This document shows, piece after piece, positions 1 to 37,637 of a stretch of DNA of 37,637 nucleotides. A program made the translations under genes and the position numbers. The DNA lies in the NCBI GenBank assembly GCA_020429915.1, contig JAGQKV010000017.1:1-37637 (forward strand), read 5' to 3'. Origin of the DNA: Candidatus Omnitrophota bacterium. Lineage in GTDB: Bacteria; Omnitrophota; Gorgyraeia; Zapsychrales; Zapsychraceae. The notes beneath the pieces are model-generated. The model ran no database searches and was not told the DNA's origin. It saw only the letters and a list, made by a program, of their open reading frames with translations. Numbering within the stretch: position 1 is the stretch's first letter; every line of letters begins with the position of its first letter.

Positions 1-54
<54 letters not shown>

Positions 55-165
55 GACTTGGCTTTTTGTGACTTGGTTGTCTTATAAAAGACTTGTAACG
101 AGAAAATAAATTATCAAAGATCCATAAAAAATCACAGTATTTGCGAATTGCTTTGCTGTGAAGAT
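55..165 (-). other. rRNA leader with boxA-like element
   Basis: AT-rich leader between the predicted rrn start site and the 16S 5' end. On the minus strand 108-121 read ATCTTTGATAATTT, resembling the boxA antitermination element (CTTTGA core) found in bacterial rRNA leaders. The heptamer CCAAGTC (minus strand) occurs twice, at 55-61 and 70-76, directly before the mature 16S end, and could belong to processing sequence. No coding capacity seen. Confidence 0.45.
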
Positions 166-171
166 TTCAGA

Positions 172-200
172 AGTGTACTAAAATTCGAAGTGCTTGTCAA
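172..200 (-). promoter_or_regulatory. rRNA operon promoter (sigma70-like)
   Basis: On the minus strand TTGACA (195-200) is followed after 17 nt by TACACT (172-177). The -35 box is a perfect consensus match and the spacing is ideal. Transcription would start near position 165, giving a leader of about 110 nt. It is the best promoter-like sequence between the last protein gene and 16S, so rRNA is probably transcribed independently of the upstream biosynthetic genes. Confidence 0.65.
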
Positions 201-244
201 GCCATTTCTGAAAGATTTTTCCAACCCGAAATCTCCCGGATCAA

Positions 245-285
245 GGGCCAAAAAAGGGCCTCTCAGAAGGACTTACGACTTCTGA
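245..285 (-). terminator. Candidate terminator separating the biosynthetic genes from rrn
   Basis: A 7-bp perfect stem (TCAGAAG at 263-269, CTTCTGA at 279-285; 9-nt loop) is followed on the minus strand by seven bases and then a run of six T (250-255). The gap between stem and T-tract is longer than in a classical intrinsic terminator and the stem is only moderately stable, so this is tentative. The 290-367 stretch between it and the last gene shows nothing recognisable. Confidence 0.35.
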
Positions 286-367
286 CAAAAAGCTTCTACA
301 TCGGTGCAACGCATATCCTGTGAAGGTGATATAGAATACCAAAGAAAAACTAAAAAAGCAAATGAAA

Positions 368-1273
368 TTATTGAATAAGACGTAAAATGTTGTTGCCATT
401 TATGTTAGCAACGTCATTCTCGGAAAGTCCGGCTTGACGCGCCGCCTCAAGAGCACCCCGGGGGCTGGGATTGGCGGGAAAATCACTCCCAAAAAGGATT
501 TGTTCGGGGCCCGCCACCTCCAAACAACACATTAATGAGGCGACCGAGGACGATCCGCTCATGTCGTAAAAAAGGTTCTGAAACCATCCGCTGGGCGGTT
601 TAGCCAGCTCCTTGACATAGTTACGCTTGCGCAGCATGTGATACGTGGAGTCGAAGCGGTCTTTGACGATCGGCAACACCCCGCCGTAGTGCGGAAAAAT
701 AAACTGAATATCAGGATAACGCAAAAAGATGTCGGACATCATCAATTTCCCCAGACACATCGTCACGTCCATCACATACTCCAGCACCGGCGAAAGCAGC
801 GGGTCCTCCACGCGTTCGTGTCCGATGGGCTTGATGATCTGGGCGTGAACATGCACGGGAAACTTGTTGTCGGAGGCAAACTCCCAAACCGGATCGAAGA
901 ATTTGTCGTCGAGATATGTCCCGTCGTAACTCGAAGCCAGACTCAAAACGGTTAAACCCAAATCCTGCACCCGGAGCAAAGCCTCCTCAAGGCCCTTGGA
1001 ATCACCGTAAGGAATAATGCCCGCCCCGACAAACCGATCGGGATGCCCACCGACCATCTTGGCAATCGCGGGATTGTAAACCTCGACGAGGTTGTTCCAA
1101 CCTTTCATGTTGATGTGCGCGTCGCTGGTGGGATATAGCAGAACGGCCCGGTCGATATGGTGTTCGTCCATCATCTGAAGCTGACGGTCCACATCCGACC
1201 AACCCTGCTTAAAAAAGGCGGTATGTTCGGCCACTTCCGGTGGCATGTAATGACTGTGCGCGTCGATAATCAC
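368..1273 (-). CDS. Amidohydrolase-family protein (ACMSD-type, possible aromatic-acid decarboxylase)
   Basis: A 301-aa amidohydrolase of the COG2159/ACMSD type. Metal-ligand motifs are visible: DAHSH with His6 and His8, His141/His143 in FPVHVH, His195 in FPHYGG, and Asp264 in FGSDFPAN. Members of this family include non-oxidative decarboxylases of aromatic acids (2-amino-3-carboxymuconate semialdehyde, gamma-resorcylate, 6-methylsalicylate) as well as hydrolases. As the last protein gene of a polyketide locus, a tailoring decarboxylase is attractive, but the substrate is inferred. The start is GTG at 1273, with AAGGA ten bases upstream. A GC-rich hairpin (1302-1320) lies in the 79-nt gap to the previous gene, so its expression may be partly uncoupled. 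Confidence 0.8.
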   Translation of the reverse strand: MIIDAHSHYMPPEVAEHTAFFKQGWSDVDRQLQMMDEHHIDRAVLLYPTSDAHINMKGWNNLVEVYNPAIAKMVGGHPDRFVGAGIIPYGDSKGLEEALLRVQDLGLTVLSLASSYDGTYLDDKFFDPVWEFASDNKFPVHVHAQIIKPIGHERVEDPLLSPVLEYVMDVTMCLGKLMMSDIFLRYPDIQFIFPHYGGVLPIVKDRFDSTYHMLRKRNYVKELAKPPSGWFQNLFYDMSGSSSVASLMCCLEVAGPEQILFGSDFPANPSPRGALEAARQAGLSENDVANINGNNILRLIQ

Positions 1274-1301
1274 GGCCAGAAAATCCTTGTGCTGTCAATG
1301 C

Positions 1302-1320
1302 TGCCGGGGCGCCCCCGGCA
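1302..1320. repeat. GC-rich perfect hairpin
   Basis: Arms TGCCGGGG (1302-1309) and CCCCGGCA (1313-1320) with a 3-nt loop lie between the PC4-like gene and the amidohydrolase gene. No T-run follows on the minus strand, so it is not a classical terminator. It could slow or process the transcript or protect its 3' end. Confidence 0.6.
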
Positions 1321-1352
1321 CTTACCGGGCCCGTTCGCCGCTGATGCGCCGT

Positions 1353-1586
1353 TTAGAGCATTTTGTTATCCTTAAGAGTTTTTTCCACTTCGTCCAGGCA
1401 CTTGCGCAAATCGGCAAGCAAATGGATGTTGATGGAAACTCCCTTTGCCGTCGGTACCATTTCTTCGGTCCCCTGCGTCATCGTCCACGTCCGGATGTCG
1501 ATCAGATCGTTGCCTTTGAATTCCCGGATACCGACACGGATTTCCTGGAACTTATTCTTTTTGAATGTTGCGATGGTTTTGTCCAT
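1353..1586 (-). CDS. PC4/YdbC-like single-stranded DNA-binding protein
   Basis: A 77-aa protein matching the bacterial form of the transcriptional coactivator p15 (PC4) domain: an EIRVGIREFKGNDLIDIRTW strand block, a Pro-Thr-x-Lys-Gly segment (VPTAKGVSI) and a C-terminal amphipathic helix (LADLRKCLDEVEKTL). PC4 domains are small Whirly-like folds that bind single-stranded DNA or RNA as dimers. The start is fixed by a perfect anti-16S match, AGGAGGTGAT, five bases upstream of the ATG. This is the strongest ribosome binding site seen in the locus, so it may be made in larger amounts than its neighbours. It lies between an SDR gene and an amidohydrolase gene; a regulatory role in the cluster is a guess. 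Confidence 0.75.
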   Translation of the reverse strand: MDKTIATFKKNKFQEIRVGIREFKGNDLIDIRTWTMTQGTEEMVPTAKGVSINIHLLADLRKCLDEVEKTLKDNKML

Positions 1587-1591
1587 GAGTT

Positions 1592-1601
1592 ATCACCTCC
1601 T
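1592..1601 (-). promoter_or_regulatory. Consensus Shine-Dalgarno sequence
   Basis: On the minus strand this is AGGAGGTGAT, fully complementary to the 16S 3' end, spaced 5 nt before the ATG of the PC4-like gene. It decides the start at 1586. Confidence 0.85.
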
Positions 1602-1627
1602 TTGGCGCACGGAGCGACTTTCTACTA

Positions 1628-1709
1628 GTAATTGGTGATTAGGGATTGGTGATTTGAAAGCTCGTTAAGGGCAAACTGTACGCATCCCCAATCCCTAATC
1701 ACCAATTAC
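1628..1709. repeat. 22-bp perfect inverted repeat built of heptamers
   Basis: The arms at 1628-1649 and 1688-1709 are perfect 22-bp reverse complements around a 38-nt loop. Each arm is a degenerate 7-mer array; read on one strand the units are AATCACC, AATCCCT, AATCACC, AATTACT. The right arm runs into the end of the SDR gene and contains its stop codon (1706-1708). No poly-T follows. A long transcript hairpin between the SDR and PC4-like genes, or a relic of a small mobile repeat, would both fit. Confidence 0.8.
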
Positions 1710-2536
1710 TTCTTAGTTTCCAATTTCCGCCTCTTCATTTCCTCAATATTTTCCCCGCAGTGCGGGCAATCGGCCATCTGCTGTTTATAGTCGATGACCG
1801 GCTTGGTCCAGGGGGTTTGCTGGTTGATAACGGCCAACTCCAGGGGACAACAGTTAGCCGGGACGCTGAGGGCGAACATCACCATGTCCACGACAGCCTG
1901 CGGATCCATCAGCCGGTCGCGCTGCTGGGCCGTGATGTTCTCCAGGGAGTCTGTTAGGTCCGAAGCAACCACTCCGGGGAGAATCGACGTCACCTTGATA
2001 TTATGATCGCGCAGCTCCCAGAACAACCCTTTCAAGAACGCGCGCAATCCCACCTTCAGCGAGCTGTATGTCAGAAACCCCCGCGGGATCGGATCGACCA
2101 GCGTCGAACCGGAAACCGAATTGATGATGGCCCCCTGCTTGCGTTCGATCATCTCGTTGATGACCAGGCGGATCAAACGGACGTAGCCCAGGTAGTTGGT
2201 GTGCACCAACCGCTCAAAGTCATCAAACGGCTGCTTTTCGAAGGGAAACTGGCTCGTTACGCCGGCATTGTTAATCAAGATATCGATGGGGCCGAGCTGG
2301 GCCCGGGTCGTGTCTACCAGATTCTGGAGATCCTCCATCTTGCCGACGTCGCACGCCACACCCAATATTTTTCCGGCCGACTGTGCCTGAAGCTTGTTAA
2401 CGGTATCGTCCAGGGTTGCCTGCGTACGCGCCGCCAGGACAACATTAGCCCCTTCCGCCGCCAGGCGTTCGGCGATGGCCTTGCCGATACCTTTCGATGC
2501 TCCGGTAATGACTGCATTTTTTCCTTTAATATCCAT
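1706..2536 (-). CDS. SDR-family oxidoreductase (ketoreductase candidate)
   Basis: A 276-aa classical short-chain dehydrogenase/reductase. The Rossmann motif TGASKGIG is at 11-18, NNAG at 88-91, a Ser in INSVSGS (139-143) and the catalytic pair Tyr156 and Lys160 (YSSLK). Arg37 after the second strand (LAARTQ) favours NADPH. The C-terminal ~25 residues are an unusual Cys/Lys-rich tail (CPHCG then EEMKRRK) with one CxxC pair only. In a type II PKS locus an SDR of this kind would serve as ketoreductase on the nascent poly-beta-ketone or on a tailored product; that role is inferred from context. Its stop lies inside the inverted repeat at 1688-1709. Confidence 0.85.
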   Translation of the reverse strand: MDIKGKNAVITGASKGIGKAIAERLAAEGANVVLAARTQATLDDTVNKLQAQSAGKILGVACDVGKMEDLQNLVDTTRAQLGPIDILINNAGVTSQFPFEKQPFDDFERLVHTNYLGYVRLIRLVINEMIERKQGAIINSVSGSTLVDPIPRGFLTYSSLKVGLRAFLKGLFWELRDHNIKVTSILPGVVASDLTDSLENITAQQRDRLMDPQAVVDMVMFALSVPANCCPLELAVINQQTPWTKPVIDYKQQMADCPHCGENIEEMKRRKLETKK

Positions 2537-2550
2537 ATCTTCCTATCCTT

Positions 2551-3354
2551 TCATTTCCCGCCAGGGTCTTTACGGTAAAAAACAAACTGTGCGAACCGGC
2601 CGACGAAACTTAATCCGTTCGCCTGCATCAGCCGGTCAAAGGCATCCGCATTGTGATACTGAAAATTTTCCTCCAGGTGCAACCCTCCGCCCTCAAAGGC
2701 ATCGCCGCTGATCAGCAACCCACCGGTTCTGACGCAGCGACTCAACCGGTTGACAACCGCGGGCAGGTCCTTGATGTGCTCGAAGCAGTCAAAACTGATC
2801 ACCGCGTCAAAAGTCTCTCCGGACAAGCCGTCGAGCGCATCGTACATCTTCACATCCAATCCGCGGCGCTGAAACCGCCACCGGGCGAAATCGGACACTT
2901 CCTTGCCGATATCGCAATAGGCGACCTGCCGGCCGGACGCCGCCAAGGCCAGACACAGATCGCCGGTCCCGCCGCCGAAATCCAGCACCTCCCGGCACCG
3001 GAACTTGTCCAGATATGGCCGCATGATACGGCATAGATATTGAGGACGCGCCTTCTCGGCATTCCACAAGGGTAGCTCATAGAGATAATACGTCGCCTCA
3101 CGATAAAAGTTTTCCACCGCCGATACCGTCAGCCGATCCTGTTGCTGGAAGATCGCGAACGTCGGTTCCTTGCGCGGCCCCATATGATGCTTTTTCCGCA
3201 CGGTTTCCAGCGGTTCACCGGTGTACTCGCTGACCTCTTTCAGCGTCTCCTGATACAAATTCAGACGCCGGCTCTCGTCTTCGGCCCATTTCTTGTATAT
3301 TTTGTTGCGCCAGGATAACATCGGGCGCATGAGCTCATACTGCCAACTCTTCAT
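2551..3354 (-). CDS. Class I SAM-dependent methyltransferase
   Basis: A 267-aa protein whose C-terminal half is a Rossmann-type methyltransferase: motif I VLDFGGGTGDLC, an acidic loop (YCDIG), DAVISFDCFEHI for motif IV and LLISGDAF. The N-terminal ~100 residues form a helical, charged extension without a domain I recognise. The start at 3354 overlaps the MFS stop in an ATGA, showing translational coupling; a longer reading frame upstream is only an antisense-like shadow over the MFS gene. In this setting it is probably an O- or C-methylating tailoring enzyme; the acceptor cannot be deduced. Confidence 0.82.
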   Translation of the reverse strand: MKSWQYELMRPMLSWRNKIYKKWAEDESRRLNLYQETLKEVSEYTGEPLETVRKKHHMGPRKEPTFAIFQQQDRLTVSAVENFYREATYYLYELPLWNAEKARPQYLCRIMRPYLDKFRCREVLDFGGGTGDLCLALAASGRQVAYCDIGKEVSDFARWRFQRRGLDVKMYDALDGLSGETFDAVISFDCFEHIKDLPAVVNRLSRCVRTGGLLISGDAFEGGGLHLEENFQYHNADAFDRLMQANGLSFVGRFAQFVFYRKDPGGK

Positions 3355-4493
3355 GAGGTTTTCATTCCTTGAGGTATTATGCGCGGAACCATCCACGACA
3401 GCAGGAAGGCCAGACATCCGAAAACAAAAAATGTCCGACCGAAGTTCAAACTTACAAAAGGTTTGCTCAGGATGAATCCCATCCCGCCGCTGATGAAACG
3501 AACCGAGGAGTTTAAGCCGGCGATCACCGGCCGGTCTTCGTCCGTAAAGTCCGTCAAGATGGTGGAAATCCCGTTGTGGCCGATCGTCCAGAACAAGGCA
3601 ATCAATCCCAGTACCGCCGCCAGCATCACGGAACCATAGGTCCCCAGCAGTGCCATAATGGACAAAGCCAATCCGGTTACACCGACCCTCAGCGTAAAAG
3701 CGCGGCCCTTCAGGTCGGACAGAAAACCGCCGCACACCTGACCGATCATCCCCATCACGACCGTGAGCACGACGAACATATTGATAGTCAACTGATCAAA
3801 ACCGTACACCTGATCCAAATACACACCGTACCACTTGTGCACGCCGTGGTACAGAAAGCTGAGACAAAAGATAAACAGGAACACGCGCAGGATCTCCGAC
3901 TTGCGGAGCGCGTGCAGGTAATCCGTGTGCCCGGCGTGGCTGCAGTCCAGCAGTCCCGACCGGTACAGCCCGAAACCGGCGGCAACAGCCACCCCCAATC
4001 CCGCCGGTATATAAAAAATCAGCCGCCACGGCATGACCCCGCCCACGATCAGGCCGAGAATGGACGCGACAAAGGCATGGCTGAAAAAGATCCCCACCAG
4101 ACGGCCGCGAATGCGTTTTTCGAAATGATCCCCGATGATGATCAACCCCATGGGAATCGCCCCGGCGGCGGTTACGCCCATGAGGATCCGGCCGCATAGC
4201 ATCGCCTCCAGACTGCCGGCCCGCGCGCAAATAAGACAGGCCAGTCCGAATAATCCCATCATGCCCACGTAGACAGTGCGGAACCGGAACCGGCTGACCA
4301 AAGGCGCGTATAGCAACGCCGCAAATCCGTAAGGCACCAGATAGTAGGGAATGATGCGCGCAACCTCGAACTTCGTGCGCATTAAGTCTTCACTGATAAC
4401 GGGAACAATGGCGGAGATGACCGCCACATTAAATGATATTGTCAGGCAGCCCAGGCAGATCAATGCATACAACCCCAGTTTTTCCCGTGTCAC
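3351..4493 (-). CDS. MFS transporter (probable product exporter)
   Basis: A 380-aa integral membrane protein with about twelve hydrophobic segments and features of the major facilitator superfamily, including a basic loop after the second helix (VSRFRFRTVYVG, motif A region) and ILMGVTAAGAIPMG. It starts with GTG at 4493 preceded by AAAGGA. The length is typical of 12-helix MFS permeases. Overlap with the methyltransferase start and its position inside the polyketide locus suggest drug/metabolite export. Uptake of a precursor cannot be excluded. Confidence 0.85.
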   Translation of the reverse strand: MTREKLGLYALICLGCLTISFNVAVISAIVPVISEDLMRTKFEVARIIPYYLVPYGFAALLYAPLVSRFRFRTVYVGMMGLFGLACLICARAGSLEAMLCGRILMGVTAAGAIPMGLIIIGDHFEKRIRGRLVGIFFSHAFVASILGLIVGGVMPWRLIFYIPAGLGVAVAAGFGLYRSGLLDCSHAGHTDYLHALRKSEILRVFLFIFCLSFLYHGVHKWYGVYLDQVYGFDQLTINMFVVLTVVMGMIGQVCGGFLSDLKGRAFTLRVGVTGLALSIMALLGTYGSVMLAAVLGLIALFWTIGHNGISTILTDFTDEDRPVIAGLNSSVRFISGGMGFILSKPFVSLNFGRTFFVFGCLAFLLSWMVPRIIPQGMKTS

Positions 4494-4536
4494 GATCCGG
4501 TCCTTTGCAATCTGTCAAAAAACAAGGGCGCGGCGC

Positions 4537-4998
4537 TTACCCTTCTTTGGCCGTCTGCGCGGCTTCCTGCTCAATCACCTTCTTGAAAATCTTAAGATTG
4601 TGCTGCGAATGCTCATTGATGAAACCGGCGATCTGTTCGCCCGTGAATTTGGTGAAACCCGGGTCCATGTCAAAGTCCTGGATCCATGTCATCAGCGTGC
4701 CGTCATCCGTTTCATGGTACAGCCAAATGATCTTCATATATTTAAAAGGAAACATCGGATCGTACCGGCTGGCGATGGCATAGCGTTGCTCGGGATGAAG
4801 CCAGCGTTTGGAGACCCACGATTTGCCGTCATTGTTTGTCAGACGAAAGGTGATTTCATTGCCTTCTCGGCTGAGGACTTCCGCGCTGACATATTCATCT
4901 CCGAAGAGTTCCGTCCAGCGTTCGATGTGGTTGGAGATTTCAAAGGTAATGTCAAAAGGGGCATTTACAAAAATAGAGTTCACCGTATGTTGCGCCAT
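4537..4998 (-). CDS. SRPBCC-fold aromatase/cyclase-like protein
   Basis: A 153-aa START/SRPBCC (Bet v1-like) protein that resembles polyketide cyclase/dehydrase family members: an N-terminal strand HTVNSIFVNAPFDITFEIS, then the IERWTELFGDEYVSAEVLSR region, strands ending in MTWIQDFDMDPG, and a long C-terminal helix. In aromatic type II PKS clusters such single-domain proteins (TcmN ARO/CYC type) fold and aromatise the polyketide. Its presence downstream of KS-alpha, KS-beta and ACP supports that role; similar folds also bind other hydrophobic ligands. A strong GGAGGA lies five bases before the ATG, and an AT-rich stretch with a candidate promoter (5092-5119) precedes the gene, so it may head a second transcription unit. 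Confidence 0.75.
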   Translation of the reverse strand: MAQHTVNSIFVNAPFDITFEISNHIERWTELFGDEYVSAEVLSREGNEITFRLTNNDGKSWVSKRWLHPEQRYAIASRYDPMFPFKYMKIIWLYHETDDGTLMTWIQDFDMDPGFTKFTGEQIAGFINEHSQHNLKIFKKVIEQEAAQTAKEG

Positions 4999-5091
4999 AA
5001 TAGTCCTCCGTATTGGGTCCGGTCAAATCACCGGGAATAGTATTACTAAATATTATATATCTTCTATATATATAAATAATAATATATGTTT

Positions 5092-5119
5092 ATAGTAGCA
5101 AAGTTGATTTCAATTGCAA
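5092..5119 (-). promoter_or_regulatory. Candidate internal promoter before the SRPBCC gene
   Basis: On the minus strand TTGCAA (5114-5119) is followed after 16 nt by TACTAT (5092-5097) with an extended -10 TG. It sits in the most AT-rich part of the locus (about 5040-5160) inside the 231-nt gap 4999-5229. The rest of the gap shows only A/T runs and a short inverted repeat TAGTATTACTA (5038-5048). It could drive SRPBCC-MFS-methyltransferase-SDR separately from the PKS genes. Confidence 0.45.
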
Positions 5120-5229
5120 GCAGAGATATAAATCTGATTGCTATATATAGAGTAGTGAGGTTTGGGAAAAAATAGAGAATCAGCGCCCCGCTGGACCGCT
5201 TGTTTGTGTGGATGCCCCGGATGTCCGGA

Positions 5230-5334
5230 TCAATAGCGGAAAATCAGCAGGCAGACGGCCCAGATAATGACAATCACCAAAATGACGTCATCACGGGTCG
5301 GACGAAACTTTTTAGCGGAGGTCTTCTCTTCCAT
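5230..5334 (-). CDS. Small single-pass membrane protein (34 aa)
   Basis: A 34-codon reading frame starting one base after the cyclase stop (TGA-A-ATG). The translation begins MEEKTSAKKFRPTRDD, a charged head, followed by the hydrophobic stretch VILVIVIIWAVCLLIF and ending RY. One transmembrane helix with the charged N-terminus probably cytoplasmic is the only recognisable feature. It resembles in size and plan the 36-aa protein on the other side of the cyclase gene. I do not recognise a family. Coupled spacing and the clean membrane-protein composition argue that it is real; it may tether or assist the synthase at the membrane. Confidence 0.6.
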   Translation of the reverse strand: MEEKTSAKKFRPTRDDVILVIVIIWAVCLLIFRY

Positions 5335-5335
5335 T

Positions 5336-6148
5336 TCAGGCATTCTCATCCAGGATCGCGACCACCCGTGCCCATCCCGCGCCGGCATTTCTGACTTTGA
5401 CCGGCAGGCAGGATACGGTAAACCCGTACGGTCGGGGGATGGCCCCGAGATTACCCAGACGCTCCATATGGCAGTACTCCCGGCGGCGGCCCAGAAAATG
5501 CGAGGGCCAGATCTTGGCCTTGTCTTTGGTTTCCAGAAATTCTTTGAACATCTCGAAGCACGGCCGGTCCAGGCCGATCGTGTCGATGCCCATCATCTTG
5601 ATGCCACGATCGAGCAGATACTCCACCGCATCCGGCAGCATGCCGACATACTTATTGACGTAGTCGGGCGTCCCCAAATTCTTATCGCCGCCGGTATATA
5701 TCAGGACGATATCCAGCGGTTTCAGTTCATAAGAAATCTTCTTTAACGCCGCCTCGACGTCCCGCGCCGCAATATTCTGCGGATAAGACAGGTGCGTAAA
5801 ATCCAGCAGGACACCCGGCCCGTAACACCACTCCAGCGGAACATCCTCGATCATCTTGGCCGGCTTGCCCTCACACCGGCTTCCGTAGTGAAACGGGGCG
5901 TCGACGTGGGTCCCCATGTGGACAGAGGAGTGTACGATCTCCAGCGAAAGCATCTCCCCGTCGGGAATCTCCTCCTTGGCGGCCACCCGTTCGCCGTTGT
6001 CAAAGGCTTCCTGGCCACCGGGTCGCTTGTTCATGACCACCCAGTTGAAATGCTCCACCCCGTCGGCATGGGTAATACGGTCAATGGTGGCGTCATGGGT
6101 CTCTTCCAGGGTGTCGTCTATCGGCAGACTAAGATCTATGATGTGCAT
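5336..6148 (-). CDS. PF04199-type metal-dependent cyclase/hydrolase
   Basis: A 270-aa member of the putative cyclase family (kynurenine formamidase-like fold). The metal-binding signature HxGTHxDxPxH is intact as HMGTHVDAPFH (residues 77-87). MHIIDLSLPI at the N-terminus is typical of the family and fixes the start at 6148, preceded by GAGGA. Family members include KynB formamidases, isatin hydrolases and proteins found in polyketide antibiotic clusters. Here it directly follows the KS-alpha/KS-beta/ACP genes, so a cyclisation or hydrolytic release step is plausible. It is flanked on both sides by tiny membrane-protein genes. Confidence 0.82.
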   Translation of the reverse strand: MHIIDLSLPIDDTLEETHDATIDRITHADGVEHFNWVVMNKRPGGQEAFDNGERVAAKEEIPDGEMLSLEIVHSSVHMGTHVDAPFHYGSRCEGKPAKMIEDVPLEWCYGPGVLLDFTHLSYPQNIAARDVEAALKKISYELKPLDIVLIYTGGDKNLGTPDYVNKYVGMLPDAVEYLLDRGIKMMGIDTIGLDRPCFEMFKEFLETKDKAKIWPSHFLGRRREYCHMERLGNLGAIPRPYGFTVSCLPVKVRNAGAGWARVVAILDENA

Positions 6149-6176
6149 AATCTCATTCCTCAATTCCTTGCGGTGA

Positions 6177-6287
6177 CTACTGTCCGCCGCGTAAGAAAGT
6201 AACCACAAAGATAAATATCAAAAGCAACCCGCCGAGGATCATCAGGATCGCGCCGGCCTTCATCTTCTCCTTGGGCGTTGAGAGCAT
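6177..6287 (-). CDS. Small single-pass membrane protein (36 aa)
   Basis: A 36-codon frame whose ATG abuts the ACP stop codon (TAAATG). It begins MLSTPKEKMKAGA, a basic head, followed by a hydrophobic run ILMILGGLLLIFIFVVTFL and a short RGGQ tail, so one transmembrane helix is predicted. No known family is recognised. Direct stop/start contact with the ACP gene, and a similarly built 34-aa protein two genes on, support a real coding function. A role in bringing the ACP-dependent synthase to the membrane is speculation. Confidence 0.6.
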   Translation of the reverse strand: MLSTPKEKMKAGAILMILGGLLLIFIFVVTFLRGGQ

Positions 6288-6524
6288 TTAGCTGGCCCCC
6301 TTGTCCGCAAGAATCCCCAGAATATCCTGGTAGGTATGCGTCTTCTTCAGTTCATTGTCGCCGATCTCGATCTGTAGATTCTTTTTCAGCCCGACGGAGA
6401 TCTCGACCATCTCGGTAGAGTCGACCTCATGGGCTTCGGCCAAAGGCCGGTCACGGATTATATCCTCCGGCTTGATATCAAGGACATCCTTCAATATTTG
6501 GTTCAGGGTTTCTTCCGCAGTCAT
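6288..6524 (-). CDS. Acyl carrier protein of the type II PKS
   Basis: A 78-aa acidic helical carrier protein. The phosphopantetheine attachment site is Ser36 in EVDSTEMVEI (the usual DSL is DST here), with a conserved spacing from the N-terminal helix (TLNQILKDVLDI) and the final helix (TYQDILGILADKG). It follows KS-beta by 54 nt and has a GGAG ribosome binding site. The order KS-alpha, KS-beta, ACP is the canonical minimal type II PKS. It would carry the growing chain; no acyltransferase gene is visible nearby, so malonyl loading must borrow the fatty-acid FabD, as is usual for such systems. Confidence 0.88.
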   Translation of the reverse strand: MTAEETLNQILKDVLDIKPEDIIRDRPLAEAHEVDSTEMVEISVGLKKNLQIEIGDNELKKTHTYQDILGILADKGAS

Positions 6525-6578
6525 AGGAAATTCTCCTCTCCCTTGTGCGTTATCGCCAATACCCGGCAGGTGACCGGG

Positions 6579-7811
6579 TCAATTCTTCTGTACGACCAGC
6601 GCGCAGTTGATGCCGCCCCGTCCGCGATTGATGATCAGCGCGTTATTGATTTCCATTTCGCGCGCCTCACCCGGACAGTAATCCAGATCGCACTCGGGGT
6701 CAGGCTCGTCGAGATTGATCGTCGGCGGGACGGTGTTGTATTGCATGGCCAATAATGTAGTAATGAGGTCTACCGCGCCGGTCGCGCCGAGCAGATTGCC
6801 GAAGACCGCCTTCGGAGCCGAACACACCAGCCGGCCGGCGTGATCACCGAAGGCCTTCTTGATGGCGAGCGTCTCGGTGACATCCCCCAACGGCGTTCCC
6901 GCACCATCAAGGCAAACATAATCGATAGCCTCGGGACGCAGTCCGGCATTGTCTAAGGCGATCCCTATCGCGCGTGCCAATTCCCCACCGTCGGACGCCG
7001 GGTCAATCCGGTCGACCGCGTCCGTGGAGGTCCCGAAGCCGGCAATGTACCCGTAAACGGGGACCCCGCGTGAAGCGACCCGCTGCATCGGTTCAAGCAC
7101 CACGATGCCCGCCCCCTCGGCGATGGCCAGACCGTCCCGGCCCTTGGCAAAGGGCTTATAGGCCGTGTGCGGCGTTTCGTTTTGCTGCGTGAGCACACCG
7201 GAAGTCTGGCAACATAGTAACGCATAAGGCGTCACCGGGGCCTCCATGCCGCCGGCCAGGATAAAATCATTCTTGCCGCGATTTATGGTCCGGGCCGCAT
7301 ACGCGATCGCCATCAGCGAACTCGCCCGGTCGGCCACGACGGTCTTGCTGTAGCCTTTAAGACCGTAGCGAATCGACACCTGCCCCTGCGGCGCCGCCGG
7401 AAACCAGGCCGAGGCCATAAAGGGACTGACGCCCTCCCGGCCTTCGATGTAGAGATCGCGCAGCTCGGTCTCACCGTACAACCATCCGCCGATCGCGTTG
7501 CCCATGAAAATACCGGCACGTTCTTTATTCTCGGACTCCAGGTCGAGTTTGGCATCCTGAATCGCCAACTCAGAGGCCACCAGCGCCATGTGTGAAAACA
7601 CATCGATCTTCTTCAGCAGGCGCGAAGACACGTTGCTGTAGGCCTCCAATTCCTTGACATGCCCCGCAATGCGCGACGTGTACTTGGACGCATCAAAGCG
7701 CTCAATTTTCTCGACGGCGGGCCGGCCCGCCTTGACGTTGGCCCAAAACTGATGCAAATCGATCCCGCTGGGGGAAACCACCCCCAGACCGGTTACGGCT
7801 ACTTTTTCCAT
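6579..7811 (-). CDS. KS-beta / chain-length-factor-like ketosynthase homologue
   Basis: A 410-aa thiolase-fold beta-ketoacyl synthase homologue in which the active site is dismantled. The nucleophile Cys is replaced by Arg162 (VVADRASS), the first His by Asp302 (CLDGAGTPLGD) and the second His by Asn339 (VFGNLLGATG), while Lys334 remains. The fold motifs GMEAPVTP and AEGAGIVVLE are intact and the length is normal, so it is not a decaying gene. This is how chain-length factors (KS-beta) look, although classical CLFs carry Gln at the Cys position. It lies 13 nt after an intact KS, so an obligate KS-alpha/KS-beta heterodimer is expected. Confidence 0.87.
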   Translation of the reverse strand: MEKVAVTGLGVVSPSGIDLHQFWANVKAGRPAVEKIERFDASKYTSRIAGHVKELEAYSNVSSRLLKKIDVFSHMALVASELAIQDAKLDLESENKERAGIFMGNAIGGWLYGETELRDLYIEGREGVSPFMASAWFPAAPQGQVSIRYGLKGYSKTVVADRASSLMAIAYAARTINRGKNDFILAGGMEAPVTPYALLCCQTSGVLTQQNETPHTAYKPFAKGRDGLAIAEGAGIVVLEPMQRVASRGVPVYGYIAGFGTSTDAVDRIDPASDGGELARAIGIALDNAGLRPEAIDYVCLDGAGTPLGDVTETLAIKKAFGDHAGRLVCSAPKAVFGNLLGATGAVDLITTLLAMQYNTVPPTINLDEPDPECDLDYCPGEAREMEINNALIINRGRGGINCALVVQKN

Positions 7812-7824
7812 AAGATATCCCGTG

Positions 7825-9090
7825 TCAATTGTCGTTAAACCGGCGCAATACCATCGCCGAATGAATTCCCGAAAACCCGCTGGAGGTCTTGAGCATGCAC
7901 TGGACCCGCCGTTCGCGTGCCTTGTTGGGAACGTAGTCCAGGTCGCATTGCGGGTCCGCCTCCTCCTGATTGATCGTCGGCGGCAGCATGTTCCGCTCGA
8001 AAATCAATGACCCCACAGCCAGTTCGATCCCGTTGGCACCGGCCAGCGGATGGCCGATCATCGACTTCAGGGAACTGATCGGTACCTTATAGGCATGATC
8101 ACCGAAAACCATTTTATAGGCATTGGTTTCAAAGACGTCGTTCTGCCGCGTCGATGATCCGTGGGCATTGATGTAATCGATCTCATCCGGAAGCACCGCG
8201 GCGTCTTCCAAAGCCAGCCGGATGCAAGCGGCTTTGGCATCGCCCTCCGGCGGTAGATCGGTCATATGATACGCGTTGCACGTGGTGCCGAAGCCGATAA
8301 TCTCACAGTAAATCTTGGCTCCGCGCCGACGCGCGTGCTCCAACTCCTCGACGATGAGTATCCCGGCCCCTTCCGAAATCACAAAGCCGTTGCGCTTGGC
8401 GTCAAACGGCCGGGAGGCCTTGGCGGGGTCGTCGTTTAACGTCGACAAGACATTGACGGTGTCGAAGGCCCCGAAGGTGATCGGAGTAATCGGCGCTTCC
8501 GACGCGCCCGTGATCATGATATCCACGTCGCCGTCCTGGATGGCTTCGTAGGAAAAACCCACAGAATCGGTCCCCGCCGTACATCCTGTCGAGATGGTGT
8601 TGCACACGCCATGCAGACCGTATTTCGCCGAAATCTCGCTCGACGGCGTATTGAACATCGCTGCGTCGTACAAATCCGGCCGGACCAGCGTCGGGTCGAT
8701 CGGCGCCCGTCCGCTGTTCGTCACCAGGGCAAATTCTTCTTCCAGATACTTGGTTCCGCAAATCGCGTTAGCCAGCGACACGCCCATGCGCGCCCTGTTC
8801 ACGCCTTTCAGATCAATCGACGAGTCCTCCAGGGCCATGCGCGCCGCCACCATCGCGAACTGTACAAAGCGGTCCATACGCACCGCCTCATCCCGCGTCA
8901 ATCCCAACCGGACCGGATCGAAGTCGTGGACCTGGGCGGCAATCTTGGTATTGAACATCGATACGTCAAACTCGGTCACCCGGCGGATGGCCGACCGGCC
9001 GTTGATCATACCGTCCCAGCAGGCCTCCTTGCCGATGCCGTTCGGGGCAATAACCCCCACTCCCGTTACGACTACTCTGCGTTTACTCAT
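7825..9090 (-). CDS. KS-alpha: active beta-ketoacyl synthase
   Basis: A 421-aa FabF-like ketosynthase with all catalytic residues: Cys170 in STGCTAG, His310 in INAHGSST, Lys342 and His347 in LKSMIGHPLAG. It would catalyse decarboxylative Claisen condensation of malonyl-ACP with the growing chain. The start has AAGGA six bases upstream. Its neighbour is a KS homologue lacking the nucleophile, then an ACP, which sets the pair apart from housekeeping FabF and identifies a type II PKS or a specialised fatty acid synthase. Compared with canonical FabF the nucleophile context is TGC-TAG rather than TAC-ASS. Confidence 0.9.
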   Translation of the reverse strand: MSKRRVVVTGVGVIAPNGIGKEACWDGMINGRSAIRRVTEFDVSMFNTKIAAQVHDFDPVRLGLTRDEAVRMDRFVQFAMVAARMALEDSSIDLKGVNRARMGVSLANAICGTKYLEEEFALVTNSGRAPIDPTLVRPDLYDAAMFNTPSSEISAKYGLHGVCNTISTGCTAGTDSVGFSYEAIQDGDVDIMITGASEAPITPITFGAFDTVNVLSTLNDDPAKASRPFDAKRNGFVISEGAGILIVEELEHARRRGAKIYCEIIGFGTTCNAYHMTDLPPEGDAKAACIRLALEDAAVLPDEIDYINAHGSSTRQNDVFETNAYKMVFGDHAYKVPISSLKSMIGHPLAGANGIELAVGSLIFERNMLPPTINQEEADPQCDLDYVPNKARERRVQCMLKTSSGFSGIHSAMVLRRFNDN

Positions 9091-9099
9091 ATGTCGTCC

Positions 9100-10128
9100 T
9101 TATTGTGATGTTGGCTGACTGGGAGCCCCGGTCAGCTCGAAGGCTTCTTTAACTTGTCCGACGGAGAAATATCTCCCGCTGCTCTCCACTTCGTGAACCA
9201 TGCGGACCACCTGTCCGTTAAACGGCGCGCTCTGTTGCATTCCTTTAGCCAATGCGACCACTTCGCCGTTAATAAAATCAATCTCGGAGGTCCGGCCCCG
9301 CATGATGCTTTGCAGGACCGATCCGTAAAGCGGCTCGGCACTGAGTCCGGTCAGCGTCTTGTTCATGATCCCTGCCGCCTGTTCCTCAGGCATATTGATC
9401 AGACCGTATATCCGGTCTGTGGGAAATTGCGGTAAAGAAGTCAGCTCGATATTCGCCTTGTTAACGACTCCCACGCCCTCCTTGAGCAGCCGGATGCTCA
9501 GGCGGCAGAAATCCAGGTCGGCAAATGTCTCCTGCATCGACTTGCCGATCAGCGCCGGTAGGCAATTATTGAAATTGACGAACAACTTCAAATACTTCAT
9601 TCCCATAATATTATCCGATGATACCACAGGCAGCGCATCCGTCCGTAAAGTCTCAAGGATCCGGTGAAACGCCGGATCGAGCGGGGTGTACGGTTTTCCG
9701 ATAATCCAGTCGCCGGGAAAATTGTAGACGACCTCGCCGGGCGTGGTGTAGGTCGCCCCGAACATGACGATACTGCTCAGCTGCCTGCCGGGATCATAAT
9801 GGCTACTGAGAATATTGTCGGCCTGCACCCCGTTTTGCGTCGTCAGGACATAACAGTCCTCCAGATAATCCACGTTTGCCTGGTAGGCGCGCTCCAGGTC
9901 CTGGGTCTTGGTCGCGAAAATAACCAGATCATACGCGGCATCGAGCGCCGTTGCCGCGCGCAGATGCACCACTTCATCACCGCCCATGCCGCGGATCGTC
10001 AAACCCCGGGCATTGATCGCCTCCACCTGCTCGGGCCGTCCGATCAGCAACACGTCGCTGTCGCTTTTACTCAGATAGGCGGCGACGGTGGCTCCGATGG
10101 CCCCGGCGCCGATAACGGCAATACGCAT
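9100..10128 (-). CDS. Ketopantoate reductase-like (ApbA/PanE family) oxidoreductase
   Basis: A 342-aa protein with the N-terminal NADP-binding motif GAGAIGATVAAYLS (residues 7-20), FATKTQDLE and TTQNGVQ segments, and the helical C-terminal domain of the ApbA/PanE family. The family reduces 2-dehydropantoate in CoA synthesis, but many homologues work on other alpha-keto acids or keto compounds. Position between the PCP_red-like protein and KS-alpha, with 9-nt gaps on both sides, suggests that it reduces a pathway intermediate. A pantothenate role, supplying the ACP cofactor, is a fair alternative. Confidence 0.78.
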   Translation of the reverse strand: MRIAVIGAGAIGATVAAYLSKSDSDVLLIGRPEQVEAINARGLTIRGMGGDEVVHLRAATALDAAYDLVIFATKTQDLERAYQANVDYLEDCYVLTTQNGVQADNILSSHYDPGRQLSSIVMFGATYTTPGEVVYNFPGDWIIGKPYTPLDPAFHRILETLRTDALPVVSSDNIMGMKYLKLFVNFNNCLPALIGKSMQETFADLDFCRLSIRLLKEGVGVVNKANIELTSLPQFPTDRIYGLINMPEEQAAGIMNKTLTGLSAEPLYGSVLQSIMRGRTSEIDFINGEVVALAKGMQQSAPFNGQVVRMVHEVESSGRYFSVGQVKEAFELTGAPSQPTSQ

Positions 10129-10137
10129 ACGCTTCCC

Positions 10138-10419
10138 TCAATCCTTGGGTTCGTACGGTTTATAATCGAATCCGACACTTTCGAACAGCCGGATCATCAA
10201 GCTGTAAAAGGTCATCGGCACCTCCGTGAAAAAGGCGCGGATGATGTCTTCCTCTTCAATCGCGGCCGCCCCGCGGGCCTGGGCGTTTTGCGCGGCCTTT
10301 TTATCGACGACTTGCTTGGCGATCTCGCGGTGGAACAACGGGATCTTGGCAATCATCTCGTCGTATTTGGCCTTGGCCTGGGGATTCCAGGCCACCGGGG
10401 GAGATTGCGTTTCACTCAT
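10138..10419 (-). CDS. Small PCP_red-domain protein (protochlorophyllide reductase-like helical domain)
   Basis: A 93-aa protein matching by eye the PCP_red domain (PF08369) found at the C-terminus of the light-independent protochlorophyllide reductase subunit BchB/ChlB and as small stand-alone proteins: W-x-P-x-A start (WNPQAKAKYDEM), IPLFHREIAKQVVDKKA, then AAIEEEDIIRAFF. The C-terminal extension (FESVGFDYKPYEPKD) is extra. No other chlorophyll genes are present. It lies 9 nt after a BchE-like radical SAM gene and 9 nt before a reductase gene, so it may be a partner or substrate-binding subunit of one of these. The domain assignment is from motif similarity only. Confidence 0.6.
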   Translation of the reverse strand: MSETQSPPVAWNPQAKAKYDEMIAKIPLFHREIAKQVVDKKAAQNAQARGAAAIEEEDIIRAFFTEVPMTFYSLMIRLFESVGFDYKPYEPKD

Positions 10420-10428
10420 GCGGGCCTC

Positions 10429-11898
10429 CTACGCCTTGGCCGCCACGCGGGAATTGGCCTCCCACTTGGAGATATTGTTCATAAAGTCCTTCACGCACAG
10501 CTTGACCTTCATGTCGTAGTCCGAAGACATGATGCGGTGAATGCGTTCCGGTTTCGAATAGTATTCCCGCATGCACCATGCTCCCAGGCGTCCGACCTCT
10601 TCGATAGTCAGATGATCCGTCGGGATGACCGGATGCTGAAAATCCCATAGCTTCAGATCGATGGTGTCGGGGTCAAACCATCCCTTTTTGATACCGTATT
10701 TCCAGTCCGGCGAATTCGGTACCGGCGTCAGATAGTCCAGCGCGAAAATGTCCGGGTCGATTTCATCGGCCACCCGCAGACGTTCCTTAATCCTTGCCTC
10801 GTCGTCGTCGCGCAGGCCGATCAGCACCGTCCCGACCGAACCGATATTATTCTCCCGCAAAATACGGATCGTGTCGCTGATCTGTTCAATGGTGACCCCC
10901 TTGCCCTGCTTGGTCAGGGTCATGTCATCCTCAACCTCGACGCCGGTCAACGCCAGAAAGAGACCGGCCTTGCGCATAAGCGGCAGGATGTCCTGCTGGC
11001 TGATCCACTGATCGGCCCGTCCCAGACAGACCCAGTCGATCTTGTTGCCGCGCTTGATCTTTTCCTCGCAAAACTCGATCATCGCCTCGGTGTCGCTGTT
11101 AAAGGCGTCGTCCTGCATGACGACGGTATTGATCCCGTACTGCTTTTCCAGCACGTCCAGTTCGTCGACGATGCGTTTTCCGGTCATACCCCGCCACGAC
11201 GTAAAGTCCTGTGTCGCTGTCCGGCTATCGTAAAGGGCCCACTCATAACAGAAGTGGCACTTGCCCGGACAACCGCGGGAGGTCATCATTTCGGCGAAAG
11301 GCTTCCAATAGGTGTGGCCGACGTACTTCTCCATCGGAAACAAATCATAGGCCGGCATCGGCAGGACGTTCAGGTTGGGAATAAGATCGCGGTGCGGACC
11401 GAATACAATCGTACCGTCCTCACGGCGGGAGACCAGTCCCGGAATCTCCCGTTCATCGACTTTAGGATCATCCAGATTGTGGATCAGCTCTTCCATCGTG
11501 ATTTCCGCCTCACCGAGCATGATGTAGTCGATCGTCGGGTTCAACCGCATTTGCCGCTCCGCATCCCCGGAATACCACAGTCCGCCGGCGACCGTCCTGA
11601 CTTCGGGCATCGCCTCTTTGATAATCCGCAGTCCCTCATTGAAGTACCAAATGACCGCCGCGCCGCACGTCGAGTGCAGCAGCTCGCCGACAAAGACGAT
11701 GTCCGGCTTGATTTCGCGGACCTTCGCCAGCATACCGTCCCAATCCAATTCCAAAGCGCGGCAGTCGAGCGCCTCGACATCGGCGGTTTTCTTTTCACGT
11801 AAAAAAGCAGCCAGCTGCGCATGCATCTGATTCGCTGCCAAATGGTGCCCATGTGAGTCCCACGCCTTCAGCGGCGGTGTTAAAAATAATGCCTTCAT
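10429..11898 (-). CDS. B12-binding-type radical SAM enzyme (BchE-like)
   Basis: A 489-aa protein with an N-terminal cobalamin-binding-type Rossmann domain (about 1-145, ending IDYIMLGEAEITMEELI) and a radical SAM barrel starting near 205 with the [4Fe-4S] motif CPGKCHFC (Cys210, Cys214, Cys217). The canonical DxHxxG cobalamin ligand is not seen at the usual place, as in BchE-type enzymes. Relatives include the anaerobic Mg-protoporphyrin ester cyclase and hopanoid or other methylases. It would produce 5'-deoxyadenosine per turnover or methylate an unactivated carbon. In a polyketide locus it is a candidate for anaerobic C-H functionalisation. It is preceded by GGGGAG and ends 9 nt from the PCP_red-like gene. 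Confidence 0.85.
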   Translation of the reverse strand: MKALFLTPPLKAWDSHGHHLAANQMHAQLAAFLREKKTADVEALDCRALELDWDGMLAKVREIKPDIVFVGELLHSTCGAAVIWYFNEGLRIIKEAMPEVRTVAGGLWYSGDAERQMRLNPTIDYIMLGEAEITMEELIHNLDDPKVDEREIPGLVSRREDGTIVFGPHRDLIPNLNVLPMPAYDLFPMEKYVGHTYWKPFAEMMTSRGCPGKCHFCYEWALYDSRTATQDFTSWRGMTGKRIVDELDVLEKQYGINTVVMQDDAFNSDTEAMIEFCEEKIKRGNKIDWVCLGRADQWISQQDILPLMRKAGLFLALTGVEVEDDMTLTKQGKGVTIEQISDTIRILRENNIGSVGTVLIGLRDDDEARIKERLRVADEIDPDIFALDYLTPVPNSPDWKYGIKKGWFDPDTIDLKLWDFQHPVIPTDHLTIEEVGRLGAWCMREYYSKPERIHRIMSSDYDMKVKLCVKDFMNNISKWEANSRVAAKA

Positions 11899-11899
11899 A

Positions 11900-12013
11900 T
11901 CATCTCCCCTTTTCGTTGTTCTGCGTTGCCGTGTCTGCCGGTCCTGAGCTGTTGCGCGCGGCCTTCCACTTGATTTTTGTCTTTTTGATCCAACCGATCA
12001 GTTGGCTCACCAT
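11900..12013 (-). CDS. Possible small basic protein (37 aa)
   Basis: A 37-codon frame nearly fills the gap between the aldehyde dehydrogenase and radical SAM genes and ends one base before the radical SAM start. It begins MVSQLIGWIKKTKIKWKAAR, an amphipathic basic helix, then becomes polar. AAGGCCAGGA lies upstream of the ATG. No family is recognised. The tight coupling is suggestive, but a frame of this length can occur by chance; the same bases also hold the ribosome binding site of the next gene. Confidence 0.35.
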   Translation of the reverse strand: MVSQLIGWIKKTKIKWKAARNSSGPADTATQNNEKGR

Positions 12014-12043
12014 ATATATCCTGGCCTTGCCGAAATCAGACAG

Positions 12044-13471
12044 TCAAAACCATGATGCCGCCAGCGGCATCCCTCCCGGTGTTTTGTCAATACACACATG
12101 TTTGGCCTGAACGTATTCTTTTAATCCCTCCGTGCCGAGTTCGCATCCGAATCCACTCTGCTTCATCCCGCCGAAGGGTGCCTCGTTAAAAAAGTTGCCG
12201 TACGTGTTGATCCAGACGGTGCCGACCTTTAACGCGCGGGCGACTCGCGACGCCTTTTGTTCATCCTGTGTCCACACGCAACCGGCCAGACCGTAACGGG
12301 AATCGTTCGCCATAGCCACCGCCTCCTCTTCCGTCCGAAAGCGGATGACCGACAGGACCGGGCCGAAACATTCTTCGCGGGCCACGGCCATGTCATTCGT
12401 GACATCGGTCAGGATCGTCGGCTCCAGGAAATACCCGTCACCGTCAGGCGCGCGCCCGCCGCAGGCCACTGTTGCACCTTCCTCGCGGGCCCGGGCGATG
12501 GTCTGCAGCAGCCGGTCACGCTGCTCCCGGCTGGTCAACGGTCCGAACTCCGTCGTAGCGTCGGCCGGGTTACCGATCTTCAATGTCCGGGCGCGGTCTA
12601 CCAGACGTTTGACAAATTCGTCGTGCAGCTCGTCCTGCACAAACAGGCGTGATCCCGCCGTGCACATCTGACCTTGATTGATAAAGATCGCCGACAGCGC
12701 CCCGCCGAGCGCCGCCTCCAACCGACAGTCGGCAAACACGATATTCGGTGACTTGCCTCCCAGTTCGAGGACCACTTTCTTGGCCTTCTTCGCGGCCTCG
12801 GCCATCACCTTCTTGCCGGTCTCGGTGCCGCCGGTGAAACTGACCATGTCCACCTTGGAACAACGGACCAGCTTGGCCGCGACCTCGTCGCTGGTGGTGG
12901 TGATGACATTGACCACCCCCTCCGGAAGTCCGGTGGCCGGCAACAATTCTCCCAGCCGATGAATGGTCGCCGCGGCCAGCGGTGAAGGCTTGAGGATCAC
13001 CGTGTTCCCGGTGATGATCGCCGGTGCGATCTTCCAGGCGGCATAAATCAGCGGATAATTGTAGGCGCAAATGGCCGTAATCACACCGCGCGGTTCGTAA
13101 ACGGTGTGGCTGGCCACCGGGGCGGCCACGGCATTTTCCATATCATCCATGCTGACGGAACTAAAGTACTCAAAGCAGTCCGCCGCCGTCGGTACATCGA
13201 TAAAGTTGGCGTGCTTGATCGTCTTGCCGACATCCGCGACTTCCAAATCCGCCAGCTCCTTGGCGTGTTCGCGAATCAATTGGGCGATCTTCTTCAGATA
13301 AATCCCGCGTTCAGCGTAACTCATACCCGGCCACAAACCTTCATCAAAGGCCCGGCGGGCCCGGGCGATCACGGCAACGGCATCATCCATATTGGCATCC
13401 GGTAACGTGCGGAAGGCCTGTCCGGTGGCCGGATTGATTGCGTCGAAGGTCTGGCCGGTCGTCTGCGTCAT
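12044..13471 (-). CDS. NAD(P)-dependent aldehyde dehydrogenase
   Basis: A 475-aa ALDH-superfamily enzyme, normal in length. Catalytic Cys270 (NQGQMCTAGSR), Glu236 (VLELGGKSPN), Asn138 (CAYNYP) and EECFGPVLSV are all present. The non-acylating (hydrolytic) class fits best: aldehyde to free acid. The ATG at 13471 follows the aldolase stop by one base (TAG-T-ATG), so the two are coupled. The obvious reading is that it oxidises the aldehyde released by that aldolase; the resulting acid could then be activated by the acyl ligase at the head of the cluster. A longer upstream reading frame is ignored because it overlaps the aldolase end. Confidence 0.88.
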   Translation of the reverse strand: MTQTTGQTFDAINPATGQAFRTLPDANMDDAVAVIARARRAFDEGLWPGMSYAERGIYLKKIAQLIREHAKELADLEVADVGKTIKHANFIDVPTAADCFEYFSSVSMDDMENAVAAPVASHTVYEPRGVITAICAYNYPLIYAAWKIAPAIITGNTVILKPSPLAAATIHRLGELLPATGLPEGVVNVITTTSDEVAAKLVRCSKVDMVSFTGGTETGKKVMAEAAKKAKKVVLELGGKSPNIVFADCRLEAALGGALSAIFINQGQMCTAGSRLFVQDELHDEFVKRLVDRARTLKIGNPADATTEFGPLTSREQRDRLLQTIARAREEGATVACGGRAPDGDGYFLEPTILTDVTNDMAVAREECFGPVLSVIRFRTEEEAVAMANDSRYGLAGCVWTQDEQKASRVARALKVGTVWINTYGNFFNEAPFGGMKQSGFGCELGTEGLKEYVQAKHVCIDKTPGGMPLAASWF

Positions 13472-13472
13472 A

Positions 13473-14477
13473 CTATTCCACCGGTACCTGTGCCCAGATT
13501 TCAAAGACCCGTGAACACGGGGCGTACCATTTAGAGATTTTCGCAAAGTCGCCGTCCAACTTCATTTTCTTTTGCGTGGTTGCGACGAACGGATCGAGCT
13601 CGCGGTTAAATACCTGACGCCATATCTTCTCGGAAGCGGACACCACAAACTCGGCTTGCGCATTCCCGCGCACCTGCTTGATCCTGCCCTGTTCAAATTC
13701 AAACGAGTACGCCTGACCGGTATCATCGAGCAAAACGGCCAGATCAAAAGTCATGTTTGTTTCCTTACCGAGGACCCCCATCTTTTCATCCGCATTCACA
13801 TGTTTGACGATCTCGTCCATCTGTTCTTGCGAAAACAGTTTGTATTTGCGGCCGGCGGCTGGCGCATCCGTTGAGATCTCCGCGGTCATCGCCCCGGCGT
13901 CACCGCCATCGTACAACCGGCTCAAGGCGTCGATATGGGCCGCCTCTTCCAGGGCCTGGATCAGCAAAAAACAGTCGAAGTGTGTCCGGCCCATCGCCAC
14001 AACGCCGTGATTGCGCAGCGCGACAATATTGTTGGTGCGCAGCGCCTCAATCACCGGCGCGGCGTCGGTAACGGCCGGTGTATTTTGCGGAACGCCGGTG
14101 ACATCACCCAAATAAATACGGGATTCAAAGATACGCGGACGAAGCGTTTCGTTGTGAAGAAAATACGCGTTGGTATAAGTCGTGTGCGTATGGATCACCG
14201 CGGTGACCTCCGGAAAATTCCGGTAGATTGCCGTGTGCAGCAGTTTTTCCGTGGATACACGGCCCGCATCGATCAGCTCACCGTCCACACGCAGCCGCAG
14301 CAGTTGTCCGGGAGTGAGCATCCCCAGACACGTCCCGGTCGCCGTTAACAGCAGACTGTCGTCGTCCAGACGGGCGCTGATGTTGCCGTTGAGTCCGCCG
14401 GCCAGGTTCTTGTCCCACAGCAACTTGCCGGCGGCGATGATATCCTGTTTCACTTGTTCCAAACGTTCCACGCTCAT
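13473..14477 (-). CDS. Class II aldolase/adducin-domain protein fused to an SCP2 lipid-binding domain
   Basis: A 334-aa two-domain protein. Residues 1 to ~205 are a class II (zinc) aldolase with metal ligands His96 and His98 (IHTHT) and His157 (LRNHGVV) and a Glu77 general-base candidate (STEKLL). Residues ~225-334 look like an SCP2 sterol-carrier domain (FDLAVLLDDTG, YSFEFEQGRIKQV, ending KKMKLDGDFAKISKW). Aldolases of this family split sugar 1-phosphates such as 5-deoxyribulose-1-P or methylthioribulose-1-P into DHAP and an aldehyde. The SCP2 fusion suggests a hydrophobic aldehyde or a lipid-bound product. Its start overlaps the previous stop (ATGA). Confidence 0.8.
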   Translation of the reverse strand: MSVERLEQVKQDIIAAGKLLWDKNLAGGLNGNISARLDDDSLLLTATGTCLGMLTPGQLLRLRVDGELIDAGRVSTEKLLHTAIYRNFPEVTAVIHTHTTYTNAYFLHNETLRPRIFESRIYLGDVTGVPQNTPAVTDAAPVIEALRTNNIVALRNHGVVAMGRTHFDCFLLIQALEEAAHIDALSRLYDGGDAGAMTAEISTDAPAAGRKYKLFSQEQMDEIVKHVNADEKMGVLGKETNMTFDLAVLLDDTGQAYSFEFEQGRIKQVRGNAQAEFVVSASEKIWRQVFNRELDPFVATTQKKMKLDGDFAKISKWYAPCSRVFEIWAQVPVE

Positions 14478-15004
14478 TTTTCCTTCACGATTTCGGAAAT
14501 GTACTTACGGGGGACCCACTCGGCAAGCGGCACATAACCTTTGACGTTGCGCGGGGCGACTTTCACACCGTTGAAATACAGGATCTCTTTGTCTTTACCC
14601 AACAGAGCCAGTCGCTGGCTGCTCGGAAACAACCGCACCGGAACACTGTGGCGCTTACCCAATACACCCAGGATCAAAGCGCCGATCTGGCACAACGCCC
14701 CGTCCTCGTCGGCCACCTGATAGGAAATCCAGACTTCCTTCACTAAATTCTTGTAGAACAGAAATCCGGCCATATTGTCGGCAATCAGCGTCGGTTTAAC
14801 CTTGCGTTTAATAAGTTCCCGGCAGGAAAACTGCGCCGATTCCAGCGAAGGCCGGCCTTCCAAGACAAAGACATCACGGACACTTTTTCTGACAATATCG
14901 TCAAAGGTCTTCGGACTGAAGATTCCGTGCAGCACCGTCACTGACTCGGTGAATTCATCGAGAATCCCGTTCGTATCTTTCTCGTTTTCAGCTGCCTTTC
15001 CCAT
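14474..15004 (-). CDS. Truncated eIF2B/MtnA-like protein lacking the catalytic residues
   Basis: A 176-aa protein aligned over the C-terminal Rossmann-like half of MtnA/eIF-2B-alpha proteins: EGRPSLESAQFSCREL corresponds to the ETRP...GARLTSWEL block of its neighbour, then IADNMAGF, then SYQVADEDGALCQIGA where the catalytic Asp and the NGDxANKxGT motif should be. The N-terminal helical domain and catalytic Cys are absent. Start at ATG 15004, with AAGGTGAG seven bases upstream, is preferred to a TTG two codons earlier. Located 2 nt after the full-length homologue and overlapping the aldolase start, it may be a non-catalytic subunit of a hetero-oligomer. Confidence 0.72.
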   Translation of the reverse strand: MGKAAENEKDTNGILDEFTESVTVLHGIFSPKTFDDIVRKSVRDVFVLEGRPSLESAQFSCRELIKRKVKPTLIADNMAGFLFYKNLVKEVWISYQVADEDGALCQIGALILGVLGKRHSVPVRLFPSSQRLALLGKDKEILYFNGVKVAPRNVKGYVPLAEWVPRKYISEIVKEK

Positions 15005-15006
15005 AC

Positions 15007-15996
15007 TCAACTCACCTTGATGGCTATGGTATCGGTGACCAGTTCGTGCGGAACCACGTCAAAACCGGGATAAAAGCCCTGGACGACACCAGCCACGATT
15101 TTCTTTTTGTAAAAGGTCAGCAATTCGCTGGCGTTGCGGATCTCGATCGGGATATCTTTACCTGCGGCTATCTTCTTGGACGGTTGCGTCAGCACATAAA
15201 AAGGTATGCCGAACTCGTTGGCCAAGACCGCAATCTGATAGGTTCCGACCTTGTTGGCGAAATCGCCGTTAGCACAGGACCGGTCCGAACCGACGATAAC
15301 CTTGTTGACCAATCCGTCGCTCATCACCGATCCGACGGCATTGTCCGCGATCAACGTCACGTCCGCGCCGAGACGCTGCAATTCCCAGCTGGTCAGACGC
15401 GCCCCCTGCATGTAAGGCCGGGTCTCGGTCGCGAAAAAATGCAACTCCTTCCCCTCCTGCTGTGCCATGCTGGCCGCCATGGCCAGTTCCCCGCTGACAT
15501 TGCAATGGGTCAGCACACTGTCGCCGCTCTCAAGAAGTTGGGCAATCCGTTGGACCCGGAACAACCGCTGCTCCCGAACGCCGGCCAGATAACCGTTGAT
15601 CCCTTGCACAACAGCCCGGCGCACGTCCTTACCGTGCGCGACCGCGTCCTCGGCCCACCGGATGACGATCGAGGTCACCTCGGAAAACGGAAAGGTGGGC
15701 CGGCTGTTGTTCAGTTGCTCCGTCGTCCGTTTGAGTTTTTGCAGCAGCGCTTTATCGGACAGATTGTCACTCTTGCGCACCTCAAGCAGAAACGTATTCA
15801 GCACGACCAGAAACTGACCGAATGCGCGGGTCTTCATCTGCTTGATGACCCGGACCGCCTCCGCGGTCGACGTCACCGGGATGTATTCCAACTTTTCCGG
15901 GATCTGAGTCTCGTCCAGGACCTTTAATGTGGTCCCGCGCAATTTGGCCGGCCAGAACAGCGGCGATTCCTTAGGCAACTTGGCGTTTCCGGGCAT
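15007..15996 (-). CDS. MtnA-family sugar-1-phosphate isomerase
   Basis: A 329-aa eIF2B-related isomerase. Family hallmarks are intact: Cys165 in LTHCNVSGE, ETRPYMQGARLTSWEL, IADNAVG, and Asp238 in GSDRSCANGDFANKVGTY. These match methylthioribose-1-phosphate isomerase (MtnA) and the 5-deoxyribose-1-P and ribose-1,5-bisphosphate isomerases. The reaction is aldose-1-phosphate to ketose-1-phosphate. It starts 4 nt after a nucleoside phosphorylase and is followed by an aldolase, reproducing the phosphorylase-isomerase-aldolase order of the MTA/5'-deoxyadenosine salvage (DHAP shunt). It is somewhat diverged (GELAM after the Cys instead of the usual GALAT), so the exact substrate is open. Confidence 0.82.
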   Translation of the reverse strand: MPGNAKLPKESPLFWPAKLRGTTLKVLDETQIPEKLEYIPVTSTAEAVRVIKQMKTRAFGQFLVVLNTFLLEVRKSDNLSDKALLQKLKRTTEQLNNSRPTFPFSEVTSIVIRWAEDAVAHGKDVRRAVVQGINGYLAGVREQRLFRVQRIAQLLESGDSVLTHCNVSGELAMAASMAQQEGKELHFFATETRPYMQGARLTSWELQRLGADVTLIADNAVGSVMSDGLVNKVIVGSDRSCANGDFANKVGTYQIAVLANEFGIPFYVLTQPSKKIAAGKDIPIEIRNASELLTFYKKKIVAGVVQGFYPGFDVVPHELVTDTIAIKVS

Positions 15997-16000
15997 AGAC

Positions 16001-16771
16001 TCAGGCTTCCAGTTTCTTGACGGTGTCCAGCGCGATGTTGATGATCGCCGTCTCCGCCATGTAATAGTCGGGATTCATGAAGCCCATCTCCCCGGTCATC
16101 ACATTGTCGCTCACGGCCAGAATGACCGCCGCCGGGATTTTGTACAAGTCGCAGATCGTCAGGAAGGCGGAGGTAACCATGTCCACGGCGATGGCGCCCT
16201 GGTCAACGGCCTTACCGACATGCTCGCGGGTCTCCCGCAAAATGGCATCCGTTGTCCAGCAGGGGCCGGTATGGACGGCGTTTTCGATCAAGCCGTTCGC
16301 CGTGAGTGAGTCCTCGGCGATCCGGGCGAGAATCTTGGTCATCCCTTCGTCGGTCTTGGGAACGAAATCATCGTCAACATAGTATTTGGTCACGCCCTCA
16401 CCCTTGATCGCCGTCGTCACCACAACCAAATCGCCGATCTTGATGTCCGCTTTCAGAGCCCCGCAGCTGCCAACACGGATCAGCCCCGAGACTTGGGCAT
16501 TGCACAGGATTTCAGTGGTAATGGCGGTATCCGGCGCGAACCGGCCGCCGTTGATGGTGGTCAGCCGGATCCCGTCATAGTCACCGGTGTGCATGGTGTA
16601 TTCCATGAAACTGAAATTCTTGATCGGGTTCTCCATCTTTTTGACGATGGCATCGGCCCGTTCACGCGGCCCCGGGACTATCGCGTACTTGCCCACGTCT
16701 TTGGGGGTTAGCTGGACCATATTCATCAGGTCCTGACCGGTCATATGGGCTTCTTTGATCATTTCAGACAT
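16001..16771 (-). CDS. Nucleoside phosphorylase (PNP/UDP family)
   Basis: A 256-aa PNP_UDP_1-family protein. Phosphate-binding motifs resemble uridine phosphorylase (VPGPRERAD, residues 32-40; IRVGSCGAL, 98-106), and HTGPCWTTDAI corresponds to the base-binding TSD segment. The ribose-binding Met-Glu pair of most family members is Met198-Val199 here (AVDMVTS), so the Glu that contacts the ribose hydroxyls is lost. It would split a nucleoside with phosphate to free base and (deoxy)ribose-1-phosphate, feeding the adjacent isomerase. AAGGAG precedes the ATG. The nucleoside could be 5'-deoxyadenosine, methylthioadenosine or a pathway-specific one. Confidence 0.82.
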   Translation of the reverse strand: MSEMIKEAHMTGQDLMNMVQLTPKDVGKYAIVPGPRERADAIVKKMENPIKNFSFMEYTMHTGDYDGIRLTTINGGRFAPDTAITTEILCNAQVSGLIRVGSCGALKADIKIGDLVVVTTAIKGEGVTKYYVDDDFVPKTDEGMTKILARIAEDSLTANGLIENAVHTGPCWTTDAILRETREHVGKAVDQGAIAVDMVTSAFLTICDLYKIPAAVILAVSDNVMTGEMGFMNPDYYMAETAIINIALDTVKKLEA

Positions 16772-16803
16772 GCTTTCTCCTTTCGGCGTTGGGCCGCGCG
16801 GCT

Positions 16804-18327
16804 TTAACCCGCTCCGCCCGCGACGGAAAACTGTTCCTTGAGGGCGGCCTTGTCGATTTTTCCGGTTCGATTCTTCGGCAGTCCGTCCTTAATTGTGATG
16901 GCCTGGGGAACCTTGAAGTTGGCCAGATGCTCGCGGCAAAAACCGCGCAGATCATCGGCGGTAACATCCGCTTGTGCATGCAGGACCACAAACGCGCGCA
17001 CCGCCTCTCCCTTCAATTCGTCCTCAACCCCGACGACGGCTGCCTCGGCGACCTGTTCATGCTTCAGCAGTGCCGCCTCCACTTCGGGGGCGTAAACAAT
17101 CTGTCCGGCCACCTTGATCATTTCCTTCTTGCGACCGACGATGTAGAGATATCCTTCCGTGTCGAAGCGACCCAGATCACCGGTATGCAGCCAACCGTCG
17201 CGCAGAACCTGGGCCGTCTCCTCCGGTTCCTTGTAGTAGCCGTCCATCACGATCCAACCGCTGATGACGATTTCCCCGATGGTCCCGGCGGAACATTCCT
17301 GGCCTTGCTCATCCACGACTCTGATTTCACAGTGTGGCGCGGACTTGCCGACGCTTTGGATATTGTCGCTGTCGAGCGGTGTGACCGTATTCGGCGGAGA
17401 GGTTTCAGTCATGCCCCAGCCGTTGAGGAGTTTGGCGTTGGGAATGTACTGATGAAAACGCTTGAGAATATCGGGGGAACTCGGCGCACCGAACACGACC
17501 ACCCAGCGCAGCGACGACAAATCAAAGCGTTCGATTTCTTTCAGAGTCAGCAGCGCATTGTACATCGGCGGGACGATATGGAAACAGGTGACACGGTAGC
17601 GTTCCACGTTGGCCAAGAATTCAAACGGCTGAAAGCGGTCCATGATGACCAGCGTGATTCCGAAGTGAATGCAGTTTTGAATATAGATAAACCCGCCGAT
17701 GTGGCTGAACGGAATGGCGGCCAGCTTGACATCGTGGTCGGTCAGGTCGACGAAATGTTTCATCGCGGCCGGGGATCCGGTGAGATGCCGCGTGTTCAAC
17801 AGGATGCCTTTCGGCTTGCCCGTGGTGCCGGAGGTGTACATGATCAGGGCGGGATCCGCGTCGGCCGTCTCAACGGGCTGGTATTCGGAACCGGCCTGGT
17901 CGGCCAGCTTATTGAGATCCAGTTCCGCCGGCTGGCCGTTTCCGACTGTCAGCACCGACTTCAGCGCCGGCAAGGCAGCCCGCCATTTGGCGGGATCGGC
18001 TGCCCGGCGCGGCTGATAAATGAACACTTTAACCTCGGCATGCCCCAGACACGAACGGACCTCATCTTCCTTCAGCATGAAATCCAGCGGGACGCCCACG
18101 GCCCCCACGTAAAAACAGGCCAAATAGCAGTAAACCGCCTCCGGCCCGTTGGGAAGCTGAAATCCGACTCTGTCGCCCTTGCGAATACCGACCTGCTGGA
18201 AAAGCGCGGCATACTGTCCGACCCGGTCCGCCAGCTGGGCAAAGGAAATCTCCTGATCCTTGAAAATCAACGCGGGTTTGTCGGCATAACACCTGGCGCA
18301 TTGCGCCACTAATTCAGGAACAGACAT
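16804..18327 (-). CDS. AMP-forming acyl-CoA/acyl-ACP ligase
   Basis: A 507-aa ANL-superfamily enzyme. The ATP-binding loop is at 164-174 (YTSGTTGKPKG), GWGMTETSP lies in the middle, HTGDLGRFDTEGYLYIVGRKKEMIK forms the hinge region, and the catalytic lysine is Lys490 in NRTGKIDK. It would adenylate a carboxylic acid and transfer it to CoA or a phosphopantetheinyl carrier. As the first gene after the PadR-proximal promoter, it probably supplies the starter unit for the type II PKS, for instance from the acid made by the aldehyde dehydrogenase four genes on. A generic fatty acid CoA ligase is the alternative. Confidence 0.87.
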   Translation of the reverse strand: MSVPELVAQCARCYADKPALIFKDQEISFAQLADRVGQYAALFQQVGIRKGDRVGFQLPNGPEAVYCYLACFYVGAVGVPLDFMLKEDEVRSCLGHAEVKVFIYQPRRAADPAKWRAALPALKSVLTVGNGQPAELDLNKLADQAGSEYQPVETADADPALIMYTSGTTGKPKGILLNTRHLTGSPAAMKHFVDLTDHDVKLAAIPFSHIGGFIYIQNCIHFGITLVIMDRFQPFEFLANVERYRVTCFHIVPPMYNALLTLKEIERFDLSSLRWVVVFGAPSSPDILKRFHQYIPNAKLLNGWGMTETSPPNTVTPLDSDNIQSVGKSAPHCEIRVVDEQGQECSAGTIGEIVISGWIVMDGYYKEPEETAQVLRDGWLHTGDLGRFDTEGYLYIVGRKKEMIKVAGQIVYAPEVEAALLKHEQVAEAAVVGVEDELKGEAVRAFVVLHAQADVTADDLRGFCREHLANFKVPQAITIKDGLPKNRTGKIDKAALKEQFSVAGGAG

Positions 18328-18394
18328 CGAAAAGACCTCTTAACATTCTCTATATCAATGTTTTATGGCTTTACCCTTGGGCGGGGTCGATAGG

Positions 18395-18410
18395 TAGTAA
18401 AATTTTACTA
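18395..18410. promoter_or_regulatory. 16-bp perfect palindrome, candidate PadR operator
   Basis: TAGTAAAATTTTACTA is a perfect palindrome covering about +1 to +15 of the predicted transcript from the promoter at 18416-18443. A repressor bound here would block initiation. The regulator gene padR ends 60 nt upstream, making it the natural candidate, although typical PadR sites have an ATGT-N8-ACAT shape, which this does not match exactly. Confidence 0.6.
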
Positions 18411-18415
18411 GTCTG

Positions 18416-18443
18416 ATTTTAAGCAATATTAGAGAAATGTCAA
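18416..18443 (-). promoter_or_regulatory. Promoter of the biosynthetic locus (sigma70-like)
   Basis: On the minus strand TTGACA (18438-18443), 16-nt spacer, TAAAAT (18416-18421). The -35 box is perfect and the -10 matches five of six. Initiation is expected at about 18409 with an ~80-nt leader before the acyl ligase ATG. Because downstream genes are spaced by overlaps or short gaps, this promoter could serve everything down to at least 5230. Confidence 0.7.
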
Positions 18444-18469
18444 GATATTATCCGTTAAACCGGGCTGCC

Positions 18470-19000
18470 CTAGAGCTGCTCGGGGCCGTCCAGGATGCCG
18501 ACCAATTTCTGGACCGATTTGAGTTCGGCGGCGACCAGATCGAGGTTATGTTCGAGGATGATGTGCAGGTGTTTTTTGGCGGGATCCGTCTCGGCGCGCA
18601 CGCCCTCAATCTGCCGGATGATTTTCTTCAGAAACAGCATCCGCCCGCGCAACTGCCTCCGCGCGATGGCCCGATCCACATACTGCAGGAAATATAACGA
18701 AAGATCGATATCAAAATACGGACGCTTGATACTCAAAAAGCTCTCGGTGATCAGATGCTCAAAGATCTCCTCCCCTTTCGGGGTTAGGCTGTACACATGC
18801 TTTTCGGGATAATTGCCGGACCGGTCCTGCTCTTTGTTGATCAGGCCCAACTGTTCCATTTTCTTAAGCGGGTAATATATCGATTTGATACTGAGCCCAA
18901 CGAAGCGTGAAAAGTCCTCTTCGATCAGGCGCTTGATTTCATAACCATGCTTCGGCCCGTCTTTGAGCAGCCCCAAGAAAAGGAGTTCGTTCTCGATCAT
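18470..19000 (-). CDS. PadR-family transcriptional regulator
   Basis: A 176-aa PadR protein. The winged-helix domain covers ~1-85 (LLKDGPKHGYEIKRLIEEDF, SIKSIYYPLKKMEQLGLI, YSLTPKGEEIF) and the C-terminal half is a helical dimerisation/effector domain (LYFLQYVDRAIARRQLRGR onward). PadR proteins repress genes for phenolic acid or drug responses and often bind aromatic ligands. It lies 8 nt after the pyruvate kinase gene and just upstream of the promoter-palindrome that heads the polyketide locus, so local repression relieved by a pathway product or precursor is likely. Confidence 0.87.
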   Translation of the reverse strand: MIENELLFLGLLKDGPKHGYEIKRLIEEDFSRFVGLSIKSIYYPLKKMEQLGLINKEQDRSGNYPEKHVYSLTPKGEEIFEHLITESFLSIKRPYFDIDLSLYFLQYVDRAIARRQLRGRMLFLKKIIRQIEGVRAETDPAKKHLHIILEHNLDLVAAELKSVQKLVGILDGPEQL

Positions 19001-19008
19001 AATGGTCT

Positions 19009-20037
19009 TTACTTCGGCGGAACGTTGGTATGCTTTTCGGTGTAGGAGACGATCTGGCTCATCATCTGAACCGACCGTGAAGGATACTTTCCGACCGCTG
19101 TCTCGCCGGACAGCATCACATAGTCGGTGCCGTCAATGATGGCATTGGCGACATCGGACACCTCAGCCCGTGTGGGCTGGCCCCGTTCGATCATACTGTC
19201 AAGCATCTGCGTCGCCGTGATAGACAGCTTCTTCTTGCGATTGCAGTGATGGATCAAATACTTCTGGACGATCGGTATTTTATAGATCGGCAGCGATACA
19301 CCGAGGTCGCCGCGCGCAACCATCAACCCGTCGCATTCGTCGAGAATGCTCTCAACGTTTCGCAGGCCGTCTTCGCTCTCGATCTTGGCAATGACTTTGG
19401 TGCCGGGCGAATGCGGTTTGACTTTAGCCATTACCCGCTGAATATCCTTCTTGTTGCGGACGAACGACTGGGAAATCATAGAGGCCTGATTCCTGAGCGC
19501 AAAATCAATCGAGACGCTGTCCTTCTCGGTCATGATATTGGACTGCAATTTCAGACCCGGGATATTGACGCCTTTACGCTCGCGCAGGATCCCGCCCTGA
19601 ACCACCCGCAGCTCGAGCCGGTCGCCGCTGTGACCAAGAACGCGCAACTGCAATGTCCCATCGTCGAGAAACATATTCAAGCCTTTTGTAATGGAGCGTA
19701 GATCTCCGTCGAAATCAAGCGGGATGACGCCCGGTTCCGGATTTCGTTCGTTGGAAATATAAACGACTTCATGGGGATTCAGCGGGACGTTTTTCTTCAT
19801 CTTCCCGATCCGGATCCGGTAACCCTCCAGATCCACGAGAATCCCCAGATCAAAATCGTTATGTTGATTGACGGAATTGACCAGATCGACGATCTTCTGA
19901 TGCTGCGCCGGTGTCCCGTGAGAACAGTTAATCCGCGCTTTATTCATGCCGCGTTGAGCCATTTTCAGCAGCATGTCTTCCTGATTGCTCGCCGGGCCGA
20001 TGGTACAGATGATCTTGGTATAACGGTTGATATGCAT
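19009..20037 (-). CDS. Pyruvate kinase-like protein lacking the C-terminal domain
   Basis: A 342-aa protein covering the A and B domains of pyruvate kinase and stopping before the usual ~130-residue regulatory C domain. Active-site motifs are present: RINCSH (35-40), VIAKIES with Lys218 and Glu220, ARGDLGV (241-247), [11 protein letters not shown] and [17 protein letters not shown]. The normally conserved DTKGPEIR segment is changed to DLEGYRIR (69-76), which touches the cation/phosphate site. It may be a minimal, unregulated pyruvate kinase or a paralogue with altered substrate. One base separates it from the lipoprotein gene upstream. Confidence 0.8.
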
Positions 20038-20038
20038 A

Positions 20039-20473
20039 TCAAGGCAGCCTGTTGAATTTTAAACTGAGTTCTCGAAAGATGGCCTTGGCCACTTTTTCCT
20101 TAGCGGCGGTGCTCAGCGAAGATATCTCGATACGAACACCGTTCGGTAATTCGATGAAGAAGATGCCAACTTCGGTGGTGTCGATGTTTCCGGCGATCCC
20201 CATCACCACGATGTATCCGCGCACCCGGTCCTTTTGAAATGTCTCAAAAGGCTCCTCGCCGCTCAGCGAATCGTCCATATATTCGTTGCGCGACAAGGTC
20301 AGCACCGAATCGAAACAATCCGCAAACGAACAATCAAACGACATCGTCATCGCTTCTTCACGGGCCGTCTCGAGATGCGCAATAGACGTGCCCATAAATC
20401 GCTTGGCGGTCTCACAACCGCCGATCGCGGCGACCAACAGAACACCGCATAGTAGGAGGATGGATTTTCTCAT
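20039..20473 (-). CDS. Hypothetical lipoprotein
   Basis: A 144-aa protein with a signal peptide and lipobox (LLVAAIGGC, Cys20). The mature part has no motif that I recognise; it contains [16 protein letters not shown], reminiscent of small periplasmic lipoproteins where amyloid-like or BON-like domains are absent, and the segment [17 protein letters not shown] predicts beta strands. Start overlaps the previous stop by ATGA and the stop is one base from the pyruvate kinase start, so it is embedded in the operon. Function unknown. Confidence 0.75.
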
Positions 20474-20868
20474 AATTCCTTGTTTGAAGTTAAATAGCGG
20501 TCCGCGACACCTTTCAGCATCGGGATGAGATAGTCTTCTTCAAGCTTGATTCTCAAACGAAGTTCATCGGCCAGCGGCCTTCCGTTTGCCCGCTTATCGT
20601 CAAGAAAGGCCAAGACCATGACTTTCAGTGGATTCAGACCTTCCCGTAGCGCGCGCAACATGGCGGTTTCGTCCTTCCGACCGGCATACTGCTTGCAAAG
20701 ATCGTCGTAGAACACCGCGTTTTCGATCCGAAACAACTCAAAGATAACTTCTTCGCAATCCGCCGGACGGATTTTGTTACGCGCCCCCTCCAACCGCGGA
20801 AGAATATCGTGAAGGCGTTGATGCACCCGGCGCAGGCGCCCGGCCGAATCCGCGAGCGGCTTATCCAT
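20470..20868 (-). CDS. Hypothetical helical protein
   Basis: A 132-aa, charged, predicted all-helical protein starting MDKPLADSAGRLRRVH. The spacing of VHQRLHDIL near the N-terminus and LEEDYLIPMLKG near the C-terminus is reminiscent of hemerythrin-like four-helix bundles, but the His/Glu ligand set is incomplete, so I do not assign it. Its ATG overlaps the CBS protein stop by 8 nt and its stop overlaps the lipoprotein start. Confidence 0.65.
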   Translation of the reverse strand: MDKPLADSAGRLRRVHQRLHDILPRLEGARNKIRPADCEEVIFELFRIENAVFYDDLCKQYAGRKDETAMLRALREGLNPLKVMVLAFLDDKRANGRPLADELRLRIKLEEDYLIPMLKGVADRYLTSNKEL

Positions 20869-21343
20869 AAGTGAACGTCGCGTTGAGGACATCCTCCCGG
20901 CCGAGAATACCGACCAGTTTTCCGTCCTCGACGACCGGAAACGTATGAATTTTCCGGGTGACCACAATCTCAATGATCTCGTCGAGCGTCGTCGTCGGCA
21001 GCACGGTGTGGACTTTTTGGCTCATGATCTTGGATACGGGCCATTTCTTCAGATGCGCAATCCGTTCGTGCAGTTTTTCCGAGTGTCCGTCAATTTCACT
21101 CTGCTCAAAGGTATGCAGCAGATTGAAAAGATCGGTAAAAGTGACGATCCCGACAACGACACCGTTATCGACGACGGGAAACCCGTTGAACCCCTTGCGC
21201 AGCATGATATGCGCCAATTCACCGACCAGCATATCCGGAGATATGGTCTCCACAAAGTCGGTCATAATGTCTTGGGCGGTTATTTCCATATAGCGGGTGT
21301 AGGCTTTGTGTTCAACCATGTTTGTTCCGTTCTCCTTGGACAT
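20861..21343 (-). CDS. Protein with two CBS domains
   Basis: A ~160-aa protein consisting of a CBS pair: DIMTDFVETISPDMLVGELA with GFPVVDNGVVVGIVTFTDL, and KIMSQKVHTVLPTTTLDEII with TFPVVEDGKLVGILGREDVL. Such Bateman modules bind adenine nucleotides and act as stand-alone sensors. Two starts are possible: ATG 21343, or ATG 21319, which has AAGGAG twelve bases upstream. It follows the coiled-coil gene by 10 nt and overlaps the next gene. Confidence 0.85.
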   Translation of the reverse strand: MSKENGTNMVEHKAYTRYMEITAQDIMTDFVETISPDMLVGELAHIMLRKGFNGFPVVDNGVVVGIVTFTDLFNLLHTFEQSEIDGHSEKLHERIAHLKKWPVSKIMSQKVHTVLPTTTLDEIIEIVVTRKIHTFPVVEDGKLVGILGREDVLNATFTYG

Positions 21344-21353
21344 CGCGAATGTC

Positions 21354-23303
21354 TCATTTTCCTTGATCCAACTGTCGTTTAAAATCTTCGCAGATTTTCT
21401 CCAACCCCATGATCTGCGCCTTGCTTTTAGACAGCTCATAGACCAACAGCTTCTCTTTTTCTGTATGCTTCCTGATCTGCTCCTGAAGCTTTTGGATTTC
21501 GGCCTCCTGGGCCGGAGAGTCTTCCGTCGGCACATCCCCGGCCGAGGCTTGCCGGGCGTGTTCGAGTTCAGCCATTAACTGTGAAATCTTGTCTTCCTGT
21601 TCCCGTCGCGCGGCGTTCAGCTGCGATTCCATTTCATTGAGCTGCGCGGACCGCTGATCAATTTCCGCCTGCATCGCCTCGACGGCGTTAGCGTGATCCG
21701 CCGCGGAAACGGTCTCCTCTGACGATGTTTGTGCAACAGCCTCGCGGGTCTGCGCCAATTCCTCCTCGAGCGAGCGGATACGGTCCTGCGCCGCTTGTTG
21801 TCGCTCCTGAAATGATTCCACCTCCTGTTGCAAGCCATCCATCTTGGTTTGCTGGTGTTGCTGCTCCTCCTGCAGTTGCGATCTCATCAAATCGGTTTCG
21901 CTTTTCAGCGTCAACAACTCCTGATCCCGTTCCCGCAATTGCTCTTCCAGCTCCCGGGCGGTTTGGGCCTGACGGTCGGCGGCCTCACGGACTTCCTGCA
22001 GTTGTGTCTCCTGCTGCGTGAGGGTTTCTTCTTTGGCGAGTAATTCCGCAATCTGAGCGGACTTTTGGGCCAATTCTTCGCCGATACGGCTGTTCTCTTC
22101 CGTAAGCTTTTGTGCCATTTCTTCGGCGGATTTAAGCTGCTGTTTGAGCTCCTCGCTATCGGAGCCGGCGGCCTCTTGCGCCACCAATTCCCTTTGGTGT
22201 TCCAATATCTGTTCTTCCTTGACCTTCAAATCCGACTGCAATTGTTCGTTCTCGGCCTGCAGGCGCTCCAGCTCACCGGCCAACTCGGTGTTCTCCGCCG
22301 GTTCTGGCACATCGGTTTGCAGCGCCTCCTGGGTGACCATTTCTCTTTGCTGCTCGAGAATCTTCTCGTCCTTTTCCTGAATTACATTCTGCAGATGTTC
22401 AATCTCACTCGTCAGCTGCTCGGCATCGTCTCCGCCCGTCGATCCGGAAGGGGCTTCGCCGTCGATGACATCGCTCTGATCCCGGACAGCCTCCGCTTGC
22501 AGCCGCTCATTTTCCGCCTTGAGCTGACGTAATTCTTCCTCGACGGCAAAAAGTTTAGCGGCGCCTTCCGCGCCCAACGAGTCGGTTGGTTCGATCGGCG
22601 GGGCAGCGATCGCTGCCTTTTCCTCCGCATCTTTGAGCTTGGCTTCCAGTTCTTTCTTCTCATCCATGAGCTGAATCAATTGGGAACGGGAATTTTCTTC
22701 CAGGTCCCGCAACTCATATTTGAGTTGATCGATTTGGGAATTCAGATCCTCCTCCGTCGCCTCAGGCGCGGCAGCCGGTACCGTTTCGAATTCAGCTGTC
22801 GTTTGCGGTTCGGGTTCGGATTCGGGCTGCGGACCGGGTTCCGATTGCGGTTCCGGCTCGACAATGGATTCAGCCGGGAGATCAGGCTCGAGTTTGAATT
22901 CCGGGGGAAAATCCGCCTCTCCGGCCGGTTCGGGTTCACAGTGAACCTCCGGTTCAGGCGGCAACGATTCGGACTCCGGAGGAGTTTCAGCCTCCATTTC
23001 CGAGACAATCTCTTCGAAATCCGGCAGCGGCGGCGACTCGTTACTGTTCGTATCGGTTGCCAACGGATCCAGGCTGAGGGTCGGTCGCGGATCGTTGCCT
23101 TCATGGGCGGGAGGCTCGACGGGTCCGGAGAATTGGCCGTTCAACTCATCAAGTTCGCTCGGGTCATCGATCGGCACGGCATCTTCTTCGAGAGACTTTT
23201 GTTCCGCCTTTTCCGCCTCCTCGGCTTGGTACCCCTTGTAAAAAAGAAAGGATCCCGCCACAAAACACGTTACGGCAAGACACAGCGGCACGACGATCAG
23301 CAT
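21354..23303 (-). CDS. Membrane-anchored coiled-coil protein
   Basis: A 649-aa protein with one N-terminal transmembrane helix (VVPLCLAVTCFVAGSFLF), then an acidic Pro/Glu-rich stretch (~60-185, many PEPE/SEPEP repeats) and a very long coiled coil (~190-649) rich in Glu, Gln, Leu and Ala. Segments such as QLKAENERLQAE, RLQAENEQLQSDLK and QILEHQRELVAQEA are near-repeats of one another (LQAENE, EEQILEHQRE and EKILEQQREMV). No enzymatic domain is seen. The topology suggests a cytoplasmic or periplasmic filament-like scaffold anchored in the inner membrane. It lies between hldD and the CBS gene. Confidence 0.75.
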   Translation of the reverse strand: MLIVVPLCLAVTCFVAGSFLFYKGYQAEEAEKAEQKSLEEDAVPIDDPSELDELNGQFSGPVEPPAHEGNDPRPTLSLDPLATDTNSNESPPLPDFEEIVSEMEAETPPESESLPPEPEVHCEPEPAGEADFPPEFKLEPDLPAESIVEPEPQSEPGPQPESEPEPQTTAEFETVPAAAPEATEEDLNSQIDQLKYELRDLEENSRSQLIQLMDEKKELEAKLKDAEEKAAIAAPPIEPTDSLGAEGAAKLFAVEEELRQLKAENERLQAEAVRDQSDVIDGEAPSGSTGGDDAEQLTSEIEHLQNVIQEKDEKILEQQREMVTQEALQTDVPEPAENTELAGELERLQAENEQLQSDLKVKEEQILEHQRELVAQEAAGSDSEELKQQLKSAEEMAQKLTEENSRIGEELAQKSAQIAELLAKEETLTQQETQLQEVREAADRQAQTARELEEQLRERDQELLTLKSETDLMRSQLQEEQQHQQTKMDGLQQEVESFQERQQAAQDRIRSLEEELAQTREAVAQTSSEETVSAADHANAVEAMQAEIDQRSAQLNEMESQLNAARREQEDKISQLMAELEHARQASAGDVPTEDSPAQEAEIQKLQEQIRKHTEKEKLLVYELSKSKAQIMGLEKICEDFKRQLDQGK

Positions 23304-23315
23304 AAGAACCGTCCT

Positions 23316-24281
23316 CTACAGATGACTTTCGTTTTTAAGATAGCGGGCATAATCGGCAACGGCGTCCTCCAGAGACGTCATTTCGCGACCGTAACCGGCC
23401 TCCCTTAATTTGCTCATCTCGGCTTCGGTGAAGTACTGGTAGCGCTTGCGCAGCACCTCGGGCATTTCAATATAGCGAATGTCAGGGGCCCGGCCAACAG
23501 CGAGAAACAACGCCTTGGCCAAGTCGTTCCAAGAGCGGGCGTTCCCCGTACCTACGTTGAAGATTCCGTTGATGTCCGGATGGTTCAGAAAATAAAGCAC
23601 AATGTCGACGGCGTCCTTCACATAAATAAAATCCCGCTTCTGTTCTCCGTCGGCATAATCAGGCTCGTAAGACTTGAACAGTTCGATGACACCTTCCTCG
23701 GCCACCCGCCGGTAGGCCTTGGCGACCACGCTGCGCATATCGCCCTTGTGGTATTCATTGGGACCGAAGACATTAAAAAACTTCAAGCCCACCATCCGAT
23801 CCAGATGTCCGTTTTCAAGGGCCCAGAGATCGAACTTTTGTTTGGACTCACCGTACAAATTCAGGGGGCGACACCGGCGCACCGTTTCATCATCATCCTT
23901 GTAACCCACGCTGCCGTCTCCGTAGGTGGCCGCCGAACTGGCGTATATAAACCGGATACCGTGATCCATGGCCCATCCGGCCAACGTCCGGGTATACTCC
24001 AAGTTGTTCTCGGTAAAATAGGCTTCATCCTGCAAGGTGGTCGAACTGCACGCGCCCATGTGGATGACGGCCTTGACAGCAGGCTCCATTGCACCGGACT
24101 TGACCTTATTGATGAACTCCGTCTTATCGTGGTAAGCCCGGTACGTCTTGCCTGCGAGATTGCCCTTCTTCCGGTCGTCGGGCATATGATCGACAAGGAT
24201 GAGGTCGCTTTCACCTTCCTGGTTGAGACGGGCGACAATACAGCTTCCGATGAATCCGGCGGCACCGGTAACAATAATCAT
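23316..24281 (-). CDS. hldD: ADP-L-glycero-D-manno-heptose 6-epimerase
   Basis: A 321-aa extended SDR epimerase. TGAAGFIGSCI (5-15) binds NADP, YASSAATYG and LNLYGESK hold the Ser/Tyr-xxx-Lys active site, and the HldD-specific segments DHMPDDRKKGNLAG, NVFGPNEYHKGDMRSV and EQKRDFIYVKD are all present. It makes ADP-L-glycero-D-manno-heptose for the LPS inner core, so the organism probably has heptose-bearing LPS. Gap of 6 nt to the lipoprotein gene and 12 nt to the coiled-coil gene. Confidence 0.93.
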   Translation of the reverse strand: MIIVTGAAGFIGSCIVARLNQEGESDLILVDHMPDDRKKGNLAGKTYRAYHDKTEFINKVKSGAMEPAVKAVIHMGACSSTTLQDEAYFTENNLEYTRTLAGWAMDHGIRFIYASSAATYGDGSVGYKDDDETVRRCRPLNLYGESKQKFDLWALENGHLDRMVGLKFFNVFGPNEYHKGDMRSVVAKAYRRVAEEGVIELFKSYEPDYADGEQKRDFIYVKDAVDIVLYFLNHPDINGIFNVGTGNARSWNDLAKALFLAVGRAPDIRYIEMPEVLRKRYQYFTEAEMSKLREAGYGREMTSLEDAVADYARYLKNESHL

Positions 24282-24287
24282 AGTTGC

Positions 24288-24899
24288 TTACGGTTCTGTG
24301 TTGATATTCTCATTGATGAACTCACCGATGTTGCGCCCGATATCGAATCCCAGCTGCAAGAAATCCTGATCGGCATCTTGCGTCACCAGTCCATCCTCGA
24401 AAGTGGCAAGCACTTCCCGGGTGCGGGCGTCCATGAGTTTTCCCTCGACACTCAAGATACGCTTTTTTCTCAGGAAAAACCACCGCGAAAGGATATCGGC
24501 ACTTTCCCTCTTACGCGTGAAGTAGCCGTCGATCAGGAAGTCGGGGGCGGCACCTTCTTCACTATTGATGACAATTTCAAAGTAAGGCCGGTTGTCTCGC
24601 AAGGGAATGGCGATCCCCTGCATCATGCGGAAGGCAATTTTGTCCAGCTCCTGCGACGCGATGACATGCTCGCCTGCCCGAAAAGGAACCAGCATCACCG
24701 TGCCACCGTTGGCAAGCTTCTCCGGGGCAATCATCCGGCCGTCCCTGACAGGCAATTGTACGGCCACCGGAGGCACCGGTTGCGGTTCCGCGGGCTGGTT
24801 ACTACCGGTGAACGGCACCCATTTCGGGACCTTGAGCCCGCCGCAACCTGTCAGAATGACCGCCAAGAATACACACGCTAACGGCTTGACACTCTTCAT
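24288..24899 (-). CDS. Hypothetical lipoprotein
   Basis: A 203-aa protein with signal peptide and lipobox (AVILTGCGG, Cys19), then a Pro-rich linker (PAEPQPVPPVAVQLPV) and a globular part with VMLVPFRAGEHV, FLIDGYFTRKRE and LMDARTREVLATFEDG. The overall plan (nucleotide-independent assembly-type strand order, ARTREVLAT) recalls CsgG/FlgO-like outer-membrane lipoproteins, but the similarity is too weak to name. It is the first gene after a 70-nt gap from malQ. Confidence 0.75.
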   Translation of the reverse strand: MKSVKPLACVFLAVILTGCGGLKVPKWVPFTGSNQPAEPQPVPPVAVQLPVRDGRMIAPEKLANGGTVMLVPFRAGEHVIASQELDKIAFRMMQGIAIPLRDNRPYFEIVINSEEGAAPDFLIDGYFTRKRESADILSRWFFLRKKRILSVEGKLMDARTREVLATFEDGLVTQDADQDFLQLGFDIGRNIGEFINENINTEP

Positions 24900-24969
24900 A
24901 TTGTGAGAATTTTACCATAGCCCCCGAGGGGCCACAAGATTATTCGCCAGTAAATTGCCCCTAAATCGA

Positions 24970-26484
24970 CTAGTCGGCACGTCGGCACTCCCGGGTGTAG
25001 CGGGCAAGCCGTTCGAGTACGGCTTTGGTCAGCTGATCGGGCAACAGCCGCCATTGCCAGTTATCATGGACCTGTCCGGGGACATTCATCCGGTTGCTGT
25101 GATCGAGTCCGAGGATATCCTGCATCGGGATCAAGGCCATACTGGCCTTTGAGTCCAGCGCCAACTCGATCATATCCCAATGCACGGACCGGTCACTGAG
25201 GCCGTGACGGGAATGCCCTTCAAAATACTCCAGGAAATTGGTTTTTTCCTCCTCCGTGGCTTCCTTCTCATACCAACCCTGCACGGTATTGTTGTCGTGT
25301 GTTCCCGTGTACACTACGGAGTTGGCGTCATAATTGTGCGGCAAATACGCGTGCGTTTTCATATCACCGCCGAACGCGAACATCAGAATCTTCATGCCGG
25401 GAAAACCGAGGGCATCGATCTTTTTACGGGTCTCATCGTCAATCATTCCCAGGTCCTCGGCGATAAACGGAACATCCCCGAACTCCTGTTTCAGTGTTTT
25501 GAAAAAGGCCGTGGTCGGCGCCTCGGCCCACTTGCCGTTGATGGCCGTTGCCTCGGCGGACGGGATTTCCCAGTAGTTGACAAACGCCCGGAAGTGATCC
25601 ACGCGGACGATATTGAACAGGTTCAGGTTGTGCTGGACCCGGCGGATCCACCACGAAAAGTTGTCTTCGGTCATGGCCGCCCAGTCGTAAACCGGATTAC
25701 CCCAGCGCTGGCCCGTCTTGCTGAAATAATCGGGCGGAACTCCGGCGACCACTTCCATGCGGCCCTCACGGTCCATCTTGAAATTGGTCGGATTCGTCCA
25801 CACGTCCGCACTGTCAAAATTGACATATATGGGAAGATCACCGACAATGTGTATTCCCTTCATCATGGCGTAAGACTTGAGGGACATCCATTGATGGTAC
25901 AGGATGTACTGGATAAACTTGAAATTCTCAAAATCCCGCGGTTTATCTTTGCGCAAATCCTCGATCACGGCGGGATCGCGGAACTTGAATTCTTTCGGCC
26001 ATTGATCCCAAGACAGATCGTCGTGGTGTTTTTTGATCAGACGGAAGGTGGCGTAGTCCTCGAGCCAATGCGCCTGCTCCTGCTCAAACGCCTCGAAAGC
26101 GGAACGATGCTCCGAGGATTTCCGAAAGCTTTCGTAGGCCGAATTCAAGAGCCGCACCTTGCACTTAACGACCGCCTCAAAATTCACGGGACCGTCCTCA
26201 AACTCGCCAGCCAGCTCAAGGTCCTCATAGCGCAGCAATCCCTGTTCGACCAAACGCTCCGGACTGATCAGGAGCGGATTGATGGCAAATGCCGAATCGC
26301 TGGTGTAGGGCGAAGCCCCCAGCGCGGGATTGACCGGATTCAATGGCAATATTTGCCACAATGTCTGTTTAGCCTCCCGCATGGCATCAATAAAAGCGTA
26401 CGCTTCGGGACCGAAATCGCCGATCCCGTACGCCGACGGGAGAGATGATATATGGAGTAATATTCCGCTTCTTCGTTTAGCCAT
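24970..26484 (-). CDS. malQ: 4-alpha-glucanotransferase (amylomaltase)
   Basis: A 504-aa GH77 enzyme. Diagnostic segments are SGILLHISSLPSAYGIGDFG near the N-terminus, QILPLNPVNPALGASPY, VRVDHFRAF (nucleophile Asp), FIAEDLGMI (acid/base Glu) and VYTGTHDNNTVQGWY. It transfers maltodextrin segments between alpha-1,4-glucans in glycogen or maltodextrin metabolism. The ATG at 26484 overlaps the GH57 stop by 8 nt; the longer frame upstream lies over the GH57 gene and is not used. Confidence 0.93.
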   Translation of the reverse strand: MAKRRSGILLHISSLPSAYGIGDFGPEAYAFIDAMREAKQTLWQILPLNPVNPALGASPYTSDSAFAINPLLISPERLVEQGLLRYEDLELAGEFEDGPVNFEAVVKCKVRLLNSAYESFRKSSEHRSAFEAFEQEQAHWLEDYATFRLIKKHHDDLSWDQWPKEFKFRDPAVIEDLRKDKPRDFENFKFIQYILYHQWMSLKSYAMMKGIHIVGDLPIYVNFDSADVWTNPTNFKMDREGRMEVVAGVPPDYFSKTGQRWGNPVYDWAAMTEDNFSWWIRRVQHNLNLFNIVRVDHFRAFVNYWEIPSAEATAINGKWAEAPTTAFFKTLKQEFGDVPFIAEDLGMIDDETRKKIDALGFPGMKILMFAFGGDMKTHAYLPHNYDANSVVYTGTHDNNTVQGWYEKEATEEEKTNFLEYFEGHSRHGLSDRSVHWDMIELALDSKASMALIPMQDILGLDHSNRMNVPGQVHDNWQWRLLPDQLTKAVLERLARYTRECRRAD

Positions 26485-27913
26485 GGTGAACCCTATTCTT
26501 GATATGTGTTTGGTAGATATCCCGGCCCGTCCCCTGACGGATGTCGTTACTGCGAGCCCATGACAGAATCCGCAGAAATTCCGGTTCCAAATCCACTCCG
26601 CCGTGTTCGTGTGCAAGCTCCATGGCCCGGGCGGCGTATTGCAGGATCTGCACTGTTTCGATTCCGGAAATGTCGTCAAAAAACCAGCCGCAGGAGGTGT
26701 ACATCAGCATCGCCATGTGTTGCATCTCCAGCAGCGGATGGTCGTTTTCACCCTGCAGGATGGCATATATATACTCATCTCGGGCCTGCCACGGGTCCCG
26801 GCCCTCCCGCGCCATCCCCTGTTCATAGACGGGAATGAGCGCATCGCGCAACCAATCCATCGCTTCCCGCAACGGCCCGCGCCAATTCTGATTCCAATGC
26901 TTGCGGGGATATATGCATCCGCCGCCCCCGGAGCGCCACCGCTCAACACCGACGGCGCTGCTCCACGCCGTATTCTCCTGAATCTCGACCTGATCCGTCG
27001 GAGGATAGCGGTGCAGATATTCTGCATAATTCGTCAGCATAACTTCCCGGGAACTGTTGACCGTTTCAATCAAATACGACAAGGCCATGTTGCCGAACTG
27101 GCGATGATGGCCGTAGGTCTCGCCGTCCGTGGCGATGTGAGCGATTTGCGGTCCCTCACTGCCGGTGTCAAGCGTCGCGGCCATGGCTTCGGCGATGACC
27201 TGTCCGTTCTTAATCAGGTCACCGAAGGCCAACTGGTTGGAGAGATATCCGTCGTAAAAGAACAAGACAATGCTGTTCCCCGACGGTAACTGGCACGCGT
27301 ACGGCCGGCGCACATCCAGGGAGTCTTCCGTCACCGCCTTCCAGCGTTTGGACCCGGCAGGTTTGACACGCCGGGCCTGTTTCGGGGCCAAGATCGTAAA
27401 CAGGATCCCGTGCTCGGCGAGAACCTCCAAAGTAGCGGTATCCACCGCGGTTTCCGGCAACCACATTCCCAGCGGTCGCCGACCGAAGCGGAATTGAAAA
27501 TCTTCAATACCCCAAATCACCTGGGTGCGCTTGTCCCGCTCGTTGGCCAAGGGCATAATGATGTGATTGTACGCCTGCGCCATGGCGCTTCCGAATCCTC
27601 CGAAGTTGGTACAACTCCGGCGGTCACCGTCGATGATCCCCTCATATGTCTCTGGTGAATGCTCGGCCAGCCAACTCATGAGCGTAGGCCCGACATTGAA
27701 ACTGATCCAGGCAAAATTGTTAAGGAGCTTGGACGGCACGCCGTCTTTTTCATTGACGGGAGACTCGGTATTCGGTCGGTAGCATTCCGCCGTTATCCGC
27801 TCATTCCAATTATGAAACGGCGCGGCGCTGGGCTGTTCTTCAATCTTCCCGGTCCACGCATCCTCCCGCGGAGGTTGATAAAAATGGCCGTGCACACAGA
27901 TGTATTTCTTCAT
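26477..27913 (-). CDS. GH57-family glycosidase
   Basis: A 478-aa GH57-type protein. HGHFYQPP (8-15) is the family's metal/substrate motif, GMWLPETAVD contains the nucleophile-type Glu, and HIATDGETYGHH the candidate acid/base Asp. The C-terminal half is of the kind annotated DUF3536 in related proteins. Starts at MKKYICVHG (27913). GH57 members hydrolyse or rearrange alpha-glucans (alpha-amylase, branching enzyme). Coupling to malQ makes a role in glycogen/starch turnover very likely. It is the first gene behind the promoter at 28081-28108. Confidence 0.88.
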   Translation of the reverse strand: MKKYICVHGHFYQPPREDAWTGKIEEQPSAAPFHNWNERITAECYRPNTESPVNEKDGVPSKLLNNFAWISFNVGPTLMSWLAEHSPETYEGIIDGDRRSCTNFGGFGSAMAQAYNHIIMPLANERDKRTQVIWGIEDFQFRFGRRPLGMWLPETAVDTATLEVLAEHGILFTILAPKQARRVKPAGSKRWKAVTEDSLDVRRPYACQLPSGNSIVLFFYDGYLSNQLAFGDLIKNGQVIAEAMAATLDTGSEGPQIAHIATDGETYGHHRQFGNMALSYLIETVNSSREVMLTNYAEYLHRYPPTDQVEIQENTAWSSAVGVERWRSGGGGCIYPRKHWNQNWRGPLREAMDWLRDALIPVYEQGMAREGRDPWQARDEYIYAILQGENDHPLLEMQHMAMLMYTSCGWFFDDISGIETVQILQYAARAMELAHEHGGVDLEPEFLRILSWARSNDIRQGTGRDIYQTHIKNRVHHG

Positions 27914-28061
27914 CTTTAACCTATGATGATGGTTAGTTCCCGGTGGCGGATAACCAAATGTGAAGGCGGCGGAATATTCCTGCGAAGAACGCGACCCGGA
28001 ATCCCGAGGACAATCGCACACGTCTTAACCGGCATGGCCGGCCCGAAACACCGGCTGCGAA

Positions 28062-28078
28062 CGGAGAACTTTTCTCCG
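28062..28078. promoter_or_regulatory. Palindrome at the transcription start of the GH57 operon
   Basis: CGGAGAA (28062-28068) and TTCTCCG (28072-28078) form a perfect 7-bp inverted repeat with a 3-nt centre. It covers the predicted start site of the promoter at 28081-28108, so it could be an operator or a 5' mRNA hairpin. Confidence 0.5.
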
Positions 28079-28080
28079 CC

Positions 28081-28108
28081 ATTATAGTGTATGGGCCGCC
28101 TGTTGCAA
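28081..28108 (-). promoter_or_regulatory. Promoter of the GH57-malQ operon
   Basis: On the minus strand TTGCAA (28103-28108), 16-nt spacer, TATAAT (28081-28086), a perfect -10 box. Initiation is expected near 28074. Gene spacing downstream suggests the transcript could extend through malQ and possibly further. Confidence 0.7.
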
Positions 28109-28262
28109 AGACCTTTAATGGCTATTCCCCGTCCCGGCGCTGGCTCCTTCCCGGTTAATCCCGGCGTGAGACCGCCCCAACACCGGACCGGGAAAACAGT
28201 TTGGGACCGGATGGAACATCAGATGATAATCTGTGAGGGATAGTCCGGATGGCAAGGAACGA

Positions 28263-29441
28263 TCAGGCGAACTGGCTGACCGCAGCGTTCAGGGCCTTGA
28301 TATTAATCTCGGGACTCGGTTTGGATAAGTAGTAACCTTGGGCGGCGTCGACCCCGATTTCGATCACTTTTTGCAGGTCTTCCTTCGTTTCGATACCCTC
28401 GGCAATGGAAAAAATATTATTCTCCCGGCAAAACGCCACCACAAATTTTACGATACTGCGTTTATAAGGATCGCTGTCAAGATTGTTAATGATGTGTCGG
28501 TCGATTTTGACGACCTCTGGTTTGGTCTCCACAATGGATTCCAGACTGGCGTACCCCCCACCCACGTCATCCACGGCAAACTTGAAACCCTGTTCCCGAA
28601 ATCGGCCCAATTGTGTGTAGAATTCCTTGAAATCACCGACCTCGGAGCGTTCCGTTATTTCCAAGACCACATTGCCGATGCTGAATCCACAGTTCTCAAA
28701 CAGGGATTTGATGCTCAGAAACTTGGGGCCTTCTATCAGGTACGGATTGCAGTTCAGAAAGAGGAACTCATTGTGTAAATATTCCGAGGCATAGGCGATG
28801 GCCTTTTTCCAGGACAACAGCTCCAGGTCCTGGTAACAGCCGTATTTGATGGCGGCTTTGAAAAGCAATTCCGGGTTCGCCAGCATGCTTTCCGTATTCG
28901 GACGGCACAAGGCCTCCAGACCAAATAACTTGAAAGGCTTCAACAGAAAGATGGGTTGATAAAACGGAGTGATGCGTTCCTCTTCAATAATGCGGCGCAG
29001 CTCGCGCACAACCTCTTCATCACCGTTACTCTTGGAGCTGCCATTATGAAAAAGCGATCCGCGGCGCATGACCGCTTCCATACGCGCGACTAATTCTTCA
29101 TATTCGAAAGGTTTGGTCAGGTAATCGTCGGCCCCCAGATAAAGGCCTTCGACAATGTCTCCGGAGAGGACCCGGGCACTAAGAATGATAATCGGAACAT
29201 CCGCGGTCTTGGGCTGTTCCTTTAACTTGCGGCAAACATCAAATCCCTCTTCATCAGGCAGGATTAAATCAAGGAGAATGAGATCGGTACTTTCATCTGC
29301 CTTTTCGAGGGCCTCCGCACCACTGAAGGCATTAAGAACCTCGTACCCCCTGGTCTCGAGCAACATCGTCAACATCTGACTCACAGCCCGGTCATCATCA
29401 ACCAAAAGGATCCGCTTTTTGCTGGCGTTACCCTTAAGCAT
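28263..29441 (-). CDS. Response regulator with EAL c-di-GMP phosphodiesterase domain
   Basis: A 392-aa protein: receiver domain (~1-125; acidic pair in LLVDDD, phospho-Asp in LILLDLILPDEEG, Lys in YLTKPFEYEEL) then an EAL domain (~150-390). EAL catalytic motifs are complete: LEALCR, LNCNP, LEITER, FAVDDVGGGYASL, VVKIDRHII, IAEGIE and AAQGYYLSKP. It should degrade cyclic di-GMP under control of a histidine kinase that is not in the window. ATG 29441, with AAAGGTGG upstream, is preferred to a GTG eight codons earlier. No GGDEF partner is nearby. Confidence 0.9.
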   Translation of the reverse strand: MLKGNASKKRILLVDDDRAVSQMLTMLLETRGYEVLNAFSGAEALEKADESTDLILLDLILPDEEGFDVCRKLKEQPKTADVPIIILSARVLSGDIVEGLYLGADDYLTKPFEYEELVARMEAVMRRGSLFHNGSSKSNGDEEVVRELRRIIEEERITPFYQPIFLLKPFKLFGLEALCRPNTESMLANPELLFKAAIKYGCYQDLELLSWKKAIAYASEYLHNEFLFLNCNPYLIEGPKFLSIKSLFENCGFSIGNVVLEITERSEVGDFKEFYTQLGRFREQGFKFAVDDVGGGYASLESIVETKPEVVKIDRHIINNLDSDPYKRSIVKFVVAFCRENNIFSIAEGIETKEDLQKVIEIGVDAAQGYYLSKPSPEINIKALNAAVSQFA

Positions 29442-29508
29442 AAGATTCCACCTTTGCGGCTCCACGCTACGTCAAAGAGCCCCCCAGAACATCCTCCGCA
29501 CGATTACT

Positions 29509-29540
29509 GTCTTAAGCACTCACGTCTTAAGTATATTATA
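29509..29540 (-). promoter_or_regulatory. Promoter -10 region with direct repeats before the RR-EAL gene
   Basis: A perfect TATAAT (29535-29540, minus strand) lacks a good -35 box. Just downstream, GTCTTAAG occurs twice in direct orientation, 29509-29516 and 29524-29531, 15 bp apart. The lack of a -35 box plus repeats at the start site suggests an activator- or repressor-dependent promoter. The remaining gap up to 29698 is AT-rich and otherwise featureless. Confidence 0.4.
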
Positions 29541-29698
29541 TGGACCGGGGAATATCGAAAAAGTTTTTACCGCCAAAGTATCCACTTCCGGTTTCTCAAT
29601 ATTCCTTCATCTAACTGATATTAAGTGACTTACGAGTCCATATGCGGGCTGAAGAAAACGTTTTCAATATTTCGGGCAAAAAATGAATATAACCAGGT

Positions 29699-30253
29699 TT
29701 ATTTTGCCCCCGACGCCGGTAACGGCACATATTCAAAAATATGGAAGGAATAGTCCAGGCCATTCTCGGACAACACCGGACCGGCGCTGATTTCCTGAAA
29801 TTCGGGGGGCAGCGTCGGAAAAAAGGCATCACAGTCGAAACGGCGATGAACGCGGGTCAGATAGATGCGGCGGCAGGCGGTCTCGCGCAGGGCCAGCTCG
29901 TAGATCTGCTGACCGCCAATGACAAAGGCCCGGTCAAATCCGACCGGATCCCGGGCCAGGAGGTGATCCGCCTCGGTGAGACTTTGAGCCTTTAAAGCCC
30001 CCTCCGGGGCCTGAAATGCCGGATCACGACTGAGGATGACATTGATCCTATCCGGCAAAGGCCGGAATTTTGATGGAATCGACAACCAGGTCCGCCGCCC
30101 CATAATCACGGCATTACGCTTGGGAGGGTGATCCATGCGCGTGGTGATATCCCGAAAGTGACGTAAATCCGCGCTCAGCTGCCAGGGTAACCCCCCGGAC
30201 TTACCGATCCCGTTATCACTGTCCATGGCGACGACCAGGTCAACTTGTCCCAT
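29699..30253 (-). CDS. folA: Dihydrofolate reductase
   Basis: A 184-aa DHFR: VAMDSDNGIGKSGGLPW (substrate Asp is replaced by the LPW context; catalytic acid in the DLRHFRDIT helix), VIMGRRTWLSIP, LPDRINVILSR, FVIGGQQIYELAL and the final strand. NADPH-dependent reduction of dihydrofolate regenerates the folate that thymidylate synthase oxidises. It follows thyA by 11 nt, the usual thyA-folA pair. Confidence 0.93.
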   Translation of the reverse strand: MGQVDLVVAMDSDNGIGKSGGLPWQLSADLRHFRDITTRMDHPPKRNAVIMGRRTWLSIPSKFRPLPDRINVILSRDPAFQAPEGALKAQSLTEADHLLARDPVGFDRAFVIGGQQIYELALRETACRRIYLTRVHRRFDCDAFFPTLPPEFQEISAGPVLSENGLDYSFHIFEYVPLPASGAK

Positions 30254-30264
30254 AGTGAAAAACC

Positions 30265-31080
30265 TCAGACCGCAATCGGGAATTTAATAAAATTGTCGTG
30301 CTGATAATTGACAACGCGAATATCATCAAAGGCCATCTCCAGGACAGATTTGTCGGCCAGTTCCAGTTGCGGCAGGGATTTCGGTTGCCGCGTAAGCTGT
30401 TCGCGAATTCCGTCCAAGTGGTTGAGGTACAGATGCGCGTCACCCAGAGTATGAACGAAGATACCCGGGGTTAATCCGCACTCCTTGGCCATCATCGACA
30501 TTAACAGCGCGTAGCTGGCAATATTAAAAGGAACGCCTAACGCCACGTCGGCCGACCGTTGGTAAAGCTGGCAGTCCAGCCGGCCGTTGATGACGTAAAA
30601 CTGGAAAAACGCGTGGCAGGGCGGCAGGGCCATGCGGTCGATATCGGCCACATTCCAGGCGCTCACGATAATGCGCCGCGACGCGGGGTTGGACTTGATC
30701 ATGGTGATCGCTTGGGAAATCTGATCGACATGCCGCTTCTGATAGGCGCGTTTGTCCTCATCCCAACGGAACTGTTCCCAATTCCGCCATTGATATCCAT
30801 AAATCGGACCCAGCTCGCCGTTCTCGTCGGCCCAAGCGTTCCATATCGGGGTGTGTTCGGCAAGATCATCGTTCACGTTGGTGGCCCCGCGCAGGAACCA
30901 CAACAATTCGTAAACCACCGCCGGAAAGAGGACTTTCTTCGTCGTAAGCAAGGGAAAGCCTTCCCGCAGGTCATATTTGGTTTGATAACCGAAGACCGAC
31001 AGGGTTCCGGTCCCGGTGCGGTCCGACTTCTCTTCACCGTGTTCGAGGATGTAACGGGCGAGATCGAGGTACTGTTTCAC
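30265..31080 (-). CDS. thyA: Thymidylate synthase
   Basis: A 271-aa ThyA. The catalytic Cys lies in [39 protein letters not shown]-like ([13 protein letters not shown]), [21 protein letters not shown] and the C-terminal KFPIAV are all characteristic. It converts dUMP to dTMP using methylene-tetrahydrofolate. The start is GTG at 31080, supported by AAGGAG five bases upstream. Confidence 0.95.
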
Positions 31081-31128
31081 GGGTACTCCTTCGTTTCGTC
31101 GGATGAGACCACCGGAAAGCCGGCGCCT

Positions 31129-32175
31129 TCACCGGTTAAGTTGATAACTTTCGAAGCGGCGGCTCGCCTTGCGAACAACGAGTCCGTCCGGCTGACGCGC
31201 GTAAATCAGACTGGCCATCTCCGGCTGTTCCTGGTCAATCAATTCTGTCCCGCGCTCACGTCCCAGTACGGTCATAGCCGTGGAAAATACATCGGCCGCT
31301 TCGGCGGTAGGAGCGATCACCGTCGCGCTGACCACTTCCCGCTGGGGGTAACCGGTCGAGGGATCGATGATGTGCGAGTAGCGTTCTCCCTTGATGACAA
31401 GAAACTGCTCATAGTTCCCGGACGTCGTTACGGCTTGATCGGAGACGGCCACGGTTTCGATGATCCGCTCGCGGTCGCGCGGGTCCTTGATACCGATACG
31501 CCACTTTTCCGAGCGGCAATTCAGCCCGCCTACATAAATATCCCCGCCCGCGTCGATGTAAAATTGGCGAAAACCGTGTTGCCGCAAGATCCGGGCGGCT
31601 TCATCGACGGCATACCCCTTGGCGATCCCCCCCAAGTCCACACTGATGGTCCGGTTTAGCCGGGCGACCTTATTGTCCGCTTGCAGGGATAACTGATTCA
31701 GATTGATCTGGCGCAAAGTTTCCCGCAGGACCTCCTCCGCCGGGGGCTGCTGACTCTCCTGGCTGGCCCTCCAGAGTTTGATCAACGGCCACACCGAGAT
31801 AAGAAACGCCCCGCGCGTTTGCCGGGCGTATTCGACCGAACGCCGCAACATCGCATGCGTATCGGCCCCGATCGTGACCGCTTCGGGATAGACCTCATTC
31901 ACCTTTGTCACGTCACTATTGGGATCGTAGACATTCATCCGCCAGGATATATCCGACATGCGCTGCCACACCTCGGCATACGCCGCATCGACCCGTGAGG
32001 AGGCCTCATCGTTCAAACACACGTCCACCTGGACTATCGTCCCCATCAGTCCCTTCTTCTCCGAATAGCGGGTAAGCGCGGCGGACTGAGGTTTGGCGCA
32101 GCCGACCAGCAACAGGATCACCCCGACTAGATTAAAAGCTATGAAGCCACGCCAGCGCGCTATGTTTTTTGCCAT
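31129..32175 (-). CDS. apbE: FAD:protein FMN transferase, lipoprotein
   Basis: A 348-aa ApbE with a lipobox (LLLVGC, Cys26). Typical segments are LMGTIVQVDV, SVDLGGIAKGYAVDEA, FYIDAGGDIYVGG and YSHIIDPSTGYPQ. It attaches FMN covalently to Thr of membrane redox subunits (RNF/NQR) in the periplasm, using FAD. It overlaps the end of the GT39 gene by 16 nt. No RNF genes are in the window. Confidence 0.92.
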   Translation of the reverse strand: MAKNIARWRGFIAFNLVGVILLLVGCAKPQSAALTRYSEKKGLMGTIVQVDVCLNDEASSRVDAAYAEVWQRMSDISWRMNVYDPNSDVTKVNEVYPEAVTIGADTHAMLRRSVEYARQTRGAFLISVWPLIKLWRASQESQQPPAEEVLRETLRQINLNQLSLQADNKVARLNRTISVDLGGIAKGYAVDEAARILRQHGFRQFYIDAGGDIYVGGLNCRSEKWRIGIKDPRDRERIIETVAVSDQAVTTSGNYEQFLVIKGERYSHIIDPSTGYPQREVVSATVIAPTAEAADVFSTAMTVLGRERGTELIDQEQPEMASLIYARQPDGLVVRKASRRFESYQLNR

Positions 32176-33803
32176 TGTGCCACCGCCATTTTCATGATGA
32201 AAAGGACCTTGTTGAGATCATATACGCGTAGTTTACCGAACCCCTGTTCCTCGCTGTCCCGGACAAAGGCCAGCGACCGGCCGAGATGTTCATTGTGTTC
32301 CAGCACGAAACGCTTCAGCAACGGCCTGCTGAAATGCCTGTATTCGCGTTCCGGTTCGACGTTCTTTTCGATAAAGTCCAGGAAGCCTTTCAGCTTCTGT
32401 TCAAACCGCAAATCATTTTCCGTGAACGAAACATACGCTTGCGGGTCGATGACCAGATAACGATACCCCTGACCGTTCAGGAATGCCAGGTAATTCATGT
32501 GATAACGAAACTCCATCACGTCCCGGGGGTCGGCGACGTAGAGTTTTTGTATCATGCTCTGGGTGGAAACAAATTTGGCATCCGGCTGCTCGCGCCTTAT
32601 ATCCGATATCGCGGCCCGGTAATCGTTGTTAAAACCGGCCACCCGGATTCCGCTCCCGATCATCCCCGCCGCCATGACCGATACCGCCGCAATGATGCCC
32701 CACCGGACGCCCCGCGACGGGAAACCGCTGAACATTCGCCAACCCGACCACGCCACGGCCACGGCGATAAACGGAAGGGCACTGGTCAGGTAGCGGACCC
32801 CCTTTTCCTGCGGCAAAGAAAAAACCGCCATAAAAACCAGAACCATCACCCACGGAAAGATTGCGCGCCGCTCTCCTTTCCACAGAAGATATCCGTTGGC
32901 CCAAAACAGGAGACTGAAGAGGACCCCCTCGAATGTCAACATGTAGTACGGGTACGACAGCAGATTCAGCGGCGCGAATGTTCCTTTGGCCAACTCGCCT
33001 TGATGAAACATCCAGCCGAACGTGACACGCAGGTTGGCTGCCCCGTCGAGAGCACCGATACCGAACACCAGTCCCAAAAAGACCGCCGTGGAGCATGCCC
33101 ACTTGATGACCGACGGACGACGCCCCTGCGTGAGGTTCAAATATACTTCCGCAGCGGCAACAAAGAAAGGAATGATGATCATGCGGTAATTCACAAAGAA
33201 CACAGAGGCAAAACACAGCCCGGAGAGAAACGTCCCTACCGATACGCGCTTTCCGAATACATACAGGTACATGCCCAACAGGAAGAAGCATGCTGAAAAT
33301 GCTTCCTGCAGCGCCAGCCGGGAATAAAAAATATGCGTCGGCATCACGGCCAACACGGCCGCCGCCAGCAATCCGACAGTTGTCGACGCATAAAAACGGC
33401 GGGCAAAAAGAAATGTCAATCCGATCGTCACCGTCCCGGCAACCGCCGAGATGATGCGGGTGAAAAAGAATCCGTCGGCCCCCACGAAGAAACCGCGCAG
33501 CATGCTCATAAACGCCCACAGGGCCTTGCCCGTCCGCAAGGACAGATGAAACGCGGCCTCGATCAATCGTCCGGACGACGGTTTCCCGGCCTCGCCCGCT
33601 GTCTCCATGGCCTCGACCAAATCCCGTCCCTGCAATAACCACATGCCTTCGTCATAAAAGACAAACGTGTTTTCCGTGATACGGAAAAAGCGCAGGCCGA
33701 TACCCACAACGATCGCCAGCAAAGCGATAACGGCTCCCGCTCTGAGAAGTAAAGTTTGATTGACCCGCGTTCCGGTCTCGCGCTGCTCAAGCGTCGACGT
33801 CAT
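32160..33803 (-). CDS. GT39-type membrane glycosyltransferase
   Basis: A 547-aa protein with an N-terminal transmembrane helix, the Asp-Glu motif of the first periplasmic loop (FVFYDEGMWLLQGRDLV), and about ten further hydrophobic segments up to ~390, then a soluble C-terminal domain (~400-547). This is the architecture of PMT/ArnT-like enzymes that transfer sugars from polyprenyl-phosphate to proteins or lipid A. ATG 33803 is preferred; a GTG two codons upstream is possible. It overlaps the moaC end by 17 nt. Substrate unknown. Confidence 0.78.
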   Translation of the reverse strand: MTSTLEQRETGTRVNQTLLLRAGAVIALLAIVVGIGLRFFRITENTFVFYDEGMWLLQGRDLVEAMETAGEAGKPSSGRLIEAAFHLSLRTGKALWAFMSMLRGFFVGADGFFFTRIISAVAGTVTIGLTFLFARRFYASTTVGLLAAAVLAVMPTHIFYSRLALQEAFSACFFLLGMYLYVFGKRVSVGTFLSGLCFASVFFVNYRMIIIPFFVAAAEVYLNLTQGRRPSVIKWACSTAVFLGLVFGIGALDGAANLRVTFGWMFHQGELAKGTFAPLNLLSYPYYMLTFEGVLFSLLFWANGYLLWKGERRAIFPWVMVLVFMAVFSLPQEKGVRYLTSALPFIAVAVAWSGWRMFSGFPSRGVRWGIIAAVSVMAAGMIGSGIRVAGFNNDYRAAISDIRREQPDAKFVSTQSMIQKLYVADPRDVMEFRYHMNYLAFLNGQGYRYLVIDPQAYVSFTENDLRFEQKLKGFLDFIEKNVEPEREYRHFSRPLLKRFVLEHNEHLGRSLAFVRDSEEQGFGKLRVYDLNKVLFIMKMAVAQWQKT

Positions 33804-34260
33804 AGTCACCGCTTTTACCGCCGCTCTTGTGCAACAGGTGCGTGTCCGTAATCACCATACCCTTATCCGCCCACTTCAGCATGTCATAAACAGTCAGGGC
33901 TGCCGCACAGACCGCGGTCAAGGCCTCCATCTCCACACCCGTCCGCCCGTGATATGCCACCTCCGCGGTAATATGCACGGAGTTCTGCGCCGCGTCCAGC
34001 TCGATATCTACGCGAACCTTGCCTAACTCCAAAGGGTGACACAACGGAACGATGCCGGGCGTGGCCTTGGCCGCCATCACACCGGCGACCTTGGCGGTGG
34101 CCAGAACGTCTCCTTTCGGATTCTGACCGGAGACCAGGGCATCATAGGCCTTCGGCCCCAATCGTACCGTGGACCGGGCAACGGCCCGGCGCTGCGTTAC
34201 CGCTTTGGCGGTGACGTCGACCATGCCCGCCCCTTCGGAAATATTATCACGATTCGTCAT
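33787..34260 (-). CDS. moaC: Cyclic pyranopterin monophosphate synthase
   Basis: A 157-aa MoaC: MVDVTAKAVTQRRAVA, KGDVLATAKVAGVMAAK, IVPLCHPL and GVEMEALTAVCAAALTVYDMLK are its signatures, with the conserved Lys of KWADKGM. It makes cPMP in molybdenum-cofactor synthesis. It overlaps the MOT1-type transporter by 14 nt, matching a molybdate-related function of both. Confidence 0.95.
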   Translation of the reverse strand: MTNRDNISEGAGMVDVTAKAVTQRRAVARSTVRLGPKAYDALVSGQNPKGDVLATAKVAGVMAAKATPGIVPLCHPLELGKVRVDIELDAAQNSVHITAEVAYHGRTGVEMEALTAVCAAALTVYDMLKWADKGMVITDTHLLHKSGGKSGDYDVDA

Positions 34261-35398
34261 TACCGTTCCCTCCCGTCACCAAATGGACCACGGCCGCCAA
34301 GACCAGTCCCGCCAGAAAACCTTCAAACGTATTCTTCCATACGATGACGGCCGCAGTCCCCAGAACCACCACCGCCCCGCGCTTGCTGCGCAACGACCGG
34401 CGGGCGGACCACATCAATTCGCCGCCGGCAAAGACAAGCATTACTCCCAAAATAGATATCGGATAGGACTGTAGCAACTGGAACAGTGCGTTGCCGAATA
34501 AAAGCCCGACCAGGATCTTCAAACCGCCCAGCATAATGACACTGCCGCCGGTACGCGCGCCGAAACGGTAGTGCGCGGCCAACCCGCCGGCCCCATGACA
34601 CATCGGAATGCCGCCGAAGGGAACCGCCAATAAGTTCATCAATCCGACGCTGGCCGTCATTTTGCGCGGGGTCACGCCGCGGCCCGGAAAATAACTTTCG
34701 CTCAGGGCACACACCGCCACCACCGAATTCAACAGCGTCAACGGTAGCTGCGGCAGGACTCCCTTGTATAAACCGTGTTTGAACGCCCACCATCCGGGGA
34801 TCGTCCATTGCCATTCGGGAAACTGCACAGTCAATTCACGATAGACCTGCGGTTGATCGCACAACAGCAGCAAAAAACCCGCGCCGAAAACGACGACGAG
34901 TCCCGGTTTGTTGTAGAGTTGCATAAGCAACAGCACAACACCTACGATCACCGCGATGCTCCAGCTGTCCCAGCCCCATCCCGACAATCCGCCAAGCCAT
35001 TCACAGGCCTTTAACACCAGTTTGACACCGATCCCGAACTGAATCCCCCGAACCACGAACCGGGGAATACACCGGTTCACCCAGTCGATCCAGCGGGTCA
35101 TGCACAACAAGATGATGCCGAGCATAATCCCGGCGGCAAACAGCTCATCCTTCAACATCGACTCGGCGATCACCACGGCCGCCATGGCCTTCATGGGCTG
35201 GACGGGAATCGGCAAACGGAAAACCAGTCCCGTGATGACGTTCATAAGACCGGCCATTATCAGGACAATGCCGATATCCAGGTCGGCGGCCACGGTCATG
35301 GCGAGCACCAGCGGGATGAACAACCCCAGATCACCCAAAGATCCGGATAATTCCTGCCAGCTAAAACGGAACGGTACGGGTCCGGAAGGCTCTTGCAT
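34247..35398 (-). CDS. MOT1-type molybdate/sulfate transporter
   Basis: A 383-aa membrane protein with about ten hydrophobic segments. Motifs characteristic of the MOT1 branch of the SulP superfamily are ELSGSLGDLGLFIPLVLAM near the start, PIPVQPMKAMAAV, and CHGAGGLAAHYRFGARTGG. MOT1 proteins import molybdate; no STAS domain is present. ATG 35398 overlaps the preceding stop as TGATG and has AGGA six bases upstream, so it is preferred to an ATG five codons earlier. Adjacent moaC supports molybdate as substrate. Confidence 0.87.
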   Translation of the reverse strand: MQEPSGPVPFRFSWQELSGSLGDLGLFIPLVLAMTVAADLDIGIVLIMAGLMNVITGLVFRLPIPVQPMKAMAAVVIAESMLKDELFAAGIMLGIILLCMTRWIDWVNRCIPRFVVRGIQFGIGVKLVLKACEWLGGLSGWGWDSWSIAVIVGVVLLLMQLYNKPGLVVVFGAGFLLLLCDQPQVYRELTVQFPEWQWTIPGWWAFKHGLYKGVLPQLPLTLLNSVVAVCALSESYFPGRGVTPRKMTASVGLMNLLAVPFGGIPMCHGAGGLAAHYRFGARTGGSVIMLGGLKILVGLLFGNALFQLLQSYPISILGVMLVFAGGELMWSARRSLRSKRGAVVVLGTAAVIVWKNTFEGFLAGLVLAAVVHLVTGGNGNDES

Positions 35399-35826
35399 CA
35401 ATCGTCCTGCCATCGTTCTCGGCCGACCTTCCGCCGGTTTTTCTTTTTGTCGCTTTGCCGCCGCTTATCTTCCAACATGGCTTCTTTGGACTTCTTGGAG
35501 CGCTTGCGTTTTTGCCGTTTGAGTTTCTCTTCGTGCGCCCGGGCTTGCCGGGACTCTTCCTCCCGCCTCCGCAGAATTTTCTCCAGCAACAAATCCCTGG
35601 CCAGAAAACGGTTCTGCCGTTGTGTCCGCGCGGTTTGACATTTGACCTGAATCGCCGTCGGGGTGTGCACCAGCACCACACATGTCGCGACCTTATTGAC
35701 ATTCTGCCCACCCGGACCGGAGGAATGGACAAATGTTTCGTTCAAATCCTTTTCAAAAATCCCGGCCTGCCGCATGCGGCGGCGCAGCTCGCGGTCCTGT
35801 TGCGTTTGCACAAAGGAAGACGGCAT
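35398..35826 (-). CDS. ArfB-like peptidyl-tRNA hydrolase (release-factor domain)
   Basis: A 142-aa protein with the class I release-factor catalytic motif GPGGQNVNK (Gly-Gly-Gln 39-41). It is followed by a basic helical tail very rich in Arg and Lys (KRQKRKRSKKSKEAM and so on), typical of ArfB/YaeJ, which rescues stalled ribosomes by inserting the tail in the empty mRNA channel. It starts one base after the prmA stop (TGA-C-ATG). The pairing of a ribosome-rescue protein with the ribosomal-protein methylase PrmA fits a translation function. Confidence 0.87.
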   Translation of the reverse strand: MPSSFVQTQQDRELRRRMRQAGIFEKDLNETFVHSSGPGGQNVNKVATCVVLVHTPTAIQVKCQTARTQRQNRFLARDLLLEKILRRREEESRQARAHEEKLKRQKRKRSKKSKEAMLEDKRRQSDKKKNRRKVGRERWQDD

Positions 35827-35827
35827 G

Positions 35828-36700
35828 TCAGACGTTTCTCCGAAACAACAACGCGTGCCAGCCTTCACCCTTTTCGACCTTCAGGCAACGTATGGGCAGA
35901 CCGTCAAACGCCGCGCGCAATTCGGGATATAGTGCCAACGATATCCCCGACACAGCCAGATAACCTCCTTTTCTGACCAGACGCACGAGTGACTTGCGAA
36001 ACGCGATCAAATCCAGAGTAACGAGATTGGCAGCCACAAAGTCGTAACGCCGCGACGTGCGGAACTTCTGAAAATCAACCGCCCGCGCGCGCTGTACAGG
36101 ATATCCGTTTTCTTTAAAATTCATGTTCGCGATTTCAACAATATCGCGACGCAGGTCGATGGCCGTTACCTCGCGGGCCCCGCATTTTAGGGCCAAGATC
36201 GCGAGAATCCCGGTCCCGGTTCCAATATCCAGAAAACTCTCGTAGCGTCCCGCGCAACGCTCGACAAAGGAAGCCATAAAACGCGTGGTTGCATGAAGAC
36301 CTGTGCCGAAGGCATAACTCGTATCGATATAAACCGGTTCATGTCCGCGGCTACGGTGGGTCTTCCGATATCCGTAAGGAACCACTTCGAAACGCGGGGT
36401 TAGAGCAAAAGGTTTGTATTCCTGCTTCCAGACGGTCTGCCAGTCACGGGCCTTGACGGTCTTTTGAGAGATCCGGACATTCTTAAGACCCAGCGGAAGA
36501 ACTTTACCGCGAAACTTGCGTGCCCGTTCAGCATCCGTGAAATACACCGTGAGCCGTTCGCTGCCGCTGAAGCTGGATTCGACGACCGACTCGGGCTTGG
36601 CCCCGCGGGCGATCAGAAGCCGGCGCAGGATTTCGAGTTGTCCGGGCGAGGCCTTCTTCAAGGCAAAAGTCACTTCATGTGAGTCGGAATATTTTTTCAT
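35828..36700 (-). CDS. prmA: Ribosomal protein L11 methyltransferase
   Basis: A 290-aa PrmA-like protein. An N-terminal substrate-binding domain (~1-95) precedes the methyltransferase core: SYAFGTGLHATTRF, motif I LDIGTGTGILAILAL, VTAIDLRRDIVEIANMN and FVAANLVTLDL. It trimethylates ribosomal protein L11. The start is supported by MKKYSDSHEV, and a 70-nt gap separates it from hflC. Confidence 0.88.
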   Translation of the reverse strand: MKKYSDSHEVTFALKKASPGQLEILRRLLIARGAKPESVVESSFSGSERLTVYFTDAERARKFRGKVLPLGLKNVRISQKTVKARDWQTVWKQEYKPFALTPRFEVVPYGYRKTHRSRGHEPVYIDTSYAFGTGLHATTRFMASFVERCAGRYESFLDIGTGTGILAILALKCGAREVTAIDLRRDIVEIANMNFKENGYPVQRARAVDFQKFRTSRRYDFVAANLVTLDLIAFRKSLVRLVRKGGYLAVSGISLALYPELRAAFDGLPIRCLKVEKGEGWHALLFRRNV

Positions 36701-36770
36701 GAAGACAAAAGAAGCCCGCGGACCGCCAGCGCTCCACGGTCTTCACGTACCGGTCGCCACCGGGACAGCC

Positions 36771-37637
36771 TTACTCGGCAGCCCCTTCCCACCCGCCGTT
36801 TAAGACTTTGAAATAGGTACTGTCGGTCGACAGGATCAGTTGCGTTTCCTTATTGACCGTCTTGCGATAGGTTTCCAGCGTCTTGACAAAGGAATAAAAT
36901 TCCGGATCCTGATTGTACGCATCGGCATATATCTGAATCGCCTGTGCGTCCGCCTTTCCTTTAAGCAGTTGCGCCTCGCGGTAGGCTTCGGATTGAATTT
37001 CCTTCAACTCCTTGATCATTTGCCCTTCGATTTCCGCCTTCTTTCCCTGGCCTTCCGCGCGAAACATTTCAGCGGCCCGTTTGCGTTCGGAAATCATCCG
37101 CTCGTACACCTTCTGCCGGACCTCTTCCTTGTAGTTGATACGCTTGATGCGGACATCGACTAGCCTGATTCCGAACTGCGGGGTGGTCTCTGCCGCCCGC
37201 AGCGATATGCGGCGGGCCAATTCTTCCCTTCCCAGTCCGATGGGCGCCAACTCGGTCTCACCCCGCTCCGCCATGGTTTGCGTTTCCCCCTCCTCCTGAT
37301 TCTGATCCTCGAGGATTCGGTTGGAGGAACGAATCACTTCGATCAGGCGATGCCGCGAGATGACTTCACGCGTGGCCGCGTCGATGATATCATCCAACCG
37401 GCTCTGCGCGCTGGGTTCGGTACGGACCGACTGCATGAAACGCAACGGGTCGACGATTTTCCAGCGGGCCATCGTATCCACCCAAATATAGCGTTTGTCG
37501 AGCGTCGGGATTTCGTTGGCATCGCCGTCCCATTCCAAAATGCGTTTGTCGAAATAGTTGGCTTGTTCCCACGGAAATTTCCAGTACAGACCGGCCTCCG
37601 TCTTGGGCTTACCGACCAACTGGCCGAATTTGGTAAC
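36771..37637 (-). CDS. hflC: HflC-like SPFH/prohibitin protein (5' end missing)
   Basis: The frame is open to the right edge (reading VTKFGQLVG at the border), so the N-terminal ~40-50 residues are outside. The visible part is an SPFH/band-7 domain: GLYWKFPWEQANYFDKRILEWDG, WVDTMARWKI, FGIRLVDVRIKRINYKEEV, then a coiled-coil region (RKRAAEMFRAEGQGKKAEIEG) and FYSFVKTLETYRKTV near the end. HflC with HflK caps the membrane protease FtsH. hflK would be expected just beyond the window. Confidence 0.9.
   Translation of the reverse strand, partial: VTKFGQLVGKPKTEAGLYWKFPWEQANYFDKRILEWDGDANEIPTLDKRYIWVDTMARWKIVDPLRFMQSVRTEPSAQSRLDDIIDAATREVISRHRLIEVIRSSNRILEDQNQEEGETQTMAERGETELAPIGLGREELARRISLRAAETTPQFGIRLVDVRIKRINYKEEVRQKVYERMISERKRAAEMFRAEGQGKKAEIEGQMIKELKEIQSEAYREAQLLKGKADAQAIQIYADAYNQDPEFYSFVKTLETYRKTVNKETQLILSTDSTYFKVLNGGWEGAAE

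Follow-up and report, generated by a model that had tools for sequence, protein, structure and literature searches.

Whether a ketosynthase (KS) gene pair carried by a Candidatus Omnitrophota bacterium specifies a genuine type II polyketide synthase (PKS), a chemistry best known from Actinobacteria, where it occurs as optional clusters, or a modified form of fatty acid synthesis is the question raised by the locus described here. The window, i.e., the entire stretch of 37,637 nucleotides that was analyzed, harbors three minus-strand genes whose first-pass annotation as KS-alpha, KS-beta (chain-length factor [CLF]), and acyl carrier protein (ACP) was confirmed with Pfam, based on ketoacyl synthase matches of 4.7e-46 and 2.7e-45 for KS-alpha and KS-beta, respectively, and a PP-binding match of 1.3e-5 for the ACP (Table 1). 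The predicted distinction between an intact and a degenerate KS also held across the tree alignment: KS-alpha retains the Cys, His, and His triad in 18 of 18 Omnitrophota rows, and KS-beta presents Arg or Lys, Asp, and Asn at these positions in 19 of 19 (Arg, Asp, and Asn in the window protein). The TGCTAG motif of KS-alpha is altered to TGCTAA at one of 36 loci (L075). A discrete ACP adjoins the KS pair and was detected at 36 of 37 loci, with the DS motif, which supplies the attachment Ser, present in 37/37. The window cassette lacks a malonyltransferase, and two PPTase-family genes are present in the genome. Elsewhere in the same genome, alignment and tree revealed a second, different KS pair.

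Table 1. Predicted features of the polyketide locus within the window
Feature	Position	Strand	Basis and occurrence
PF04909 amidohydrolase	368-1273	minus	Pfam; nearest to aromatic-acid decarboxylases
PC4-like small DNA-binding protein	1353-1586	minus	92% identity to the L061 copy
Short-chain dehydrogenase (SDR), candidate ketoreductase	1706-2536	minus	Pfam; 32/37 loci
SAM methyltransferase	2551-3360 (start approximate)	minus	Pfam
MFS transporter, probable exporter	3351-4493	minus	Pfam; 26/37 loci
SRPBCC aromatase/cyclase, TcmN/WhiE type	4537-4998	minus	Solved-structure matches; WxSxR
PF04199 cyclase/metal-dependent hydrolase-like protein	5336-6148	minus	Pfam; HxG[TS]HxDxxxH motif
ACP	6288-6524	minus	78 aa; PP-binding, DS motif
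KS-beta/CLF	6579-7811	minus	410 aa; Pfam, alignment, tree, AU test
KS-alpha, catalytic triad intact	7825-9090	minus	421 aa; Pfam, solved-structure match, tree
Ketopantoate-reductase-like (ApbA/PanE) protein	9100-10128	minus	Pfam; 34/37 loci
DUF2621/PCP_red-like helical protein, 93 aa	10138-10419	minus	Pfam; 33/37 loci
B12-binding radical-SAM protein	10429-11898	minus	Pfam; nearest NCBIfam model BchE, below cut-off
Aldehyde dehydrogenase	12044-13546 (listed start perhaps too early)	minus	Pfam; 19/37 loci
Class II aldolase with C-terminal SCP2 domain	13473-14477	minus	Pfam; 24/37 loci
Two IF-2B-fold proteins	14474-15996	minus	Pfam; MtnA-like isomerase (15007-15996) and shorter paralogue (14474-15010)
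Nucleoside phosphorylase family protein	16001-16771	minus	Pfam; 25/37 loci
AMP-forming acyl-CoA ligase	16804-18327	minus	Pfam; 14/37 loci
PadR-family regulator	18470-19000	minus	Pfam; 4/38 loci (window counted)

Downstream of this minimal PKS, the SRPBCC protein has the WhiE and TcmN aromatase/cyclases as its top solved-structure matches (2e-27 to 3e-25), and the WxSxR motif is retained in 35/35; the motif listed for the PF04199 protein is likewise seen throughout the alignment of that family. The amidohydrolase finds its top solved matches in 5-carboxyvanillate and gamma-resorcylate decarboxylases. The PC4-like gene, whose L061 copy matches PC4 at 3.7e-13, is present at 17 of 38 loci (window counted). 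Every neighbor named in the first-pass annotation exists, but not in the order listed, as the PF04199 gene precedes that of the SRPBCC protein; similarly, the actinomycete gene order stood, whereas the claimed actinomycete spacing did not, KS-alpha and KS-beta being separated by 13 bases where three Streptomyces loci show a 4-base overlap. The methyltransferase, with one weak match among 37 loci, lies outside the conserved cassette. No prenyltransferase recurs in the cassette across the loci compared. Dehydratases or an ammonia lyase accompany the KS pair in aryl polyene and ladderane clusters, and a Pfam scan of 20 genes of the window detected neither family.

In a 66-row KS tree, which holds few FabF and few non-actinobacterial type II rows and includes some long rows, KS-beta groups with actinobacterial CLFs (support 100/100) and KS-alpha with the actinorhodin KS and AntD (support 100/98). 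Placement with FabF is rejected by AU tests (p 0.0001 for KS-beta and p 0.017 for KS-alpha), and both proteins thus branch as had been anticipated for a type II system. The top solved match of KS-alpha is the actinorhodin KS (399 bits), and those of KS-beta are FabF proteins (309 bits, with the actinorhodin CLF at 239). The best NCBIfam models for both are FabF, with 471.9 (KS-alpha) and 386.1 (KS-beta) bits against the FabF equivalog TIGR03150, whose cut-off of 493.75 is reached by neither; KS-alpha clears the FabF subfamily PRK07314 (455.7; cut-off, 387), and the best models for the ACP are fatty-acid ACPs, at scores well under cut-off. Among the best 40 of 1286 records in a plasmid search, which comprised FabF and Streptomyces CLFs, the top identity was 40.2%. 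The nearest named matches, among the best 80 of 185 contig matches, are from Candidatus Omnitrophota, in agreement with the proposed lineage outside Actinobacteria; the available text of PMC10066038 sets this phylum beside other PVC species. Given the KS tree, the AU tests, and the WhiE/TcmN-like SRPBCC protein, the locus is, judged by its sequence, a true type II PKS, although generic family models label both KS proteins FabF-like.

A KS-beta orthologue is present in 34 of 38 near relatives (own genome counted) and in 99 of 286 sampled genomes of the phylum, and because of this conservation a chance explanation for the gene set is excluded. The exact order KS-alpha, KS-beta, ACP, PF04199, SRPBCC, SDR is kept in 31 of 37 flanked loci, bearing out the expectation that related genomes would preserve it, and the distances of KS-alpha and KS-beta covary (rho 0.915; 0 of 300 permutations). 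The gene set was apparently inherited from deep in Omnitrophota ancestry.

The first-pass description of the cassette overlooked its upstream half (9100 to 18327). Here, the PanE-like protein clears the NCBIfam subfamily TIGR00745, and its gene is adjoined in deeper loci by a 199-aa gene with two TIGR04076 domains and no Pfam family, which is missing from the window cassette. The DUF2621/PCP_red-like protein yields a predicted structure with a pLDDT of 91, for which a fold search returned nothing at E <= 0.001, the best two matches being asr4154 and a PCP_red domain (E 0.36). The radical-SAM protein carries CxxxCxxC in 31 of 32 copies, the sole miss being truncated by a contig end, and scores 177.8 bits against the BchE equivalog TIGR02026 (cut-off, 481.35). 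Because that cut-off is far from reached, because its distances track those of KS-beta least (rho 0.39), and because the gene varies in position between loci, any role ascribed to this BchE-like protein is a guess. No FAD monooxygenase was seen in the window cassette, and no oxygenase was seen among 25 of 38 families listed (Pfam scan, 56 extra ORFs, relatives' loci).

The folds of a DHAP shunt (phosphorylase, MtnA-type isomerase, and class II aldolase) are present and linked, although the sole NCBIfam cut-off cleared is that of the subfamily TIGR00524, by the longer IF-2B-fold protein, and no equivalog cut-off is reached. Together with the aldehyde dehydrogenase, they make up a set putatively devoted to 5'-deoxynucleoside salvage. 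By analogy with fluoroacetate, whose precursor is fluoro-deoxyadenosine, these four enzymes and the ligase could instead convert a 5'-deoxynucleoside into an unusual starter unit. The gene set fits such logic through to the acyl-CoA ligase, in one continuous run, and linkage to the PKS holds for most of its members at many loci. We nevertheless consider a starter-unit function unlikely, as a DHAP shunt that handles radical-SAM by-products offers a simpler account (PMC10986504, available text), the ligase occurs at only 14 of 37 loci, and the lack of an exact equivalog assignment weighs against it as well.

The first-pass annotation had presumed an anaerobic lineage, a term which does not suit this genome, since it encodes two oxidase subunits of COX1 type as well as MenD, the last scoring above its model cut-off. 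Their genes sit in apparent Men and caa3-like operons, read by eye, in which genes other than UbiA, MenD, and COX1 were named by reading, without a model; of the UbiA-family genes, one belongs to the oxidase operon (CtaB-like) and one to the Men operon (MenA-like), as assigned by neighborhood. With menaquinone and cytochrome oxidase genes, the genome is, by gene content, not that of an obligate anaerobe. Across the 99 PKS-bearing genomes, a COX1 match is missing from 85 (cytochrome bd lies outside the count, as does one of 58 genomes with a COX1 match, G175, which lacks the PKS and whose match is under cut-off). Neither MenD nor MqnA is present in 80 of the 99, MenD counts excluding 249 of 270 genomes whose match lies under the curated cut-off and is taken to represent other enzymes. 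MqnA occurs in 0/99 PKS genomes and 61/187 others, a split which follows clades and is weak evidence.

This pattern bears on the suggestion that the polyketide, as a redox-active quinone or another conserved constituent of membranes, serves as an electron carrier rather than being secreted. The deep conservation of the locus, the 80 genomes without either menaquinone marker, the prenyltransferases reported without chorismate lyase (PMC10066038, available text), and the known polyketide quinones made by type III PKSs in Actinobacteria (PMC9927152, available text) would all suit it. Opposing it are the presence of MenD in 13 of the 14 PKS genomes with COX1, the apparent Men operon of this genome, the 79 of 99 genomes without MenD, MqnA, or COX1 (bd oxidase outside the count), the frequent MFS gene, and the lack of a recurring prenyltransferase, and a quinone function likewise appears unlikely. 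Quite improbable is a modified fatty acid, aryl-polyene, or ladderane-type system, with duplicated FabF genes and an acyl or polyene product, which would accord with the FabF-like model scores, the FabF matches of KS-beta, and the ladderane-type clusters reported in Omnitrophota (PMC9902471, available text) yet is opposed by the tree and AU tests, the loss of all three catalytic residues from KS-beta, the TcmN/WhiE-type aromatase, the missing dehydratase and ammonia-lyase families among the window genes scanned, and the separate, different KS pair of the genome.

The reading that we favor, as probable, is that the locus specifies a type II pathway for aromatic polyketides, carried on the chromosome and ancestral within much of Omnitrophota. 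By sequence, one conserved same-strand cassette encodes an intact KS-alpha, a dead KS-beta of CLF lineage, a Ser-bearing ACP, and a TcmN/WhiE-type aromatase/cyclase. Actinomycete aromatic systems (actinorhodin and the whiE/tcm type) share the gene order and the catalytic KS-alpha, together with a dead KS-beta that has Asp at the first His position and an AWF motif, and the whiE/tcm type also shares the SRPBCC aromatase/cyclase; a Streptomyces plasmid locus has the same gene order. In contrast to these, the Omnitrophota cassette adds B12-radical-SAM, PCP_red-like, PanE-like, decarboxylase-like, and nucleoside-salvage genes, lacks a visible FAD monooxygenase (in the window), and is mainly vertical across a phylum. 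The outside row nearest the Omnitrophota KS-alpha is AntD of the Photorhabdus anthraquinone PKS (98/93), likewise a non-actinobacterial type II KS, its branch being long and its placement unsure, in a tree that did not include AntE. A radical-SAM enzyme tailors a type II aromatic polyketide in the coelulatin cluster (PMC9714029); that enzyme is, by the title of the paper, a HemN-like methylase, whereas the Omnitrophota enzyme is predicted to bind B12 and is nearest BchE. We found no description of the present locus in the literature. In its available text, a 2023 catalogue (PMC10132072) mentions Candidatus Omnitrophica once, in a list of 14 phyla with KS-CLF pairs, without the gene content or conservation given here; it describes the non-actinobacterial KS-CLF clade as poorly explored and reports that NaPDoS2 put 263 of 565 non-actinobacterial CLF hits in FAS.

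The product and its O2-free tailoring are inferred as parts of the following proposed scheme. A KS-alpha/KS-beta heterodimer would add malonyl units to a growing poly-beta-ketone carried by the ACP, using a malonyltransferase presumably borrowed from fatty acid synthesis, and KS-beta would determine the length of the chain. The SRPBCC protein would fold this chain and aromatize the first ring, and the PF04199 protein may close another ring or act as a hydrolase. Keto groups would be reduced by the SDR, and perhaps also by the PanE-like protein, an aromatic carboxyl would be removed by the amidohydrolase, and the product would be exported by the MFS protein. More speculatively, the BchE-like protein, perhaps with the PCP_red-like protein, could catalyze an O2-independent oxygenation or methylation, and its 5'-deoxyadenosine could be recycled by the phosphorylase, isomerase, aldolase, and dehydrogenase. 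It is conceivable, if rather doubtful, that the pathway was fixed in the ancestry of the phylum and re-equipped for O2-free chemistry, with the BchE-like enzyme and its PCP_red-like partner replacing tailoring oxygenases, a dedicated DHAP shunt clearing 5'-deoxyadenosine, and the product acting as a conserved signal or component of the cell, not as an optional antibiotic.

A minimal PKS and an aromatase have persisted through much of a deep-branching, uncultured phylum, in host genomes mostly without a COX1 match and beside cofactor chemistry that could run without oxygen. The locus represents an independent sample of KS/CLF evolution and offers aromatic chemistry not described so far, and it would allow one to test directly whether oxygenases can be replaced by B12-radical-SAM enzymes in polyketide tailoring.

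Judged by its sequence, the locus in the window is a true, deeply conserved type II polyketide synthase (PKS) of Omnitrophota. Generic family scores for its two ketosynthase (KS) proteins, KS-alpha and KS-beta (the chain-length factor [CLF]), are ambiguous, as FabF provides the best NCBIfam model for both, each under the equivalog cut-off, and KS-alpha meets the cut-off of one FabF subfamily. Among solved structures, the closest relative of KS-alpha is the actinorhodin KS (399 bits; FabF and AntD, 374 bits each), and the top matches of KS-beta are FabF (309 bits; act CLF, 239 bits). In a 66-protein alignment, the Cys, His, and His residues are retained by KS-alpha in all 18 Omnitrophota rows, and Arg/Lys, Asp, and Asn occupy those catalytic positions in all 19 Omnitrophota KS-beta rows, which share an AWF motif and Asp at the first His position with all five actinobacterial CLF rows. 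In the tree, which includes several long rows as well as rows with an unusual composition and whose references comprise five FabF/FabB rows and one non-actinobacterial type II KS, the 19 KS-beta proteins cluster with five actinobacterial CLFs (support 100/100) and the 18 KS-alpha proteins with five actinobacterial KS proteins and AntD (100/98), both groups being separate from the FabF/FabB rows and from 13 other Omnitrophota KS proteins. Placement with the FabF-like rows was rejected by the AU test for both KS-beta (p 0.0001) and KS-alpha (p 0.017), and all strong solved relatives of the SRPBCC protein are WhiE and TcmN aromatase/cyclases. The first-pass annotation had proposed a type II PKS, with grouping of the KS proteins within FabF as the contrary outcome; given the tree, the AU tests, and the WhiE and TcmN relatives, its proposal is therefore left unrefuted. 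Local duplication, with Omnitrophota KS-alpha and KS-beta as a single clade, was also rejected (AU test, p 1e-44).

The source genome (G000; 3.35 Mb, 94% complete) contains four KS matches; the FabF-like clade formed by proteins of its relatives (L091-L095) includes none of them, and a FabF-like gene may be missing from this assembly. A second, distinct KS set is present in G000 (C10:858-2075 and C33:68551-69732; L059 and L003) and in loci L096, L097, and L098. One clade of this set is without the catalytic Cys (GF) and His residues and the other keeps them; the two adjoin in L096, and in G000 each lies near a contig end.

Every gene discussed is encoded on the minus strand of the window, which represents the first 37,637 bases of one contig, and KS-alpha, KS-beta, and the acyl carrier protein (ACP) lie where they had been annotated. 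Transcription proceeds from ACP through genes for a PF04199 protein, the SRPBCC protein, an MFS transporter, a methyltransferase, and an SDR. Upstream of KS-alpha are, first, a PanE-like reductase, a DUF2621/PCP_red-like protein, and a B12-binding radical-SAM protein, followed by an aldehyde dehydrogenase together with a class II aldolase and two IF-2B-fold proteins; beyond these lie a nucleoside phosphorylase and an acyl-CoA ligase, with a PadR regulator further upstream. The aldolase (13473-14477) bears a C-terminal SCP2 lipid-binding domain.

Positions of cassette genes in the window and their occurrence among 37 loci
Feature	Position	Strand	Loci (of 37)	Remark
KS-alpha	9090-7825	minus
KS-beta	7811-6579	minus
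ACP	6524-6288	minus
PC4-like protein	1586-1353	minus		after SDR in transcription
PF04909 amidohydrolase		minus	29	after PC4-like protein in transcription
PanE-like reductase		minus	34
DUF2621 protein		minus	33
Radical SAM		minus	31
MFS		minus	26
Phosphorylase		minus	25
MtnA-like		minus	24
Aldolase		minus	24
Aldehyde dehydrogenase		minus	19
Ligase		minus	14

Conservation was counted across 37 loci with flanks, many of them incomplete stretches. KS-alpha is the core gene immediately preceding KS-beta in 35, ACP directly follows KS-beta in 28 (the radical-SAM gene intervenes in others), and the exact order KS-alpha, KS-beta, ACP, PF04199, SRPBCC, SDR is kept in 31, so that the retention of gene order anticipated for related genomes is borne out. 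Of the six non-exact loci, four (L045, L054, L069, and L073) are short and sit at the ends of contigs, L052 has no SDR within its available stretch, and L050 (from the one-contig genome G108) carries KS-beta through the amidohydrolase, with no KS-alpha preceding KS-beta. Core genes share the KS-beta strand wherever found, bar the ligase (13/14), and the methyltransferase gave a single weak match, in L054. Distances for KS-alpha correlate with those for KS-beta (rho 0.915), as do those for eleven other genes (rho 0.39-0.85; 0/300 permutations as high for each). The lowest rho belongs to the radical-SAM gene, whose position varies between loci and which may therefore be mobile. In deeper-branching loci, a protein with two tandem TIGR04076 domains lies between PanE and KS-alpha (L057:7272-7871 and a further 15 loci, with a fusion to PanE in L075:4006-5616). 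Upstream of the cassette, genes named by reading include a TolC/MFP/RND efflux-like set (L047, L057, and L068) and an acetyl-CoA carboxylase alpha-like gene (L053, L054, and L069).

At the sequence level, the cassette is a minimal PKS plus aromatase/cyclase. From the families encoded, we propose that a poly-beta-ketone would be assembled, its first ring aromatized, and a second cyclization and a ketoreduction performed before product export. An aromatic carboxyl would also be removed, the candidate being the amidohydrolase, which among solved structures is closest to 5-carboxyvanillate and gamma-resorcylate decarboxylases. Two PPTase-family genes are located elsewhere in the genome. The closest NCBIfam model to the radical-SAM protein is BchE, with a score far under cut-off; BchE functions without O2. 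The DUF2621/PCP_red-like protein is modeled as four helices (pLDDT 91) with weak fold matches only, PCP_red being one of the best two. The phosphorylase, MtnA-like isomerase, and class II aldolase correspond, as families, to parts of the DHAP shunt, which converts 5'-deoxyadenosine to DHAP and acetaldehyde (PMC10986504), a putative assignment that is attractive because these genes are linked to the radical-SAM gene. In two of three Streptomyces loci, the position one gene upstream of KS-alpha is taken by an FAD monooxygenase, and the third has one close by; none was present among the 20 window cassette genes scanned, nor among the 25 of 38 families listed for 56 extra ORFs in the relatives' loci.

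Whether the polyketide might replace a quinone was assessed by counting MenD (over cut-off), MqnA, and COX1 in 286 Omnitrophota genomes, comprising 99 with a KS-beta orthologue (PKS genomes) and 187 others. MenD is present in 19/99 PKS genomes versus 2/187 others, COX1 in 14/99 versus 43/187, and MqnA in 0/99 versus 61/187, MqnA and the PKS locus never occurring together; the MqnA/MenD split is probably clade structure. The 80 PKS genomes with neither MenD nor MqnA leave room for such a replacement, but 13 of the 14 with COX1 (the exception being G002) have MenD; as COX1-bearing members thus mostly have menaquinone synthesis, a general quinone substitute is unlikely. The MenD/COX1 data also correct the earlier description of the lineage as anaerobic with respect to the window's genome.

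Candidatus Omnitrophica is named among 14 phyla with KS-CLF pairs in PMC10132072, where NaPDoS2 assigned 263/565 non-actinobacterial CLF hits to FAS; the presence of KS-CLF in the phylum is already on a published list. The main texts of PMC10066038 and PMC8542988, both on Omnitrophota, mention neither polyketide nor ketosynthase. In the portions available, PMC5383146 (OP3 bins, antiSMASH 2.0) shows no polyketide synthase, and PMC9902471 has no mention of 'type II polyketide' or 'T2PKS' and gives Omnitrophota as one of the groups with ladderane-type clusters. No description of the locus was found among the matches listed in open-licence PMC literature, and nothing in the literature searched appears to describe which genes it contains, how it is conserved, or its possible O2-independent tailoring.

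KS-beta orthologues (68-78% identity) occur in 34/38 near relatives (own genome included; one gene split across contigs). The 99 orthologues of the phylum sample (E <= 1e-100) derive from 30 of the 37 genomes in the source genome's order, 68 genomes from the rest of its class, and one from another class. A contig search returned 185 relatives, the best 80 of which are titled mostly Omnitrophota/Omnitrophica or Candidatus Aceula, the exceptions being two titled 'bacterium' and two titled Planctomycetales. The Planctomycetales-titled L116 (SBBO01000006.1) and L167 (SBBM01000006.1), with KS-beta identities of 73% and 63%, sit amid Omnitrophota matches and are perhaps misnamed bins. We read this distribution as that of an ancient locus, inherited mainly vertically, with losses that would include the seven of 37 genomes of the order with no KS-beta match.
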